DNA of 64,000 nt, from contig NZ_FLQX01000127.1 of the NCBI RefSeq assembly GCF_900089955.1, positions 62,001-126,000 on the forward strand, in the 5' to 3' direction. Shown here one piece after another: positions 1 through 64,000 of the stretch. Numbering within the stretch: the stretch's first letter is position 1; the number at the start of each line of letters is the position of its first letter. Source of the stretch: Candidatus Accumulibacter aalborgensis. Its GTDB lineage: Bacteria; Pseudomonadota; Gammaproteobacteria; Burkholderiales; Rhodocyclaceae. Below the pieces are notes generated by a model. That model searched no databases, was not told the origin of the DNA, and saw nothing but the letters and a program-made list of their open reading frames with translations. The translations under genes and the position numbers were made by a program.

Positions 1-774
1 TTCGAGGACGAAAACGTCGTCCATGTCTCGGGCCGCGTCGATCCGCTATCGGACATCGAGACGATCCTCACCGAACTGGCGCTCGCCGATCTGGCGGCCG
101 TCGAGCGCACGCTCAACCGCGAGAGCAAGAAAGGCAGGGCCGGCGACAAGGACGCGCAGAAGCTGGCCGGCGTTCTCGAACGTCTGCTGCCGCATCTCAA
201 CGAAGGCAATCCGGCCCGCACGCTGTCATTGCCCGCTGACGAGAAGGATCTGCTCAAACCGCTGTGCCTGCTGACCATCAAGCCGACGATGTACGTCGGC
301 AACGTCCTCGAAGACGGTTTCGAGAACAATCCGCACCTCGACCGCCTGCGCGAACATGCTGCCGCCGAAGGTGCGCCGGTGGTCGCCCTGTGTGCCAAGA
401 TAGAAGCCGAACTCGGTGATCTCGACGACGACGACAAGCAGGCCTTCCTCGCCGACCTCGGCCTCGAAGAACCGGGGTTGAATCGCCTGGTTCGCGCGGC
501 CTACCAGTTGCTCGGTCTGCAGACCTACTTCACAGCCGGCGTCAAGGAGGTGCGCGCGTGGACCATCCACGTCGGCGATACCGCGCCCCAGGCCGCCGGC
601 GTCATCCACACCGACTTCGAGCGAGGCTTCATCCGCGCACAGACGATCGCGCTCACCGACTTTCTCGCCTACAAGGGCGAGCAGGGCGCCAAGGAAGCCG
701 GCAAGATGCGCGCCGAAGGCAAGGAATACGTCGTCAAGGACGGCGACGTGCTGAATTTTCTGTTCAACGTGTAA
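1..774 (+). CDS. ychF: Redox-regulated ATPase YchF, C-terminal part (gene enters from the left edge)
   Basis: The reading frame is open from the first base to a TAA at 772-774, so only the last 257 codons are present. The C-terminal TGS-like portion is typical of YchF/EngD: a segment reading KPTMYVGNV, then [14 protein letters not shown], then the end motif [15 protein letters not shown]. YchF is an OBG-family P-loop protein that hydrolyses ATP, binds ribosomes and is linked to oxidative-stress responses. The nucleotide-binding N-terminus lies outside the window. Nothing looks damaged. The next gene is on the opposite strand, and about 185 bases between them hold no recognisable feature. Confidence 0.93.
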
Positions 775-959
775 AGGCCTGGCGCATTGTTTTTCGACGC
801 GCTTCCTGTCCGATATAGGGAGGCTCTGGTCGCTCGATAGCGGCGCTGCGTCGCAAGCCGCGGCCGTCGCAAACCGGCCCGCTACCGGCTTTGTTCGTGG
901 CCTGCACCCGGTATTCCAGCGGCAGTCCGTCGTTGATCGGCGGGCGATTGGCGGGTGGT

Positions 960-1385
960 CTATTGCTCAGGCGCTGCAACGGAACGCTTCCTGCGCGCCA
1001 GAAAATTGCGAAAGAGGTAATCGTTGTTGAGGATGTGGTCGACCAGCCATCTCTTGACGAACTTCATCGTATCCATCTCGAGGTGGAGATTCTTGTCTTC
1101 GAACGACTGGCAAAGCCTGAAGATGGTGTCAATCATCGCTTCATGAATTTGCTGGTGCTCGGCAAGCCCGGGGAAGCCGGCATCGAGCATGATGGCTTCC
1201 TCGTGCTGGAAGTGCACTTGCGCATAGGCCACCAGTTGATTGAGCAGGCGAGCAATGGACCGATGGTCACGTCTTTCGATCCAGTGGTCATGAAATGCGT
1301 TGATCAGACGAAATAACTCACGGTGTTCGCCATCGATGAGATCATTGCCGATCAAGTACTGGTTGGACCAGGAAAGCAGTGCCAT
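960..1385 (-). CDS. Bacteriohemerythrin
   Basis: A 141-residue protein of the hemerythrin fold, which binds O2 at a non-haem di-iron site. Iron ligands are visible: His in DGEHRELF, His/Glu in HFQHEEAIM, His residues in LAEHQQIHE and the late WLVDHILNND. I start it at the ATG at 1385 (MALLSWSNQY) because GGAG lies about 10 bases upstream and the usual hemerythrin N-terminus begins there. An upstream ATG at 1502 would add 39 unconserved residues. It is a single-domain protein, so it may buffer or sense O2 rather than signal directly. It is divergent from the next gene. Confidence 0.85.
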   Translation of the reverse strand: MALLSWSNQYLIGNDLIDGEHRELFRLINAFHDHWIERRDHRSIARLLNQLVAYAQVHFQHEEAIMLDAGFPGLAEHQQIHEAMIDTIFRLCQSFEDKNLHLEMDTMKFVKRWLVDHILNNDYLFRNFLARRKRSVAAPEQ

Positions 1386-1650
1386 GGGGCCATTCTCCGC
1401 AGTGTGGTTACTATTTTTCAGGATACTCCGTTGCTCTTGCGGATGAAAGCTGCGGTGAGCAGCGGGATAAGCATGGTCACCGGTCAGCGACAACAACCGC
1501 AACCGGTTGACCGGTTCCCGGTGCTTTTCAAACGCCGTCGGGCACGAATGGCAGCCCTGTCGCTTGGTCGTTCTTCCCGCGTGTTATGATGGAAAGGCGG
1601 CTCTGGACACGGTCGCCGGGAAATTTGCCGGCAAGCAGGCGAGGAAGCAA

Positions 1651-3735
1651 ATGCGTACCGCGATAGCCTACGAACTCGATGCCAGTCAGTATGCGGCGCT
1701 ACTGAAACACAACCAGCAGCGTCTCATGCACCAGCGATCGTCGCTTGGTCGCCGGTCAATCTATCAGGCAACCTTGTTCCTGGTCTGCCTGGCCGTCGGT
1801 CTGCTCCTTGGCGAGGGCTGGTTCGGCAGTGGCGAGGGGAAGTGGTCGGCGTTGATGTTGCTCGTCGGCATCTTGCTTCTCGGCGTCCAGCACGCACTGT
1901 TCCAGAACAAGCTGTTGCGCGGGATAGCCGAAAGAAGCTGTCTTGTACGCGGGCCACGCGTTCTGCACGTCGCCGACGATGGCTTGCGCTGGGCAAGCGG
2001 CAACGGCGAAAGCGAAAGCTTCGTTGCCTGGCCAGCGATACGCTCGCTGGAAACGGTCAACGAGCATCTCCTGATCTACCTCGACGACGTCAGCTTCATC
2101 CCCGTGCCGGCAAACGCTTTTACTTCGGCTGCCGAGCAAGCCGAACTCGTCGCGCTGCTGCGGCAGCGAATCGCGGGCATAGCCGCTGCGACCGCTGAAC
2201 TCGTCGAACCCGTGGCTGCGCCGCGCGACTTGCCGGCCGTCGACGCAGGGTCCTCAGTATCATCCTGCAACTTGCCCGGCTGGCGCGGGTTCGTTCTGAA
2301 TGTTCGGCTGGGTCTTCGTCTGGCCGCATTCCTGCCCTTGCCGTCCGAGCGCCAGCCTGGCTCATGGTCGCAGTTCATCGCCTTGACGGCGCTCGGTGTC
2401 GTCTTGCCGGTCATCGAGGCACTGATTCGCGTCGGGGCGGACGGCGTGTTTTCTGAAGAGGCCTTACCCGGCGCGTTGTTTCACGTGCCCTTGATGCTTT
2501 TTGCCGCCTGGGGGGTGGCTCTCCTTGCCGGGCGTCTGCGGCAGACGCTGGCCTTGCTGGTGATGCTGGCGGCACTGACTGTCGTCGTCGAAGCCGCCTA
2601 CCTGCTGCTCTTCGACGCGGCTGTCGCGGCGACCGGTCTGCTGCCGAAAGCGTGGCGCAACGCTATCTACTACGTGCCGCAGTGGTGGGTCGCTCTGGCC
2701 TTCGCCAGCGGGTCGATCCGTCTCCTGGCGTTACCGGCCAGCCGCTGGGGGCCGACCGCGCTCGTTGCGGCCGTGCTCCTGGGTTTGCCACCCAGCGTCG
2801 TGTACCACGACCGCTCGCTATGGACCGAAGCTCCGCACGAGCAGGCGGGCGGCGACTTCGACCGCAACTACCTGGCACTGCTCGGCGAAGATGCTTTCTA
2901 CCTGCAACCACGACTGCTCGAGCGTGAATTGGCCGCCCTCAAGCCCGGGCGGCCAGGCGTCACCGATCTGTACTTCGTCGGCGCTGCGGGCTATTCCGGG
3001 CAGGACGTTTTCATGCGCGAGGTGCGTTCGGTCGCCGACATGTTCCGCGAACGCTTCGCTACCGAGGGACGTTCGGTCCTCCTGATCAACAACCCGAAGA
3101 GTGTCGCCGAATCGCCGATTGCCAGCGTAACCAGCCTCGGCCTGACGCTGCGGAGAATCGGCGAGATCATGGATCGCGACGAGGACATCCTCTTCCTCTT
3201 CCTCACCTCGCATGGCTCGAAGGATCACAGGTTTGCCCTCGACTTCTGGCCCTTGCGGTTCAACACGCTCGATCCCAAACGCTTGCGCGAGTTGCTCGAC
3301 GAATCGGGGATCAAGCGTCGCGTCGTGGTCATCTCGGCGTGCTATTCCGGCGGCTTCATCGATGCTCTGAAAGACGACAACACGCTGGTGATTGCTGCGG
3401 CTGCGCCGGACAAGAATTCCTTTGGCTGCAGCAACGAGGCCGATTTCACCTATTTTGGCAAAGCCTATTTCGACGAAGCGTTGCGCCAGACGTATTCGTT
3501 CGTCGAAGCCTTCAAAATAGCCCGGCCGCTCATCGCCGTGCGCGAGAGCAAGGAGGACTTCCTCGAGTCCGACCCACGCCTCTACCTTGGCGAAGCCATC
3601 CGGCGCCCGCTCGAAGCATTCGCCCTGGCGAGGCAGGCAGAGGCAGAGCAGCGGACAGTGAGGCGGCGTTGCGCGAGGTCTACCTCGACCTGTGGCGACA
3701 GAAGTTGCCCGAGCGCGGCATGTCCGCCGCTTTGA
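1651..3735 (+). CDS. Membrane-anchored C13-family (legumain/caspase-like) cysteine peptidase
   Basis: The 694-residue product starts at ATG 1651 behind GAGGAAG. It has several hydrophobic segments in its first ~430 residues (two early, four or more in the middle). A C-terminal peptidase domain follows, with the catalytic His in FLTSHGSKDH and the catalytic Cys in VISACYSGGF. That His-Gly / Ala-Cys spacing is characteristic of the C13/caspase clan, so an envelope-bound protease is likely; the substrate is unknown. The last ~35 residues of this frame are arginine/cysteine-rich and do not look like protein. From about position 3650 good coding sequence continues in the -1 frame to 3947. The gene therefore probably has a one-base deletion near 3640-3670. 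Confidence 0.75.
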   Translation: MRTAIAYELDASQYAALLKHNQQRLMHQRSSLGRRSIYQATLFLVCLAVGLLLGEGWFGSGEGKWSALMLLVGILLLGVQHALFQNKLLRGIAERSCLVRGPRVLHVADDGLRWASGNGESESFVAWPAIRSLETVNEHLLIYLDDVSFIPVPANAFTSAAEQAELVALLRQRIAGIAAATAELVEPVAAPRDLPAVDAGSSVSSCNLPGWRGFVLNVRLGLRLAAFLPLPSERQPGSWSQFIALTALGVVLPVIEALIRVGADGVFSEEALPGALFHVPLMLFAAWGVALLAGRLRQTLALLVMLAALTVVVEAAYLLLFDAAVAATGLLPKAWRNAIYYVPQWWVALAFASGSIRLLALPASRWGPTALVAAVLLGLPPSVVYHDRSLWTEAPHEQAGGDFDRNYLALLGEDAFYLQPRLLERELAALKPGRPGVTDLYFVGAAGYSGQDVFMREVRSVADMFRERFATEGRSVLLINNPKSVAESPIASVTSLGLTLRRIGEIMDRDEDILFLFLTSHGSKDHRFALDFWPLRFNTLDPKRLRELLDESGIKRRVVVISACYSGGFIDALKDDNTLVIAAAAPDKNSFGCSNEADFTYFGKAYFDEALRQTYSFVEAFKIARPLIAVRESKEDFLESDPRLYLGEAIRRPLEAFALARQAEAEQRTVRRRCARSTSTCGDRSCPSAACPPL

Positions 3736-3947
3736 AGCTGTTCCGGACGCCGGCCGGACGGCGCTGGATCGCCGCGCAGAACGAAGTCGCGCGTGCCGCG
3801 CCGCAGCGCATCGGCGAAACGCGAACGCACCTCCTCGCCGCGGGCCTGCGCCGGCTGCAAGCCGAACAAGCGCGCATCATGGAGTCGTATCGGCGGGATA
3901 GCGGGAAAGGTGGCGATCAGCGAGCGGCCGGGCAGGAAAATCCCTGA
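3660..3947 (+). other. Displaced 3' coding segment of the C13 peptidase gene (-1 frame)
   Basis: The frame that runs to TGA at 3947 reads as helical protein (AALREVYLDLW, then LFRTPAGRRWIAA and a charged tail). It resembles C-terminal extensions in which a PAGRRW-type helix follows an enzyme domain. It has no plausible start of its own, and the GGCAGAGGCAGAGCAG run just upstream is a likely slippage site. I read it as the true C-terminus of the preceding gene, separated by a single-base loss or a sequencing error. Confidence 0.55.
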
Positions 3948-4254
3948 TCCGCCGACGATCGGGCGCTTGCACACACTAGGCTCAAGGCTTGCAATTCAGC
4001 ATTGGCAAGGAATTCCCGAGGCAACTCGTGGTTGCGGCTTGATCCAGGCTCATATACCCTTGCCGGCACCGCTGTAGGTTCTATCCTTACTGCGCACCGC
4101 GCTGACCTTGGGCCTAAGCGACCCACCGGATTGCAGCGAGCGCGGCATGCGCTTGGACTTTCCGCCTCGCTTCCTCGGCAGGCCAGTGTTTTGCCCCACG
4201 CTGCACGCGCTGCGCGGAGAGTCGTACTTTCATCATCCTGATTCCGGAGACCGC
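3948..4254. other. Intergenic region with no recognised gene
   Basis: About 300 bases between the peptidase and the threonine dehydratase. An in-frame extension of the dehydratase up to 4108 is possible but gives unconserved sequence. I see no RNA gene, strong hairpin or clear promoter. Confidence 0.5.
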
Positions 4255-5229
4255 ATGGAGCTGCTCAGCGCCGAAGAAATCTCGACTGCCCGCGCCGTCG
4301 TGGCCGCGATGCAAGCGCCGACGCCCACCCTGCGCTGGCCGCTGCTCGATATCCGGCTTGGGCTACGGGCCTGGGTCAAGCACGAAAACCACAGCCGCGT
4401 CGGCGCGTTCAAGCTGCGCGGCGGAGCGGTCTATCTGCATGAACTGATGCAGCGCGAACCCAGGCTCAACGGCGTGATCAGTGCGACCCGCGGCAACCAC
4501 GGTCAATCGATCGCCCTGGCTGCCGCGAGCCACGGCATTGGCGCCACGATCGTCGTTCCGCATGGCAATTCGGTGGAGAAGAATGCCGCCATGCGCGCGC
4601 TCGGCGCTACGCTGATCGAGCACGGTGATGACTTCCAGCAGGCGCGCGAGCATGCGGCACGACTGGCCATCGAGTGCGGCCTCCATTTCGTTCCCAGCTT
4701 CCACCGCGACCTGGTGCGCGGTGTGGCCAGCTACTGGATGGAGTTCTTCGAAGCCAGCGCGGCTGACCCGCCCGAGGTAGTTTTCGTTCCGATCGGCCAG
4801 GGATCGGGGATCAGTGCCTGCGCCTGCGCGCGGGCGGTGCTCGGCGCCAAGACGCGGATCGTCGGTGTCGTCTCGGCGCACGCCACTGCCTATCGCGACA
4901 GCTTCCGCGCCGGTCATGTGGTCGAGGTGCCGGTTACCACGCAGCTTGCCGACGGCATGGCCTGCCGCGTGCCCGACGATGAGGCGCTGGCCTTGATTCG
5001 CAGCGAGGTGGACGACGTGCTCGCAGTCACCGACGACGAAGTGGCGCAGGCCATGCGTGCGCTGTTCGCCGACACCCACAACGCGGCCGAAGGCGCCGGC
5101 GCCGCGTCGCTGGCCGGCGTGCTGCAGCAGCGCGGCCGCTGGGCCGGGCGCAGCGTTGGCATCACGCTGTGCGGGGGCAACGTCGACAGCGCCGTATTCG
5201 CACGCGTGCTGGCTGGCGCGGCGGCGTAG
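4255..5229 (+). CDS. PLP-dependent threonine/serine dehydratase-like enzyme
   Basis: A 324-residue fold-type II PLP enzyme. The PLP lysine is in RVGAFKLRGG, the Asn loop in ATRGNHGQS, and a glycine-rich phosphate-binding loop in IGQGSGISAC. Near the C-terminus LCGGNVD matches threonine dehydratases. The expected reaction is deamination of threonine (or serine/hydroxyaspartate) to the 2-oxo acid. The length fits catabolic, single-domain dehydratases without the C-terminal ACT regulatory domain of biosynthetic IlvA. ATG 4255 has GGAG seven bases upstream; the longer frame from 4108 is unlikely. The exact substrate cannot be assigned. Confidence 0.8.
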   Translation: MELLSAEEISTARAVVAAMQAPTPTLRWPLLDIRLGLRAWVKHENHSRVGAFKLRGGAVYLHELMQREPRLNGVISATRGNHGQSIALAAASHGIGATIVVPHGNSVEKNAAMRALGATLIEHGDDFQQAREHAARLAIECGLHFVPSFHRDLVRGVASYWMEFFEASAADPPEVVFVPIGQGSGISACACARAVLGAKTRIVGVVSAHATAYRDSFRAGHVVEVPVTTQLADGMACRVPDDEALALIRSEVDDVLAVTDDEVAQAMRALFADTHNAAEGAGAASLAGVLQQRGRWAGRSVGITLCGGNVDSAVFARVLAGAAA

Positions 5230-5448
5230 GCTGCGCGCCTCGCTTTGCTTCCCACGCTTGGCACTGGGCCAGCACTGTATTGTCTCTGGGCAACGGTCGC
5301 CATTGGCCTGTCGATTGCCCTGTCCGGCCTCTCGCCCGAGAGCGTCACTCGCCTGTGGGTGATCGTGCTACTCCTGGGCAGGTCTCTCGGGTTCGCCGCA
5401 GACTGACCCGCGATCCCGTGTCGTGTGCGGTTCTTTTTGGCGCCACCC

Positions 5449-7755
5449 TCATTGCGTGCCCGGCAAACGTGCTCGCTGCTCTTCACGCGGATCGCCCCGC
5501 TTCTCATTGGGCCGGCCACCTCCCGGCTGGTGTTCGCCGCCCGGCCGCTCTCGCTGCACGGGAGTATCCACCCTGCCCGGAGCGGTCGGTGCTCGCTCCG
5601 GCTGGCGAGGTTCGGTCCTCTCCGGTCTCGTCACAGTCGCTGGCCGTGCGGCTTCCACCGGCAGGCGCTCCAGGCGTTGGGGTGCGGCCACGGTCGGTGG
5701 CGGCGTGGCGGCTGCAGGATGCTGGCCTGCTGCCTCGGTTCGCGGCAATGGCAAGGGCGCTGGCGCCGCCACGGGGCGACGCTCCACGCCTGGTGCGCTC
5801 ATCGCCGGTGCCCGGCCTGGCTCCTGCGCGGAAGGCGCCAGACGCCGATCTCTCCCTTCGAACGCTGGTGGCGCGGGCGGCCGCTCACCGGCATCGGCAG
5901 AGCGCTCGCGGCGCTCGGGCGCAGGCGTAGGCAAGCGTCCTTGATCCCTTCGCTCACCGGGAATCACCGGCGACGCGCCAGGTCCCATCGGCGACGCCGG
6001 TACGGCAAGCGGCGGCCTGGCATCCGGGCGACGGGCGCCGCTCGACGCGGCTTCCGGGCGCGGCTGAGCCACTGGCTGGTGCGGCAGCGCATCTCGCGCC
6101 CCCGGCGGGAATGCGGCTTCGGCTGGCGGCACAGGCCTGGGCGCGGGTGTCGGCATGGTCGGCCGGGAAATGGGTGCCGATAGGCGAACCGGTGTCGGAA
6201 GCTGTGTGGGGGCCGGTGGCGGAACTACCCCCGTAGGCCGTGGCGACGGGGCCAACGCTGGCGGTGGGGTCGACGAGCCGGCGGCTGCCGGTGACGCCAA
6301 GGCAGCAGGCGGAGGTGCTTGCCGCGCGTCGCCACGCCTGCCCGGCGGCTGACCGTCAGCGGGAGGGCCACCGACCGGTCGCTGCGACCGTTCGTCTGGC
6401 GACTGCATCTGAGCCGCCCGGCGACGGTCCTCTTCACGGCCGAGCCCGGTAACCGGTGCCCGCACCTGCACCGGCTGGCTGCTCAATACGGCACGATCCG
6501 CTGGCCCAATCGTCGACTCGCGAACCGGGCGGCGCTGCCCCATCGCCTCCTCGGGAATCGCCGTCACCGCTTGCGGCAGGCGGTGATTGGCATAGCGCGT
6601 ACGCGCTGCCACCGCGTCCGGGTTCATGGTGATCTCCGTCAGGTGGGTGTTATTCGTGACATGCGGGGAATTGACGTCGCGCAGGTGTTGCGGACTGCTG
6701 CGGTAGCCCGGAATATAGACTTCGCGCGGCGCCAGGGGAAACCAGCCGACGGCGGGGCGGGCGCCACCCGGCGCCGACACGGCGGTGCTCGACCCACCCA
6801 CCCAGGCCACGAGTGCCGGGGCGTAGACCGGTCGTGCCAACCGGTTGCCCGGGACCCATCCCCAGGCGCCACGGAAGTACGCCCAACGTCCATAATGGAA
6901 GGGCGCAAAGCCCCAGCTTTCGTCGCCCACCCAGGTCCAGCCCCAGGGCTCGACCCACGCCCAGCGGCCGGCGCGGTATGGAGCCCAGTCAGCGGCCACT
7001 GAACGTGGGAACCAGACGGGACCGTAGTCTGGCGTCTGGTACCAGTCGCCATGAGCGTCGAGGTCTGCGGCACCGGTCATCTCAGTGGACACGTAACGAG
7101 GCGGGCCTGCAGAGCCGTACTGCCGGTCGCGATCGGAACTCCAGGCGGCAAACTCGTCATCGACCGGCACATAGATCTGGGACTGGGTCCGCCCGTTATT
7201 CCAGATGCGGGCACTCTGGCCGGTGCTGATGAGGAGCGGAGTGTCCGCTTCCGTTGCGACGAAGCGGACTCCTCCACTATAGGCCGTTGCAGCCACGCTG
7301 GAGCGGTCGACGTCGAAGCGATAGCGACCCGCCGCACGCACCTCGAAACGCCCTGCACGTGTCGCGAGATCGAACTCTCGCGCCGCTTCAGGGGAAAGGA
7401 AGCGGGCGATGACACTGCCATCGCGCAAACGCAGCGCAAGTCGCCGGTCGTCAAGCTGGACGAACTCCAGCACGGTTCCGGCGTCGAGCTGGAGCAGGGT
7501 CGAGCCGATCTGCACCTCGGCGCGGCCTCCGGCACCGGTCGACAGAGTGTCGCCACTGGTCAGCGGCCAGTTGAGTAAGGCAGCGCTCGACTCGCCGCTC
7601 TCCGCCCGGTGCAGATAGACCGACCCGAACAGCCAGGCGATTCTCCCGACCCGGCCAGACGGATCGGCGGCCAGCGACGACATCGCCAGGAATGAGAGCA
7701 GCAGAAAGGCGAGAGAACGGCAGGCGCGGCGCACGGTGGCAAGGCAAGGAGGCAT
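5449..7755 (-). CDS. Secreted FecR-domain protein with tryptophan-rich repeats and a proline-rich tail (DUF6600-like)
   Basis: 768 residues starting at ATG 7755. A signal peptide is visible (arginines, then a leucine-rich core ending SLAADP). Next comes a FecR-type beta domain of about 150 residues (ELQ/LDAGTVLEF, GSVIARFLSPEAAREF). A W/Y/G-rich segment follows with motifs such as WAPYRAGRWAWVEPWGW and FAPFHYGRW. The last ~370 residues are low-complexity Pro/Ala/Arg. Proteins of this plan are exported and probably bind envelope or matrix components. No anti-sigma partner or ECF sigma factor is adjacent, so a FecR signalling role is not supported. The Shine-Dalgarno sequence is weak, so the start is less certain than the frame. 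Confidence 0.75.
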   Translation of the reverse strand: MPPCLATVRRACRSLAFLLLSFLAMSSLAADPSGRVGRIAWLFGSVYLHRAESGESSAALLNWPLTSGDTLSTGAGGRAEVQIGSTLLQLDAGTVLEFVQLDDRRLALRLRDGSVIARFLSPEAAREFDLATRAGRFEVRAAGRYRFDVDRSSVAATAYSGGVRFVATEADTPLLISTGQSARIWNNGRTQSQIYVPVDDEFAAWSSDRDRQYGSAGPPRYVSTEMTGAADLDAHGDWYQTPDYGPVWFPRSVAADWAPYRAGRWAWVEPWGWTWVGDESWGFAPFHYGRWAYFRGAWGWVPGNRLARPVYAPALVAWVGGSSTAVSAPGGARPAVGWFPLAPREVYIPGYRSSPQHLRDVNSPHVTNNTHLTEITMNPDAVAARTRYANHRLPQAVTAIPEEAMGQRRPVRESTIGPADRAVLSSQPVQVRAPVTGLGREEDRRRAAQMQSPDERSQRPVGGPPADGQPPGRRGDARQAPPPAALASPAAAGSSTPPPALAPSPRPTGVVPPPAPTQLPTPVRLSAPISRPTMPTPAPRPVPPAEAAFPPGARDALPHQPVAQPRPEAASSGARRPDARPPLAVPASPMGPGASPVIPGERRDQGRLPTPAPERRERSADAGERPPAPPAFEGRDRRLAPSAQEPGRAPAMSAPGVERRPVAAPAPLPLPRTEAAGQHPAAATPPPTVAAPQRLERLPVEAARPATVTRPERTEPRQPERAPTAPGRVDTPVQRERPGGEHQPGGGRPNEKRGDPREEQRARLPGTQ

Positions 7756-7846
7756 GGCTTCTGATCCCGAAGGTTGCGGCAAGCAAGGTGCCGACCAGAG
7801 GATTAACTCTTGACGGGACCTTTGGTCCGACGGCAAACACAGTCTG

Positions 7847-8107
7847 TCACAAAATTGCCACGCTCGCTGCAGTGAGGCTCAGGAAGAGTCCCTTTGAATC
7901 GGCCTTCTCGATTGCCTGGTAGTGCTGATCGTACATCTCGAATCCGATGAGGCAATCCGCATCATTTCCATTCGCAGGGCGGACAGCGATGAGACAGACC
8001 TCTTCCACACTACCCAAGTCAAGCAGCTTGGTCGACAGGAAACGCTGATGTTCGCCGCGCAGGAGAATGGCCACGAGAATGGGCACATCGGCGCCTGAGC
8101 AAAGCAC
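7847..8107 (-). CDS. Small unknown protein downstream of nifS
   Basis: An 86-codon frame from a GTG at 8107, in the same frame as and just after the nifS stop. The product (central motif FLSTKLLDLGSVEEVCLI) has no family I recognise. No good ribosome binding site is visible. It could be a genuine last gene of the operon or chance sequence after a damaged nifS. Low confidence. Confidence 0.3.
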   Translation of the reverse strand: MLCSGADVPILVAILLRGEHQRFLSTKLLDLGSVEEVCLIAVRPANGNDADCLIGFEMYDQHYQAIEKADSKGLFLSLTAASVAIL

Positions 8108-8125
8108 AGCGTGCCCAACGAATGC

Positions 8126-8825
8126 TCAAGCGCAAGTCGGAGCAAAAGCCGCTTCGGGATTGGCCGCCGGCCCCTTGCCGCTCCAGTACGGCGAGAGCTG
8201 GCGCAATTGGGCAATGATCGCCGGGACGGTTTCGATGACCCGATCGACCTCGGCTTCGGTGTTGTAGCGCGACAGCGAGAAGCGGATGGTGCCGTGCGCT
8301 GCGGTGTAGGGAATTCCCTTTGGCCGCGGCCATTGCGGCCATTTCTAGGACCGGAAGAAGCGTTCCGGTTTCATTGTTGGCCCACGTCATCGAGACGATG
8401 GCGACTCGGTCGTGCAGCAGCGAGCGATATTCATCGACGTCGACGTGGCCTTTCTTGTCCACCCTGAGCTTGTGCACGATGTAGCCTTCCTTTTCCAGCC
8501 ACTCGCAGAGCGTCAGGATCGCCGGGTGCTCGACGACACTGGTGATCACCGTGTTACGCTCGGGCTGCGCTTTCAGCGCCGAGAGAGTGGCCGTGGCGTC
8601 GGACTCAGTGCCGCAGGAAGTGAAAATGATCTCCGAATCGTGCTCGGCACCGAGCAGCGCCTGCACCTGAGCGCGCGCCTTCTTGAGCGCCTTGCCCACT
8701 TCGCTGCCGAAGGCATGAATCGACGACGCGTTGCCGAAGTGCTCGGTGAAGAAGGGCAGCATCGCCTCGACCACGGCCGGGTCGCAGCGTGTGGTGGCGT
8801 TGTTGTCCGGATAAATGGGTTCCAT
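8126..8825 (-). pseudogene. nifS: Cysteine desulfurase NifS, internal deletion plus frameshift
   Basis: NifS supplies sulfur for nitrogenase Fe-S clusters. The first ~165 residues are good NifS (MEPIYPDNNATTRCDP start, SCGTESDATA, EHPAILTLCEWLE, NNETGTLLPV). The C-terminal part is also good but in another frame (IPYTAAHGTIRFSLSRYNTE, ending PEAAFAPTCA). They are joined at about 8309-8320. The middle of the protein is absent, including the PLP-lysine region and the active-site Cys loop. The missing stretch is roughly 180 residues judged from normal NifS length (~400). At the junction the run AAAGGGAATTCCC has one G too many; removing it would restore one frame through both halves. Even then the catalytic Lys and Cys would be missing, so this copy cannot work. 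Confidence 0.85.
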
Positions 8826-8873
8826 GGCGGGGTCCTTCGCGTATGGGCGGTCAGTGAGCAGGGAAATTCATTC

Positions 8874-9649
8874 TCAGGCTTCGGCCGGCATGAGCGAAAC
8901 GGGCAGCACCTGCACTAGCTCACCGAGCGTCTCGATCATCTTCTGCTGGATTCCGCCTAGCGTCGCGACTTCCATCATGCAACCCGAACAAGCGCCCTTC
9001 AGCGTGACGTAGATCTTCTTGCCCTGCACGTCGGCCAGTTCGACGTCGCCGTGGTCGCGTTGCAGCATCGGCCGAACCGATTCGAGGACTTCCTCGATGC
9101 CTTCGTGGCAGGACGTGCAGCCACCCCCCGCTTTGGTGTAGAAAGTGACCTGCTCGACGGTGTTGAGGCTGTTGGCCTTGACCACGTCTTCAATCTTCAC
9201 GGCATCGACGGCGAAGCACTTGCAGATCAGCGCGCCTTCTTCGTGATCATCGGACCAGACCTCTCCGCGGTAATTGGCGATCTCCGCCTGCAACGCCTCA
9301 CGGCCCATCACCGAACAGTGCATCTTTTCCGGCGGCAGACCGTCGAGGTAGTCGGCAATGTTCTGGTTCGAGACTTCCAGTGCATGGTCTACGGTACCCC
9401 TTGATGATCTCGGTCAGTGTCGACGATGAGGCGATCGCCGAACCGCAACCGAAGGTCTGGAAATGCGCGTCTTCGATGATTTCGCTCTCGTCATTGACCT
9501 TGAGCATCAGCCGGAGAGCGTCGCCGCACTGGATCGAACCGACGTCGCCGATACCGTTGGCGTCCTTCAGGGGCCCCGAGTTGCGCGGGTTGAAGAAGTG
9601 TTCGCGAACCTTTGCAGTCCATGGCGTTGGCCAGTGACATGACCATCAT
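8874..9649 (-). pseudogene. nifU: Fe-S scaffold protein NifU, two frameshifts
   Basis: All three NifU domains can be read, but not in one frame. The N-terminal IscU-like part ([40 protein letters not shown]) is in the middle frame. The [2Fe-2S]-binding and C-terminal Nfu domains ([32 protein letters not shown]) run intact from about 9390 to 8874. Frameshift 1 lies near 9611-9618, right after MSLANAMD. Frameshift 2 lies in AAGGGGTACC near 9395-9401, where removing one G gives a continuous [12 protein letters not shown]. The predicted ATG overlaps the stop of the upstream DUF269 gene. The damage is only small indels, so sequencing error is a serious alternative. Confidence 0.8.
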
Positions 9650-10071
9650 GTTGTCGGTTCGAGGGCCACGGCGAGGATCTTGTCGACTTTATCCTTCATC
9701 TTCGACAGGCTGGCGAAGCCGAAGCGATGGACGTCGCGCAGCGTGCGATCGACGGCCACCAGCTTGCCGACGGTGATCACGGCGCGGCCGAAACCCTCGT
9801 GCGTCAGATGCACCAGCGGCACGGCAAGCAGCTTGCATTCCTTCTCGATGAGCACTGAAATGGCGTTGTAGAAGGCCTTGACGCGCGAGATTGTTTCGTC
9901 GTCCGGGTCGCCGATCAGCGGAATCCCTGCCTTGCGTTCGCGGGTCAGCACGTAGGGGTCGAGGACTTTTTCGACGCTCCAGTCACTGTAGGTGCCGTAG
10001 GTGTCGAGGGCGCGCATCTGGCGAGCCATTTCCCTGACGAAATCGGTTTCGAAGACTGGATCAACGGTCAT
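9646..10071 (-). CDS. NifX-associated nitrogen fixation protein (DUF269 family)
   Basis: 141 residues from ATG 10071, matching the small helical NifX-associated family found after nifN/nifX in diazotrophs (motifs FVREMARQMRALDTYG, KAGIPLIGDPDDE, VGKLVAVDRTLRDVHRFGF). The family is linked to FeMo-cofactor traffic, but the exact role is unsettled. The frame is intact, unlike its neighbours. It overlaps the upstream rseC-like gene by 11 bases, and its stop overlaps the nifU start, so it is translationally coupled. A nifX gene would normally lie next to it but is not seen here. Confidence 0.85.
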   Translation of the reverse strand: MTVDPVFETDFVREMARQMRALDTYGTYSDWSVEKVLDPYVLTRERKAGIPLIGDPDDETISRVKAFYNAISVLIEKECKLLAVPLVHLTHEGFGRAVITVGKLVAVDRTLRDVHRFGFASLSKMKDKVDKILAVALEPTT

Positions 10072-10558
10072 GGCGCAACTCCTGCGGAGAAAGGTTGAAA
10101 GGCTTGGCAATTCCGGCAATCGGCGAACGGTTGAGCGGGTGAATCAGTTGTGGGACCGGCAGCAGGCCGGGAAGCCTGGCGATCACCAAGCGGGCGGTGA
10201 AGAGCGCGCCGAGAAAGCCGCTCAGCGCGCCCAGCGCGGTGGCACCGTCGCTGCCATCGAACATGGCGCCGGACCAGGCGCCGAGGAGCATGGCGAAGGC
10301 CGGGAAAAGATAGCCGAGGAGCGCGCCAAGGGTCAGACGGCTTTCCGGCAGCACGATGCTGACCGCGTCTCCGGCCCTGATCTCGGCGCTCACCGGCAGC
10401 GTCAGCAAGGTCGTGGCGCGCCCGCTGGCCATCTTGCCGATGCCACAACTGCTGCCCTGGCCGCAGGAAGAGCAGCCGGTAGTGGCCATGGCGACGATGG
10501 CCATGTCGCCTTCGACGCGCTGGACGATGCCGCGATGTTCGATCGTTCTGGCGCTCAT
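10061..10558 (-). CDS. RseC/MucC-type membrane protein (SoxR-reducing family)
   Basis: 165 residues with a soluble N-terminal domain containing a four-cysteine cluster (CSSCGQGSSC), then two transmembrane segments (roughly residues 88-108 and 117-137). This is the plan of RseC/RsxC-associated SoxR-reducing proteins, which in some diazotrophs sit with nif or rnf genes and are thought to help membrane redox chemistry. The start ATG overlaps the nifN stop (ATGA), so it belongs to the nifE-nifS operon. No lesion is visible. Confidence 0.8.
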   Translation of the reverse strand: MSARTIEHRGIVQRVEGDMAIVAMATTGCSSCGQGSSCGIGKMASGRATTLLTLPVSAEIRAGDAVSIVLPESRLTLGALLGYLFPAFAMLLGAWSGAMFDGSDGATALGALSGFLGALFTARLVIARLPGLLPVPQLIHPLNRSPIAGIAKPFNLSPQELRHDR

Positions 10559-11139
10559 CCTTGCCAGCCCTCCTCTGCCATGCGCGCGAAGCTGGCGACA
10601 TCAAAGAGGGCCTGCCGTGTACCACGGTAGCCCACCTAGGTGCGGGCATGTGCGCCCACGTGGTCGTACTGCGGGAAGCCGGCGCGCAACAGCGGCAGAC
10701 CGAGTCGCCGTGCGCTCTCAACGGTGTGCGAACTGGCGATCACGAGCTGCGCGCCAGCCGCGCGCGCGTCTTTCTCCAGCTCTTCCAGATCGCCGACGAT
10801 GACCGTTGGGATCGGCAGATGGGCCAGGCTTTCCGCCTTCGCTGGGCTGACCGCGGTAACGATCTCGGCGCGTGGCGTACCGCCGATGGTCAGCGGCGAA
10901 AACTCCGCGTCGATCAGGTGGCCGTCGAGCGAATCACCGATGTCCGGAACGATGACCGCCGAGAGAGCGAAGGCTTCGATCCACTCTCTGATGGCCTCGA
11001 TATCGCCCGGTGTCAACATCGCCGAGGCGAGCACATTGATCTGCTGCCGGCGTTGTCCCGCGCTCCGGGTCTCGGGCACCAGCGTCTCGATCAGTGCTTC
11101 TATCGCCAGCGCTTTCTTCGAATGGACGATTTCAGCCAC
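10555..11139 (-). pseudogene. nifN: FeMo-cofactor scaffold subunit NifN, two internal deletions and a premature stop
   Basis: NifN pairs with NifE as the scaffold on which FeMo-cofactor is finished; normal length is about 450 residues. Here the start [12 protein letters not shown] is followed at once by IEALIETLVPE, so about 150 residues are missing. Later TIGGTP(R)AEI runs straight into VTAVSPAKAESLAHLP, a second loss of roughly 100 residues. Near the end, after GAHART, an in-frame TAG at 10636-10638 stands where NifN has Trp. The same frame then continues sensibly (VGYRGTRQALFDVASF) to TGA at 10555. A TGG to TAG change explains this. The product cannot be functional. Confidence 0.85.
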
Positions 11140-12212
11140 CTGTGCCTTCCCAGCTCACGCCGCCAGTACGCTGCCCGCTGGCGCGCGCCCATGGCGCCGG
11201 CTTGCGGACCGCTTCCCAGACCGGGCTTTCGATCGACAGCGCCAACTGGCGAGCCAGTTCGACCATTCCGTCGTAGCCGGCATAGCCGGCATAGCCGAAT
11301 TCTCGCTCCTGGTTGATATCGAGGAAGGGAATCGGCGCCTTGAGCGCCGTATAAAGGTTGCGCCCGCCGGCGATCAGGATATCGGCCCGGTATTCGCGGT
11401 AGATCGACAGCAGTACCGTCGGGCTACCGTCGTCGATCATGCGGGCGCTCTCGCCCATCAGTTCGCGGATGCGCGCCTTGTCTTCCTCAGTGGACTTCTT
11501 GGTGCCGGTGGCGACGACCGTCATCCCCAGATCCTGCAGCGCGGAAACGATCGACCACGACTTGACCCCGCCGGTGTAGAGCAGCACCCGCTTGCCCTGC
11601 AGGCGTTGCCGCCAGGGGGCGAGCGCGGCCTGCGAGCGGGCTTCCTCGCGGGCAATCAGCGCTTCGGTGCGGGCCGTCAGATCCGCGTCGCTGATCAGCC
11701 TGGCAAAAATCGCGCAGTGCGTTGGACATGCCCTGCACGCCGTAGAACCCGGCGGCATCGACCGGCACGACCGGCGTTCCCCAGCGTTCGGCGGCGGCCT
11801 TGCAGACCGCTTCGACATCGTCGCCGATCAGCGCCGGAACGCAGGTGTTGTAGACAAAGACCGCCGCCGGCGAATAACTGTCGACCGCCTGTTTGATCGC
11901 GTGGAGCAAGCGCTTTTCGCCGCGGCCCATGACCACATCGGTCTCCGACAGATCCGTGGTCATGCCGATGCGGTACAGGCTGACCGCCGACGAACGCGTG
12001 CCGCGGTTGTCCCACGATGAGCCTGCGCAGGCAATCGGGCCATGCACGATGTGAGCGACGTCGGCGATGGGCAACAAAGTGATCTGCGCGCCGTCGAAGG
12101 AACAGCCGCCCGCCGTGGCGCCTGGCTTTGGTCGCGCGCAGGCCGACTTGTCCTTCTCGTTGTGGCTACAGGCCGGCTCGTCGAGCAGCGCCTGGATCTC
12201 GCTGGCTTTCAT
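11132..12212 (-). pseudogene. nifE: FeMo-cofactor scaffold subunit NifE, internal deletion plus frameshift
   Basis: Starts at ATG 12212 ([18 protein letters not shown]). The first ~160 residues are good NifE, including [14 protein letters not shown] and [17 protein letters not shown]. At [10 protein letters not shown] the sequence jumps to [11 protein letters not shown], which in NifE lies after a second FYG motif over 100 residues later. TTCTACGGC at 11739-11747 is the junction. A few codons on, a run of five T (11705-11709 on the plus strand as A) shifts the frame. The C-terminal third ([15 protein letters not shown] to the 3' end, with [13 protein letters not shown]) is intact in the new frame. 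The end overlaps the nifN start. Confidence 0.85.
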
Positions 12213-12241
12213 GCAGTTCTCCAGATGTCTGGATAACCATA

Positions 12242-12257
12242 AGCAAGATAAATGCCA
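12242..12257 (-). promoter_or_regulatory. Sigma-54 (-24/-12) promoter of nifE
   Basis: On the minus strand this reads TGGCAT-N5-TTGCT, a near-perfect RpoN site, 30 bases upstream of the nifE ATG. Confidence 0.8.
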
Positions 12258-12299
12258 ACTACAGCGCGCTGTATTCACTCACGTTTTTTCATCCCGGCT

Positions 12300-12315
12300 G
12301 GTCGCAAAAGCGACA
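12300..12315 (-). promoter_or_regulatory. Possible NifA upstream activator site for nifE
   Basis: On the plus strand GGT-N10-ACA, one base away from the NifA consensus TGT-N10-ACA. Its core CGCAAAAGCG resembles the nifB site. It lies 43 bases upstream of the -24 element, closer than usual. Confidence 0.45.
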
Positions 12316-12335
12316 ATGTCGACATCGCCAGGCGG

Positions 12336-13235
12336 CTAGATCCGATAGACCAGCACGCGCTGGCACCAGCGCTCCTTGTAGCCACGGTCGGCACGACCGA
12401 ACGAATAGCGCAGGGGCTTGCCAAGCGCGCGCGCGTCTTGCCAGGCGGCTTGCGTATTGATGAAGCTCAAGACGCTGCCGGGGCTGAAATCACGAGTTTG
12501 CGGATCGAACCCGCCGTTGATGTATTCGAGCGAAATCCACTTCGGCGCTTCGACCCGATAGAGGATCTGGATGGCCATCGGCTGCTCGTCGCGCAGCAGA
12601 ACGGCGCCGGTCATGAACTCACGCAGCAGCGCAAAGACTTCGCCGAGATGCGCCTTGTCCCTGGGGGAAAAGCCCCACCGGCGCTCGAACAGGTCGGCAT
12701 AGATGGCCGCCTGCTGCAGCGGCGAAAAATCGAGCATCGGGCGCACGCAGCCCCCCGCTTCCTCGAGCAGACGCAGCTCGCGCCGCTGGTTGTAACGAAA
12801 CTTCTTCGAGTACTCCTCGGGCGTGCGTGCCAGCGCCAGACCTTCCGGCTGTGCCTTCAGGCGGCTGCTGACCTGCCCGGCATTGAGGTCGGAGACGTAA
12901 GACATGCGCTGCCGCACCGGAACACAGGCCTGTGCGGCGATCGGCAAGATAACCTCGGCATTGCCCAGATCGAACGCGCCGCGCAGGCGGCGTTCTTTCA
13001 GCACCTCCTTGGACAGCGCGAGATGGCTCCCCCAGCAGGGAACCGCGGCCAGCAGTTCGCCGCCCGCGAACCAGCCGAGGTAACGCACAGGCATCCGCGC
13101 CAGACCAGCCAGCCGCTCGACGATGACCGGGTGAGTGGCGACGCTGCCACCGAAATGCTGCCAGGCTTGCGCATAAGCGGCGGCATCGATTTGCGTCCAG
13201 CCACGCTCTCGCCAGGCGCGCAGCAGATTCAACAT
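12336..13235 (-). CDS. Mig-14-like acyl/aminoacyl-transferase-fold protein
   Basis: 299 residues from ATG 13235 (MLNLLRAWRERGW). The C-terminal GNAT/FemAB-like half carries motifs I associate with Mig-14 (KKFRYNQRRELRLLEEAGG, AIQILYRVEAPKWIS, SPGSVLSFINTQAAW, LRYSFGRADRGYKERWC). Mig-14 in Salmonella is an inner-membrane-associated factor for resistance to antimicrobial peptides; the chemistry is not firmly known. The gene is upstream of and in line with nifE, but nifE has its own sigma-54 promoter, so the two are probably unrelated. Two glycosyltransferase genes are divergent from it, in keeping with a cell-envelope role. Confidence 0.75.
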   Translation of the reverse strand: MLNLLRAWRERGWTQIDAAAYAQAWQHFGGSVATHPVIVERLAGLARMPVRYLGWFAGGELLAAVPCWGSHLALSKEVLKERRLRGAFDLGNAEVILPIAAQACVPVRQRMSYVSDLNAGQVSSRLKAQPEGLALARTPEEYSKKFRYNQRRELRLLEEAGGCVRPMLDFSPLQQAAIYADLFERRWGFSPRDKAHLGEVFALLREFMTGAVLLRDEQPMAIQILYRVEAPKWISLEYINGGFDPQTRDFSPGSVLSFINTQAAWQDARALGKPLRYSFGRADRGYKERWCQRVLVYRI

Positions 13236-13625
13236 GCACGTTCCTGCGCCGGAGCAGAGGCATCGCCGCCGATTACCCATTGGCCGTCATCCCACATGAT
13301 GCTTCGAGCGATCCTCGCCGAGAGAGAAAAGGAGAGAATGTACCTCTTTTGCCTCTGGGCTGGCAGGCACCGGCGACCGAAAGGGGGTAATGTCATGGCT
13401 GGCAGCGACGGCCGCTGTCGATCGCAAAGGGTTGCATCGCAGTGCGGATCGTGGACAATGCGGGTATCGCCTCCGGCATCGCCGGGCAGGCTCCCTATCA
13501 GAGAGGTGGCAGATCTTGGCTGTGAAGAGTCAACCCGGCGGTGTCAAGGGCGACACTCTGCGGGTTGCCGCCAGGCGGCCACACCGGGAAACGTGTCCTG
13601 CTCTTCGGCAACGGCGTCGAGTGGC
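13236..13625. other. 390-base intergenic region, no gene recognised
   Basis: Divergent spacer between mig-14 and the family 2 glycosyltransferase. An open frame crosses it on the plus strand, but its translation is arginine-rich shadow sequence. I see no RNA gene or clear repeat. Confidence 0.5.
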
Positions 13626-14528
13626 ATGACAGAGGCCGGTGAACCCCTGATCAGCGTCATCGTTCCGGCGTACAACTACGCTCATCTGCTGCCGCGCGCG
13701 CTCGAATCGGTACTCACGCAGCAGACGGCGGACGTGGAACTGATCGTGGTCAACGACGGCTCGACGGACCATACCGGCGAGGTGCTGGCGGAATACGCCG
13801 CCCGCTACGCCCGCTTGCGGGTGATCCAACAGGTGAATGCGGGTGCCGCCGCCGCCCGCAATCACGGGATACGCGTCGCGCGCGGAGCTTATGCGCTCCT
13901 GCTGGACGCTGACGATGAGCTGACTCCGGATGCCTTGGCGACCTTGCGCGCCGTAGTGGCGAAGCATCCTGCCGCGGGCATGGTCCTGGGCGCGCAGATT
14001 TCCGTTTATCCGGACGGTCGCGAACGCCTGCACAGGCCGACGCCGGTGCCTGCCGCTTCGCCCTTGCAATTGGCCAAGCGCTACCTGCTCGACAGACGCA
14101 TCTCGATTTCGCACGGTTGCTCGTTGTTTCGCCGTGATTTGCTGCTCCAGCGTCCCTATCCGGAGTGCCTGCGCGCCGGCGAGGACATTGCGGTGTTTGC
14201 CTATCTGCTGGTCAGTGCCCCGGTCGCCACCACCGACCAAGCGCTGGCGCGGATCCACAAACATCCTGACAGCCTGCGGCACGAGCGGACGAATGAAGAG
14301 GAGCGCGCCGCCATCATGGTGCGTGAATTGTTCGCCGGACTGCCCGTCGAATGTCAGTCGCTGCGCCAACGCTACGAGGCGAAACGCCAATTGTCGCTGT
14401 TTCGCGCTGCTCTGCAGGCGGATGATCGGCCCACGGCGAGACGTTTCTATCGTTCGGCGCTGCGCCTGAGCTTTTTCCAAGCTTTGCGCTGGAGGTATTT
14501 ACGCAAAGCCATTCGCGCCCTCACCTGA
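13626..14528 (+). CDS. Family 2 (GT-A) glycosyltransferase
   Basis: 300 residues. The start of the GT-A fold is clear: ISVIVPAYNYAHLLPRALES, then ELIVVNDGSTD, and the DXD-type metal motif LLLDADDEL. This class transfers a sugar from a nucleotide-sugar donor in the cytoplasm, usually for surface polysaccharide or lipid-linked glycans. I start it at ATG 13626 (MTEAGEP); the open frame upstream of that is not coding. A membrane glycosyltransferase follows 40 bases later, so the two probably form a small envelope-glycan operon. The acceptor is unknown. Confidence 0.85.
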   Translation: MTEAGEPLISVIVPAYNYAHLLPRALESVLTQQTADVELIVVNDGSTDHTGEVLAEYAARYARLRVIQQVNAGAAAARNHGIRVARGAYALLLDADDELTPDALATLRAVVAKHPAAGMVLGAQISVYPDGRERLHRPTPVPAASPLQLAKRYLLDRRISISHGCSLFRRDLLLQRPYPECLRAGEDIAVFAYLLVSAPVATTDQALARIHKHPDSLRHERTNEEERAAIMVRELFAGLPVECQSLRQRYEAKRQLSLFRAALQADDRPTARRFYRSALRLSFFQALRWRYLRKAIRALT

Positions 14529-14567
14529 TCACGAATCAACTATCCACGCTTTGCGCAGAGTGCCTTG

Positions 14568-16019
14568 ATGCCTGATTTCCCTAGACTGCCGGGCCGGGTT
14601 TCGCCACCGACACTGGCTTTCCTTGGCAGCCTGTTGCTGTCCTTGATCGCGGTGTCCGGCACGGTTATCGTTGGCCGGGACGCAGGGCTTTACCTCCATG
14701 TCGCGCAGCAGGCTGTCGACCAGGGACCCAGGGTCGCCTACCAGCTTTTCAACTGGCCCTGGTTTTCTTTCCTGCTGGCGGGAACTCACTGGTTTCTTGG
14801 CCTGCCACTGGAACTGACCGCAACCCTGTGGTGTGCAGGCTTCATGGGCGGCACCTGCGCCTTGCTGGTCGCCGTGACGCAACGATTCGCGGTTGGCAGC
14901 GGCTACTGGGCATGCCTCGTCGTGTGGTCGCTGCCGGCGTTCAACCAGTTTCGCGACGACATCATCCGAGAGCAAGGATTCTGGTTCTTCTGCATTCTGG
15001 CTTTGTTCCTGGCACTGCGCTGGCTGGAGCGCGACGGCTGGCTGCGGGCGGCCGCGGTGCAGCTTGCGATTGCCTGCGCCGCGCTCTTCCGCCTGGAGGC
15101 GGTGCTCTTGCTGCCGGTTCTGTGCTTTTGCCTGCTGGCTGAACTGCCTGCACGTCGCGTCTGGTTGATGCTGCTGCAGCTCAACGCCTTGCCGCTTGCT
15201 GCCGGCCTGATCGGGCTGATCGGCCTGTTCGCCGGCGAGGGGAGTTCGCAGCCGCGGGTGGCCTTTTACCTGGAGATGCTCGATCCGCGCAAGCTAGAGA
15301 CGCAGTTCGATTTGATGGCCAACCGATTTGCCACAGCAGCACTTGAGAAATACTCCGCGAAGGATGCCCGCGAGATCATTTTCTATGGCCTGTCGCTCAC
15401 CCTGCTGATGAAGTTCTTCGTCCTCAACGGGCCGTTCTCCCTACCGCTGTTGTACCGCGCAAGCTGGCGCGGCCTGCGTGACTATTGGCGAGAGCTGAAG
15501 CCCTTTGCCTGGAGCTGGCTGGCGTACTTCTGTGTCTTGATGGTCTTCTTTGTTCAACAACGCTTCATCAATTCGCGTTATGTCAGCTTCCTGAATCTGC
15601 TCGCCGTGCCCTTCCTGACCGTCGCGGCAATGCTTTTTTTCCGGCACTTTCCGCGCTGGTCGCGAGTATTCATGGTCCTGATAGCCCTCGTTACACTGCA
15701 TAACGTGGTTTCGTTCGGCGCCAAGAAAACGCACTACCTGGAGGCGGCGACTTGGGTGTCGCAACATACGCAGCCTGCGGATGCCATATTTTATGCCGAT
15801 TCACGAATCGCCTATTACGCCGGCAGAGGATTCCCGCGGCCAGACGTCACTGCCGAACAAGTGTTGGCTGCCGGGCAAGGAGACGAGTTTCGTTATCTCG
15901 TGCTGACCACAAAACCTGACGATCCGGCTCTTCAGCTCTGGATGGCCGCACAGCACAAGCGGATTCTGACCCAGTTCGCCAATCGCAAGGGAGACGCCGT
16001 GCTGATCATCGGCGACTGA
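14568..16019 (+). CDS. Polytopic membrane glycosyltransferase, GT39/ArnT-like
   Basis: 483 residues with about ten hydrophobic segments and the GT-C hallmark: an acidic residue in the first periplasmic loop (VGRDAGLYLHVAQQ, after the first membrane span). Such enzymes take a sugar from a polyprenyl-phosphate carrier and attach it to a protein or lipid outside the inner membrane. The start is ATG 14568, with a TTG immediately before it as an alternative. It follows the family 2 enzyme, which could make the lipid-linked donor. The acceptor cannot be told from sequence. Confidence 0.75.
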   Translation: MPDFPRLPGRVSPPTLAFLGSLLLSLIAVSGTVIVGRDAGLYLHVAQQAVDQGPRVAYQLFNWPWFSFLLAGTHWFLGLPLELTATLWCAGFMGGTCALLVAVTQRFAVGSGYWACLVVWSLPAFNQFRDDIIREQGFWFFCILALFLALRWLERDGWLRAAAVQLAIACAALFRLEAVLLLPVLCFCLLAELPARRVWLMLLQLNALPLAAGLIGLIGLFAGEGSSQPRVAFYLEMLDPRKLETQFDLMANRFATAALEKYSAKDAREIIFYGLSLTLLMKFFVLNGPFSLPLLYRASWRGLRDYWRELKPFAWSWLAYFCVLMVFFVQQRFINSRYVSFLNLLAVPFLTVAAMLFFRHFPRWSRVFMVLIALVTLHNVVSFGAKKTHYLEAATWVSQHTQPADAIFYADSRIAYYAGRGFPRPDVTAEQVLAAGQGDEFRYLVLTTKPDDPALQLWMAAQHKRILTQFANRKGDAVLIIGD

Positions 16020-16082
16020 GTGCTCAACGCCATGGTGGCCGGCTGGCTGCGTCTCCTCACGGAGCACGCAGCCAGCGTGCGC

Positions 16083-17204
16083 TCAGGTTTGACCCACGGC
16101 TTCCTCCTCCAGCGAGGGATAGTCGATGTAACCTCTGGCGCCGCCCTTGTAGATTGTCTTTGCATTCAGGGGTGCCAGCGGCGCCCCGAGGCGCAGACGC
16201 TCGACCAGATCTGGATTGGCGATGAAGTGCTTGCCAAAGGCGACCAGGTCACCGCAGTCGGCGCGTAGCGCGGCTTCCGCACGCTGACGGTCAAAACCGC
16301 CGCAGAGGATCATGGTCCTGGAGTAGCACGACCGCAGGTGCTGCAGCAGATCATTTTGCGCATCGTGCATCCAGCTCGCTGACTGGTCATAGACGTGCAA
16401 ATAGCCAATCCCCAGCCGGTCGAGCTGACAGGCCAGATAGCCATAGGTGAACAGCGGGTCCGGGTCGGGCTTCATTTCGTGCGCCGTACCCAGCGGCGAT
16501 ATACGCACGCCGACACGCGCCTTGCCGACCGCGTCGGCGACGGCGTCCGCGGTTTCGAGGAGGAAGCGCCAGCGATCCTCCGTCGTGCCGCCGTACTCAT
16601 CGGTACGGTCGTTGAGATACGGGCAGCGGAACTGGTCGAACAGATAGCCGTTCGCAGCATGGATTTCGACCCCGTCGAAACCGGCGGACATCGCGTTGTC
16701 TGCGGCACGCGCGAAATCGCCGACGATCGCCTTGACTTCGCCGGTCGCCAGCGCGCGCGGTGGGTCGCAGCGAACCAGCACGGGCTCACTGGTCCCGGCC
16801 AGGATCGGTACCCGGTCATCGCGCAGGCAGAGCGTGCTCGGTCCGACGGGTGGCGACCCGTCGACACGCAAGCTGCAATGGCCGACACGCCCGACATGCC
16901 AGAGCTGCAGGTAGATGCGGCCGTTGGCGCGATGCACCGCCCTGGTGACATTTCTCCAGCCGGCGATCTGCGCTTCGCTGTAGATCCCGGGCGTCCGCGC
17001 ACAGCCGCGTGCCTGCGGAGAAACCGGCGTCCCTTCGGCAATGATCAGGCCGCCGGAGGCGCGCTGTGCATAGTACCGGGCAGTTAATGCCGTCGGTGCG
17101 AGTTGCCCGTCGCTCGCGCGGTTACGGTTCATCGGCGCCATGACGACGCGGTTCGGCAGCAAGAGCCCGCCGAGCGAACAACGAGAAAACAGAATTCTGG
17201 ACAT
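16083..17204 (-). CDS. Old Yellow Enzyme-type NAD(P)H:flavin oxidoreductase / alkene reductase (NemA-like)
   Basis: 373 residues, an FMN-binding TIM barrel. Visible family features are NRVVMAPMNRNRA near the N-terminus, the substrate-binding His/Asn in GVEIHAANGYLFDQF, and the FMN-binding C-terminal region with LCGGFDRQRAE and FGKHFIANPDL. Enzymes of this class reduce activated C=C bonds in electrophiles such as N-ethylmaleimide. ATG 17204 is well supported by GGAGGT nine bases upstream. It is convergent with the membrane glycosyltransferase. No regulator gene (often a TetR member next to nemA) is adjacent. Confidence 0.85.
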   Translation of the reverse strand: MSRILFSRCSLGGLLLPNRVVMAPMNRNRASDGQLAPTALTARYYAQRASGGLIIAEGTPVSPQARGCARTPGIYSEAQIAGWRNVTRAVHRANGRIYLQLWHVGRVGHCSLRVDGSPPVGPSTLCLRDDRVPILAGTSEPVLVRCDPPRALATGEVKAIVGDFARAADNAMSAGFDGVEIHAANGYLFDQFRCPYLNDRTDEYGGTTEDRWRFLLETADAVADAVGKARVGVRISPLGTAHEMKPDPDPLFTYGYLACQLDRLGIGYLHVYDQSASWMHDAQNDLLQHLRSCYSRTMILCGGFDRQRAEAALRADCGDLVAFGKHFIANPDLVERLRLGAPLAPLNAKTIYKGGARGYIDYPSLEEEAVGQT

Positions 17205-17776
17205 TGTAGGTGTACCTCCGTTGATGCCTGTACCGGTTACCATTCAAGCTGGAATCGACAGGAGAATGTTGCCTTCCGCACGTGTCGGCTTGATGGCAGC
17301 GGCGAGGCCCGGTCAGTGATCGCGGGCACTCCCTGGGCAGAAACCCGCAGCCCGGGAGCAGTCCGCAAAATAACTCCTGGGCTGGTCTGTAAAGCGACTC
17401 TGACGCCGAGTTGGCGTACGGCGTTCCCCAGCAGCCCCGAAATGGCGACCGGTCGCCACTGCGTGGCGAGGACTTTGACCAAGGTTCACCAAACGCGTCA
17501 CCGGGAAAGGCGTTGACCTTCGACACATGAAACAAAGTTGCTGTCCACCGGTGTTCGTGCTGGACACGCTGCGTTTTGCGCGCGCGGACCGGTTACCCCC
17601 TTCGAGACTGACCCCTTGCGAATGAACAAAAACCTGCTCCCAGGTGCCCAGCCCCCTGGAGAACAAATTTACCGGGAAACAAGTGCAATTTCTTCTTGAC
17701 ACAGGGGGCCGCTCTCGCCATATATTTAGATGATTGCGTAGCAGAAGAGAGCAGTTCAGACAAGTCGGGGGACAAC
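17205..17776. other. 570-base non-coding region upstream of the glycine-zipper protein
   Basis: Open frames here are shadows without good starts. The only structure I see is the promoter at its right end. Confidence 0.5.
17696..17724 (+). promoter_or_regulatory. Sigma-70-type promoter
   Basis: TTGACA, a 17-base spacer, then CATATA, about 50 bases upstream of the GTG start at 17777. Confidence 0.55.
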
Positions 17777-18292
17777 GTGAAGATCAAACGAATCTATTTT
17801 CTGGTACCAGACGTCAAAGTGGCCGAGACGATAGTGGATGAGTTGCTCCTGGCGCGCGTCGAGGAGAGGCACATGCATATCCTGGCCAGGCGTGACACAG
17901 AGTTACATGCACTTCCTGAAGCCTCGATGTTGCAAAAATCCGATTTCGTTCCGGCAGTCCATCGCGGACTGGCGCTGGGGGGAGCCGTGGGTGTGTTGGC
18001 TGGCCTGGTTGGCCTGGCGCTCACGCCAGGCGCGGTGGTCATCGCCGGCGGCATTTTGCTGGGTTCCAGCCTTGCCGGTGCAGGAGTCGGCGCCTGGTTG
18101 AGCGGGATGGTGGGTCTGAGCGTCGGCAACACGCGGCACAAGAAATTCGAAGACGCTATCGAGCGAGGCGAACTCCTGATGCTCATCGACGTGCCGATAT
18201 CACGCGTGCCGGAAATCAGCGAACTGATCCAGAAGCATCACCCGGAAGCGGAACTGGAAGGTACCGAGCCGAATATCCCTTCATTTCCGTGA
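17777..18292 (+). CDS. DUF1269-like membrane protein with glycine-zipper segment
   Basis: 171 residues from GTG 17777 (VKIKRIYFLVPDVK), preceded by GGGGGAC. A soluble N-terminal domain resembling ferredoxin-like stress proteins is followed by a 60-residue glycine/alanine-rich hydrophobic stretch (residues ~65-120), consistent with a glycine-zipper hairpin in the membrane. The C-terminus (MLIDVPISRVPEISELIQKHHPEA) is typical of DUF1269 proteins. Function is unknown; such genes are common in Rhodocyclales and often stress-linked. The strong-looking TTGACA promoter suggests high expression. Confidence 0.7.
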   Translation: MKIKRIYFLVPDVKVAETIVDELLLARVEERHMHILARRDTELHALPEASMLQKSDFVPAVHRGLALGGAVGVLAGLVGLALTPGAVVIAGGILLGSSLAGAGVGAWLSGMVGLSVGNTRHKKFEDAIERGELLMLIDVPISRVPEISELIQKHHPEAELEGTEPNIPSFP

Positions 18293-18394
18293 GCAGCGTT
18301 CCTGCTCGGCTGGTCGTTGCCTGCCGGGCGGAATGCGACGTGCGCCAGTTACGGCATCACTGACTTTCGCGGTGTTCAGGGTACGGTGCGGGAA

Positions 18395-18877
18395 TCATTC
18401 ACCTACCCAGTGCCCTGACTTGCCGCCGACCTTTTCCAGCAGGCGAATGCCTTCGATGCGCATCCCGCGGTCAGCCGCTTTGCACATGTCGTAGATGGTC
18501 AGCAAGCCGATACTGGCGGCACAAAGCGCTTCCATCTCGACGCCGGTGCGGCCGAAGCATTCGGCACGGGTCAGACAATGCACCGCATTGGCCTCGCCGT
18601 CGATCGCGAAATCGACCGAGACTTTGGTCAGGGCGATCGGGTGACACAGGGGGATCAGCTCAGCCGTGCGCTTGGCGCCCTGAATCGCGGCGACGCGAGC
18701 GACGCCGAGAACGTCACCTTTCGTGGCCGAACCGGCAATGATCAGAGCGAGGGTTTCCGGCTTCATCAGGATGCTGCCGACAGCACTTGCCTGGCGGTGC
18801 GTGGCGGCCTTTTCGCCGACGTCGACCATCTGCGCCTGGCCGTGGGCGTCGAAGTGGGTGAGCGGGCTAAGGGGCAT
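18395..18877 (-). CDS. moaC: Cyclic pyranopterin monophosphate synthase
   Basis: 160 residues. MoaC converts the MoaA product into cyclic pyranopterin monophosphate, the first molybdopterin precursor. Characteristic motifs are present: [14 protein letters not shown] near the N-terminus, then [28 protein letters not shown] and the end segment [16 protein letters not shown]. The start at ATG 18877 ([10 protein letters not shown]) gives the usual length; the upstream ATG at 18925 adds 16 residues. Molybdenum cofactor here serves general molybdoenzymes, since nitrogenase uses a different cofactor. It is divergent from the M48 protease, with phased repeats in the shared upstream region. Confidence 0.93.
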
Positions 18878-18952
18878 GGGTTTCACTGCCGAAGGTGGGA
18901 GAACTCGCCGGAGCACACGCGGCAAGAGGGATGATGATTACCTGAAGACGAC

Positions 18953-18978
18953 GGTAACGCTTGGTAACGCGTGGTAAC
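18953..18978. repeat. Three GGTAAC repeats phased at exactly 10 bases
   Basis: GGTAAC occurs at 18953, 18963 and 18973, upstream of both moaC and the M48 protease gene. Helical phasing suggests binding sites for one protein on one face of DNA. Confidence 0.6.
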
Positions 18979-19017
18979 AATTCGACCGCTCAGGATTGAG
19001 TATCATAGCATCACCCT

Positions 19018-19035
19018 CGTCAGCACGTGCTGACG
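19018..19035. promoter_or_regulatory. 18-base perfect palindrome upstream of the M48 protease
   Basis: CGTCAGCACGTGCTGACG, perfectly symmetric, 20 bases upstream of the proposed TTG start. It could be an operator or a short mRNA hairpin. Confidence 0.5.
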
Positions 19036-19055
19036 CTCACCCGGGAGTCGCCGCC

Positions 19056-20528
19056 TTGATCAGAATCGTTTTTGCCACCGTAGCGCTGGCCGTTCTCGCT
19101 TTGCTCGGCAGTCCCTCGCGGGGGCTGGCTGATGAGCTGCCGGATCTCGGCGAGGCGGCGCGTGCCGAGTTCTCGCCGCAACTCGAACGGAAGATCGGTG
19201 AGCGCATCTACAACGAAATCCGCTTGCACGAGCCGAGCTATGTGGACGATCCCGAGATCAGCGACTACCTGAATGCGCTCGGCAGCCGCCTGGTGGCCGG
19301 CAGCTTGAACCCGACAGGCAACGTTCACCTGTTTGCCGTTCGCGACGGCAGCGTCAACGCCTTCGCCATGTTTGGCGGCTTCATCGGCGTCAACACCGGA
19401 ACCCTGCTGACCGCACAGTCGGAATCCGAACTGGCCGGCGTACTGGCCCATGAAATCTCGCATGTCATGCAGAATCACCTCGCCCGGCAAATCGCCCGCG
19501 AGAAACAGAACTCGATCGCCACGATGATCGCCATGGCGGTCGGTGTGCTTGCCGCCCGCTCCAACTCGCAGGTGGCGAGTGCGGCCATCGCCTCGGCGCA
19601 GGCCGGGTCGGTTCAGGCCCAACTGGCCTACAGTCGCGATTTTGAACGCGAGGCTGATCGCGTGGGCTTCCAGACGATGACCAATGCCGGTTACGATGCG
19701 CAGGGCATGGGCGACTTCTTTGGCCGTCTACAGCAAGCGGGGCGGGTGTACGAGAACAACGCGCCGGTCTATATGCGCTCGCATCCGCTGACCCTCGAAC
19801 GTATCTCGGATATGCAGAACCGGGCGCAAAATGCGCCCTATCGGCAAGTGGCCGACAGCCTTGACTTCCAGCTCGTCCGGGCCAAGCTCAGGGCACAAAT
19901 GGTCGCTCCTGCCGATGCGGTCAGCGAGTTCAGCAAGCAGTTGCGTGACAGGAAATATGCCTCCGAGGCGGCGACCCGCTACGGCCTGGCGTATGCGCTG
20001 TGGAAGGCCAAGGATGTGGCCGCTGCGCAGCGCGAAGTCGATGCGCTCATCGCGCTCAAGGTATCGTCGCCCATGATCGCCGGCCTGGCAGCCGAGATCA
20101 GGATGGCCGCCGCCGATTTGCCCGGCGCATTGACCATCTACCGCGACGCCCTGCAGCGCTATCCCCAGTCCACGGCGCTGATCTATGGCTATGCCGAAGC
20201 GCTGATCGCCGCCGGCCACTACGGACAGAGTCTGACGTTTCTTGAGGCACAGTTGCAGCTCCATGGTTCGGACTACAAGCTGTACGGCCTGCAGGCGAGA
20301 ACTTTTTCGGCGGCCGGCAAGCGCCTGCAGCAGCACCGTGCTCAGGCCGAGTACTATCTCCTGCAGGGACAGTTGATGCCGGCCGTAGAACAGTTGCAGT
20401 TCGCGCAAAAAGCGACTGATGGAAACTTCTTCGAACAGTCGGCAGTGGACGCGCGCCTGCGCGAATTGCGCAAGCTGCAGGCGGAAGAGGCCAAAGAGAA
20501 GAAGAATGGCGGCTACAATGTACCCTAG
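19056..20528 (+). CDS. Periplasmic M48-family metalloprotease with TPR tail (BepA/YfgC-like)
   Basis: 490 residues. A signal sequence (IRIVFATVALAVLALLG, ending before DELPDLG) is followed by an M48 domain with the zinc motif HEISH and a downstream Glu in SRDFEREADRVGF. The last ~200 residues are helical TPR-like repeats (AAADLPGALTIYRDALQRYP and others). BepA-type proteins degrade or chaperone stalled outer-membrane proteins such as LptD/BamA substrates. I prefer the TTG at 19056, which has GGGAG upstream and sits right before the signal peptide. The longer TTG start at 18996 would place the palindrome inside the gene. Confidence 0.88.
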   Translation: MIRIVFATVALAVLALLGSPSRGLADELPDLGEAARAEFSPQLERKIGERIYNEIRLHEPSYVDDPEISDYLNALGSRLVAGSLNPTGNVHLFAVRDGSVNAFAMFGGFIGVNTGTLLTAQSESELAGVLAHEISHVMQNHLARQIAREKQNSIATMIAMAVGVLAARSNSQVASAAIASAQAGSVQAQLAYSRDFEREADRVGFQTMTNAGYDAQGMGDFFGRLQQAGRVYENNAPVYMRSHPLTLERISDMQNRAQNAPYRQVADSLDFQLVRAKLRAQMVAPADAVSEFSKQLRDRKYASEAATRYGLAYALWKAKDVAAAQREVDALIALKVSSPMIAGLAAEIRMAAADLPGALTIYRDALQRYPQSTALIYGYAEALIAAGHYGQSLTFLEAQLQLHGSDYKLYGLQARTFSAAGKRLQQHRAQAEYYLLQGQLMPAVEQLQFAQKATDGNFFEQSAVDARLRELRKLQAEEAKEKKNGGYNVP

Positions 20529-20547
20529 TTTTGTTCTGGACCAGACC

Positions 20548-20775
20548 ATGCATTTCGACCGAGAACTCGATGTCAAAGGGCTGAATTGCCCGCTGCCCAT
20601 TCTGCGCACCAAGAAAGCACTCGCCGGGATGTCTTCCGGCGAAGTGCTGCACGTTCTGGCTACCGATCCAGGTTCAGTCAAGGATTTTCAGGCCTTCGCC
20701 AGGCAGACCGGCAATGATCTCCTCTCTTCCGCTGAGATGAACGACGTCTTTGAGTATTATCTCAAGCGCAAGTAA
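20548..20775 (+). CDS. tusA: Sulfur-carrier protein TusA
   Basis: 75 residues with the TusA/SirA signature: LDVKGLNCPLPILRTKKAL, where the Cys carries the persulfide. TusA-family proteins relay sulfur from cysteine desulfurases to tRNA thiouridine, molybdenum cofactor or sulfur oxidation. It lies 19 bases after the M48 protease gene and is probably co-transcribed, an arrangement often seen in betaproteobacteria. The ATG at 20548 gives the normal length. Confidence 0.9.
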   Translation: MHFDRELDVKGLNCPLPILRTKKALAGMSSGEVLHVLATDPGSVKDFQAFARQTGNDLLSSAEMNDVFEYYLKRK

Positions 20776-20867
20776 AGGGCCGTTTCGGTGGCTGTAGCAC
20801 CAGCGGCCGCCCGGATGATGGCGCGCAATCCGGCACCCCGGGCCGCAGACGTCCAGCTCAGCGAGTG

Positions 20868-22670
20868 ATGCCCCTCGGCACCGATTTTGCGCTGTTTGAT
20901 GGCGATGATGGCAGCGTCCTGCTGTTGACCGAACGGCGCCGATCCTGGCAAATCGAGGTCGCCGACGATCCGGCGGTGGTTTTCAGGGCGATCGAAGCCT
21001 CGCTTGCTGCCGGCCAGTGGGTCGCCTTGGCTGCCGACTACGCGCTCGGCGCCAGCTTCGAAGCGGCCGTTGCGCCAGCCCTGTGCGGCCGTCCGGTGTT
21101 GCGCGCCTGGGAGTTCGCCGAGGGCCAATGGCTCGATGCGAGAGCGGTGGGCGAGTTCCTGGCCGATCAACTGGCGGCCTTGCCCGAGTATCTGCGTCCG
21201 GCGGGAATCGCCGGGCTGTCTCTTGGCCTGGACGCGGCGAAACATGCCGCACTGGTCAGGCGGATCTGTCGCTGGATCGCCGATGGCGATTGCTACCAGA
21301 TCAACCTCACCTTTCCGCTGACCTTCGAGATCTACGGCCATCCGCTGGCGCTCTATGCTGGCCTGCGCGAACGCCAGCCGGTCCGCTATGGTGGCTATGT
21401 CTGCACGCCGGAAGAGACGATCCTGTCCTTCTCGCCGGAATTGTTCTTCGCGCGCTGTGGCAATCGCGTACTGATGCGGCCGATGAAGGGCACCGCAGCG
21501 CGTGGCCGCACGCGGCTGGAAGATGACGCCAAACGGGCCGCACTGCTCGCTTCGGCCAAGGAGCGTGCCGAGAACATCATGATTGTCGATCTGCTGCGCA
21601 ATGACCTGGGCCGTCTGGCGCGGCCGGGAAAAGTAAGCGTCGAAGCGCTGTGTACCGCGGAGGCTTATCCGACGCTCTGGCAACTGGTATCGACGGTGGT
21701 CGCGGATCTGCCTGGGGCATGCCTGGCGGACCTGTTCGGCGCGCTGTTCCCCTGCGGGTCGATCACCGGCGCGCCGAAGATACGAGCAATGCAGCGTATT
21801 GCCGAGTTGGAGGAATCACCGCGCGGGCTGTATACCGGGGCGCTGGGGTGGCTGGCGCCGGATGGTGACTGCCGCTTCAATGTCGCCATCCGGACCATTG
21901 AGTTGCAGCCAGATCGGGGACCACAGCGGAGCCCATGGCGCCAGGCGAGACTCGGCGTCGGGAGCGGCATCGTGGCCGACGCGGACGCAGCGCGCGAGTA
22001 CGCGGAGTGCCTTTTGAAAGCGCGCTTTCTGACCGCTTTCGATCCGCGCTTCGAGCTGCTCGAAACGCTGCGCCTGGAAGGCGGCGCCTATTCATTGCTG
22101 GTGTTTCATCTCGAGCGTCTGCAGGCCTCGGCGCGGACGCTCGGTTTTTCCTGTACGCTGCCGGCCGTTTCTGCCGCACTGGCCGCCGAAGCCGCCTGTC
22201 GGCCGAGCGGCGTGTTTCGCGTTCGTCTGACGTTGGCGCATGACGGCCGCTGCCATGTCGTGTCGTCACCTCTGGAGGTCCATCAAGAGAAACCGTGGCA
22301 CGTGCTCCTGGCGGCTGAAACGCTGGCTGACGATGACTATCTCCTGCGCCACAAGACGACGGCACGTGCCCGCTATGATCGCGTCCTGGCGGCACTGGCC
22401 GACCGGCCGACGGTGTTCGACGCGATCTTCCTGAATTCACGCGGCGAGGTTTGCGAAGGGGCGCGCAGCAACGTTTTTGTCGAGCGCAACGGGGTATTGC
22501 TGACGCCGCCTCTGGCCTGCGGCCTGCTTCCCGGAGTCATGCGAAGAACGCTGCTCGAGTCAGGCCGCGCCGTCGAGAAGGTGCTGCGGATCGAGGATTT
22601 GTGGCCGCGGTCTGTCTTGTATGTGGGCAATGCCTTGCGCGGCCTGCTGCCGGTCGTCCTGGAGCGCTGA
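20868..22670 (+). CDS. pabBC: Fused aminodeoxychorismate synthase component I / aminodeoxychorismate lyase (PabB-PabC)
   Basis: 600 residues in two parts. Residues ~1-375 are a chorismate-utilising PabB domain (DGDCYQINLTFPL, RPMKGTAARGRT, ENIMIVDLLRNDLGR, GSITGAPKIRAM). Residues ~385-600 are a PLP-dependent fold-type IV lyase like PabC (LLVFHLERLQAS, KTTARARYD with the PLP Lys, FLNSRGEVCEGARSN). Together they turn chorismate into 4-aminobenzoate for folate; the glutaminase PabA is not in the window. Fusion of the two is a known arrangement. ATG 20868 is directly preceded by a GTG that is also possible. Confidence 0.92.
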   Translation: MPLGTDFALFDGDDGSVLLLTERRRSWQIEVADDPAVVFRAIEASLAAGQWVALAADYALGASFEAAVAPALCGRPVLRAWEFAEGQWLDARAVGEFLADQLAALPEYLRPAGIAGLSLGLDAAKHAALVRRICRWIADGDCYQINLTFPLTFEIYGHPLALYAGLRERQPVRYGGYVCTPEETILSFSPELFFARCGNRVLMRPMKGTAARGRTRLEDDAKRAALLASAKERAENIMIVDLLRNDLGRLARPGKVSVEALCTAEAYPTLWQLVSTVVADLPGACLADLFGALFPCGSITGAPKIRAMQRIAELEESPRGLYTGALGWLAPDGDCRFNVAIRTIELQPDRGPQRSPWRQARLGVGSGIVADADAAREYAECLLKARFLTAFDPRFELLETLRLEGGAYSLLVFHLERLQASARTLGFSCTLPAVSAALAAEAACRPSGVFRVRLTLAHDGRCHVVSSPLEVHQEKPWHVLLAAETLADDDYLLRHKTTARARYDRVLAALADRPTVFDAIFLNSRGEVCEGARSNVFVERNGVLLTPPLACGLLPGVMRRTLLESGRAVEKVLRIEDLWPRSVLYVGNALRGLLPVVLER

Positions 22671-22894
22671 CCGCTGCCAGGACGCATGGGCGAAACCTCC
22701 CGGCAAGGGAGGGAAATGGTCATGACTTTGATGATCGGCCGTGTATCGAGAAGTGATGACCGTTTGGGCTAGTCCAGATTCCCGACCATGAGTTGAACCA
22801 CGGCGCTCAGCGCCGATGTATGCTGCCTCCTACGCAAGAACCGCATTTCGTTACCGCTCGCGCGGCGGTGTTGCCTGGCCTGGAAGGGGCGCTC

Positions 22895-23278
22895 ATGAAC
22901 CTAGAGAAAGTGGTTTTCGGTTTCTTCATCGTTTTGGCCGCCACGCTGAACTTCGGCTTCTTCCTCGGCGAGATCGACCAACCGCTGCACCATCACATCT
23001 ACGAGCTGTTTGCCGCGATCGTCGTCAACCTGATTGCCACCGTGCTGAAGTTCGGCGATCGGACGCAGATTGGCGCGGTGCACCTGTCGACCAGTCTGGT
23101 CGCCGACCTGCAGCTCGTTGCGGCGGCGTGCGTGTGGGCTTTCGCAATGCATGTGAGCGGCGATGGAATGTCCGCCGATGTCACCACCAGTGTCGTTTCA
23201 CTGAGCGGTGGGGCGCTCTTTGCCAACGTCGTTTCGGTCGTCCTGCTGATTGTGGAAACCGTGATGTTGCGTCGCTGA
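22895..23278 (+). CDS. Small four-helix membrane protein (DUF6394-like) next to a K+ channel
   Basis: 127 residues from ATG 22895, with about four hydrophobic segments. The motif LFAAIVVNLIATVLKFGDRTQIGA is typical of a small conserved family (DUF6394, as I recall it) that I associate with Kch-like channel genes. Thirteen bases separate it from the channel gene, so they are one operon. It may be an accessory subunit, but no function is established. Confidence 0.7.
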   Translation: MNLEKVVFGFFIVLAATLNFGFFLGEIDQPLHHHIYELFAAIVVNLIATVLKFGDRTQIGAVHLSTSLVADLQLVAAACVWAFAMHVSGDGMSADVTTSVVSLSGGALFANVVSVVLLIVETVMLRR

Positions 23279-23291
23279 CGACTGCGGCGAA

Positions 23292-25016
23292 ATGAACGCC
23301 AGCGTATTCTTCCTTGGGCTGCGGCGGATGCGCGCGCCGCTGATCGTGCTGATCGTCATCTATGCGCTGTCGACTCTCGGTCTGACGCTGGTTCCCGGCA
23401 TCGACGCGCAAGGCCAACCGACGGCGCCGATGAGCTTCTTTCATGCCTTCTACTTCGTCAGCTATACGGCGACGACGATCGGTTTCGGCGAGTTGCCGAA
23501 TGCCTTTTCCGATGCTCAGCGAATGTGGGTGACGGTATGCATCTACCTTTCGGTGGTCGGCTGGTCGTATTCGATCATCAGCCTGCTGGCGCTCGTCCAG
23601 GACAAGGGCTTCCAGCAGGTGTTGCTGAGCAGTCGTTTTGCCCGTCGCGTCAGGCAGTTGGGAGAGCCGTTCTATATCATCTGTGGGTGTGGCGAGACCG
23701 GCTTGCTGATCGCCCGTGCACTCGATCGGGAGGGCATCCGCGTCGTCGCGCTGGAGCGCGACGAGATGCGCATCCAGGAACTCGAACTGGAAGATTTCTC
23801 GGCCGACATTCTTGTCCTGGGTGCCGATGCGGCGCAGCCGCAGCACCTGTTGATGGCCGGATTGAAGCATCGCAGTTGTCGCGGCGTGCTGGCGATGACC
23901 GATGACGATGCGGCCAATCTTGCCGTGGCGATCAGCAGCCGGCTGATCAATCCACGTCTGCGGATCGTCGCCCGTGTTGCCAGTCCGTCGATCGAAGCCA
24001 ACATGATGTCGTTCGGCACGCACTATGTGGTCAATCACTTCGAGAAGTTCGCCGACTATCTGGCACAGGCGATTCGTTCACCGGACTGGTTTCGTCTGGT
24101 CGACCTGCTCACCGGCCTGCCGGGTCGGGAAGTTCCCGAGCGCCACGACCCGCCCGTCGGCGACTGGGTAGTCTGCGGCTACGGGCGTTTCGGTCAGGCA
24201 GTGGTGCGCAATCTGCAGCGGCAAGGGGTCAGGCTGACGGTGATCGATCCGAATCCCGATTTGCCGATCGATGTCCACCACATCGTTGGCCAGGGCACGG
24301 AGGCGGAGCCGCTGCGGCAGGCCGGGGTCGAAGCCGCGGTGGGAATTGTCGCCGCCAGCGATAACGATACCAACAACCTGTCGATTGCCATGACCGCAAT
24401 GGAGGTCAACCCGAAGCTGTTCGTCGTGGTACGTCAGAACAGCGTTGCCAATCAGATCCTGTTCGACGCCTACGATGCCGATTTCACGATGGTGCCGTCG
24501 CACATCGTGGCGCGCGAGTGCCTGGCACTGATCACCTCGCCGCTGCTGTCCCGCTTTCTTCGCCTCGTGCGTGCCTGGCCGGAGTCTCGTGCAGCAGGCG
24601 TCGTCAGCGATCTCGAGCGACTCTTCGACAAGCGGGTGCCGGTGGTCTGGGGCATTCGGCTGAATGCGGTGGACTCGCCGGCAGTGCATAGATTCCTGCT
24701 GTTCGAACAGGCGACGATGGCCTTGGACAGCTTGCGGCGCGATCCGGCGGATCGCCAGGAGTGGCTCGCGCTGCTGCCGCTGCTGCTGGTGCGCGATGGG
24801 TGCGACGACGAACTACCCGCCGACGCGACGATCCTGCAGGCGGGCGACGAAGTCCTGTTTGCCGGCACGCGGGCGGCAAAGGCGGCGCAGAATCTGACGC
24901 TCGACAATCGAACCGTGCTCGACTATGTGCTGACCGGTCAGGATACCCCAGGCTGGTTGTGGGGCTTGCTGAAGAAAAGGAAGTCCACCGGTGCCAACGA
25001 GAGCCCTTTGGGGTGA
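23292..25016 (+). CDS. Potassium channel protein with two TrkA-type nucleotide-binding (RCK) domains
   Basis: 574 residues. Two transmembrane helices surround a pore loop reading TTIGFGE (residues ~58-64), followed by two RCK modules. The first begins YIICGCGETG (residues ~128-260), the second WVVCGYGRFGQAVVRN (residues ~295-430). A TrkA-C-like tail follows. The cell would use it for K+ flux gated by a nucleotide or ion. The filter GFGE differs from the canonical GYGD, which may alter selectivity. It is coupled to the DUF6394-like gene upstream. No damage is visible. Confidence 0.85.
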   Translation: MNASVFFLGLRRMRAPLIVLIVIYALSTLGLTLVPGIDAQGQPTAPMSFFHAFYFVSYTATTIGFGELPNAFSDAQRMWVTVCIYLSVVGWSYSIISLLALVQDKGFQQVLLSSRFARRVRQLGEPFYIICGCGETGLLIARALDREGIRVVALERDEMRIQELELEDFSADILVLGADAAQPQHLLMAGLKHRSCRGVLAMTDDDAANLAVAISSRLINPRLRIVARVASPSIEANMMSFGTHYVVNHFEKFADYLAQAIRSPDWFRLVDLLTGLPGREVPERHDPPVGDWVVCGYGRFGQAVVRNLQRQGVRLTVIDPNPDLPIDVHHIVGQGTEAEPLRQAGVEAAVGIVAASDNDTNNLSIAMTAMEVNPKLFVVVRQNSVANQILFDAYDADFTMVPSHIVARECLALITSPLLSRFLRLVRAWPESRAAGVVSDLERLFDKRVPVVWGIRLNAVDSPAVHRFLLFEQATMALDSLRRDPADRQEWLALLPLLLVRDGCDDELPADATILQAGDEVLFAGTRAAKAAQNLTLDNRTVLDYVLTGQDTPGWLWGLLKKRKSTGANESPLG

Positions 25017-25265
25017 CGGAGGAACGCCAACGACAGCGTTGCCGGTTCACAAAGCCGCCTGCCGTCTTGGTCATCGGGCGCTTTCCCAGGGTCAGCTCGA
25101 AGTGTCGCAACTCGCTCCTGACCAAAGCTCTCCGCCAAACCAACCCGCTGACGATCGCGCGCCACCTGCCGGAACCTAGCGCATGCGGGGCAATTTGCCG
25201 CATAATATCACTTGCTTGAAAGCGCAAGAAAAAGAGGACTCAGGATCTGTTTGGAAGCCGTGTCA

Positions 25266-26579
25266 ATGGAAGCTAGGCCCGCCAGAAAGCCCTTCCGAAT
25301 ATTATCGCTCGACGGTGGCGGTACTTTTGCGTTGATTCAGGCGAAGGTGCTTGATGACCTCTTCCCGGGCGAGGATGGACATCAGGTTCTCAGCCACTTT
25401 GACCTGGTGTCGGCTTGCTCGGGCGGGGCGATCGTCGCTGCGGCATTGGTCGAGGGCTATGCGCCACGCGAAATATTCGGCCTGTTCGACAACCCGGTCA
25501 ATCGCTACGCACTTTTTGGGCGCTTGCCCTGGTACCGGAGCCTGTTGCAGTTGCTTACCGGAGTTCTTTCACCATCGAGCCCGGTTGGCCAGCGTTTTTC
25601 GACCGACGGCAAGCTTGAATTCTTGCACCGAATACTGCCCACGATGGGCACCACATCGCTGCAGGACCTGCACGGAATTCTCAATGACAGTATCGCTTCC
25701 GTACGGTTGCAGCGCGATGAAGCGACCAGGCCAATGTCCTTCCTTTTTGTTACCTACGACTTCGACCGCGACCGGGCCCGCATGATGCGCAGCAATGTCA
25801 CCAGCCCTGCCGCCAGTTTCCCGCACCGGCAGCAGCGCGCGACACTGGCCGAGGCGGCGCATGCGTCAAGTACTGCACCGATCAACTGGTTCGACAAGCC
25901 CGCTGAATTTGACGGCTGCCGCTTCTGGGACGGCGCCATGACGGGCTACAACAATCCGGTGCTGGCGGGTGTTGTCGAAGCCATCGCGCTGGGCGTGCCG
26001 CGTCACCATATCGGCGTGCTGTCGCTGGGCACCAGCACGGTTTTTCTGCCCGAATGCGGAACCGAAGGGATCCCAAATGCGCTGTGCCGGCCGCGCGCCA
26101 GAACCGGCTTCCTCCCCGAGCTGGTCAAGGTCGGCAAGACAATCATCGCTGATCCTCCGGATGCTCACACTTTCATTGCCCACCTCATGCTCGACGGAGG
26201 CTTGCCGCTTGACGTTTCGTGTTGCCCCTACACGGAAACGGCGATTGTGCGCATGAACCCGGTCATTCAACCGGTCATCGATCGAGCGACGGGAGAGTGG
26301 AGCGTGCCGGCGGGCTGGAGCATCGACGAGTTCCGCCGCATCGCCGAGATGGATATCTCCGCAAGCGCGCAGGACGACGTGGACCTGATCAAGCGGCTGG
26401 GCGACGGGTGGCTGCGCGATGGCTGGCACAATCAGCCTGTCCGGGGTTGCGGGATCTGGGCGGCGCCGCTTGCGCAGTCGCCCTCGCGCACCTTGCCGAA
26501 CACCGATCGCCTGTGCGAAATTGGCCATCGCTGGTATAGCGACGCCAGGGCCGCCTGGACCGCGATGTCGGCTCAGTGA
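25266..26579 (+). CDS. Patatin-like phospholipase/acyl hydrolase
   Basis: 437 residues. The patatin catalytic elements are present: oxyanion loop SLDGGGTFAL (~residues 14-23), nucleophile Ser in SACSGGA (~residue 52) and the catalytic Asp in the DGAM motif. The nucleophile elbow is A-x-S-x-G rather than G-x-S-x-G, a small deviation. Patatins cleave acyl chains from membrane lipids. ATG 25266 has GGAAG upstream; a frame from 25212 is less likely. It is followed after 18 bases by a radical SAM gene, so the two are probably one operon. Confidence 0.85.
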   Translation: MEARPARKPFRILSLDGGGTFALIQAKVLDDLFPGEDGHQVLSHFDLVSACSGGAIVAAALVEGYAPREIFGLFDNPVNRYALFGRLPWYRSLLQLLTGVLSPSSPVGQRFSTDGKLEFLHRILPTMGTTSLQDLHGILNDSIASVRLQRDEATRPMSFLFVTYDFDRDRARMMRSNVTSPAASFPHRQQRATLAEAAHASSTAPINWFDKPAEFDGCRFWDGAMTGYNNPVLAGVVEAIALGVPRHHIGVLSLGTSTVFLPECGTEGIPNALCRPRARTGFLPELVKVGKTIIADPPDAHTFIAHLMLDGGLPLDVSCCPYTETAIVRMNPVIQPVIDRATGEWSVPAGWSIDEFRRIAEMDISASAQDDVDLIKRLGDGWLRDGWHNQPVRGCGIWAAPLAQSPSRTLPNTDRLCEIGHRWYSDARAAWTAMSAQ

Positions 26580-26597
26580 CAGCGGACCGAGCTGCCC

Positions 26598-28175
26598 ATG
26601 GCCAATCCACGAATCCTGATCGTCAACTGCTATTCCGACAATCATCGCGGTGCACGGGGGAACCCCTGGATCATTCCACAGTCCATCGCGCCGGCTGTAC
26701 TGGCCGGAATGCTGGATCCCGCCCGCGTCGACCTCCGCCTCGGCTGCGAGTTTCGCGACGGTCCTTTCGAGGATCTTGCCGCGCTGCAATGGGCAGAGCT
26801 GCTGGTACTGACCGGACTCAACCCGTCGTTCGACCGCATGAAGCAGGTGACGGCGTATGCCAGAGTGGTCAATCCGCGCATTGTCGTCGCCATGGGTGGC
26901 CCGTTGGCGCGGATGCTGCCGAATCTCAGCCGCCGCTATTTCGATTACGTCTGCAGCGCCGATGTCGAGCAACTGGTAGCGGTGGTCGATGCGGTCTTTG
27001 GCCCGGGGCACGCTGCCGAGGTGCCCATTCCGCGCCACGATCTATTGCCCCGGAGCCGCATCATCGGCTACGCGGAAACGTCCCGCAATTGCAACTTCCG
27101 CTGCAGCTTTTGCTCGATGACCGCCGAAGACCGCAAGTTCATGACCTACGACCTGGACGATGTACGCAGGCAGATCGACGCTCTTGGCTACCGCCAGTGT
27201 GTGATGTTCCTTGACCAGAACTTCTTTGGTGGCCCGCGCGCCTATTTCAGGGCCCGCATGGCACTCCTCAAGGACTTGTTCGAGCAAGGGAAATTCGGCG
27301 GCTGGGCGGCGCTGGTCACCGCCGATTTCTTCACCAGCGCCGAAAACGTCTCGCTGGCAAGCGAATCCGGTTGTATTGGTTTTTTTAGTGGCGTCGAATC
27401 GTTCAGCCGCGCGCAGGTCACCGCCTTCAACAAGAAGCAGAATCTGGTGTTGCCGCAGGAGGAAACCATCCGCTCGTGTCTGGAGGCCGGTCTGATCTTC
27501 CATTACGGGCTGATCTTCGACCTGGCTGACCAAAGGATCGACGAGGTGCTGGCTGAAACCGACTTCATCGCCGCCAACCCGCACATTACCCTGCCCAGCT
27601 TTCTCAGTTTTGCCATCCCGATGCTCGGCACGCCGCTGTTCGGCAGTCGGCTGTGCGAGGGTCTGTTTCTACCGAATGTCAGGCTGCGCGACATGGATGG
27701 GCGATCACTGGTCTGTCACCCCGTCGACCCCATCGAGGAGGCCGTCGCCTTTGCTGCGCGCATGGATAAAGGTCTGATCGCGAAACGCAAGTTGGCCTTG
27801 CATGCCTGGCGATTCTTTCGCCGCTATCGCGCTAGCTTATCGAACTGGGGGCTGCTGAGCGGCCTGGGAAATGCCTGGGCAATGAGCTACCCGCGTTTCG
27901 GCAGCAATGGTCGCGACGGTATTCGACCCGGCGGGGACGGCTGCCGCAGCTACCTTGCCAGTTCTGAACCACTCGGGTCACTGTACCGCCCCCGGATCGG
28001 GATCCCCGAACGGTACCGCGGTCATTTCGAAGCACTCTGCGTCACTGATGCCGATGGCGAGCTGCACGATGACCTGATTGACGACGCCGCCAGTCTGCTG
28101 CCGCAGGCCAGCGACGAAAAAGCGACGATTCGCACCTATACTGCAATCGCGAACAATGCAACCGCGATGCCCTGA
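26598..28175 (+). CDS. Radical SAM protein with an N-terminal B12-binding-like domain
   Basis: 525 residues. The N-terminal ~150 residues resemble a Rossmann B12-binding domain (ILIVNCYSDNHRG, VVAMGGPLARMLPNL, FDYVCSADVEQLV). The exact DxHxxG cobalamin motif is not met, so B12 binding is uncertain. Then comes the [4Fe-4S] motif CNFRCSFC (~residues 163-170) and the rest of a half-barrel. Such enzymes often methylate or rearrange unactivated carbons in lipids or natural products. The substrate is unknown. Its tight coupling to a patatin suggests a lipid or acyl substrate, but that is inference. Confidence 0.8.
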   Translation: MANPRILIVNCYSDNHRGARGNPWIIPQSIAPAVLAGMLDPARVDLRLGCEFRDGPFEDLAALQWAELLVLTGLNPSFDRMKQVTAYARVVNPRIVVAMGGPLARMLPNLSRRYFDYVCSADVEQLVAVVDAVFGPGHAAEVPIPRHDLLPRSRIIGYAETSRNCNFRCSFCSMTAEDRKFMTYDLDDVRRQIDALGYRQCVMFLDQNFFGGPRAYFRARMALLKDLFEQGKFGGWAALVTADFFTSAENVSLASESGCIGFFSGVESFSRAQVTAFNKKQNLVLPQEETIRSCLEAGLIFHYGLIFDLADQRIDEVLAETDFIAANPHITLPSFLSFAIPMLGTPLFGSRLCEGLFLPNVRLRDMDGRSLVCHPVDPIEEAVAFAARMDKGLIAKRKLALHAWRFFRRYRASLSNWGLLSGLGNAWAMSYPRFGSNGRDGIRPGGDGCRSYLASSEPLGSLYRPRIGIPERYRGHFEALCVTDADGELHDDLIDDAASLLPQASDEKATIRTYTAIANNATAMP

Positions 28176-28234
28176 CACGCGCAGCTTTCTTGTGTCTCCG
28201 AAGACAGGAAGCGTCGCTGCCGAAAAACTACGGA

Positions 28235-31144
28235 ATGACGCGTGTGACTATCAAGCAGCTCTGTAAAGGTCTGGTGCTTCTGGTGGTGATCGCCCTTACG
28301 CTTCCCGGGGCGGTGCCGGAGACCCATACCTTCTCGGCGGGATTGACGACTTTGTGGGATGCCCCGCAAGGCCCCGGTCGATCGGACGATGCGAGCCGCT
28401 GGCTGACCCGGCTCCGTGATTCGGTTGCCCTGCCGCGCGCGGGTTGCGAGAAGCTTGAGCTGCCGGACTTGTCATTGACCAAGCCAGCCCGTGCTTTCCA
28501 GATCAAGGTCGAGCGCGAGCAGTTCGGTGCTCGATCGCCAATTGTCTACCTGCAGGAACCGATTGCCGAGTTCTTCATTGTCGTCGCCACCGACGTGAAT
28601 GGTTGCCCCTGGCTGTCGATTTCTGGTCGTGGCTTGCCCTTCGCCCACCGCGATATAGTCAGTCCATTCCCCTATGCGCACCTTCCCGCGTTGCCCGAAG
28701 GCGCGGTAGTCACGGCGATCGTGCAGGACTACAAGGCCATTCGTCCGTGGATCATGCTCGCCGACGAAACCAGCTTCGTGCGCGATAACACCGTGCTGTG
28801 GATCGGCATGGGTGCCTACAGCGGCATCCTGCTGATGATGATTGTCGTCGCCCTCGGCTTCGATGCTTACGCAGGCAGCCGCGTCGCATTGGCCTACGCC
28901 TTCTACTGCTTCGCACTGCAGATCTGGCTGGTGCAGAATTTCGGCATCGGCTCTGCGTTCGTGCCCTGCTGGCCCGGCCCGCAATACTTCCCGTTCCTCC
29001 AGGCGATCTCGGTAGCCGGCGTGGTGCTCGGCATTGGCTTCGCGGTACTGGAGTTCTTGCAGCTTCGCGGCAGGGTGCGCTTGGCCATTGGCGGCTTTGT
29101 CGTGCTCAGCGCGCTCTGTTTCCTCAGTTCGGCATGGCATGCCGCCGGTTACCGTGCCGGGGCAGCCGTTCTCTTTGTCCTGGCCGTGGCCACCATCGTG
29201 CTGCTCGCCAGGGGAGTGTTCAGGCGCAGTGCCTCGATCCGCCTGTTCACGCTGGGGCTGGGCGCGACGATGATCGGCGGGGGGGTGCAGGCTTTTTCGG
29301 TAATCGGCAGCGGTGTCGAAGTGAGCCGCCTGGCGGCATTCGCATTTCCGATCGGCAGCCTGTTTCAGGCGGCCTTCTGGCTCGCAGCGCTGATCATCCG
29401 GCTGCGGGGCGAGCACCGGGACTTGCACGAACTCGAAGGACAGCAGGCTGCAATCATTTGGGCGATGCCTGACTTGATCCTGGTCTTCGATCGGCAAGGA
29501 ATCTGCCTCGACTATAAACAGCCTTGCGCTACGCGATTCTTCGTTACCGGGAGCGAGCTGCTCGGCAAGAACGTGTCGGCAGTTCTGCCAACCGAGACGG
29601 CGAGTGCCATTCAGCGGGGTATCGAGAAGGTGCTGCAAGAAAGCAATCTGCAATCGGTATTCGTCGAGCTGCCGGTGGACGGCAACATCCACCACTACGA
29701 GGCGCGTATCGCGCCAAACGGAGCCAACAAGGTGCTAGTCGTAGTGCGCGACATCACGCTCCAGAAACACAACGAGGAGAGAATCCGTCGCTTGGCCTAC
29801 TTTGACACGCTGACCGGCTTGCCAAACCGGCAGAGTTTTCTCGAACGCCTCGACCGCGAATTACTGCGGGCACGCAGGACCAATCGCCGGATGGCGCTGC
29901 TATTTCTCGACCTGGACGGTTTCAAGCATATCAACGACACGCTAGGGCACAGTGCCGGCGACTGCCTGCTGCAGACTGTCGCTGAGCGCCTGCAGGAGAA
30001 ACTGCGCGCAGGTGCTTTCATTGCCCGGCCGGCACTCGATGAATCGGGCCTGCACTTCGCACGCCTTGGCGGTGACGAGTTCACCGTCGTTCTGCCCGAT
30101 GTCGACACCGCCGAGGCCGCCTGCGCGGTCGCGCAGCGAATACAGGCGCTGCTCAGACGGCCTGCCCTGATCGGCGAACAGGAGATCACGGTCACCTCGA
30201 GCATCGGCATCGCGCTCTTCCCCGCCGACGGCGACGATGCAGCGACGCTGCTAAAGCATGCGGATACCGCGATGTATTATGCCAAGGAGCAAGGGCGTGA
30301 CAACTGGCAGTTGTATGAGCGAACGCTGACTACCCGAACGACGGCACGCCTGGCTCTTGAAGGCGATCTTCGCAAGGGCCTCGAACGAGGCGAATTTCGC
30401 CTGTTCTACCAGCCCCAGGTGCGCGCCACCGATGGGACGGTCATCGGTATCGAAGCACTGATTCGCTGGCAGCATCCGCAGCAAGGGCTGGTATCGCCGG
30501 CGCTGTTCATCCCCGTTGCCGAGGAAACCGGACTGATCGTCCCGATCGGCGAGTGGGTGCTCAATGCCGCCTGCAGCCAGGTGCGGCAGTGGCAGCAGAG
30601 TGGCGTTTCGGTACCGCGGGTGGCGGTGAACGTCTCCGCACGCCAGCTTGGTGCAGCGGGTTTCCTGGACACCGTTGCGGCGATCATCGTTGCAACGGGC
30701 ATCGCTGCCGACCGGCTCGAACTTGAATTGACCGAAAGCATCCTGATGGAGCCGGATGCCAAACGAATCACGGGACTGTATCGTCTGCGCGCAATGGGGG
30801 TGCACTTCTCGATCGACGATTTCGGCACCGGCTACTCATCGCTGTCCTACATCAAGCGCTTCCCGATAGGCACGCTGAAGATCGATCAGAGTTTCATCCG
30901 CGGCCTGCCGCAGAATGCCGACGACGCCGGGATCACCACGGCGATCATCGCCATGGCCCGCAGCCTCGATCTGGATGTCATTGCCGAAGGGGTCGAAACC
31001 AGAGAACAACTCGACTTTCTGCAGCGTGCGCAATGCCCGAAACTGCAAGGCTACCTGTTCAGTCGCCCGCTGCCGCCAGACGAGATCGAAGATCTCCTGC
31101 GTCGCGGCCGCATCGACCTGCCCGCAAAGAACGCCGGAGAATGA
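28235..31144 (+). CDS. Membrane GGDEF-EAL c-di-GMP enzyme with 7TM and PAS-like sensor region
   Basis: 969 residues. Layout: signal segment, periplasmic 7TMR-DISM-type domain (~residues 60-185), seven membrane spans (~190-400), a PAS-like domain (~415-525), GGDEF domain with an intact LGGDEF active site (~540-700), EAL domain with IEALIRWQHP (~715-960) and the DDFGTGYSSL loop. The diguanylate cyclase and phosphodiesterase sites both look complete, so it could do either reaction. ATG 28235 has only a weak ribosome binding site. It is 60 bases from the radical SAM gene and could be read through. Confidence 0.9.
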   Translation: MTRVTIKQLCKGLVLLVVIALTLPGAVPETHTFSAGLTTLWDAPQGPGRSDDASRWLTRLRDSVALPRAGCEKLELPDLSLTKPARAFQIKVEREQFGARSPIVYLQEPIAEFFIVVATDVNGCPWLSISGRGLPFAHRDIVSPFPYAHLPALPEGAVVTAIVQDYKAIRPWIMLADETSFVRDNTVLWIGMGAYSGILLMMIVVALGFDAYAGSRVALAYAFYCFALQIWLVQNFGIGSAFVPCWPGPQYFPFLQAISVAGVVLGIGFAVLEFLQLRGRVRLAIGGFVVLSALCFLSSAWHAAGYRAGAAVLFVLAVATIVLLARGVFRRSASIRLFTLGLGATMIGGGVQAFSVIGSGVEVSRLAAFAFPIGSLFQAAFWLAALIIRLRGEHRDLHELEGQQAAIIWAMPDLILVFDRQGICLDYKQPCATRFFVTGSELLGKNVSAVLPTETASAIQRGIEKVLQESNLQSVFVELPVDGNIHHYEARIAPNGANKVLVVVRDITLQKHNEERIRRLAYFDTLTGLPNRQSFLERLDRELLRARRTNRRMALLFLDLDGFKHINDTLGHSAGDCLLQTVAERLQEKLRAGAFIARPALDESGLHFARLGGDEFTVVLPDVDTAEAACAVAQRIQALLRRPALIGEQEITVTSSIGIALFPADGDDAATLLKHADTAMYYAKEQGRDNWQLYERTLTTRTTARLALEGDLRKGLERGEFRLFYQPQVRATDGTVIGIEALIRWQHPQQGLVSPALFIPVAEETGLIVPIGEWVLNAACSQVRQWQQSGVSVPRVAVNVSARQLGAAGFLDTVAAIIVATGIAADRLELELTESILMEPDAKRITGLYRLRAMGVHFSIDDFGTGYSSLSYIKRFPIGTLKIDQSFIRGLPQNADDAGITTAIIAMARSLDLDVIAEGVETREQLDFLQRAQCPKLQGYLFSRPLPPDEIEDLLRRGRIDLPAKNAGE

Positions 31145-31374
31145 CCCAGATTCCGCTGCAAACACCGCGCTAGCGACAAGCGTACGAGAGATACCGGTGC
31201 GAGTACCGACAGAGTGCTGGGGATTGCTGACTGACGCCTGCCTCTGTGTGGGAGCTTGCGTTTCAGGCGGACCATAGTGCGGGATGTTGGTCGATGGCCG
31301 CAGGCAGTGGAGTGTCGTAGCGCATCTGTCGCGATTGATGCGCTTCGTACGTCACCACCTTCCAGGGGCTTGCG

Positions 31375-32190
31375 CTAGGCTGCGACGAGATCCTTGATCC
31401 ACCGTCGTTGCACTTCGCGGCGGCGATCGTCGGTCAGTCTTTCGATGAGCTTCTCGCGAACCGCGGTGAAGGGCAACGTTCCACAGGGGAGAACCTCATC
31501 GCAGCGAATGATGTGCAGGCCAATCGGTGACTCGATAACAGCGCTGATTTCGCTTTCACTCAGCAGGAAAGCGACCTCTTCGAGTTCCGGGTAAAGCTGC
31601 TTGCGCCTCACGACGCCGAGTTGACCACCTTGCGTCGCCGTCGGGCACTGCGAATGGCGGAGCGCAGCTTCGCCGAATTCCTTGGCCTTCTTCAGCGTCG
31701 TGCGTAGCGCTTCGAGTTTTGCTGCTGCTTCAATTCTTTCACCAGCAGTGTCGAAGGTGATCAGGATGTGGCGCAGGCGGCGAGTTTCGGGACGGTGGAA
31801 CGCTTTCGGGTGCAGGTGGTAGTAGATTTCGGCGTCCACCGCGCTGACCCGGTCGACCCGCGCGGCGACTTTGTCGAGCAGCGCTTCGACCGAGAGATCG
31901 CGTTCGACGGCAGCGGCGAGTTGTTCCTCGTCGAGGCCGACACGTTCGAGTTCGTCGGCGAGTTCACGCTCGCTCTGGTAGCGCTGGCGGATTTCAAAGA
32001 GTCGCGTACTGAGCGTATCGGGCGGCACGACGACGCTCGCCGCTTCGCAACTGCTGAGAATACGCTGCTCGATGGCGTTCTGCCGCGTAGCGACCTCGGC
32101 GACACGCAGATGTTCTGCTTCGGAGAGTGCTTCAGGGGGCTTCTGGAAGAGTTCCCAGGAGAGTTTCAACTCAAGGTAGCCGCGCTGCAT
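31375..32190 (-). CDS. nifM: NifM, peptidyl-prolyl isomerase for the nitrogenase Fe protein
   Basis: 271 residues. The N-terminal helical part (WELFQKPPEALSEAE) and C-terminal parvulin-type PPIase domain (RLRHILITFDTAGERIEAA, QLGVVRRKQLYPELEEVAF, PIGLHIIRCDEV) match NifM, which is needed to mature NifH. It is the last gene of the nifV-cysE-nifW-nifZ-nifM unit and overlaps nifZ by 20 bases. The frame is intact. It is convergent with the GGDEF-EAL gene, with ~230 bases of plain spacer between. Confidence 0.9.
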   Translation of the reverse strand: MQRGYLELKLSWELFQKPPEALSEAEHLRVAEVATRQNAIEQRILSSCEAASVVVPPDTLSTRLFEIRQRYQSERELADELERVGLDEEQLAAAVERDLSVEALLDKVAARVDRVSAVDAEIYYHLHPKAFHRPETRRLRHILITFDTAGERIEAAAKLEALRTTLKKAKEFGEAALRHSQCPTATQGGQLGVVRRKQLYPELEEVAFLLSESEISAVIESPIGLHIIRCDEVLPCGTLPFTAVREKLIERLTDDRRREVQRRWIKDLVAA

Positions 32191-32665
32191 CGTCCTCTAC
32201 CTCCGCCGCGGCCAGTGCGTCTTCCGGGATCTGCAGCACGCGCCCCGGCAGGACGTCGAAGTGGATGTGATAGGCGACGCCGCCCGGTGCGTCGCGGATC
32301 ACCTTGATCACCTTGCCGATGGCGCCTCGGGTGACCAGCATTTCACCGCCGACCGAGAGGTTCTTGGCGGCGGCGATGGTCTCGCGGAATTCAAAGCGCG
32401 ACGGCATCCACGGTTCGTCGGCACCGATCAATTCCTCTTCGCGACAGCCGACGATTCGACCTTCGTCGAAAAAGTTCACCGAGTAGATGATCTGGTCCTG
32501 CAGAAACGTACCGACGTCGACCACGTAGCCAATGCTGCCGCGGCGGACGAGCGGTGCGCCGGAGTCCAGGCCCGGATACGTGCCGTCGTTCCTGACATTG
32601 CGCGTCAGGCGTACCGCTTCGCCGAAATCCCAACGCTGCCAGCGTTGCCAGTGTGCGTCGCTCAT
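32171..32665 (-). CDS. nifZ: NifZ, nitrogenase P-cluster maturation factor
   Basis: 164 residues with two NifZ repeats: PLVRRGSIGYVVDVGTFL and EMLVTRGAIGKVIKVIRDAP. NifZ acts in forming the second P-cluster of the MoFe protein. The start overlaps the nifW stop (ATGA), and its end overlaps nifM, so translation is coupled. No lesion is visible. Length is slightly longer than some NifZ proteins, as is common in betaproteobacteria. Confidence 0.9.
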   Translation of the reverse strand: MSDAHWQRWQRWDFGEAVRLTRNVRNDGTYPGLDSGAPLVRRGSIGYVVDVGTFLQDQIIYSVNFFDEGRIVGCREEELIGADEPWMPSRFEFRETIAAAKNLSVGGEMLVTRGAIGKVIKVIRDAPGGVAYHIHFDVLPGRVLQIPEDALAAAEVEDDAARLP

Positions 32666-33003
32666 TTATGAAACACCTTGTCCAGCGGAACGAAGGACGT
32701 CGAGCCACCACCCGGCTTCTGAACATGGTGGAAGACAGCGAAGACTTTCTCGGTCAGCGCGTCGGAAGCGACGAAATCCTGGTAAGCGCGTGCCAGCCAA
32801 AGGCGGTAAATGGCGTGCTGCGCAGCTTCCTCCTGCGGCAGCTCGGGGGCCTGCCTGGCCAGGTAGTCGTGAAAGCGCTGCAGGATGTGCAGACGATTCA
32901 CCTGGACGACGTCTGTGTCGTAGGGAACGGCAAAGAAATCGAGAAAATCCTCGGCCGAAGCGAGCTCTTCGAGGGCTTCGGCAAGGGTGCGCGTCTCGTT
33001 CAT
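32662..33003 (-). CDS. nifW: NifW, nitrogenase-stabilising protein
   Basis: 113 residues from ATG 33003. Motifs fit NifW: LEELASAEDFLDFFAVPYD and RFHDYLARQAPELP. NifW helps protect or mature the MoFe protein under O2. A longer frame reaches 33225, but its first part belongs to a different, broken gene, so I start at 33003. Confidence 0.9.
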   Translation of the reverse strand: MNETRTLAEALEELASAEDFLDFFAVPYDTDVVQVNRLHILQRFHDYLARQAPELPQEEAAQHAIYRLWLARAYQDFVASDALTEKVFAVFHHVQKPGGGSTSFVPLDKVFHK

Positions 33004-33013
33004 GGCAGTCTCC

Positions 33014-33225
33014 TCAGACCAGGGCAAGGGAAAGGCCGAACTCTTCATCGGCCTGCTGGAACGTACCGTCAGGTTCTCCGGCGCCAGCAGGTGGGCGCGC
33101 AACAGCGCCGTTTCGGCAGTTTCCTGGCCGTATTCGCGCGCCGCCTGGTCGAGCAGAAGCGAGGCTCTCGCCGGCAGAGCTTCTTCGAAGCAGAGTTTGC
33201 AGTCGGAAAAGTCGAGTAGATCCAT
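33014..33225 (-). pseudogene. Remnant of a small TPR-like gene between cysE and nifW
   Basis: The first ~55 residues (ATG 33225, MDLLDFSDCKLCFEEALPA, ALLRAHLLAPENLTV) look like the start of a tetratricopeptide protein of the kind found in nif clusters. After ENLTV the frame becomes nonsense. In another frame a short natural-looking C-terminus (FQQADEEFGLSLALV) ends at TGA 33014-33016. I read this as a large internal deletion plus frame change. The gene lies 7 bases after cysE. The assignment is tentative, since only short ends remain. Confidence 0.55.
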
Positions 33226-33232
33226 GGCCGCC

Positions 33233-34021
33233 TCAGTGAAAAGATTCGTTCTTGCAGCACAGGTCTCCGGCGCTGCAGATGCGGCATTCGCCGCTGCGGT
33301 CGGCCGCTGGTGGTTCGTCGCGCAGCGTTGAAAGTTCGCTTTCGAGCAGTTCGATGCGCGCTATCAGGCAGGCGATCGACTTGGCCACCGGGTCGGGCAA
33401 CAGGTTGTGGTCGAGACTGATGCCGTTCTCGGGGCGCTCACCGGCGCCTCCGCCAGCCACACGCGTCGCGACGATACGGCCGGGAACACCGACGACGGTA
33501 CGGTCGGCGGGAACATCCTTGACGACTACCGAATTGGCGCCGACGCGGACGCGTTCGCCAATGCTGATCGGGCCGAGAATCTTGGCGCCGGCACCGACGA
33601 CGACGCCGTCGGCCAGCGTCGGGTGGCGCCGGCCCTTGCTCCATGAGGTGCCGCCGAGTGTGACGCCGTGGTACAGCGTGACATCGTTGCCGACTTCGGC
33701 GGTTTCGCCGATCACCACGCCCGCGCCGTGGTCGATGAAGAAGCGACGGCCGATCGTCGCACCGGGGTGGATATCGACGTTGGTCAAAGTCCGCCCGATG
33801 AATGACAGAAAGCGCGCCAAGAAGCGCCAGCCGCAGAGCCACAGGCGATGCGCCAGACGATGGCCGAACAGGGCATGTACGCCGGGGTAGGTGGTGAGGA
33901 CTTCCAGCGTCGAGCGGGCCGCGGGGTCGCGCTCGAAGACGCAAGCCAGGTCTTCCCTGAGAGTGGCCCACAGGCCGGGCGCTGGACTGACGCCGGCGGC
34001 GAGGGTGAGGGTTTCAGACAT
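33233..34021 (-). CDS. cysE: Serine O-acetyltransferase CysE, nif-cluster copy
   Basis: 262 residues. The left-handed beta-helix hexapeptide repeats and motifs of CysE are clear ([40 protein letters not shown]). It makes O-acetylserine for cysteine synthesis; the nif-linked copy is thought to raise cysteine supply for Fe-S clusters. It overlaps nifV by 8 bases. The C-terminus carries a [11 protein letters not shown] cysteine-rich stretch, which is unusual for housekeeping CysE but seen in some nif copies. The frame is intact. Confidence 0.92.
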
Positions 34022-35153
34022 GGGGCAAGCTCCTCAACGAGGCGAGCAGCGCGCGCAGATCGGGCGTCTCCGGCGGCTGCTTGTGCCTGGCGACGAAATT
34101 GCGAATACGCGGCAGCAGCGCCTGCGCTTCGCGGTCGTCGACCGTGGCGCCGAAACCGGCATAGACCATTTGCACCGCCCGCGAGCCGGAATGCTTGCCG
34201 AGCACGATGCGGTGCGACTGGCCGACTTCCTGTGGGTCGAAACCCTGGTAGTTGTCGGGATGCTTGAGCAGTCCGTCGACATGGATGCCGGCCTCGTGCG
34301 TGAAAGCGCCAGCGCCGACGACGCTTTTCTGCCACGGCACGGCGCGGCCCGAGGCGCTGGCGACCTGCTGCGAAACTGCCGGGAAGCCTTTCAGATCGAC
34401 GCCGGTTTCGATGCCGTGCAGCTTCGTCAGGCCGAGGACGACTTCTTCCAGCGGCGCATTGCCGGCGCGTTCGCCGAGGCCGTTGACCGTCGTATTGACA
34501 TGCGTCGCGCCGGCCCTGCACGCGGCCAGCGTGTTGGCGGTAGCCAGTCCGAGGTCGTCATGCGCGTGCATTTCAATTTCCAGCCCGCTGCTGCGGCGCA
34601 GGGTGCTGATGCGCTCGAAAGTGCCGAAAGGCTCCAGGACGCCGAGCGTGTCGGCAAAACGCAGGCGACGGGCGCCGGCGCGTTCGGCGGTCTCGGCCAG
34701 CGCGCAGAGAAAGCTCACGTCGGCGCGCGAGGCGTCCTCGCAACCCAGGCCTACTTCGAGCCCGAGGCTCAGCGCGGCGCCGATATAGAGCGGGAGCTCG
34801 CGCAGCAGCCAGCGGCGATCGCGGCCGAGCTTGTAGGCCAGATGCTGGTCGGAGGCGGGTACCGAAATGTCGATCAGGTGTACCCCGAGGTCGGCGCAGG
34901 CGGCAATGTCGGTTAGGTGCATGCGGCTCCAGACCATCAGGCGTGGCGGCAGTTTGAGATCGGCCACAGCGCGCACCGACTCGCGCTCTTCGTCGCCCAT
35001 CGCCGGAATTCCCACTTCGAGTTCCGGCACACCGATGGCCGCCAAGTGGCGGGCAATGTCGAGCTTTTCGGCGAGCGAGAACGCCACCCCGGCCGACTGC
35101 TCGCCGTCGCGCAGGGTGGTGTCGTTGATGGTGACGAAAAGCGGGTCGGTCAT
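34014..35153 (-). CDS. nifV: Homocitrate synthase NifV
   Basis: 379 residues. NifV condenses acetyl-CoA and 2-oxoglutarate to homocitrate, the organic ligand of FeMo-cofactor. Key residues are visible: [10 protein letters not shown] near the N-terminus, [21 protein letters not shown] for metal binding, and [16 protein letters not shown]. The start at ATG 35153 has AAGGAG upstream. It is the first gene of the nifV-cysE-nifW-nifZ-nifM operon and has its own sigma-54 promoter. The longer open frame to 35660 is not used. Confidence 0.94.
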
Positions 35154-35176
35154 GGCAATCTCCTTGACTCCCTTGC

Positions 35177-35192
35177 AGCAAGGATGATGCCA
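35177..35192 (-). promoter_or_regulatory. Sigma-54 (-24/-12) promoter of nifV
   Basis: On the minus strand TGGCAT-N5-TTGCT, 23 bases upstream of the nifV ATG. Confidence 0.8.
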
Positions 35193-35252
35193 GCGTACAA
35201 GCCTTTGAAACAATGCAATTGTTGATTCCCTGTCAGGGCTGATGTGAGGACG

Positions 35253-35268
35253 ATGTCGAGAATGCGAC
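35253..35268 (-). promoter_or_regulatory. NifA upstream activator site for nifV
   Basis: TGT-CGAGAATGCG-ACA, an exact TGT-N10-ACA match, 60 bases upstream of the -24 element. Confidence 0.7.
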
Positions 35269-35366
35269 AATCGTACCCGGAGCGATCGGCTATCCTTGTA
35301 CGCTTGGCAGATCCAGGACAGCGCGCATGACTTCCCGTCAACTTGAATGACCAGCAAGGAGTACCC

Positions 35367-36677
35367 ATGAGTACAACGACGAGTAGCACGACAGAGCGCC
35401 CGAACCCGCGCGACCTGTTGCAACAAATGTTTGCTGCCGCGATTGAAGCGGCGCAGCCCGCGCATTGCATCCCGCCGCATCTGCCTGAAATACAACCAGT
35501 GCCCAGTGGCCGCCTGATCGTTATCGGTGCTGGCAAGGCCTCGGCGGCGATGGCCCGCGCCGTTGAGGATAACTGGCCGGGTCCGCTCTGCGGGCTGGTG
35601 GTCACGCGTTACGGCTATGGCGTGCCATGCACACGAATCGAAATCGTCGAGGCCGCCCATCCCGTTCCCGATGCGGCAGGGCTGGCCGCTGCCGGACGCA
35701 TCTGCGCTCTGGTCAGCGATCTGACTCCGGACGACACCGTGTTGTGCCTGATTTCCGGCGGAGGTTCTTCGCTGCTCGTCTCGCCACTCGACGGCATTAC
35801 TCTCGAAGACAAGCAGGCGGTCAGTCGCGCGCTGCTCAAATCAGGGGCCAGCATCAGCGAGATGAACTGCGTCCGCCGTCATCTCTCGGCGATCAAGGGG
35901 GGCCGCCTGGCCGCAGCGTGTCATCCGGCGAAAGTAATCACGCTCCTGATTTCCGACGTGCCGGGGGATAACCCCAGCGACATCGCCTCAGGTCCGACGG
36001 TGGGCGATGCGACCACTTGCGACGATGCGCTGGCCATCGTGCGGCGCTACGCAATCGAACTGCCGGCGACGGTTCGAGAGGTGCTCGATAGCGGCCGTGG
36101 CGAATCGATCAAGCCCGATGATGCACGCCTGGCGAGAACAGAGACGCACCTGATCGCCACGCCACAGATGGCGCTCGAAGCCGCGGCGCAAGTCGCCGCC
36201 GACGCCGGGGTCACTCCCCATATCCTCAGCGACAGCATCGAGGGCGAGGCGCGCGAGGTGGGCAAGGTGATCGCCGGGATCGCGCTGCACGTTGCTGGCC
36301 GTGGCCAACCCTTCGCCGCACCCTGCGTCCTTCTTTCCGGCGGCGAGACGACGGTGACGGTGCGCGGCAACGGGCGTGGCGGGCGCAACGTCGAGTTCCT
36401 GCTCGCCCTCGGCGTCGCGCTGGACGGGAGTCGCGGCATCCACGCCATCGCCGGCGACACCGATGGCGTGGACGGCCAGGAGGAGATCGCTGGCGCCTGG
36501 CTCGCGCCGGACAGCCTGGCCCGCGCCTGGGACAAGGGCATCAAGCCGCTGGTCAGCCTGGACAACAACGACGGCCACGGTTTCTTCCAGGCCCTGGGCG
36601 ACTCGGTCATCACCGGACCGACCCTGACCAACGTCAACGACTTCCGGGCGGTACTGATCACCGACGAGGCCACCTGA
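35367..36677 (+). CDS. Glycerate 2-kinase (MOFRL family; GckA/TtuD type)
   Basis: 436 residues. The family converts D-glycerate to 2-phosphoglycerate or, in tartrate pathways, acts on hydroxypyruvate. Motifs: [19 protein letters not shown] (~residues 50-68), [25 protein letters not shown] and the C-terminal MOFRL domain with [19 protein letters not shown] and [12 protein letters not shown] 35367 has AAGGAG upstream. It is divergent from nifV, and its promoter region is shared with the NifA site, but it is not a nif gene by function. Confidence 0.9.
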
Positions 36678-36698
36678 AATTGGCTTTTCATGACTCTG

Positions 36699-36783
36699 GT
36701 GCAATGCGCTTTGCTTATTGCACCCTACGCCGTTTTTCTTGCTCGTTGCCTGTAGGGCGCAATAACCGAAGGGCATTGCGCCG
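36699..36783. repeat. REP pair A (left flank of the RAYT transposase)
   Basis: Two inverted palindromic units: GGTGCAATGCGCTTTGCTTA-type (36699-36732) and GTAGGGCGCAATAACCGAAG-type (36751-36783). The same pair recurs at four other places in the window. Confidence 0.85.
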
Positions 36784-36809
36784 ATTCCACGTGCCTCAAT
36801 CCTCGCCTG

Positions 36810-37340
36810 ATGCCTGACTACCGTCGAGCCTGGTATCCGGGCGGCACCTATTTCTTCACGGTGAACCTGCTGCAACGGCAAGGCAATGACCTTCTGACGC
36901 GGCATGTTGATTTGTTGCGGGAAAGCGTTCGTTTGGTACGGCAAGGCCACCCTTTCCACATCCATGGCTGGGTGGTCTTGCCCGATCACTTGCACTGTGT
37001 GATCGAACTGCCGCCTGCGGACGCCGATTTCGCGACCCGCTGGCGACTGATCAAAATGGGATTCTCCAAGACCATACCCGGTGGCGAAATAGTGTCCGTG
37101 GTGCGTGTTCGCCGGGGAGAGCGGGGTATCTGGCAACGACGATACTGGGAGCACTTGATTCGTGATCAGGCGGATTTCCAGGCGCACATGGACTATGTCC
37201 ACTTCAATCCGGTGAAGCACGGGCTGGCTGGGCGTGTGCTTGACTGGCCTTATTCGACTTTTCACCAGTTGGTGGCGGCGGGTGTCTATCCGGCGGACTG
37301 GGCAGGCGCCGAGGGGAAGTCGTTGGCGTACGATGATTGA
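36810..37340 (+). CDS. REP-associated tyrosine transposase (RAYT, Y1 family)
   Basis: 176 residues of the IS200/IS605-related TnpA_REP family. The His-hydrophobic-His metal motif is in VVLPDHLHCVIELP and the catalytic Tyr in MDYVHFNPVKHG. RAYTs are domesticated single-strand transposases that move or maintain REP sequences; they are normally single-copy and flanked by REPs. Both flanks here carry the inverted REP pair (A and B), so this is a complete RAYT locus. The frame is intact. Confidence 0.92.
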   Translation: MPDYRRAWYPGGTYFFTVNLLQRQGNDLLTRHVDLLRESVRLVRQGHPFHIHGWVVLPDHLHCVIELPPADADFATRWRLIKMGFSKTIPGGEIVSVVRVRRGERGIWQRRYWEHLIRDQADFQAHMDYVHFNPVKHGLAGRVLDWPYSTFHQLVAAGVYPADWAGAEGKSLAYDD

Positions 37341-37353
37341 CGGGTGACGAGTG

Positions 37354-37440
37354 GTGCAATGCGCTTCGCTTATTGCACCCTACGCCGCGTTTCTTGCGCG
37401 TAGCCTGTAGGGCGCAATAACCGAAGGGCATTGCGCCGGT
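37354..37440. repeat. REP pair B (right flank of the RAYT transposase)
   Basis: Same two units as pair A (37354-37387 and 37408-37440), nearly identical in sequence, in the same orientation. Confidence 0.85.
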
Positions 37441-37473
37441 GCGCCAAAGGCGAAACGGCCGCTGCGCCAATGG

Positions 37474-38442
37474 CTAGACCGAATACGGCCGATGCAGCCA
37501 GCCGCGGACGACATCAATGTCGCGTTCGGGCAGGTAGGCGAAGCCGGCCAGCGAGTCTTCGACGACTGCCTCGGCGACCCAGTGCGGGACGGCCTTGGTG
37601 GCGAGCATGTGGAAGTACCAGGCCATCGGGTAGCCGGCCTGGCGGTCGAAGTGAGCCAGGACGGCCTGTAGTTTCAGGCCGCTGGTGCCGGCGGTGGCTT
37701 CGCAGTCCGGTGCGCCGCCACCTTGCGTGGCGATCGGCTGGGCGCGGAAGATCGGCTGGTGGTAGCGGTCGAGATGTTCGCGGGTGGCAATCACCCAGTG
37801 GTTGCAGTATTCGCTGGTGTGGCCGGCGCTGCTGCCGGTCCAGTCTGCCAGCATGCGGTGGATCGGCGAGGGTTCAGGTTTTTGCCTCAGCATACGGTGC
37901 AGGAAAGCGCCGATGTGCTGAACGCGGCGGAAGTTGTAGAAGGGCAGACCAACCGGCAGTGGCTTGTCGGCACCGCCGCGCGGGTCGAGCAGTTCGTCCA
38001 GCGTGTTGGCGTGGTTGGCAAAAAGCTGATGGACGCGCATTTCCTGCAGATCTTCGATTTCGAGCTGCAGGAAGGCGTCGGTGCCTTCGCCGGCGGCCGC
38101 GACCAGGTAATGCGTCTGGCCAACGAGTCGGGTGGCGTAGAGCTGGCGATCGGCGAAGTCGTCGATCAGCAGGGCAAAATCGCCGTTGTGTTGATCGAGC
38201 GCGTTTTCGACCCACTCTTCGAGATTGTCTGACAAGCGATGGCCGTTGACGGCGATAACTCCGCCGAGGCGATACCAGCCGCCGCGGCTCAGCGCGTGGC
38301 GGAATTTCCAGTCGGGCAGGGCCACGCTCAGGGCCTTGACGAGGGCGCCGGGGCCGCTGCTGACCGGCACCTTGGTACAGCTTTCGACGATCGCGGGCGC
38401 GAGCGATTTGCAGTATTCTGACCAGCCCTGGGTTTCGTTCAT
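37474..38442 (-). CDS. Unknown protein at the end of the nifHDK operon
   Basis: 322 residues, cytoplasmic by composition, no membrane helices or metal motif I recognise. Its start overlaps the end of the NafY-like gene by four bases (ATGA), so it is clearly an operon member. Recognisable features are few: an N-terminal SEYCKSLAPAIVESCTKVP segment and a middle part rich in His and Trp. It is not truncated as far as I can tell. I do not recognise the family. A role in nitrogenase maturation or electron supply is only a guess from context. The adjacent RAYT/REP locus sits just downstream. Confidence 0.75.
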   Translation of the reverse strand: MNETQGWSEYCKSLAPAIVESCTKVPVSSGPGALVKALSVALPDWKFRHALSRGGWYRLGGVIAVNGHRLSDNLEEWVENALDQHNGDFALLIDDFADRQLYATRLVGQTHYLVAAAGEGTDAFLQLEIEDLQEMRVHQLFANHANTLDELLDPRGGADKPLPVGLPFYNFRRVQHIGAFLHRMLRQKPEPSPIHRMLADWTGSSAGHTSEYCNHWVIATREHLDRYHQPIFRAQPIATQGGGAPDCEATAGTSGLKLQAVLAHFDRQAGYPMAWYFHMLATKAVPHWVAEAVVEDSLAGFAYLPERDIDVVRGWLHRPYSV

Positions 38443-39164
38443 TGGGGATTCGCCGCGAAGCGTGCCAGCGACGTCGCGGGAACCCCCATGATCCGGGCCA
38501 GCCAGGGCGGCGGGTTGGCGAGACGGCGCTGCAGTTCGACCAGCACTTCGCGGGCCGGGCCGCCGGCCGCTTTCTTGATCGGATAAACGCCGGCGCGGAC
38601 CACCTTGGCGGCCGCCGGGCCACCGATCGATTGCACATAGACGATCTGGCAGTCGCTGATCAGCGCCGAGCGGGCGGCGTTTCTGTCTTCTGCGGCATCG
38701 GCCTCGACGGTGGTGCGCACGCCGATCAGCTTGACCGCCTGCTGAGCCACCTGATAGATCAGGAAGCGCTCGCAGGAACCGAAATGGCCATCGAGGTTTT
38801 CGCCGCGGTTGGCGGCGATGGCGACGCGGATGGAGCCCGGCATTTCGCCCTTGGTGTAGGCGTCCACTGCCGGAAAATCGCGGTGGTCGACGCCCTCACC
38901 CCAGAGCAGACGGACGGCTTCCTTCAGTGCCTCGGCCTCGACGCCGACATGGCAACCCTGTTCGGCAAAGTCACCGGCGAGGATGACGCGCAGATCTTCG
39001 ACGGTGAGCGTGCCGAGCTTGGCTTCGGTCAGCGGCGCTTGCAGGCTTTCCAGTAGCGCGTCGACCAGCGCGCGGACGTCGAGGGAATTGAGGGCGCGGG
39101 CCGCCAGCGCGATGCGCAGCGCGGCTTCGCGGGAGGCTATTGGGGGTATTGGGGGTTCGGACAT
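38439..39164 (-). CDS. NafY/NifY-like FeMo-cofactor-binding protein
   Basis: 241 residues with two parts. The N-terminal ~95 residues are helical, like the SAM-like domain of NafY. The C-terminal part is a NifX/NifB-C-type dinitrogenase cofactor-binding domain (VAIANRGENLDGHFGSCERF, with the cofactor-linked His/Cys region, then SIGGPAAAKVVRAGVYP). Such proteins hold apo-dinitrogenase or newly made FeMo-cofactor. It follows the ferredoxin gene, and its stop overlaps the unknown gene after it. The exact name (nifY or nafY) cannot be fixed. Confidence 0.85.
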   Translation of the reverse strand: MSEPPIPPIASREAALRIALAARALNSLDVRALVDALLESLQAPLTEAKLGTLTVEDLRVILAGDFAEQGCHVGVEAEALKEAVRLLWGEGVDHRDFPAVDAYTKGEMPGSIRVAIAANRGENLDGHFGSCERFLIYQVAQQAVKLIGVRTTVEADAAEDRNAARSALISDCQIVYVQSIGGPAAAKVVRAGVYPIKKAAGGPAREVLVELQRRLANPPPWLARIMGVPATSLARFAANPQ

Positions 39165-39210
39165 GGCAGGCTCCGGGCCGGTGGGTCAGTTTCGAGTGGG
39201 TGCACAGGCG

Positions 39211-39238
39211 GCCCGATCATTGAACTCAATGATCGGGC
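39211..39238 (-). terminator. Hairpin between the ferredoxin and NafY-like genes
   Basis: Perfect 11-base stem GCCCGATCATT / AATGATCGGGC with a six-base loop. No T-tract follows, so it may be a processing or stability element, not a terminator. Confidence 0.5.
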
Positions 39239-39251
39239 GAATCGATCGTCT

Positions 39252-39443
39252 TCAGGCGTAGCTGATGCAGCCCGACGGGCAGACGTCGACACACAATGGC
39301 GAGTCGTTGTGGCCGTCGCATTCGGTACACGTGCTGGCATCGATCTTGAAGAAGATTTTGCCGGAGCTGATTGATTTGGTCGGACAAACCGGCTTGCAGT
39401 CGCCGCAGGCGGTGCACATGTCGGAGTCGATCTTCATTGCCAT
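39252..39443 (-). CDS. 2[4Fe-4S] ferredoxin of the nifHDK operon
   Basis: 63 residues. Two cluster motifs: CTACGDCKPVCP (CxxCxxCxxxCP) and CTECDGHNDSPLCVDVCP with the longer loop typical of nif ferredoxins (FdxN type). It probably feeds electrons to nitrogenase or to cofactor assembly. ATG 39443 is preceded by AAGGAG. It lies 20 bases after nifT. Confidence 0.9.
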   Translation of the reverse strand: MAMKIDSDMCTACGDCKPVCPTKSISSGKIFFKIDASTCTECDGHNDSPLCVDVCPSGCISYA

Positions 39444-39463
39444 GGTGTTTCTCCTTGGTTTTT

Positions 39464-39691
39464 CTAGTCTTCGGCGGCGCCGATGCGCCTGGCTCGCAGT
39501 GAGATCGGCAGGCGTGGCGGCCTGGCGATCGGGTCGATGTAATAAATTCCGCCATTGTCGAGTTTCAGTTCGCCGCCCCATTTTTCCTGGGTGTCGAACT
39601 CGATCGACGAGATGGACGCTTCCAGATCTCGCTTCGGAAGGTAGAACGTCAGCCCACCGCTGACGGCCGTACGGATCATGATGTTGGCCAT
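39464..39691 (-). CDS. nifT: NifT/FixU family protein
   Basis: 75 residues, matching NifT: MIRTAVSGGLTFYLPKRDLE and GGELKLDNGGIYYIDP. NifT is a small beta protein always found after nifK; its role is still unclear and knock-outs often have no phenotype. It is about 100 bases downstream of nifK, with a hairpin in between. Confidence 0.93.
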   Translation of the reverse strand: MANIMIRTAVSGGLTFYLPKRDLEASISSIEFDTQEKWGGELKLDNGGIYYIDPIARPPRLPISLRARRIGAAED

Positions 39692-39747
39692 GCAAAGCTC
39701 CTGTCACCGTGGAGGTCGCCACAGCAACGCCAGGGGAATCAGCAATA

Positions 39748-39775
39748 GCCCCTCACGCGTCACCGGGTGAGGGGC
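39748..39775 (-). other. Stem-loop between nifK and nifT
   Basis: Perfect nine-base stem GCCCCTCAC / GTGAGGGGC with a ten-base loop. It may lower expression of downstream genes relative to nifHDK. Confidence 0.55.
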
Positions 39776-39788
39776 AGGTGGGTCGCGG

Positions 39789-41357
39789 TTAGCGAACCAG
39801 GTCGAAGTTGTAGTCGGTGGTCGCCATGCCGATCGTTTCCCGGTCCAGTTGCTCGAGGACCGCGTTGGTCAGTTGCGTGACGATGGACATCATTCCTTCG
39901 TAGCCCAGCGTCGTCTGACGATGCAGGTGATGACGGTCGAAGATCGGGAAGCCGAGGCGGATCAGAGGTACTTCGAACTCTTCACCCTTGTAGCGGGTGT
40001 CGCGCTGAATGTACTTGCCGTAGGAGTTGCCGATCAGGAAGTCGGGCTTGTCGGTGAAGCACAGGCTGCGCATGTGCCACAGGTCGCAGCCTGTATAGAC
40101 CTTGCCATTGACCCCGAACGGGCTCGTTTCGAGCAGCTTCTCGACCACCTTGCCCCAGCGTTTGTGGGCGTTGTGGCACACGATGTGCGTCGGCTCGGCA
40201 CCGACTTCGAGCAGGATCTTGACCATGCCCAGGACGAAGTCCGGGTCGCCGTAGAGGGCGAACTTCTTGCCGTGCAGCCAGGCGTGGCTGTCGGCAATCA
40301 GATCCATGCAGCGGCCGCGTTCCTTGGCCAGCGATTCCGGAATCTCCTTGCCGGTGACTTCGGAGACTTTCATCAGGAACTCGTCGGTCCAGTCGACGCC
40401 CATCGGGATGTTCAGCTTGGGAATCTCCTGGTTCCAGGTGTTCTCGATGAACTTCTTCGACTTCTCCAGTTGCGTTGGCTGCAGCAGGAGCGTCGTCAGT
40501 GCGTTGGGCGCGTCCTTGATCTCGTCCTGCGTCGTGCCGCCGGCGTACATGCGGAATTCACCGTCGGTCGGCGTATCGAACACTTCGCTCGGGTCGCACA
40601 GGAAGGTGTAAGCGACGTCCATTTCATCGAGCATGCGCTTGATGACGCGGTAGTTGCCGAGGTAGGTCTCGAAGCCGGGGATGATATTGATCTTGCCGTT
40701 CGCGCCGACCTTCTTGTCGGCCATCGTGTTCAGCGTGAAGGAACGGATGATGCCTTCGAGCATGTTGTCCCAGCCGGTGGTATGCGAACCGACAAAGGAC
40801 GGCGTGTGCGCAAAAGGTACAGGGAATTCCTGCGGGATGTGGCCTTCCTTCTTGGTGTTGTTGATGAACGCATTGAGGTCGTCACCAATGACTTCCGCCA
40901 TGCAGGTGGTCGACACGGCGATCATCTCCGGCTTGTAGATCGCCTTGGCATTGGCCAGTCCGTCGTACATGTTCTTCTGGCCGCCGAACACCGCGGCGTC
41001 TTCGGTCATCGAGTCCGAAACGCACGAGCACGGTTCTCTGAAATGACGATTGAAGTAGGTGCGGAAGTAAGCGACACAGCCTTGCGAGCCATGCACGTAG
41101 GGCAGGGTCTTGTGGAAGCCCGAGGCGCAGAGCACGGCGCCGAGCGGCTGACAGGCCTTGGCGGGGTCCACCGTCAGCGCCTGGCGCTTGAAGTTGAGTT
41201 CCTGATACTCCAGCGTGGTGGTCCACAAGAAGGTTTCGCGGACCTTGTCGGCGCTGTGGCCTTCCTCGAAGAGCTCACGTTTGTCGGTCAGCGACTTCCT
41301 GTAGTCGTCGTCACCGAACAGCGGGTAGCACGGCTTGATCTTTTCTGCAGTTTGCAT
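39789..41357 (-). CDS. nifK: Nitrogenase MoFe protein beta subunit
   Basis: 522 residues, full length. P-cluster-region motifs are in place: CQPLGAVLCASGF, HGSQGCVAYFRTYFNRHF and STTCMAEVIGDDLNAF. The C-terminal DYNFDLVR tail is typical. With NifD it forms the alpha2beta2 dinitrogenase. No frameshift or stop is present. The gene follows nifD by 69 bases containing a stem-loop. Confidence 0.97.
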   Translation of the reverse strand: MQTAEKIKPCYPLFGDDDYRKSLTDKRELFEEGHSADKVRETFLWTTTLEYQELNFKRQALTVDPAKACQPLGAVLCASGFHKTLPYVHGSQGCVAYFRTYFNRHFREPCSCVSDSMTEDAAVFGGQKNMYDGLANAKAIYKPEMIAVSTTCMAEVIGDDLNAFINNTKKEGHIPQEFPVPFAHTPSFVGSHTTGWDNMLEGIIRSFTLNTMADKKVGANGKINIIPGFETYLGNYRVIKRMLDEMDVAYTFLCDPSEVFDTPTDGEFRMYAGGTTQDEIKDAPNALTTLLLQPTQLEKSKKFIENTWNQEIPKLNIPMGVDWTDEFLMKVSEVTGKEIPESLAKERGRCMDLIADSHAWLHGKKFALYGDPDFVLGMVKILLEVGAEPTHIVCHNAHKRWGKVVEKLLETSPFGVNGKVYTGCDLWHMRSLCFTDKPDFLIGNSYGKYIQRDTRYKGEEFEVPLIRLGFPIFDRHHLHRQTTLGYEGMMSIVTQLTNAVLEQLDRETIGMATTDYNFDLVR

Positions 41358-41370
41358 TGCTTTTCTCCTT

Positions 41371-41399
41371 GCCGGTGCCGCCCATCTGCGGATACCGGC
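41371..41399 (-). other. Imperfect stem-loop between nifD and nifK
   Basis: GCCGGTGCCGC pairs with GCGGATACCGGC around a six-base loop. Similar spacer hairpins follow nifH and nifK. Confidence 0.45.
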
Positions 41400-41426
41400 G
41401 CAAGGTTTACGATTTTTTGCGATTTC

Positions 41427-42899
41427 TCAGGCGGCTTCTTTCACTGCTTCGGCAGTGACCTTCTTCCAGGGTGGCAGGAGGTTGTTCCAGACCGGATTGG
41501 ACAGGGCGATGTCCATGTCGCGGGCAAAGATGCCGAAGCCGTCATAGCCGTGGTACGGGCCGGAGTAGTCCCAGGAGTGCATCTGGCGAAACGGAATGCC
41601 CATCTTCTGGAAAATGTACTTCTCCTTGATTCCTGAGCCGACCATGTCCGGCTTGATCCGCTTGACGAATTCCTCGAGCTCGAAGCCGTTGGCGTCGTCG
41701 TAGATCAGCGTCGCATTGCCCATCTCCTTGATCGTGCGATCGTAGTCGTCGTTGTGGCCGAATTCGTAGCCGGTGCCGACGACTTCCATCCCCAGGTCTT
41801 CGTAGGCGCCGATAATGTGACGCGGCCGCAGCCCGCCGACGTAGAGCATGACCTTCTTGCCCTGCAGCCGCGGCTTGAAGCGCGCGATGACCGCGTCCAC
41901 CATCGGCTGATAGCGGGCGATGACCGCCTCGCACTTCTCCTTGACCGAATCGTCGAAAAAGGCAGCGATGCGGCGCATCGATTCGATGATCTTGGTCAGG
42001 CCGAAGAAGTTGTATTCCATGTAGGGAATGCCGTACTTCTCTTCCATGTGGCGGCTGATGTAGTTCATCGAGCGATAGCAGTGCAGCAGATTGAGCTTCA
42101 CTTTCGGCGTGTTCATCATTTCCGCCAGCGTGCCGTCGCCGGACCACTGAGCGACCACGCGCAACGCCATCTCCTCAAGGAGGATACGGGTGGCCCAGGC
42201 GTCGCCGCCGATGTTGTAGTCGCCGATGATCGCCACGTCGTAAGGCGTCGTCTCCATGGTGACGCCGTCGCGTTTGTCGAGCACCCAGTCGCGGATCGTG
42301 TCGTTGGCGATGTGGTGGCCGAGTGACTGGGAGACGCCGCGGAAGCCTTCGCAGCGCACCGGGACGACCGGCTTGCCGATCGCCGCCGAAGTCTTCTTGG
42401 CGATCGCTTCGATGTCGTCACCGATCAGCCCGATCGGGCACTCGGACTGGACGCTGATGCCTTTGTTGAGCGGAAAGAGCTGGTCGATTTCCTCGATCAG
42501 TTTGCTCAGCTTCTTGTCGCCGCCGAAGACGATGTCCTTCTCCTGGAAGTCGGAGGTGAAGTTCATCGTCGCGAAGGTGTCCACCCCGGTGGTGCCGACG
42601 TAGTAGTTGCGCCGACCGGCGCGGGAAAACTGACCGCAGCCAATCGGGCCGTGCGAGATGTGGATCATGTCCTTGATCGGACCCCAGACCACACCCTTGG
42701 AACCGGCGTAGGCACAGCCGCGAACGGTCATCACGCCGGGCAACGTCTTGCGGTTCGAGGTGATGCACTTCTTGGATTGCTCGATACTTTGATCATTGAC
42801 CGTCAGATGCTTGGCGCGGTCCTTCTTGGCTTTTTCGGGATAAACCTCGAGCACCTCTGCGATGAGGGCTTCGGTTTCCTCGCGAGACAGGGTCGTCAT
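41427..42899 (-). CDS. nifD: Nitrogenase MoFe protein alpha subunit
   Basis: 490 residues, full length. Visible functional residues: P-cluster Cys in [11 protein letters not shown] and GPIGCGQFS, the FeMo-cofactor Cys in [12 protein letters not shown], and the FeMo-cofactor His in [30 protein letters not shown] is also conserved. The frame is intact, and no substitution stands out. It is the second gene of the nifHDK operon. Confidence 0.97.
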
Positions 42900-42911
42900 G
42901 CTTTCCTCCTG

Positions 42912-42938
42912 ACGCCGCCACTCATCTGTGGTCGGCGT
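42912..42938 (-). other. Imperfect stem-loop between nifH and nifD
   Basis: ACGCCGCCAC pairs with GTGGTCGGCGT (one bulged base). Hairpins at this place are known to stabilise nifH mRNA in some diazotrophs. Confidence 0.4.
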
Positions 42939-42992
42939 AGTGGTTGAAAATGGCGGGTTCGCTGGCCAGCAATCCGCCGGGTCTGGTAAGGC

Positions 42993-43997
<1,005 letters not shown>

Positions 43998-44011
43998 CTA
44001 TTGAAGCAAAG

Positions 44012-44896
44012 ATGAAAACAGAAATTGGAGTGGCGCCCGATGAGGCGCTGGGATGTGACAAATCAACGTTGCTTTGTCGGGGTGACGACAAAGCAACGTT
44101 GCCGCGCGAGGCGCGCCTGCCCATCAATCGCTGCAACCTGCCGGCGGTGGCGCTGGGCAGCCTGAGCTATCAGAAAAGCCCGACGCCGCTGCTCCTCGAC
44201 GGCGTCGCCGAACTGCACCGCAACCTTTTCGACCGCCTGTACGCCGCCGCTCCCGGCGCCCGGGCCGGCGTTTTTCGCGATTACCTGACGGTTCACTTTC
44301 GCCTCGAACGTCCGGATGAAATGGGCTTTACCGGCTTGCGCAAGAGCCGCGCCAAGGCCAACTACGTGCGTCTGATCCGCGGCTGGAGTTTCGATTCCGA
44401 CAGCCGCGACGGCGCCGTGCTCAAAGGGTGGGTCGAATCGCGCTTCGGCCTGATGCCGCGCTACCACGGCCAGCCGATGTTCGACCCTGCCGGCGACGCC
44501 TATCGTCGCTATCTGGAAATGCGCTCGCATGGCCTCTACGGCACCAGCGCGCTCGAGGCACAGTTCGACCTGGTCTATGGCTTCTGCCAACTGGAACTGG
44601 CGTTACGCCATCCGGGCGCGCGGCACGTGACGCTCTACCGCGGCGTCAATCGCATGGCCGACCACGAGATCCTGGCCAAAGGCGCAGGCGGGCGGCACGT
44701 CATCCTCTTGAACAACCTCAGTTCCTTCACCTGTAGCCGCGAACGCGCCGGCGAGTTCGGCGACTACATCCTGGCGGTGGACGTCCCGTTGACCAAGATT
44801 TTCTTCCACTGCGGCCTGCTGCCGGGAGTCCTGCAGGGCGAGGACGAATTTCTGGTGATTGGCGGAGTGGTCGATGTGACCTTGTCGACGCTGTGA
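44012..44896 (+). CDS. draT: NAD+-dinitrogen-reductase ADP-ribosyltransferase
   Basis: 294 residues. DraT switches off nitrogenase by ADP-ribosylating NifH. Conserved features: RCNLPAVALGSLSYQ near the N-terminus, LTVHFRLERPDEMGFTGLRKS, NYVRLIRGWSFDS, HVTLYRGVNRMADHEIL and NNLSSFTCSRERAGEFGDYI. I start at ATG 44012, with GAAG upstream; a TTG at 44099 would leave the inverted repeat outside the gene and is a real alternative. It is divergent from nifH, and a partial second copy lies at 45635-46084. Confidence 0.9.
   Translation: MKTEIGVAPDEALGCDKSTLLCRGDDKATLPREARLPINRCNLPAVALGSLSYQKSPTPLLLDGVAELHRNLFDRLYAAAPGARAGVFRDYLTVHFRLERPDEMGFTGLRKSRAKANYVRLIRGWSFDSDSRDGAVLKGWVESRFGLMPRYHGQPMFDPAGDAYRRYLEMRSHGLYGTSALEAQFDLVYGFCQLELALRHPGARHVTLYRGVNRMADHEILAKGAGGRHVILLNNLSSFTCSRERAGEFGDYILAVDVPLTKIFFHCGLLPGVLQGEDEFLVIGGVVDVTLSTL
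44065..44100. promoter_or_regulatory. Perfect 15-base inverted repeat holding the nifH NifA site
   Basis: AACGTTGCTTTGTCG, loop GGGTGA, then its exact complement. TGT-N10-ACA (44075-44090) is centred in it, about 100 bases upstream of the -24 element. It overlaps the 5' end of draT as annotated. Confidence 0.75.
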
Positions 44897-45184
44897 GGGG
44901 AGGGGGGCATCGGACGTTGGCTACGGGGTGGCGACCCAAGGAGATGGTCCTGTGATTGCTGCGAGGGTTGCTGCGCAGCCATGGCAGAGGGTGACAAAGA
45001 TGTTCTCGCAGCTCGCGTATGTCGCCTTGGCGGGACCTGGGCTCAACGGGGACTATCGGCCAGCCAGGGGAAGAATTCCGTGGAAGCGGTCATTGAGGTG
45101 CTCCGGGTGTATGCTGGCGACCGAAATTGCGTCGTGCTGCGCAATAATGAGAGCTATCCCTTCCGAACAATTGTGGAGTCAGCC
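44897..45184. other. Spacer between draT and hicB with a short repeat
   Basis: A ~45-base stretch (around 45068-45115, GAAGAATTCCGT..CGGTCATTGAGG) is shared with the leader of the third attI-like unit at 49339-49384. No gene is recognised. Confidence 0.5.
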
Positions 45185-45394
45185 ATGAAGGTCTATTCAG
45201 CGGTAATTGAGCGGTGTGCCCAGACTGGCCTGTTCGTTGGTTATGTTCCGGGTTTTCCGGGCGCTCACTCGCAAGGCGAAACGCTCGATGAAGTCAACCG
45301 CAACCTGCAGGAAGTCATTGCAATGCTCCTGGAAGATGGCGAACCAATACTGGAGTCAGAGTTTGTTGGAGTTCAAAACGTCGCCGTGGCTTGA
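45185..45394 (+). CDS. hicB: HicB-family antitoxin
   Basis: 69 residues from ATG 45185 with GGAG upstream. The partial RNase H-like HicB fold is clear (MKVYSAVIERCAQTGLFVGY, then GAHSQGETLDEVNRNLQEVI). It lacks the C-terminal DNA-binding domain, as short HicB proteins do. HicB neutralises the HicA mRNA interferase. The gene order HicB then HicA is the reverse of the classic order but common. It sits between draT and the draT duplicate. Confidence 0.85.
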   Translation: MKVYSAVIERCAQTGLFVGYVPGFPGAHSQGETLDEVNRNLQEVIAMLLEDGEPILESEFVGVQNVAVA

Positions 45395-45396
45395 TT

Positions 45397-45620
45397 ATGG
45401 GCAATGTTCCGGTTCTCAAACCTGATCAAGTCACAGCAATTCTTGTTAGACTCGGCTTCACGGAAGTCCGCCAACGCGGTTCCCATAAACAATTCCGCGA
45501 TGCCACCGGTCGCTGTACCAGGTGCCGTTTCATCAAGGTCGAGATATCTCCCCAAGCTTGCTCCGTCAAATCGCCAAGGACGTCGGCCTCCCGCTTGATG
45601 AGTTGATCAAGCACAGATAG
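45397..45620 (+). pseudogene. hicA: HicA-family mRNA interferase, frameshifted
   Basis: ATG 45397 follows hicB directly. The first ~45 residues are good HicA (VLKPDQVTAILVRLGFTEV, then RQRGSHKQF with the catalytic His). Near 45518-45524 (TGTACCAGGTGCC) one base seems to be missing. In the next frame HicA continues normally (VPFHQGRDISPSLLRQIAKD to a TAG at 45618-45620). As read, the toxin is truncated. Loss of toxin while keeping the antitoxin is a usual decay path; a sequencing error is the alternative. Confidence 0.75.
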
Positions 45621-45634
45621 GCTACCTCCCTACA

Positions 45635-46084
45635 TGCCAGCCGATGTTCAACCCTTCCGGCGACGCCTATCGTCGCTGCCTGGAAATGCGCTCGCATGGC
45701 CTCTACGGCACCAGCGGGCTCAAGGCGCAGTTTGCCCTGGTCTACGCGTTCTGCCAAGTAGAACTGGCGTTACGCCATCCGGGCGTGCGGCACGTCACGC
45801 TCTACCGCGGCGTCAATCGCATGGCGGACCACGAAATTCTCGCCCAAGGCGGCGTCGGGCGGCACGTCATCCTCTTGAACAACCTCAGTTCCTTCACCTG
45901 CAGCCGCGAACGCGCCGGCGAGTTCGGCGACTACATCCTGGCGGTGGAAGTCCCGCTGACCAAGATCTTCTTTCACTGCGACCTGCTGCCGGGAGTCCTG
46001 CAGGGCGAGGACAAATTTCTGGTGATCGGCGGGGTCGTCGATGTGACCTTGTCGACGCTGCGAGGGGACGGTGGGGGTATCTGA
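45635..46084 (+). pseudogene. draT: Partial duplicate of draT (3' half)
   Basis: The homology begins at GCCAGCCGATGTTC and runs through GDAYRRCLEMRSHGLYGTS to the end of DraT. The first half of the protein, including the NAD-binding region, is missing. Over this stretch it is very close to the complete copy at 44468-44896, with scattered substitutions. It has an in-frame ATG at 45644 and could make a 146-residue fragment, but no activity is expected. Confidence 0.85.
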
Positions 46085-46311
46085 GCGTCGGGAGTCGACT
46101 CTTCGGCAGCCACCTGAGTAGACGGCGAGGGCGATTGCTGCGGGTGTCTGTTGCTCGGTCTTTGCTTGACGGTCTTGGGGCGCTGGCAGTTCGCCCATGT
46201 CCGCTTTGCGGAAGCAGAGCTAGACGAGTACTATCGGCCAGAAGCAGCCAGTGGCGACAGCGCCACAAAGTTGCCGTTCCCGCGTTCTCGGTGTATGCTG
46301 ATGCCCTGTAT

Positions 46312-46339
46312 TTGACTTGCCGCTTTTCACCTTTATATA
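46312..46339 (+). promoter_or_regulatory. Sigma-70-type promoter upstream of the first attI-like site
   Basis: TTGACT, a 16-base spacer, TATATA. It points towards the cassette-like genes, in the position of an integron Pc promoter. Confidence 0.55.
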
Positions 46340-46412
46340 GCGCTGTATAGCCAACACAAGCAAGTTCTGAAAAGCCTTCAGTAAAACTAGAGAGGCTTTT
46401 GGCGCGATCAAT

Positions 46413-46478
46413 GGTGCCGACCTAGGGAGCAGACGCCAGGGTTATGCAGCAAAGCTGCTCCCGATAACAAAGTTGGCG
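46413..46478 (+). other. attI-like integron site 1
   Basis: Contains GTTATGCAGCA and ends AACAAAGTTGGC. Compared with class 1 attI1 (GTTACGCAGCA ... AACAAAGTTAGGC) the layout and spacing agree. The final core is short by one G. The gene at 46495 starts 16 bases after it. Two more copies lie at 47583 and 49491. Confidence 0.5.
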
Positions 46479-46494
46479 AACAGGGAGAATTTTG

Positions 46495-47076
46495 ATGGAC
46501 CTTTCGGTCGTAGCCGGATCATTTGCAACAATCGTAGGGCTTCTAAGTAATTTCAGTTCCGAGCGATCGAGCGCTGATCTGAAGGAATTCATCGCGTGGC
46601 TAAAGGAGAAGCGCCACGAAGACGTTGCATCTGTTATTGAAGGTAACGCGATCCTTTTTCAGCAACTTACTGCTATTTTTTTAAGTAACCATGAGGAACT
46701 AATCGCAAGGCTGGCTTCCCTTGACCAAATTCTGTCCTCTGTAGCTTCGCATATGGAGAGTTTCTCTGGGCTCGCCTTATCTATTCACCCGAAGGTCGAG
46801 ATATCAGAACAAGCTTTTTCTGTTCTTAGGCAGCTTGTTGAATCCGGTGCGAAGCTGTTTATGGAGCACGAGATTATGTCGGGCGAGCCCGACGAGTACC
46901 AGCTTATGAACGGGGCGAATGGCAAGATCAAATACGATGAGCCGAGATTCATGGAAGATGATTTGAATACTCTTGTCCGTCATGGGTTTCTTAACCTTGA
47001 GATCGCTAGTCGCGGAAGTCGTCGCTTCTTGGTAACCAGAGAAGCTGTAAGGTTCATTCATGCGGCTATTCGCTAA
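46495..47076 (+). CDS. Unknown cassette-type protein with an N-terminal hydrophobic helix
   Basis: 193 residues from ATG 46495 with GGGAG upstream. The N-terminus (LSVVAGSFATIVGLLSNF) is one hydrophobic helix, followed by a charged helical region. The C-terminal ~70 residues (DDLNTLVRHGFLNLEIAS, RRFLVTREAVRFI) look like a winged helix. The stop codon TAA lies inside the attC-like site, as in integron gene cassettes. GC content is clearly lower than in the flanking chromosome. I recall similar proteins in cassette arrays but no function; a defence role is only a guess. Confidence 0.65.
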   Translation: MDLSVVAGSFATIVGLLSNFSSERSSADLKEFIAWLKEKRHEDVASVIEGNAILFQQLTAIFLSNHEELIARLASLDQILSSVASHMESFSGLALSIHPKVEISEQAFSVLRQLVESGAKLFMEHEIMSGEPDEYQLMNGANGKIKYDEPRFMEDDLNTLVRHGFLNLEIASRGSRRFLVTREAVRFIHAAIR

Positions 47077-47134
47077 CAAATCGCTGCAGGCGCGTCGATC
47101 CTGACGGGCCGCGGCCTGAACTCAAACGTTGACT
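47071..47134 (+). other. attC-like cassette recombination site
   Basis: Starts CGCTAACAAATCGCTGCAGG and ends CTGAACTCAAACGTTGACT. Both outer cores (AAC and GTT) and the inner complementary CAGGC/GCCTG arms are present, as in many chromosomal attC sites. Confidence 0.6.
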
Positions 47135-47582
47135 GTCAGCTTTCCAAGTCAGGCTACTTCCGCTGTGGGTAGGTTGCAGACATTCAGGAAACGCGAAAGC
47201 GGCGTTCTCCGGCCCCTCGCTACGACAAGCCGCCAACGTCGGCTCTGGCCGAGGAGCAGTCCGACGTCAGATTCCAGCGACCGGCAGCTTTATGATCAGT
47301 AAGCCGCCATTGCCCATGATAAATTCATGACGCGGGTTTGGGTCGGAAGCGGGAATTCACGCTGCCCGGAAGTAGCCGTCGACGTGGATGTGTTCGCAAT
47401 GGTCTGGTTTCGGCGATCAGCAGACGGTGACGATGTTGCCATAAAGCCGTCGTTCAGGCCTTTTCGGTGTATGCTAGCGCCCTATATTCTTCCGTGCTAC
47501 TTTACGTGTTTTTGTACTTCAAGAATACTCAACATACAGCGTAAAACATTTAGAAGAGTGGGTTTCAGGTATGACGACTTAA
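47135..47582. other. 450-base leader region shared with other units
   Basis: No gene recognised. Parts match the leader of unit 3, for example GTCGACGTGGATGTG..TCTGGTTTCG (47379-47412 and 49287-49319), and unit 1 (CGGTGTATGCT followed by GCCCT). Confidence 0.5.
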
Positions 47583-47635
47583 GGAACCGGTGCCGGAGTT
47601 GTGCAGCAAACCGGCTCCTGATAACAAAGTTAGGC
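47583..47635 (+). other. attI-like integron site 2
   Basis: Contains GTTGTGCAGCA and ends AACAAAGTTAGGC, the exact core found in attI1. The HEPN-like gene starts seven bases after it. Confidence 0.55.
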
Positions 47636-47642
47636 GGTTCCG

Positions 47643-48176
47643 ATGATTGATGCCACTGACGATTTAAAAGACCGGTTGTTAGTCGCGCTCGTACACAGCG
47701 ACGCGGAGAGTCGAAGCGACCGAGCTAACAGACTCGTGTGGCTTTCACGCTTTATGCAGCCGTCAGAGATCATTTCTGGTCGTCTTGAACCATTAAGTCT
47801 CCTTGAGGAAGCGCGGGTTTGCTACGTCAATGGGCACTATATAGCCGTTCTGCTAACAGCTACCGCATTCATTGAGCAAACTCTAGTCGAGGAACTCGAA
47901 GATCTAGCCATTATTGGACCCCGCGAGACACTTGCCAAGGCAACCGAGACCGCCAGAAAGGCAGAATTGTTTTCTGTTGAATTACTCGCTGCAACTGACG
48001 ATCTTCGAAAGATTCGGAACCCGTTTGCTCATCGAAAGCCCGATGACCATACACAAAATCTGAGCACGCGTTTTCGTGTCCGGAAAATGCATCCAAAATC
48101 TGTGCTAGAAGAAGATGCTCAGCACGCTATAGAGACCATGTATGAGTATTTCTCGCTCACACTCAAACCGGCCTAA
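47643..48176 (+). CDS. HEPN-like protein (candidate toxin or defence component)
   Basis: 177 residues, starting seven bases after an attI-like core. An all-helical protein whose C-terminal part has RKIRNPFAHR, which fits the HEPN RNase motif R-x4-H. Preceding helices (LTATAFIEQTLVEELEDL) resemble MltR-like/HEPN cassette proteins I recall. HEPN proteins are often RNases in toxin-antitoxin and abortive-infection systems. A nuclease gene follows 93 bases later. No antitoxin-like nucleotidyltransferase (MNT) is next to it. GC content is low. The RNase role is inference from one motif. Confidence 0.6.
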   Translation: MIDATDDLKDRLLVALVHSDAESRSDRANRLVWLSRFMQPSEIISGRLEPLSLLEEARVCYVNGHYIAVLLTATAFIEQTLVEELEDLAIIGPRETLAKATETARKAELFSVELLAATDDLRKIRNPFAHRKPDDHTQNLSTRFRVRKMHPKSVLEEDAQHAIETMYEYFSLTLKPA

Positions 48177-48269
48177 GCTGGTCCGTCACCCCGTTCGCCT
48201 CGCTCTCTGGATGCTCTGCAATAAACGTGTGCAGCGCTAGTTGGCTTTACTCCGGCAGGTTCTTCACCC

Positions 48270-49145
48270 ATGACACACTACCAGCAGATAATCATCGATA
48301 TTCTCCAAGAGCAACACAGCCATCTTGCGAGCACCAAACAAGCCAGACTTGAAAGGTCGCGGTCGGAGTTGACCACATCTATTCTCGCTTGGAAAAAGTA
48401 CACAGGCGGACCGTGTGGCCACGAAAGTCAAGACGAAAGAATATCTAAGTTGGCTGCACGTTTGGACGCATTACCTGACAAGGCAAGTATTACTCCTCTT
48501 GACACTCAATTTTTCATTGCAAGACTCTCAGAAATTGATGATGCGATAGCCAAGTATCGAGAAGTACTATCGATCAAACGTCGACAAACTGAATTTCTAG
48601 GCGACTATGGTAATGTCGACAATGAGAAGTGGATCAAAGAAATCTTCCGCTTTATCCAGCGAAATCCCACGGTCGATCAAGCTGTCAAAAGTCTGGAGGT
48701 GGCCACCAAAGAAGCCGAGCTTAATGTCAACTGGAGATCTACAGTCGCCGAGCGCATAAACGAGCAAATCGCACCCGCAACAGCCTTACTTGATGTTGAA
48801 CCCTCGGATGGGGTTGCGTTCGAACATGCATGTCTGCTCGTACTTCAGAAATCGGGTTGGTCAGCTAGGCTGACTCCGCCGACTGGCGACCAAGGCGTAG
48901 ATATTCTGGCAAAGAAGAATGGCATATCGGTGGCGATTCAGTGTAAAAATTATCGCGGGCCCGTAGGGAATAGTGCGATTCAAGAAGTTTATGCCGGCAA
49001 GTCCTTCTATGAAGCCGATGTCGCAGTCGCAGTGTCCCGGTCTAGCTACACGCCAAGCGGCTGTCTCCTTGCGAAGAAACTAGGAGTATTGCTGCTTGAC
49101 CAAGCATCGCTGAATCGGCTGGAGGAGTTAATTTTAGCGCGTTGA
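48270..49145 (+). CDS. Mrr-like restriction endonuclease-fold protein
   Basis: 291 residues. The N-terminal ~180 residues are helical/coiled (EQHSHLASTKQARLERSRS, IKRRQTEFLGDYG). The C-terminal ~110 residues are a PD-(D/E)XK nuclease of the Mrr_cat type: FEHACLLVLQKSGWSARLT, GDQGVDILAKKNG and the catalytic-looking AIQCKNYRGPVGN (D...QxK). Such proteins usually cut modified or foreign DNA. It follows the HEPN-like gene and shares its low GC content. There is no methyltransferase nearby, so it would be a type IV or a defence effector. Confidence 0.8.
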   Translation: MTHYQQIIIDILQEQHSHLASTKQARLERSRSELTTSILAWKKYTGGPCGHESQDERISKLAARLDALPDKASITPLDTQFFIARLSEIDDAIAKYREVLSIKRRQTEFLGDYGNVDNEKWIKEIFRFIQRNPTVDQAVKSLEVATKEAELNVNWRSTVAERINEQIAPATALLDVEPSDGVAFEHACLLVLQKSGWSARLTPPTGDQGVDILAKKNGISVAIQCKNYRGPVGNSAIQEVYAGKSFYEADVAVAVSRSSYTPSGCLLAKKLGVLLLDQASLNRLEELILAR

Positions 49146-49490
49146 AAAATCTACCCATCCTTCAGCACAGGCTGGCCCAGCTTTATCGGCCAGCCGGTTA
49201 ACTGAAACATTGAAGGTCTGCTTCTCGAATCTTGAAGGTCGCCTTTGAGTCGGAAGCGGAAATGCAGGTTATCTGACAGCAGTCGTCGACGTGGATGTCT
49301 TGGTAATCGTCTGGTTTCGCCCAGGAACCGGCGCCGAAGAATTCCGTCCAAAACGGTCATTGAGGCCCTCGGGGTGAATGCTATGGAGATACATGCGAAG
49401 TGCTGCTTTTCGCGGAAATCTGGTACCACGGAGAAGTGGCAGCCGTATGAGCGAAGGCCTGCTGGGAAGCCCCCTCAAGCGCGATGAACG
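49146..49490. other. Leader region of the third attI-like unit
   Basis: Begins with a strong hairpin (GGCTGGCC / GGCCAGCC around 49171-49196). The rest carries segments shared with unit 2 and the hicB spacer. No gene recognised. Confidence 0.5.
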
Positions 49491-49555
49491 GTGCCGACTT
49501 AGGGAGCGGGTGCCGGAGTTGCGCAGCAAAACTGCTTCCGATAACAAAGTTGGGC
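49491..49555 (+). other. attI-like integron site 3
   Basis: Contains GTTGCGCAGCA and ends AACAAAGTTGGGC, a full GTTRRRY core. Identity with site 1 extends upstream (GCGCGAT.AA.GGTGCCGAC). Confidence 0.55.
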
Positions 49556-49597
49556 ATTTCTTTACCCTGTTGAATCGTCTATCAAAGGAGAGCCATC

Positions 49598-49990
49598 ATG
49601 CAAGTCAATCCCGTTGTCTGGTTTGAAATTTACGTACAGGACATGCAGAGAGCCAGGAAGTTCTATGAAGCCGTACTTGGCATCACGCTGGAGAAAATGC
49701 CTGCTCCGACTGCGGAAATGAGTATGGAAATGTGGGCATTCCCATCTGATAAAGCGACTGCTCAAACTTCGTATGGTGCATGCGGCATGCTGGTCAAAAT
49801 GGAGGGCCTTGCTTCCGCCGGTGGTGGCACATTGGTTTACTTTGGCTGCAAAGACTGCGCTGTAGAAGCGTCACGTGTGGCATCGAATGGCGGCGCGGTC
49901 GTGAAGGAAAAAATGTCCATTGGCGAGCACGGATTTATAGCTTTGGCTCGCGATACAGAGGGAAACATGATTGGTTTCCACTCCATGTGA
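49598..49990 (+). CDS. VOC-family (glyoxalase/bleomycin-resistance fold) protein
   Basis: 130 residues from ATG 49598 behind AAAGGAG. Two beta-alpha-beta-beta-beta modules are visible (VVWFEIYVQDMQRARKFYEAV and YFGCKDCAVEASRVASNGG), with metal-ligand candidates His in GEHGFIAL and Glu in DTEGNMIGFHS. Members act as isomerases, dioxygenases or resistance binding proteins. Substrate is unknown. It is a common type of gene in mobile integron cassettes, which fits the attI-like site 42 bases upstream. I see no attC after it. Confidence 0.8.
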   Translation: MQVNPVVWFEIYVQDMQRARKFYEAVLGITLEKMPAPTAEMSMEMWAFPSDKATAQTSYGACGMLVKMEGLASAGGGTLVYFGCKDCAVEASRVASNGGAVVKEKMSIGEHGFIALARDTEGNMIGFHSM

Positions 49991-50135
49991 GTAACGCAGC
50001 ACCATGCCCAAATGGGATGGCCGAGCCTTGCGCCCCGGTAGGAATTTGCGTCATCGAACTGCCGGATACATGATCCGTTCGTCCGGTATTGGAGGGGGAG
50101 GCCGCGAGGCTTTTTCCTGTCCCAATTAGGCCCCC

Positions 50136-50507
50136 ATGAACAAACTCTTCATTGTGCCCTTTTGCCTTATTTCAGGTTCTGTCATTGCCCAGCCCAATCC
50201 CGATCCCGCTAGAGGACTTTGGTATGGAAAATGGGTCTTGGCGCTTGTTCCAGTTGCATTGGGACTCGTTTTCCATCTGTTGACTCTTGGGGTGGCGGTC
50301 TTCCTTATTCGTGAATGCGTCCGGCAGGGGCGATTCAAGCGCATGTCCGGCTTACCATTTGTCGGCCCCTTCTTTATCTGTTTGGGGCTCTGGTGGTCTC
50401 CATCTGGCATCCCGGTCTGGGTGTACGTTTTCCCATGGGGCCTTGAATTCCTGGCTGGCATCGCTTGCGTCTTGGTCCAAAAGGCAACCCATGCCAAGCC
50501 GGAGTAA
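50136..50507 (+). CDS. Small membrane protein of unknown function
   Basis: 123 residues with a signal-like N-terminus (LFIVPFCLISGSVIAQP) and about three further membrane helices (WVLALVPVALGLVFHLL, VGPFFICLGLWW, LEFLAGIACVLV). I do not recognise the family. It lies at the right edge of the AT-richer island, just before REP pair C. The coding call rests on hydrophobic periodicity and a sensible start, since no homologue comes to mind. Confidence 0.5.
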   Translation: MNKLFIVPFCLISGSVIAQPNPDPARGLWYGKWVLALVPVALGLVFHLLTLGVAVFLIRECVRQGRFKRMSGLPFVGPFFICLGLWWSPSGIPVWVYVFPWGLEFLAGIACVLVQKATHAKPE

Positions 50508-50588
50508 CGTCATTTTGCGTCGTCGGCCATTGATGCGACTGCGAGGGCTGCTGTCTGGGGGGCGGCGGCCTGCTGCCGACCAGTTCAG

Positions 50589-50670
50589 TAGGGTGCAATA
50601 AGCGAAGCGCATTGCACCGCAACACACCGCATGTCCTGCGCAATGCCCGTTGGTTATTGCGCCCTACGCC
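50589..50670. repeat. REP pair C, in a longer repeat block downstream of hipA
   Basis: Units at 50589-50620 and 50638-50670, in the opposite order to pairs A and B. Sequence on both sides (50518-50588 and 50671-50790) is also repeated around pair D. Confidence 0.8.
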
Positions 50671-50779
50671 ATCCTGGCGCGCGGCACGCTATTTTGCTCG
50701 GCAACCGAAGTGGTTAAACGGGAAATCGTTTAGGCATGTTGTGTCGTCCGGGGAGCGGCGGCCTGTTGCCGACCTGCGG

Positions 50780-52111
50780 TCACATTCCTGGCAGCGGCGA
50801 AAACGTTCCTCGATAACGGTCGATTTCCGCCTCCGGCACACCTTCAGCCGCCAGAAAGCGCCGCCAGCCCGTACGTACTGTGGCCGCCGCGTCATCCAGA
50901 TGTTCGCGTGCTTCTCCTGCCTCGTAGCCGTAGTGGCGCTCCGCCGCCTCAAGTAGATCCTTGCGGGATGCTGCCCAGACCAGGCGAGGAACCGGGATGG
51001 CACGCCCGCGGGGGACATGCAGATAGGCCAGCGACAATGTCGGCAGCTCGCGAGCCAGCGGCGGTGCTACGAGGTCAAAGGCCGGTGACAGCGCCCAATG
51101 CTTGCCCGCCATGTTGACGCACAGCAGGCCGTGGTTCCTGGCGTGATCGTCCGTATTGCGGATCAGGGCATTGAAGACGATACGCCGCCACAACTCCCGC
51201 CGAGCTTCGCGGTGATTGGCCTGTCCTCCACACCAACGGGCCATGGCATCGGCGAGGGCAACGTAGCTCCTGCGCAGGCTGTCGGCGTTGAAACCGCAGG
51301 TGCTAAATGCCCTCATGCCCGCTTCTGCCTGAGCCCGGGTGCGGGCTTGCTTGTCCAGACGCAGAATCGCATGGGCGCTGACGAAGCCGATCCGTCCCGC
51401 GCCTCCGGGCACCCCGGCCACGGATACCCGGTCGAAGCGGCGTGTCAACAGCGCCGTGTTGCGGCCATCGGGCAGGTGCCAGAGTGTTCCCTCGCAGGCA
51501 TCCACCCCGCACTGGCGGGCGAGCTTCAACATTGCGCTCTCCACGTGGGGCAGCCACGGGTCGTCGCCTCTGGCCGGAAACTTCGCCAGGTATTGCACAC
51601 CTTCGATGACCAGAGTCAGCTTGGGCTTGGTCCCACCGAGGCTGGTTCCGTTTTCTACTGCGTCCAGCACCTGGGACTGAATGTCCGTAATCGCCTGGCC
51701 TTGGGCCTTGATCTCTTCGATGATGGCCAGAAACTGGTCCATCGCCAATACACGGCGGCGTTCCGGAGTCATTTCCCCGAGGGCGAGATTGCCCACACCG
51801 TCGACGGGACACAGGGTCAGGGCCTCGAAGTCATCAAGCGGCCGTTCCAGCCGGCGCTGCAATAGATGCACTCCCCAGGCGTCCGGGCCGGCATCCTGAA
51901 AAATCGGAAAGATACCCGATCCATCATGGATCGGCAGCGAATGCGGGCGAACAGGCATGTCGGGTGCCAGAGGAGGGTGTTTGGCCGCCAGGTAGGCGTC
52001 GTCGTAATGGAAATGACCGCGACCGGGCGTATGGAAGAACTCCCCTGCCCGTACCGGGTCCAGTTCGCCCGCTAACCAGACCCATACGGGTGCGCTACGC
52101 TCGGTGCTCAT
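50780..52111 (-). CDS. hipA: HipA-family serine/threonine kinase toxin
   Basis: 443 residues. The HipA core is complete: SLGGTKPKLTLV (ATP-binding loop), YLAKFPARGDDPWLPHVESA, catalytic loop NALIRNTDDHARNHG and the DFG-like SPAFDLVAPP. HipA phosphorylates translation factors (GltX in E. coli) and causes dormancy. Its start overlaps hipB by four bases. The kinase residues look active. The operon lies between two copies of a REP-containing repeat. Confidence 0.9.
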   Translation of the reverse strand: MSTERSAPVWVWLAGELDPVRAGEFFHTPGRGHFHYDDAYLAAKHPPLAPDMPVRPHSLPIHDGSGIFPIFQDAGPDAWGVHLLQRRLERPLDDFEALTLCPVDGVGNLALGEMTPERRRVLAMDQFLAIIEEIKAQGQAITDIQSQVLDAVENGTSLGGTKPKLTLVIEGVQYLAKFPARGDDPWLPHVESAMLKLARQCGVDACEGTLWHLPDGRNTALLTRRFDRVSVAGVPGGAGRIGFVSAHAILRLDKQARTRAQAEAGMRAFSTCGFNADSLRRSYVALADAMARWCGGQANHREARRELWRRIVFNALIRNTDDHARNHGLLCVNMAGKHWALSPAFDLVAPPLARELPTLSLAYLHVPRGRAIPVPRLVWAASRKDLLEAAERHYGYEAGEAREHLDDAAATVRTGWRRFLAAEGVPEAEIDRYRGTFSPLPGM

Positions 52112-52377
52112 GACGCCGAATCATCCGGGTGCTGCCAGAACGGAAACGGTGCGTCGAGCAGCCAGGCCGCACGGGCGTAATGGCCGATCTGCACGGTGGG
52201 AGCCCCTTTTTCCAGGCTGACCAACGTCGCCGGCGCCACTCCCATCATGTCGGCAAGGACTCGTTGGGAGTACCCACGCCCTTTGCGCGCCATAGCCAGC
52301 AGATGGCCAAGCTCCTGCAAAGCGGCCTGCGTTTCAAGCGGAAGCGGAGCGATCTGGAATGCGCGAATCTTTGGCAT
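52108..52377 (-). CDS. hipB: HipB-like XRE-family antitoxin/repressor
   Basis: 89 residues with a Cro/C1-type helix-turn-helix (LLAMARKGRGYSQRVLADMM, GVAPATLVSLEKG). HipB binds HipA and represses the operon. The C-terminus ends in a short loop. Gene order hipB-hipA with ATGA overlap is the classical one. The promoter has inverted-repeat operator sites. Confidence 0.88.
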   Translation of the reverse strand: MPKIRAFQIAPLPLETQAALQELGHLLAMARKGRGYSQRVLADMMGVAPATLVSLEKGAPTVQIGHYARAAWLLDAPFPFWQHPDDSAS

Positions 52378-52381
52378 GAGA

Positions 52382-52423
52382 TAACTTATTGGTTCAAAAA
52401 CGGCATTACAGCATTATAAGTTA
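52382..52423 (-). promoter_or_regulatory. hipBA promoter and operator
   Basis: TAACTTAT (52382-52389) and its complement ATAAGTTA (52416-52423), 26 bases apart. The right arm overlaps a TATAAT -10 box on the minus strand (52413-52418). The arms probably bind HipB. Confidence 0.6.
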
Positions 52424-52434
52424 GATCAGGTCAG

Positions 52435-52518
52435 TAGGGTGCGATAAGCGAAGCGCATTGCACCGCAATACACCGCATGCCACCGGCGCAATGCCCGTTG
52501 GTTATTGCGCCCTACGCC
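52435..52518. repeat. REP pair D, upstream of hipB
   Basis: Units at 52435-52466 and 52486-52518, same order as pair C. The flanking sequence to 52745 is related to that around pair C. Confidence 0.8.
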
Positions 52519-52520
52519 CT

Positions 52521-52625
52521 CCTGGCGCGCGGCACGTCATGGTGCTGCCGCAACGTCAATTGCCTGGCCGACCACGAAATGCCGGCCAAACGCGACGGCG
52601 GCCGGCACGCCATTCTGCTCGGCAA
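52521..52625 (+). pseudogene. Short decayed draT fragment
   Basis: CGCGCGGCACGT, then CTGCCGCAACGTCAATTGC, TGGCCGACCACGA and GGCGGCCGGCACG line up with draT 44620-44700 (HVTLYRGVNRMADHEI to GGRHVILL), with several changes and frame breaks. It follows REP pair D immediately. Confidence 0.6.
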
Positions 52626-52745
52626 GCGAAGTGGTCAAACGGGAAATCGTATAGCCATATTGTGTCGTCGGCCATTGATGCGACTGCGACTGCGACTGCG
52701 ACGGCTGCGGTCGCGGCAGCTTGTTACCGACCAGCGGTCACATTC

Positions 52746-54458
52746 TCAGGTTGTTTTCAGCAAGGCGGCGAACTTTTCGGCTGGCAGAGGGCGGTTGAAG
52801 TAGTAGCCCTGTCCTTCGGCACAGTGATGGGCCTGCAGGAAAGCAAGTTGTTGCGGCGTTTCGATGCCTTCCGCGATGACGTGCAGCTTGAGGCTCTTGC
52901 CCATGGCAATGATCGCGCTGACGATGGCCTTTTCCTCGCTACCGTCGTCGATATCCTTTACGAAGGACTGGTCAATTTTCAGCGTATCGATCGGAAAGCT
53001 GCGCAGATAGCTCAGGCTGGAATAGCCTGTGCCAAAGTCATCAATGGCAATCTGCACGCCGAGCGTCTTGAGCCCGCGCAGGATTTCGCTTGTCGGCGCC
53101 GTGTCCTGCATCAGGCCGCTTTCGGTCATTTCAAGTTCGAGACGACACGGGGCGAGACCGGTGTCGTCGAGAACGGCCCGGACGCCAGCGAGAAAACCTG
53201 CGCCATGAAACTCGACCGCCGAGACATTGACGGCGATTTGCCCGATATCGAGACCGGCCTGCAACCACTCCGCTGTCTGACGACAGGCTTCGCTCAGCAC
53301 CCACTTGCCAAGCGGCACGATCAGGCCGCAGTTCTCGGCGACGTTCACGAAGGTGCTCGGGTAAACGAGCGGTTGATCGCCTTGCCGCAGGCGGACCAGT
53401 GCTTCGGCGCCGGTGATGGCGCCCGTCTGGAGATTCACCTTCGGCTGGTAATGCAAAACCAGTCCGTGCTGCTCGAGAGCCTGATGCAGCGACTCTTCGC
53501 CGGATCTTCGCGCGACCGCGTGCTCGTTCATGTCCGACGTGAACATGCGATAGGTGCCGCGCCCATTTTTCTTGGCGTGATACATCGCGGTGTCGGCGTT
53601 CTTGATCATCGTTTCAGCGTCCTGGCCATCGTCAGGGTAGAGGCTGATGCCAATGCTCAGGGTGACGTGCAGCCGATGGGCACCGATCAGATGCGGCGCG
53701 GCCATGACCGTGAGCAATTTTTCCGCCGTGACGGCAGCGTCTTGCACCGCCTCGACTTCCGCCAGCAGCACGACGAATTCGTCGCCCCCCTGGCGGCTGA
53801 CGGTATCGGAGCGGCGAGAGAGGCACGCTTGCAGGCGCGTGGCGGCCGACTGCAACAACTGGTCGCCGACAGCATGGCCGAGCGAATCGTTGATGTGTTT
53901 GAAGTGGTCGAGGTCGAGATACATCAACGCGACTCGCTTGCCATGCCGCTGCCCGAGCGCGATCGACTGTGCCAGGCGCTCCCTCAGCAGTGCTCGATTC
54001 GGCAAACCGGTGAGGAAATCGTGCTGGGCCATATAAGACATCTCGGCGCTGGCGTTTTCCGCAGCCTCGGTCATCGTATGGGCGCGGATCGTCGCCACGA
54101 CCAGGCGCTCGTTCGCTTCCCGCAAGTGCGCCTCGGTGATCGCGCCCGGTTGGACTTTGGCCTGCGCCGCGTCTTCGCTCTGGTCGGCGGCTTCCTGGCG
54201 CCGATCTGCGGACTCTTGCCGCAGGTCAGCGGTCGCTTGGCGGAGGTCGGCGGTCACTTGCCGCAGCTCGGCGGTCGCTTGGCGCAGGTCCGCATTTTCT
54301 TCGCGCTGATCAGCGGTCTGTTTGCCGGCCAGGAGGGCCGCCGCGTGCGTTGTGGGGCTATTCAGGGCGGCGGCGTGCGGCGATAATAGTCTGCTTTCCC
54401 TGGTCTTCGCCGGCTGCCGGGCGGTATCCTTTCCCGGCGTGAGATTCTTCCTGCGCAT
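52746..54458 (-). CDS. Soluble GGDEF-EAL protein with a heptad coiled-coil
   Basis: 570 residues from ATG 54458 (MRRKNLTPGKD, GAGGAGA upstream). A region of near-identical seven-residue repeats (LRQATAELRQVTADLRQ, residues ~55-95) predicts a coiled-coil for dimerisation. Then GGDEF (RQGGDEFVVL, ~residues 160-320) and EAL (GAEALVRLRQ, DDFGTGYSSL, ~330-570). Both catalytic motifs look intact, although EAL is embedded as AEALVRL. It is 10 bases downstream of the KaiC-like gene and surely in one operon with it. No membrane helices are visible. Confidence 0.88.
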   Translation of the reverse strand: MRRKNLTPGKDTARQPAKTRESRLLSPHAAALNSPTTHAAALLAGKQTADQREENADLRQATAELRQVTADLRQATADLRQESADRRQEAADQSEDAAQAKVQPGAITEAHLREANERLVVATIRAHTMTEAAENASAEMSYMAQHDFLTGLPNRALLRERLAQSIALGQRHGKRVALMYLDLDHFKHINDSLGHAVGDQLLQSAATRLQACLSRRSDTVSRQGGDEFVVLLAEVEAVQDAAVTAEKLLTVMAAPHLIGAHRLHVTLSIGISLYPDDGQDAETMIKNADTAMYHAKKNGRGTYRMFTSDMNEHAVARRSGEESLHQALEQHGLVLHYQPKVNLQTGAITGAEALVRLRQGDQPLVYPSTFVNVAENCGLIVPLGKWVLSEACRQTAEWLQAGLDIGQIAVNVSAVEFHGAGFLAGVRAVLDDTGLAPCRLELEMTESGLMQDTAPTSEILRGLKTLGVQIAIDDFGTGYSSLSYLRSFPIDTLKIDQSFVKDIDDGSEEKAIVSAIIAMGKSLKLHVIAEGIETPQQLAFLQAHHCAEGQGYYFNRPLPAEKFAALLKTT

Positions 54459-54468
54459 TGCATTCTCC

Positions 54469-55947
54469 TCAGTTGACCGTGTCGGATGGCGAGGTCTGCG
54501 TCGGCCGCCCGCCGAGCATTCCTTCATAGTCGCGCACCAGGCCGCCGATGACGATGCTGCCGTCGATGATCTCGAACTGCCGGAGTTCGTTGCTGTGGGC
54601 GCTTGCACGTACCTTGACCACGGCCATGACACGCTTCAGGCGACTCTCGATTTCGATATAGCGCTGGACAATGATGGCGTCGGTGAGGAACGCCGAACCG
54701 TAGGGGCTGAAGCGCAGATCAGTATAGCGGTCTTCCAGTTCCGATGTCATCATTACCGTCACGCCCAGGCCGGAGAGCAGGGCGACCATGCGGAACAGCG
54801 ACTCGCGAAAGTCCTGGCGAAAGCTGGGCGCCACGGCCAGTTCGAAGCCCGATAGCGAGTCGATCACCACGCGGGTGGCGTTCATCTGATGGATGAGGTC
54901 GACCAGACGCTGCACAATCTCGTCGATGGATAAATCAAGCGAGCGCGTATTGATCAGGCCGAGGCAGCCGGCGCGGACCATGTCGTTGATGGTGCGCGTT
55001 CGCGACTGACTCGGCGTTTGTTCGAAGGCGACGATGATGCCCGGTTCGCCGCGGCGAACACCTTCGCTCAGAAAGGCCGTCGCAAGGATGGTCTTTCCGG
55101 ACCCGGAAGGTCCCGCCACCAGGATCGAATAGCCCGCCGGCAAGCCGCCGCCCAGCATCTCATCGAGCTTGGGCACGCCCATGGTCAGCCGCGCGCCGCC
55201 AGGCCGCCGTGTGGAAGCGTCTTGTGGCAACCCGCTATCGTCGCGGACGATCGCCGCCGGAAAGACTTCGATCCCGTGGCCAGTGATGCGGAAGGTATGT
55301 TTTCCGGGGCGGGTTGCCTGGCCACGCATTTTCAGTATCTGCAGTTTGCGCACCATCGAATTGCGCGAGACGAGCTGCTCCAGCGAGAACAGGCCGTCAG
55401 CCACCGTGAGCACCGGCGGGCAGTCCTTCTCCGCCCCATATTGTCCGATCAGGAAGGTGGTTGCCTGCCAGCCGGAGAGGTGGTTGCCGAGCTTCTGAAT
55501 GAACTGTTGCGCGCTATAGCTGCCTTGCGTCAGGCGTCCTGCTTCGGGTATGACCGAACGGAATGAATCGACGAAAACCAAAGCCGGAGAGAAGGCTTCG
55601 ACTTCCTCGGTGATGCGCGCCAGCACCTGGTCGAAATTGCCGGTCGCCACGTCGTCGCTCAAATTGATGAAGCGTATCGATGCATTGATCTTTTCGGTGT
55701 CGAAGAAGGAAAACTGCTGCTGATAGCGCAGCATCTTCAAAGGCGGCTCGCCGAGCGCGGTGAAGAATAGCGCCGGCCGCTCCGGAGTCGCCAGGGAGAA
55801 CATGATCTGGTGTGCCAGGGTGGTCTTGCCGGAGCCGGGTGCGCCAATGATCAGATTGAAGGAAAATTCCGGCAGGCCACCCTCCAGTATGGCGTCGAGC
55901 CCCGGCACGCCGGTAGCGAGCCGCTGGATAGTCACGTTGTCGCTCAT
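54469..55947 (-). CDS. KaiC-like double RecA-fold ATPase
   Basis: 492 residues, two KaiC domains. Walker A motifs are GAPGSGKTTL and GPSGSGKTIL; Walker B regions are ALVFVDSFRS and RVVIDSLSGFE, with catalytic Glu candidates just before the second. Outside cyanobacteria such proteins are not clocks by themselves but act in signalling or stress. No kaiA or kaiB is in the window. I prefer ATG 55947, which has AGGA nine bases upstream, over 55956. It lies between a small unknown protein and a c-di-GMP enzyme, so all three probably work together. Confidence 0.85.
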   Translation of the reverse strand: MSDNVTIQRLATGVPGLDAILEGGLPEFSFNLIIGAPGSGKTTLAHQIMFSLATPERPALFFTALGEPPLKMLRYQQQFSFFDTEKINASIRFINLSDDVATGNFDQVLARITEEVEAFSPALVFVDSFRSVIPEAGRLTQGSYSAQQFIQKLGNHLSGWQATTFLIGQYGAEKDCPPVLTVADGLFSLEQLVSRNSMVRKLQILKMRGQATRPGKHTFRITGHGIEVFPAAIVRDDSGLPQDASTRRPGGARLTMGVPKLDEMLGGGLPAGYSILVAGPSGSGKTILATAFLSEGVRRGEPGIIVAFEQTPSQSRTRTINDMVRAGCLGLINTRSLDLSIDEIVQRLVDLIHQMNATRVVIDSLSGFELAVAPSFRQDFRESLFRMVALLSGLGVTVMMTSELEDRYTDLRFSPYGSAFLTDAIIVQRYIEIESRLKRVMAVVKVRASAHSNELRQFEIIDGSIVIGGLVRDYEGMLGGRPTQTSPSDTVN

Positions 55948-55985
55948 GGTGTTCATTCCTGTTCAGATGTCGGTAACGGCGGTGC

Positions 55986-56336
55986 TCAGATCGGGCCCAG
56001 CAGACGCTCGGTCAACGACTCTCCGATCAAGCTTGCCAGTAGTTCGATGAAGGTCACCACGAGGGCGTCGCTGGTTGCCATGGCCAGAGCCGCGTCGCGG
56101 ACTGCGAGATGCGCTTGCAGGCTGGCCAGCAGGGCGCAGTGGTCGGCTTCCTTGCCGACAAGGTCGAGGTCGGGGAAGGTCTTGGCGGTGACATGCAGCG
56201 AACGACGGAAGAGGACGTCCACACCCTGCCCGCCGATCACCGGTGCAAGCCGGAGGGCCGCCTCATGCCAGGTACTGACGGCGGCTTCGGCGACCGCACT
56301 CGCGTCGGCGGCGCCCCTCGCCCGATGCACCAGCAT
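55986..56336 (-). CDS. Small unknown protein upstream of the KaiC-like gene
   Basis: 116 residues from ATG 56336; the true start may be a little upstream, as coding-like sequence continues (GGEINHELIKG). It is helical with a C-terminal hydrophobic stretch (ALVVTFIELLASLIGES). Thirty-eight bases separate it from the KaiC-like gene. I do not recognise the family. Context points to signalling through the KaiC-like ATPase. Confidence 0.55.
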   Translation of the reverse strand: MLVHRARGAADASAVAEAAVSTWHEAALRLAPVIGGQGVDVLFRRSLHVTAKTFPDLDLVGKEADHCALLASLQAHLAVRDAALAMATSDALVVTFIELLASLIGESLTERLLGPI

Positions 56337-56518
56337 TCCTTTGATGAGTTCGTGATTGATCTCGCCACCCAATTGACTTTGCCGTATGCCGTATGGTGAG
56401 AGCCAGGTAAGCGCCTTTTGCCCGGCCCTGCTTCCCCGCAACTGTCGGGGTTTCCTGTAAACCCAGGCGCGACTCCGTGCGGCGCCGCACATAGCGTCCC
56501 GCCAATGCCAATAGTTCT

Positions 56519-56601
56519 GTAGGGTGCAATAAGCGCAGCGCATTGCACCGCAGAACTCCGCATACGTTCGGCGCAATGCCCGTTGGTTATTGCGCCCTAC
56601 G
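56519..56601. repeat. REP pair E
   Basis: Units at 56519-56552 and 56570-56601, in the orientation of pairs C and D. Confidence 0.8.
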
Positions 56602-56747
56602 GGATTTGCCGGCAAGCCGCGCAGTGCGTTGTAGGAAACGCAACAATCGCGCTCCGACGTGCTCGCCGAGGCTTGCCGCTGCATGCATTGCCGGCAGGCC
56701 CGGAACTTGCTGTGAGGGCTGTACCCCCTCACTACAGAACAAATGAG

Positions 56748-57599
56748 ATGACTCCAGAACTACGTGAAAAGCTCTTGTCAGGTCTCGGCAACGGCAGCAT
56801 CGTTCCCTATCTTGGCCCCGGCGTGCTGGCCGACGTGATCAACGCCGCCAGCGGCGCACCGATTCCCGCCGACAGCGACTCGCTGATCCTGGCAATGAAC
56901 GGCGACAAGCCGATGGCGCCCAAGCTGATGTACGAATTCCCGCGTGCGGCGATGAACGTCGAACTCAAACGCGGCCGCAATGCGGTGAGCAAATTCCTCA
57001 GCCGCACTTACGGTGAGACCGTCTGGACGCGCGCAGCGGTGCACGACTGGCTCAAGAGGATCTGCCCGCCCTACGTGATCGACATCAACCGCGATACACA
57101 ACTGCAGGATTCGTACGCCGAGCTGCCGCACAATCTGATCGTCGGCATCGCTCGCCTGGGTGGCAGCGATTTCCGCTACAGGCTCTATGCTTACGACGGC
57201 GTCGCCTATCACTGCAGAGAGACGATCGACCCGGCGCTGCCGATCCTCTTCAAGCCGATGGGGACACCGAAACCCGAGCCAAGCTACATTGCGTCGGATG
57301 CCGACTACGTCGATTACATCACCGAACTGATGGGTGGCTTTGCCATCCCGCCGGCCGTCAAGGCACTACGCAAGGGCAAGCGCTACCTGCTGCTCGGCCT
57401 CCGTCTGAACCGCGATACCGAACGGATGGTGATGGCCGATCTCCTTCATGCCGCCGCCGAGCCGGCTGGCTGGGTGCTGATTGAGCAGCCCAGCGAAAAG
57501 GAGCGCCGCTTCTGCCGCAAGGTCGGGCTGGAACTGGTCGAGGCCGATGTCTTCGACCTGATCGACGCGGGCCGGGTGTCTCAGGCGATGCCGGCCTGA
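56748..57599 (+). CDS. SIR2-like domain protein of nif clusters
   Basis: 283 residues. The N-terminus GNGSIVPYLGPGVLADV resembles the nucleotide-binding loop of SIR2-like (TIR/SIR2 superfamily) domains, as does the C-terminal RYLLLGLRLNRDTERMV. I recall homologues near draG/nif genes in Rhodocyclales, annotated SIR2 family. NAD binding would make sense beside draG and draT, but is inferred. I start at ATG 56748. Its 3' end overlaps that of draG by 19 bases on the opposite strand. Confidence 0.7.
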   Translation: MTPELREKLLSGLGNGSIVPYLGPGVLADVINAASGAPIPADSDSLILAMNGDKPMAPKLMYEFPRAAMNVELKRGRNAVSKFLSRTYGETVWTRAAVHDWLKRICPPYVIDINRDTQLQDSYAELPHNLIVGIARLGGSDFRYRLYAYDGVAYHCRETIDPALPILFKPMGTPKPEPSYIASDADYVDYITELMGGFAIPPAVKALRKGKRYLLLGLRLNRDTERMVMADLLHAAAEPAGWVLIEQPSEKERRFCRKVGLELVEADVFDLIDAGRVSQAMPA

Positions 57600-58543
57600 C
57601 TCAGGATGACCAGCGCCGCGGCCTGATCGGCGCAGCGCTGGCGTATTTGCGGGTCGAGGGCTTTCTGCCAACGCGCCGGAATGGCTTCCAGGCCGTAACG
57701 TGCTCCGGCGAGCATGCCGGCGATGGCGCCGGTGGTGTCTGCGTCGCCGCCCCGGTTGACGACGTCGGTCAGGCAATCCTCGAAACCACTGCTGGCGAAC
57801 AAGGCCTGCAGTACGGCCTGCAGGGTTTCGACGACGTAGCCGCTCGGGTTCTCGCGGCGCTTGCGGTCGAAGGCGAACAGCGGCTGGTCGCCGACCAGCG
57901 CTGCGGCGCGCTGCTGGAGCGCTGCTGACACGTCTTGCCCGGCCAGACAGTCCTGCACCATGAAAATCAGTGTCTCGCAGGCGGCGTCCGACAGCGCGTT
58001 GTGGTGCGTGACGTGCGCCTGCGCGCGGCTGGCGGAAATCGTCTTCGCCGCTGGCTGACCGTAACAGGCCAGCGCCACCGGTAGTGTGCGCATCGCGGCG
58101 CCGTTGCCGGCATCGTGTTCGCAGGCGACGGCTTCCGGATCGCCGGTGCGGCGGAACTGGATCAGGTTGCGGCGAACGGTATTGCCGATGTCGATCGGCT
58201 TGGCGCGCATCCAGGCGTCGAAGGCGTCGGCGGCGGCTTGGGCGTCGACGCCACCGCTGGCGACGATCGCGTCGCCGAGAGCCAGCGACATCGTTGTGTC
58301 GTCGGTGACCTGGCCGGCCTTCAGGCGCAACCAGCCGCCGCCGTTGAGCTCACGGTGGACACCGTGCTGGTGGCGAATCTCGTTCGGGGTGAGGAATTCG
58401 ACGCTGGCCCCGAGGGCGTCGCCTATCGCCAGACCGAGGTAGGCGGCGGTCGCCCTGTCGAGCAGGGGAGAAGCACGCGCCGCTTGGGTGCTGCGCCGGC
58501 GCTTTTCTTCAACGCCGTTGATCAGTTCTCGGGCCCGAAGCAT
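57581..58543 (-). CDS. draG: ADP-ribosyl-[dinitrogen reductase] glycohydrolase
   Basis: 320 residues. DraG removes ADP-ribose from NifH and restores activity. The binuclear-metal motifs are intact: AAYLGLAIGDALGASVEF, TDDTTMSLAL and NRGGDADTTGAIAG. I start at ATG 58543 (MLRARELINGV), 22 bases inside the nifQ end; the longer frame to 58636 overlaps nifQ too much. It pairs in function with draT 13 kb away. It is the last gene of the nifB operon. Confidence 0.93.
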   Translation of the reverse strand: MLRARELINGVEEKRRRSTQAARASPLLDRATAAYLGLAIGDALGASVEFLTPNEIRHQHGVHRELNGGGWLRLKAGQVTDDTTMSLALGDAIVASGGVDAQAAADAFDAWMRAKPIDIGNTVRRNLIQFRRTGDPEAVACEHDAGNGAAMRTLPVALACYGQPAAKTISASRAQAHVTHHNALSDAACETLIFMVQDCLAGQDVSAALQQRAAALVGDQPLFAFDRKRRENPSGYVVETLQAVLQALFASSGFEDCLTDVVNRGGDADTTGAIAGMLAGARYGLEAIPARWQKALDPQIRQRCADQAAALVILSQAGIA

Positions 58544-59094
58544 TTCGTGTAGTCCCTGCATTCGCCACACGACGGTGCGGGACAGATGTAGATACCGTCG
58601 CGCGAGCAGAACTGCCGGTAGAGGAATTTCTTCCACTTCATGTCGCTCGTGTTGGCGCGGGCGAGTTCGGGAAAATTCATCCGCATCAGAGCGCTCAGTT
58701 CATCGCGCGCCGCCAGGCCCAGGTCCTGCCAGAGATGGTCGCGGCCGGCACAGGCGGTGGCGACCATCTCGGCGATCCACGGTTCCGAAGGTCGCTTGCC
58801 GGCGGCGTGGTCGATGAGCAGTTTGTGCAGGTCGCTCCATTCCGGAAGTTCGTCAACCGGACGGCCCGGCGCGCCACCGGCAAAACCGGGGAAATACTCG
58901 TCGATCAGGCGCCGATAGCCGTCCGTGCCGAGGCCGAGGTCTGCCGGAAGGCAACCGATCCCGTTCGCCTGGCTGGCGATGATTCTGGCGAACAGGAAAC
59001 GGTTAAGGTCATCGGCTGCGGCGGCGGTCGCCGGCCTGGCCAGCAGGTCGGCAAGCCGTATCCCCGGCCAGGCCTGACGATCCGGAGCGTTCAT
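58522..59094 (-). CDS. nifQ: NifQ, molybdenum donor for FeMo-cofactor
   Basis: 190 residues. The C-terminal cysteine motif C-x4-C-x2-C-x5-C (CPAPSCGECRDYTKC) is the NifQ cluster-binding site that carries Mo-Fe-S to NifEN/NifH. WKKFLYRQFCSRDG is also typical. The end overlaps draG, and ~180 bases separate it from the ferredoxin gene upstream. Confidence 0.92.
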   Translation of the reverse strand: MNAPDRQAWPGIRLADLLARPATAAAADDLNRFLFARIIASQANGIGCLPADLGLGTDGYRRLIDEYFPGFAGGAPGRPVDELPEWSDLHKLLIDHAAGKRPSEPWIAEMVATACAGRDHLWQDLGLAARDELSALMRMNFPELARANTSDMKWKKFLYRQFCSRDGIYICPAPSCGECRDYTKCFGPEN

Positions 59095-59121
59095 CCTGGA
59101 GACCTCTGCTGATCACACGAG

Positions 59122-59221
59122 AGCCCTTCGACACGCCCGCTGCGCGGGCTGCTCAGGGCGAACGGAAGCTCACCCGTTGGGTGAGCCGAAAAAATCCCGT
59201 TCGTGCTGAGCCTGTCGAAGC
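59122..59221. repeat. Inverted repeat element between a ferredoxin gene and nifQ
   Basis: GCCCTTCGACA...GGGCGAACGG on the left faces CCCGTTCGTGCTGAGCCTGT on the right. A perfect nested hairpin (GCTCACCC-GTT-GGGTGAGC, 59168-59186) is in the middle. The motif resembles a dispersed repeat common in proteobacterial genomes. Confidence 0.65.
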
Positions 59222-59274
59222 ATGAACCGGATTTTCCCCCGCCAACCGAGGCTTTTAGGTTCATCAGCGGCTGC

Positions 59275-59637
59275 CTATTTGCTCGGGTACTCGACGAGGA
59301 CGTCTTCGTCGCGAACGATCATCTGGCAGGCCAGGCGCCACTGGGTCGGCGGGATGTCGTCGACGTACATCTTTTCGGTCTCGGCCTTGGTGATATGGCC
59401 GAGTTCTGAGAGCGCCGCCACTTCGCGGACGTTGAGCGGACCGCCCATCGGACGGCGCTTGCCGTCGACCGATGAGACCTTGACCAGGCAGGTGCCGCAG
59501 TTGCCTTCCTGACAACCGAAGTCGATCGGGATGTGATGTTCCTTGGCCAGCGCGAGGATGCTCTGCGTGTGGCTACCGGCGACGGCATAGACCGTCTTGT
59601 CCTTGTGCAAGGGGCTGCTGAAAGTGATGAGGGCCAT
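59275..59637 (-). CDS. [2Fe-2S] ferredoxin in the nifB operon
   Basis: 120 residues, plant-type fold. Cluster cysteines: GCQEGNCGTCLVKV (C-x4-C-x2-C) and the distal Cys in WRLACQ. It may carry electrons to nitrogenase or assist NifB/NifQ chemistry. Followed by the repeat element, then nifQ. Confidence 0.88.
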   Translation of the reverse strand: MALITFSSPLHKDKTVYAVAGSHTQSILALAKEHHIPIDFGCQEGNCGTCLVKVSSVDGKRRPMGGPLNVREVAALSELGHITKAETEKMYVDDIPPTQWRLACQMIVRDEDVLVEYPSK

Positions 59638-59711
59638 TTGCTGCTTTCTCCTGTAGGGCGGGTTGGTTCGAGTTTCCGGGGGTGATTGGATGAGTGGCTG
59701 ACTGACTGCGT

Positions 59712-59999
59712 TCAGGCCGGCATGACGACGATCTCGCCGCCGAGAATCTGCGCCTGGCAGGCCAGCCGGTGCCGGCGCGGAGCCATGTTGTCCTTGAGCA
59801 CCTGATCTTCGAGAATGCTCGGCGGGGCGAAATTCTCGGCACCGGAAATGATCTTGGTCAGGCAGGTGCAGCATTCGCCTTCGCGACAGCCGTAGACGAT
59901 GCCGGCGCCGACTTTTTCCGAGACTTCGATCAGCCGGGTGCCGGCGGGAACGGTGACCGAAACGTCGATGTCCTGAAAGGTGACTTTGGCTCTTGGCAT
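59712..59999 (-). CDS. [2Fe-2S] ferredoxin of FeSII/XylT-like length
   Basis: 95 residues. Cluster motif GCREGECCTCLTKI with an extra Cys between the usual ones, and distal Cys in RLACQAQ. The short plant-type form is typical of nif-linked ferredoxins. It lies between fprA and the second [2Fe-2S] ferredoxin gene. Confidence 0.88.
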   Translation of the reverse strand: MPRAKVTFQDIDVSVTVPAGTRLIEVSEKVGAGIVYGCREGECCTCLTKIISGAENFAPPSILEDQVLKDNMAPRRHRLACQAQILGGEIVVMPA

Positions 60000-60026
60000 G
60001 TTTTTCTTCCCAGGTGTTGGTTCGGA

Positions 60027-61304
60027 TCAGGCGAGGATCGCCATGTCCAGTTCGCGGTGCTCGCTTTGGCCGGTCAGATGACGGGCCAGGCTCTCGCCCA
60101 GATGGCAGCATTGTTCGAGTTCGCCGGTGTCCGGCACCAGTTTGATGCGCAGGCCGTCGACCGGTACGCGCAGCTTGAGGCCTCGCAGGCGGTCCTCGAT
60201 CAGACGCACCGCTTCGCCGCTCCAGCCGTACGAGCCGAAAGCCGCACCCAGCTTGCCCTTGACGTTGACGCTGGTCAGCGACGAGAGCAGGTCCCAGATT
60301 GGCTTGACGGCGTCGGCGTTGATCGTCGGGCTGCCGAAGGCGAGGCCGTCGGCTTCCTCGACGAGGTCGGTGAATATGTCGGAATCGCCGCCTTCGAGGT
60401 CGTAGAGCGAGACGCGCACTCCGGCGATGCGCTCGGCACCGGCGGCGATCGCCTCGGCCATGCGCCGCGTGTTGCCGTAGGCCGAGAGATAGAAGACGAG
60501 CAGTGTCTTCTCGCTGCGCGCCTCGTTGAACAGACGCGGCGTAGCCAGTTCGCGGTAGCGGTGCAGGTACTCGCGTGGCAGGTGGCGCAGGATCGGGCCG
60601 TGCGCCGGGGCGATCAGATTGAGGGCTAGCGGTTCGATCAGCGCCACTGCGTCGAGCACGTAGGCGCGGAAGGGGCGCATGATGTGCGCGTAGTAGTACT
60701 CGAACGAGAAGCGGAAATCGCCGACGCGGTCGTTGAACAGGCGCGTATCGCAGAAATGGCAGCCGAAGATGTCGCCGGTAAACAGGATGCCGTCTTCCTC
60801 GATATAGGTGCACTGGGTATCCGGCCAGTGCAGGTAGGGCGTGTGCAGGAAGGACAGCGTGCGGCCGCCAAGGTCCACGCTGTCGCCGGTGGTCACCGGG
60901 ATGTACGCTGGCGGCTTCTCGCCGCTCGGTTTGAGCAGCGCTTTCAACATCATCTGCGCGCGCGTGGACAGATAGACCCTGGCCCGCGGCGCGCGGCGCA
61001 GCAGTTCGGGCAGTGCACCGCTGTGGTCAGGTTCGAGATGGTTCAGCACGATGGTCGTGATTTCGTCGTAGCTGGCCACCGACTCCAGTCGCCGAAAGAA
61101 ATCGTCGGAAAAATTTTCCTTGACCGTGTCGATGACCGCGACGCCGTTCTCTCCGCGCACGACATAGGCGTTGTAGCTGGTGCCGTTGGCCGTCTTCAGG
61201 ATGATGTCGAAGCTGCGCAGATGCGGGTCGAGGGCGCCCACCCAATGGACGCCCGGCGCGATTTCGACGGCGTCGTCAGTGATGGCTGCTGCGCCCATGG
61301 CCAT
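60027..61304 (-). CDS. Flavodiiron protein (FprA type)
   Basis: 425 residues. The beta-lactamase-like di-iron domain is complete (LNHLEPDHSGALPELL, TPYLHWPDTQCTYIEEDG, FTGDIFGCHFCD, APAHGP) and is followed by a flavodoxin domain (VFYLSAYGNTRRMAEAI). Such enzymes reduce O2 to water or NO to N2O, using electrons from ferredoxin or rubredoxin. In the nifB operon it probably protects nitrogenase assembly. It starts at ATG 61304, overlapping the fdxN stop. Confidence 0.9.
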   Translation of the reverse strand: MAMGAAAITDDAVEIAPGVHWVGALDPHLRSFDIILKTANGTSYNAYVVRGENGVAVIDTVKENFSDDFFRRLESVASYDEITTIVLNHLEPDHSGALPELLRRAPRARVYLSTRAQMMLKALLKPSGEKPPAYIPVTTGDSVDLGGRTLSFLHTPYLHWPDTQCTYIEEDGILFTGDIFGCHFCDTRLFNDRVGDFRFSFEYYYAHIMRPFRAYVLDAVALIEPLALNLIAPAHGPILRHLPREYLHRYRELATPRLFNEARSEKTLLVFYLSAYGNTRRMAEAIAAGAERIAGVRVSLYDLEGGDSDIFTDLVEEADGLAFGSPTINADAVKPIWDLLSSLTSVNVKGKLGAAFGSYGWSGEAVRLIEDRLRGLKLRVPVDGLRIKLVPDTGELEQCCHLGESLARHLTGQSEHRELDMAILA

Positions 61305-61582
61305 CAGGCAGCCCCTTTCCACAGACCGAACTCGACCAGCCTGGCGACCGGGATTCCGGTCAGCGAACCCGGCGGGTTCAGATAGACGCCCAACTCATCG
61401 ACGATCGCCGCCTCGATCGGGCAGATCGCTGCGCACTGCGGTTCGGCATGGTCGCCGAGGCATTCGGTGCATTTGCGCTCGTCGATCAGGAAATGCGGGT
61501 CGGCGAGAGCGATGGCGTCATTGGGGCAGACATCGGCACAGGCCCAGCAATTCAGGCAGGCGTCGGTGATTTGCAGCGCCAT
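61304..61582 (-). CDS. fdxN: 2[4Fe-4S] ferredoxin FdxN
   Basis: 92 residues. Motifs CLNCWACADVCP and CTECLGDHAEPQCAAICP match the FdxN ferredoxin that donates electrons for NifB. It starts two bases after the nifB stop, so the two are translated together. The C-terminus has ~30 residues beyond the second motif, as usual. Confidence 0.9.
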   Translation of the reverse strand: MALQITDACLNCWACADVCPNDAIALADPHFLIDERKCTECLGDHAEPQCAAICPIEAAIVDELGVYLNPPGSLTGIPVARLVEFGLWKGAA

Positions 61583-61584
61583 GA

Positions 61585-63114
61585 TCAGGCCGCCTTTCTC
61601 GACGGAGCCGGATCGGCAAGCTTGCCGCTCGCCGCCATCTCCTGATAGACGGCCATCACCGCGTCTTCGATCGGCTCCATCGCGTGCTCGCCGTTGGGCA
61701 CGATGCCGCTGGCTTCGAGCTTGCCCCACGGCTCGAATCCGATCCGCGAACAGAGCACGACCTCGCAACCGGAGAGAGCGGCGATCGTCTTGTCGAGGAC
61801 CGATTCCTGCGCCGCATCGCCCTCGCCGCAGGTCTCGATACCGGCGCAGTAGAGGTCCGTCTTGCGGTGGCCGATGAAACGCACGCCGGTGGGCGAAGCT
61901 TCGTAGACCAGGAACTCGCGCGCATGGCCGAAATGCTCGGCGACGACGCCGTTCTTGCCCGCCACGGCCATCAGTACCGGCCGCAGGGTGGGCCGAGGCG
62001 CGGCCGGCATCTCGTCGGCGACCGCACCCAGGACGGGTGGCATGGGTGGAATGCGCCTCGCCTCGCGCTGCTGATCGAGCTGGTCGATGATCGCGTCGTG
62101 TACTTCCTTGCGGCGGACCATCGCGCTTTCGTAGTCGATTTCGGCCAGCGTCAAGGCGTCGATCCTGTCCATCGTGAATTCCGCGCCACGGTCCTCGCCG
62201 AGTATACCGACCGCGTCGGCACGACACTGGCGGCAATGGCGCATCATCGCCATGTCGCCGGCGCAGGCGTCCTGCAGCTCCTGCAACTGCGCCGCAGTCG
62301 GGCTCGCTTGCCCCATCAGGCCGTAGTAGGTGCCGTGCTCGGCTTCGGCGATCAGCGGCATCACGTTGTGCAGGAAAGCGCCCTTGGCCTTGACGACCTT
62401 CGAGACCTCCTTGAGGTGCTGGTCGTTGACGCCTGGAATCAGCACCGAATTCACCTTCACCAGAATGCCGCGCGCGGTCAGCATCTCGAGGCCTTTCTGC
62501 TGCTGTTCGATCAGGATGCGGGCGGCTTCGACGCCGCGCACTCGCCGGTTCTGCCAGAAGATCCACGGGTAGATCATGGCGCCGACTTCCGGGTCGACGC
62601 AGTTGATGGTGATCGTCACGTGGTCGATGTTGTGCCTGGCGATTTCGTCGACGTACATCGGCAGCTTGAGGCCATTGGTCGACAGGCAGAGCTTGATGTC
62701 GGGGGCACGTTCCGAGAGTTGCCGGAAGATTTCGAAAGTCCGAGCGGGGTTGGCCAGTGGATCTCCCGGTCCGGCGACGCCGAGCACGCTCATCTGCGGA
62801 ATCGCTGCGGCCACGGCCAGCACCTTCCTGATCGCCTGATCTGGCGACAGCAGTTCGGAAACGACGCCCGGACGTGACTCGTTGGCGCAGTCGTATTTGC
62901 GGTTGCAGTAGTTGCACTGGATGTTGCACGCCGGGGCTACCGCCACATGCATGCGGGCGAAGTAATGGTGCGCTTCTTCCGAATAGCAGGGGTGGTCCTG
63001 CACCCTGGCACGGATGTCGTCCGGCAGGTGACCCAGGGCATCCGGCGCCGTGCCGCAGCCGCTGGTAGAGCAGCCGCCGCCGGCGGCAGTGTTGGCGATA
63101 ACGGGCAGTTCCAC
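61585..63114 (-). CDS. nifB: NifB, radical SAM FeMo-cofactor core synthase
   Basis: 509 residues. The radical SAM motif CNIQCNYC follows HVAVAPACN; GPGDPLANP and NAGNNQH-like PGVNDQHLKEV are conserved. A C-terminal NifX-like domain (AVAGKNGVVAEHFGHAREF) is present. NifB makes NifB-co, the [8Fe-9S-C] precursor. I start at GTG 63114 (VELPVIANTA), with GAGGAG eight bases upstream and the promoter before it. The longer open frame to 63312 runs through the promoter. Confidence 0.95.
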   Translation of the reverse strand: MELPVIANTAAGGGCSTSGCGTAPDALGHLPDDIRARVQDHPCYSEEAHHYFARMHVAVAPACNIQCNYCNRKYDCANESRPGVVSELLSPDQAIRKVLAVAAAIPQMSVLGVAGPGDPLANPARTFEIFRQLSERAPDIKLCLSTNGLKLPMYVDEIARHNIDHVTITINCVDPEVGAMIYPWIFWQNRRVRGVEAARILIEQQQKGLEMLTARGILVKVNSVLIPGVNDQHLKEVSKVVKAKGAFLHNVMPLIAEAEHGTYYGLMGQASPTAAQLQELQDACAGDMAMMRHCRQCRADAVGILGEDRGAEFTMDRIDALTLAEIDYESAMVRRKEVHDAIIDQLDQQREARRIPPMPPVLGAVADEMPAAPRPTLRPVLMAVAGKNGVVAEHFGHAREFLVYEASPTGVRFIGHRKTDLYCAGIETCGEGDAAQESVLDKTIAALSGCEVVLCSRIGFEPWGKLEASGIVPNGEHAMEPIEDAVMAVYQEMAASGKLADPAPSRKAA

Positions 63115-63148
63115 AATCCACGCTCCTCGAATGCTGTCGCTACTCTTC

Positions 63149-63164
63149 AGCAATCGCTGTGCCA
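63149..63164 (-). promoter_or_regulatory. Sigma-54 (-24/-12) promoter of nifB
   Basis: On the minus strand TGGCAC-AGCGA-TTGCT, an exact consensus match, 34 bases upstream of the GTG start. Confidence 0.85.
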
Positions 63165-63226
63165 GATCGTAAGTGTTGAAAAAACAATCCCCTGGAGACT
63201 CCTGGCAGCGGCGCTTGTCGGGCCCT

Positions 63227-63242
63227 TGTCGCAAAGCCGACA
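63227..63242 (-). promoter_or_regulatory. NifA upstream activator site for nifB
   Basis: TGT-CGCAAAGCCG-ACA, an exact TGT-N10-ACA match, 62 bases upstream of the -24 element. Confidence 0.75.
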
Positions 63243-63329
63243 GGCTCACCAGCGAATATGACTCGCCGACTTGCGCACAAGCTGATCGGCTACCAGAATA
63301 AAAACGTGCCATTTATCGATTGAATTACC

Positions 63330-63734
63330 ATGAGCGAACTGACCATGACAAAAAATGGCAGAGTAGTCATACCCAAGGCGATGCGTGACCAGCTTGGCCT
63401 GCACGAAGGCGACGAAATGATTGCCGAGATTGAAGACGCAACCAATCTGGCCGAACTGATCAGCAAAGTCATCGAGCGCGGTCTGCCCGCCAGTGAAGTA
63501 CCGATTCTGGTCAGTTCACTCAACGTCGAAATCATTCCGCTGACCCAGGAGCAGGCTGAACTTGCTGGCATCCTGCGCCAGCCCACCCGACAACTGGGTC
63601 TATCGCTCGGCGACCGGGCCTGTCTGGCGCTGGCCAAGACACTGGGCGGCAGAGCCATTACCGCCGACCGCCCCCGGCAGGCGCTTGACCTTGGCATCGC
63701 CATCGAATGCATCCGACCGGAAAACAACGCATGA
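63330..63734 (+). pseudogene. Fused remnant of an AbrB/MazE-type antitoxin and a PIN-domain toxin
   Basis: 134 residues in one frame. Residues 1-~37 are the start of an AbrB-like antitoxin (MTKNGRVVIPKAMRDQLGL). From ATNLAELISKVIERGLP on it is the middle and end of a VapC-type PIN toxin (LSLGDRACLALAKTLGGRA, TADRPRQAL). The antitoxin's C-terminus and the toxin's N-terminus, which carries the first catalytic Asp, are missing. An in-frame deletion between vapB and vapC explains this. It is probably inactive as a nuclease. Confidence 0.7.
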
Positions 63735-64000
63735 CCAACCGTGGCATTCACGTCCTCCTGGGCGCTTTAAACTCTCGGAAACAGGCGCCGTGTCGGTGGT
63801 TTGGGCAGGTGGCTGGGGAGCGGTTTGAACCGCTTGTCGGGCCCTTCGAAGCGCACGCTGGGATCAAGTGAGAAGCCGCGACCGCGTGCTCTCAAACTTC
63901 CGTCGCCGTCAGGCAATCCACCAAACTCGCGGCAAAGCCGGACAACAACTCCCTTTTCTTCACACACACCTTGAGGTCGCGCTCTGCCCACGCTTCCTGG
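63735..64000. other. Right end of the window, no gene recognised
   Basis: A 74-codon frame on the minus strand (63767-63991) has no recognisable family. I see no other feature. Confidence 0.4.

Follow-up and report, generated by a model that had tools for sequence, protein, structure and literature searches.

The window analysed here, a 64,000-nucleotide stretch of a Candidatus Accumulibacter aalborgensis contig, carries at positions 8126-12317 the counterpart of an operon that, in comparison with ten relatives, reads nifE-nifN-nifX-rseC-DUF269-(Rop-like)-fdxB-nifU-nifS. Here the operon is interrupted by eight deletion junctions (J1 to J8), +1 and -2 frameshifts and one TGG-to-TAG stop; all genes and promoters located below in the window lie on the minus strand. 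HMM pieces and junctions against the relatives bore out the original prediction that nifE, nifN, nifU and nifS are each broken: full-length matches were found for nifE in nine of the ten relatives and for nifN, nifU and nifS in all ten. J1, J3, J6, J7 and J8 were placeable with all ten relatives, J4 and J5 with nine and J2 with seven; the relatives give concordant breakpoints, which we count in favour of real lesions. Gene order is common to this locus and two of the relatives, ACC003 (G172) and G168, with shared pieces mostly at 77-87% nucleotide identity; in both, the nifA-rnf-nifENX-US cluster is whole and contiguous and adjoins nifM/Z/W/V. Two divergent versions of the nif cluster exist within the genus.

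The nifE remnant (11132..12212) consists of an N-terminal piece (12212-11715) and a C-terminal piece (11707-11132), which match HMM positions 2-170 and 290-459 of 459. It has lost 348 bp in frame (junction 11743), bears a +1 frameshift within a T-run (11705-11709) and contains an in-frame 9-bp tandem duplication. The operon had been credited with a good sigma-54 promoter, and this holds for the -24/-12 element, TGGCAT-N5-TTGC, retained upstream of nifE (12226..12300), but not for the upstream NifA site, which reads TGT-N10-ACC, one base off the TGT-N10-ACA present in 75 of 76 relatives once truncated loci are removed (76 of 77 in a slightly different count). The nifN remnant (10593..11139) matches HMM positions 146-230 and 336-429 of 433; it has lost 411 bp (at 11108) and 324 bp (at 10865), both in frame, carries the TGG-to-TAG stop at 10636-10638 and lacks its 3' end from 10592. 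At that position a BLAST junction leads into the 3' end of the relatives' nifX, whose tail (10559..10592) survives while the remainder is deleted.

Two genes between these remnants and nifU had been described as intact, which is true of the RseC/MucC-like gene (10061..10558; Pfam PF04246), found at the same position in the G168 operon, whereas the DUF269 gene (9646..10072; PF03270) is only nearly so: roughly its last ten codons are replaced at a deletion junction (9657), giving a C-terminus unlike that of G168. A 44-bp remnant of the 4Fe-4S ferredoxin gene fdxB (9613..9656) lies between two deletions; it falls within the 4Fe-4S gene of G168 and is 95% identical to ACC003 and G168. The earlier list of broken genes is thus to be corrected, as the Rop-like gene and nifX are essentially lost and most of fdxB is missing. 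The nifU remnant (8874..9612; HMM positions 4-79, 80-185 and 224-290 of 290) is frameshifted by -2 near 9395 and has a deletion in its linker at 9091, measured as 135-213 bp according to which relative is compared. The nifS remnant (8126..8825; positions 1-173 and 336-379 of 379) has a 509-bp deletion at 8320, and the part beyond it is out of frame.

The second damaged contig and the intact nif genes

The damage extends onto a second contig, C104, which carries nifA, a PAS/HATPase gene and rnf genes with deletions similar to those from nifE to nifS; in two relatives these genes adjoin nifE. Disabling lesions against whole orthologues, one criterion for pseudogenes, were found both in nifE, nifN, nifU and nifS and on C104, which weakens the idea of a single bad contig segment. 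On C104, rnfG and most of rnfA are apparently whole. From synteny with ACC003, a putative inversion breakpoint lies at 12317..12336, where the nifE upstream region is joined to mig-14, and the reciprocal joint, of rnfH to the neighbour of mig-14, lies at 7510-7621 of C104. No long shared repeat occurs in the ~250-bp stretches compared at these joints, which weakens repeat-driven misjoining as their source, and neither damaged contig contains N characters.

The original prediction that nifHDK, nifB, nifV, nifM/W/Z and nifQ are intact was confirmed, by NCBIfam cut-offs for nifHDK and by near-complete domains for the rest. A block of a nifM-like PPIase gene, nifZ, nifW, a cysE-like gene and nifV (31375..35660) lies 23 kb from nifS, which it directly adjoins in ACC003 and G168; nifK, nifD and nifH occupy 39789..43967, and nifQ and nifB, identified with Pfam, occupy 58522..63312 with a flavodoxin/beta-lactamase-fold gene between them. 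The nifHDKY operon is without one small gene after nifY. HMM searches of the 4.7 Mb MAG, whose listed completeness is 100%, found no intact nifE, nifN, nifU or nifA elsewhere, and for nifS only IscS-like relatives; the two complete NifS-like matches are on contig C1, beside a NifU-like match, and are below cut-off. Second copies, one of the options previously offered, are therefore not found within the assembly. Measured against the six-gene diazotroph criterion of nifHDK plus nifENB, as set out in the relevant part of PMC3464626, nifH, nifD, nifK and nifB are whole and nifE and nifN are not. Among the other nifD-positive genomes of the genus, nifA is above cut-off in all 11 and nifE is present in 10 of 11; G000 has neither.

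Deletion junctions and selection on the surviving pieces

The deletions are strongly concentrated. Thirteen of 15 own-genome deletion junctions fall inside the nifA-to-nifS cluster (9.2 kb aligned) and two outside it (46.8 kb aligned), a distribution with a binomial p of 5e-9 if the junctions are independent; counted as deletions, there are 13 in the cluster versus one across the other nif loci compared. Lesion sizes range from 1, 2, 19 and 23 bp up to 1.1 kb, in addition to the stop, the NifA-site change and the tandem duplication. About half of the junctions sit on short direct repeats (5-12 bp): mean repeat length is 5.5-9.5 bp at J1, J2, J3 and J7, but at J4, J5, J6 and J8 it is 1.9-2.7 bp, close to the 2.16 bp average of the null. 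Such a mixture of repeat-bearing and near-null junctions suits deletion in vivo. Among nine within-gene deletions judged clean, eight have lengths divisible by three, one of these measuring 168 or 169 bp according to the relative used; since 71% of 8-bp repeats in these genes are already in phase, any process driven by repeats or overlaps would fit, and selection for reading frame is weakened as the cause.

The surviving pieces in the window have an omega of 0.077 against a background of 0.051 (2dlnL 5.1), within the 0.024-0.093 spanned by six intact relatives, the highest of which, ACC003, exceeds them. Gene by gene, nifN and nifU match the background and nifE and nifS reach about twice that value; omega is 0.055 for nifDK and 0.236 for the nearly intact DUF269 and rseC pair, higher than for the broken pieces. 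So little relaxed constraint implies that the breakage is either recent or an artefact. In isolation-matched comparisons of changes at invariant residues, the level in nifN (a count that includes the stop) was equalled by 4 of 60 references and that in nifS by 4 of 48, an excess that we count in favour of real decay; the levels in nifE and nifU were equalled by 18 of 60 and 13 of 57 references, respectively, so that an excess is not clear.

Probable loss of nitrogen fixation and its alternatives

Loss of nitrogen fixation, a second copy and a wrong assembly had been offered as three options, none of them chosen. Loss is now the best supported, because the damage extends to nifA and rnf genes of C104 as well as to the NifA site of the operon, and because nif loss is described as recurrent in Ca. 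Accumulibacter in the pertinent parts of PMC12766714 and PMC11131965. The similar damage on C104, the concentration of junctions in the cluster, the reciprocal inversion joints, the N-free contigs, the spread of lesion sizes and the presence of nifA in all and nifE in 10 of the 11 other nifD-positive genomes of the genus also count for a real loss. Judging from these sequence comparisons, the chances slightly favour lesions that are real and recent, in a lineage that would be losing diazotrophy. If real, they would represent ordinary gene decay; the assembly would then be correct and an unbinned copy absent. The ancestral cluster of nifA, the PAS/HATPase gene, rnf genes and nifE-N-X-...-U-S, contiguous in ACC003 and G168, would have been split by the inversion and would have gathered some 16 deletions, roughly half with short direct repeats at their ends. 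Slippage or illegitimate recombination probably made these deletions, and small frameshifts, the stop and the NifA-site change were presumably added. Lacking NifA and the NifEN scaffold, the cell would be unable to fix nitrogen, and Isc-type proteins could at most substitute for NifU and NifS. Either too little time may have elapsed for nifHDK, nifB, nifQ, nifV and others to be affected, or deletions may favour this cluster.

Several observations count against loss. Simple loss should let all nif genes decay alike, which the very uneven deletion counts contradict; relaxed selection is nearly absent in the pieces and omega is higher in DUF269 and rseC; rnfG and most of rnfA are apparently whole; and the short repeats could be an assembler's false overlaps. 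The last point belongs to an assembly artefact, in which the nifA-to-nifS cluster would be intact but thinly covered, for example because not all of the population carries it, and its gaps joined on such overlaps by the assembler or a gap closer. We regard this as unlikely, although it would suit damage limited to one ancestral cluster, repeats at about half of the joints and the little relaxed selection, and is compatible with deletions in multiples of three. Against it, repeats at four of the eight window junctions are near the null mean, the lesions also include indels of 1, 2, 19 and 23 bp, a stop and an altered promoter, the segments are spanned by two N-free contigs on which the inversion joints are reciprocal, and the aligned sequence beyond the cluster is almost without such gaps.

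The confinement of decay to one cluster, while nifDK stays under constraint, would also be explained if the cell held an intact, probably different, unbinned cluster: this one could then decay freely, with nifHDK, nifB and others selected and fixation retained. MAGs often lack accessory islands, and the divergent cluster versions within the genus fit this reading, but the listed completeness, the lack of other nifE, nifN, nifU or nifA by HMM and the position of both complete NifS-like matches, below cut-off beside a NifU-like match, make it quite improbable. A single repair-like, chromoanagenesis-like burst, with about 16 deletions and inversion breakpoints within the cluster and possibly at its end, might have struck only this cluster, destroyed nifA, rnf and nifEN/US, left nifHDK whole and been too short for base-level decay; we consider this very unlikely. 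Finally, NifDK might build its own FeMo-co, with other activators and Isc-type proteins replacing NifA and NifU/S, as would be permitted by the intact nifHDK, the Isc-like genes on C1 and the report, in the part of PMC11573651 concerned, that Roseiflexus makes FeMo-co lacking NifEN. We give this hardly any credence: nitrogenases lacking NifN or NifEN are, in the corresponding part of PMC3464626, distinct lineages tied to thermophiles, nifE is the rule among nifD-positive genomes of this genus, and nifEN is here debris rather than never present, with nifA broken too. A Roseiflexus-type nitrogenase would be expected to lack nifEN ancestrally, which the remnants here do not fit.

Comparison with known systems

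On nifH or nifHDK alone the organism would be labelled a nitrogen fixer, a label that its regulator and scaffold genes contradict. If the loss reading is true, the locus would capture a broken intermediate stage, here resolved at each junction, of what the genus surveys (PMC12766714, PMC11131965) give, in the parts that concern nif, as presence or absence. The unevenness of the decay, with one cluster shredded and the rest whole, offers a test between loss, a redundant copy and an assembly artefact. The literature searched, in which subscription journals were thinly covered, yielded no previous account of this particular case; in the portion of PMC8407102 that bears on nif, relevance is confined to a mention of NifU expression.

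Bacterial operons that are no longer needed undergo reductive pseudogenisation through frameshifts, stops and deletions, and pseudogenised operons in general share these features with this locus. One example, the spheroid body endosymbiont of Rhopalodia gibba, described as nitrogen fixing (PMC2246100), differs from the present case, in which damage is concentrated in one cluster and rich in mid-size deletions with short repeats, and in which substitutional decay is slight.

Lesions in the nifE–nifS operon and its upstream half

The broken operon (window 8126-12317, minus strand) aligned piecewise to the nif operons of all 10 relatives compared, including Candidatus Accumulibacter sp. ACC003 and another relative, G168. 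In G168, nifE, nifN, nifX, RseC-like, DUF269, Rop-like and 4Fe-4S ferredoxin genes follow one another, with nifU and nifS further along. The assembly under study (4.71 Mb, 181 contigs; listed completeness 100%, contamination 0.2%) probably represents the same genus as ACC003, Ca. Accumulibacter. Numbered from the nifE end, the deletion junctions comprise 348 bp in nifE (J1, placed in 10/10 relatives), 411 and 324 bp in nifN (J2, 7/10; J3, 10/10), 514-538 bp at nifN/nifX (J4, 9/10), 256-438 bp at DUF269/fdxB (J5, 9/10, ACC003 being the one without placement), 0.54-12 kb between fdxB and nifU (J6, 10/10, the relatives varying greatly in that interval), 135-213 bp in the nifU linker (J7, 10/10) and 509 bp in nifS (J8, 10/10). 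Smaller lesions also occur: nifE has a +1 change within a T-run and a tandem duplication of 9 bp, nifU has a -2 frameshift, and in nifN TGG has become TAG at a tryptophan invariant across the 40 references. Exact junction repeats, measured in the relatives rather than in the parent sequence, averaged 9.5, 7.7, 5.5 and 8.3 bp at J1, J2, J3 and J7, and 2.1, 1.9, 2.6 and 2.7 bp at J4, J5, J6 and J8; among 20,000 random pairs the mean was 2.16 bp (P = 0.004 for ≥7 bp).

The fdxB-nifU interval spans ~11-12 kb in ACC003 and G168 (loci L161/L162 and L163/L164) and 0.5-3.6 kb in eight other relatives. Genus-wide, the nifE-nifS cluster seemingly exists in two divergent versions, one shared by this genome, ACC003 and G168, the other, mostly 69-79% identical in nucleotides to the window, in the remaining genomes. 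The RseC/MucC-like gene inside the operon (window 10061-10558) is in the same position in G168 and has a full-length relative in 32 of the nif loci compared.

In ACC003 and G168, the region immediately upstream of nifE carries nifA, a PAS/HATPase gene whose position is consistent with NifL, and rnf genes; Pfam identified rnfC, D, G, E and H, and two further genes we take from their look to be rnfA and rnfB. In the assembly under study this upstream half lies on a second contig (C104:1708-7510), likewise carrying deletions, of 64, 168, 1091, 180, 311, 429, 432 and 279 bp relative to ACC003 (some sizes differ against G168). There, nifA, the PAS/HATPase gene and rnfH have frame changes, and rnfG and most of rnfA appear whole. 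At these junctions the longest exact repeats ranged from 2 to 10 bp relative to ACC003 and from 1 to 10 bp relative to G168.

Rearrangement, remaining nif genes and the search for second copies

C104 from 7621 onward and mig-14 in the window match adjacent places on ACC003 contig C2 (210985 and 211064), and rnfH and nifE, adjoining the joints, are neighbours on its contig C4. From these alignments, the joints would most simply reflect a reciprocal inversion. Because the ~250-bp stretches compared share no long repeat and neither C104 nor C127, the contig to which the 64-kb window belongs, contains N, repeat-driven misassembly is unlikely. In addition, nifS and nifM, adjoining in ACC003, are separated here.

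Damage was concentrated in nifA-nifS. In the compared stretches of ACC003, with own deletions defined by a query gap ≤15 and a reference gap ≥60, 13 of the 15 junctions inside the cluster (9,231 aligned bases) and 2 of the 13 outside it (46,791 aligned bases) were own deletions; reference deletions numbered zero and one, respectively. One outside deletion falls in the nifHDKY operon, which lacks the small 88-aa gene that comes after nifY in 14 of the 18 other nifY loci, including that of ACC003. At window 38439-38451, ~287 bp are absent relative to ACC003 and nifY nearly abuts the next gene; beside nifY, a 322-aa ORF conserved in ACC003 (37474-38442) has no Pfam or NCBIfam match. Window 44900-52111 is sparsely coding; it includes one ORF for an Mrr-type endonuclease (48270-49145) and another that weakly matches the HipA family (YjjJ; 50780-52111).

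The genes originally noted as intact elsewhere proved so: nifH, nifD and nifK exceeded NCBIfam cut-offs, and the domains of nifB, nifQ, nifV, nifW, nifZ and the nifM-like gene were near-complete. As to second copies, one of the options first raised, HMM searches of the genome returned only pieces of nifE, nifN and nifU, the other nifE/nifN matches being the paralogues nifD and nifK. On contig C1, one NifU-like match neighbours two complete NifS-like ones, under cut-off and, by position, probably Isc-type; C94 has two weak NifU matches. No nifA match exceeded the cut-off: in the remaining matches, as in general sigma-54 activators, the model's first third is missing, and the pieces that resemble NifA most closely by tblastn are those on C104.

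Selection, age and the nifE promoter

In a two-ratio codon model (969 codons, 7 sequences), omega was 0.077 on the window branch vs 0.051 elsewhere (2dlnL 5.1), and 0.024-0.093 with each of six relatives as foreground. Window/background values were 0.085/0.044 for nifE, 0.119/0.124 for nifN, 0.035/0.031 for nifU, 0.079/0.040 for nifS, 0.055/0.063 for the intact nifDK control and 0.236/0.109 for the unbroken DUF269 and rseC genes. Isolation-matched changes at invariant residues were raised in nifN (4/60 references as high, stop counted) and nifS (4/48), not clearly so in nifE (18/60) or nifU (13/57), and average in nifD (6/24), nifK (11/28) and nifH (11/19). These values suggest that the breakage is recent on the codon-substitution scale, an age that alone does not tell real from artefact.

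Of 90 nifE loci, 76 were kept after dropping 2 truncated, 6 without a -24/-12 pattern and 6 duplicates. With -24/-12 and NifA-site motifs as we assume them, TGT-N10-ACA occurred ≤260 bp upstream in 75/76, and 40-100 bp from the -24 element in 73/76; the window has TGT-N10-ACC.

Probable decay of the cluster in the context of the genus

We favour a real, recent decay of the nifA-nifS cluster, given that lesion sizes are mixed, that some joints lack repeats, that another contig is damaged too, that the inversion is reciprocal and that the promoter has changed. Two other readings, that a whole nifA-nifS cluster exists unbinned or that a thinly covered segment was misassembled, stay under consideration because the damage is very uneven and the relaxation weak. 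A claim of diazotrophy resting on nifHDK should be withheld for this genome.

Across 28 genomes of the genus, this one included, 12, 13 and 13 exceeded cut-offs for nifD, nifE and nifA; the 11 other nifD-positive genomes have nifA in 11/11 and nifE in 10/11, the exception being G150 (88% complete, 820 contigs). Of two published surveys, one describes complete nif operons in 36/136 MAGs and suggests recurrent losses (PMC12766714); the other finds the pathway complete in half of the genomes and also describes some losses (PMC11131965).
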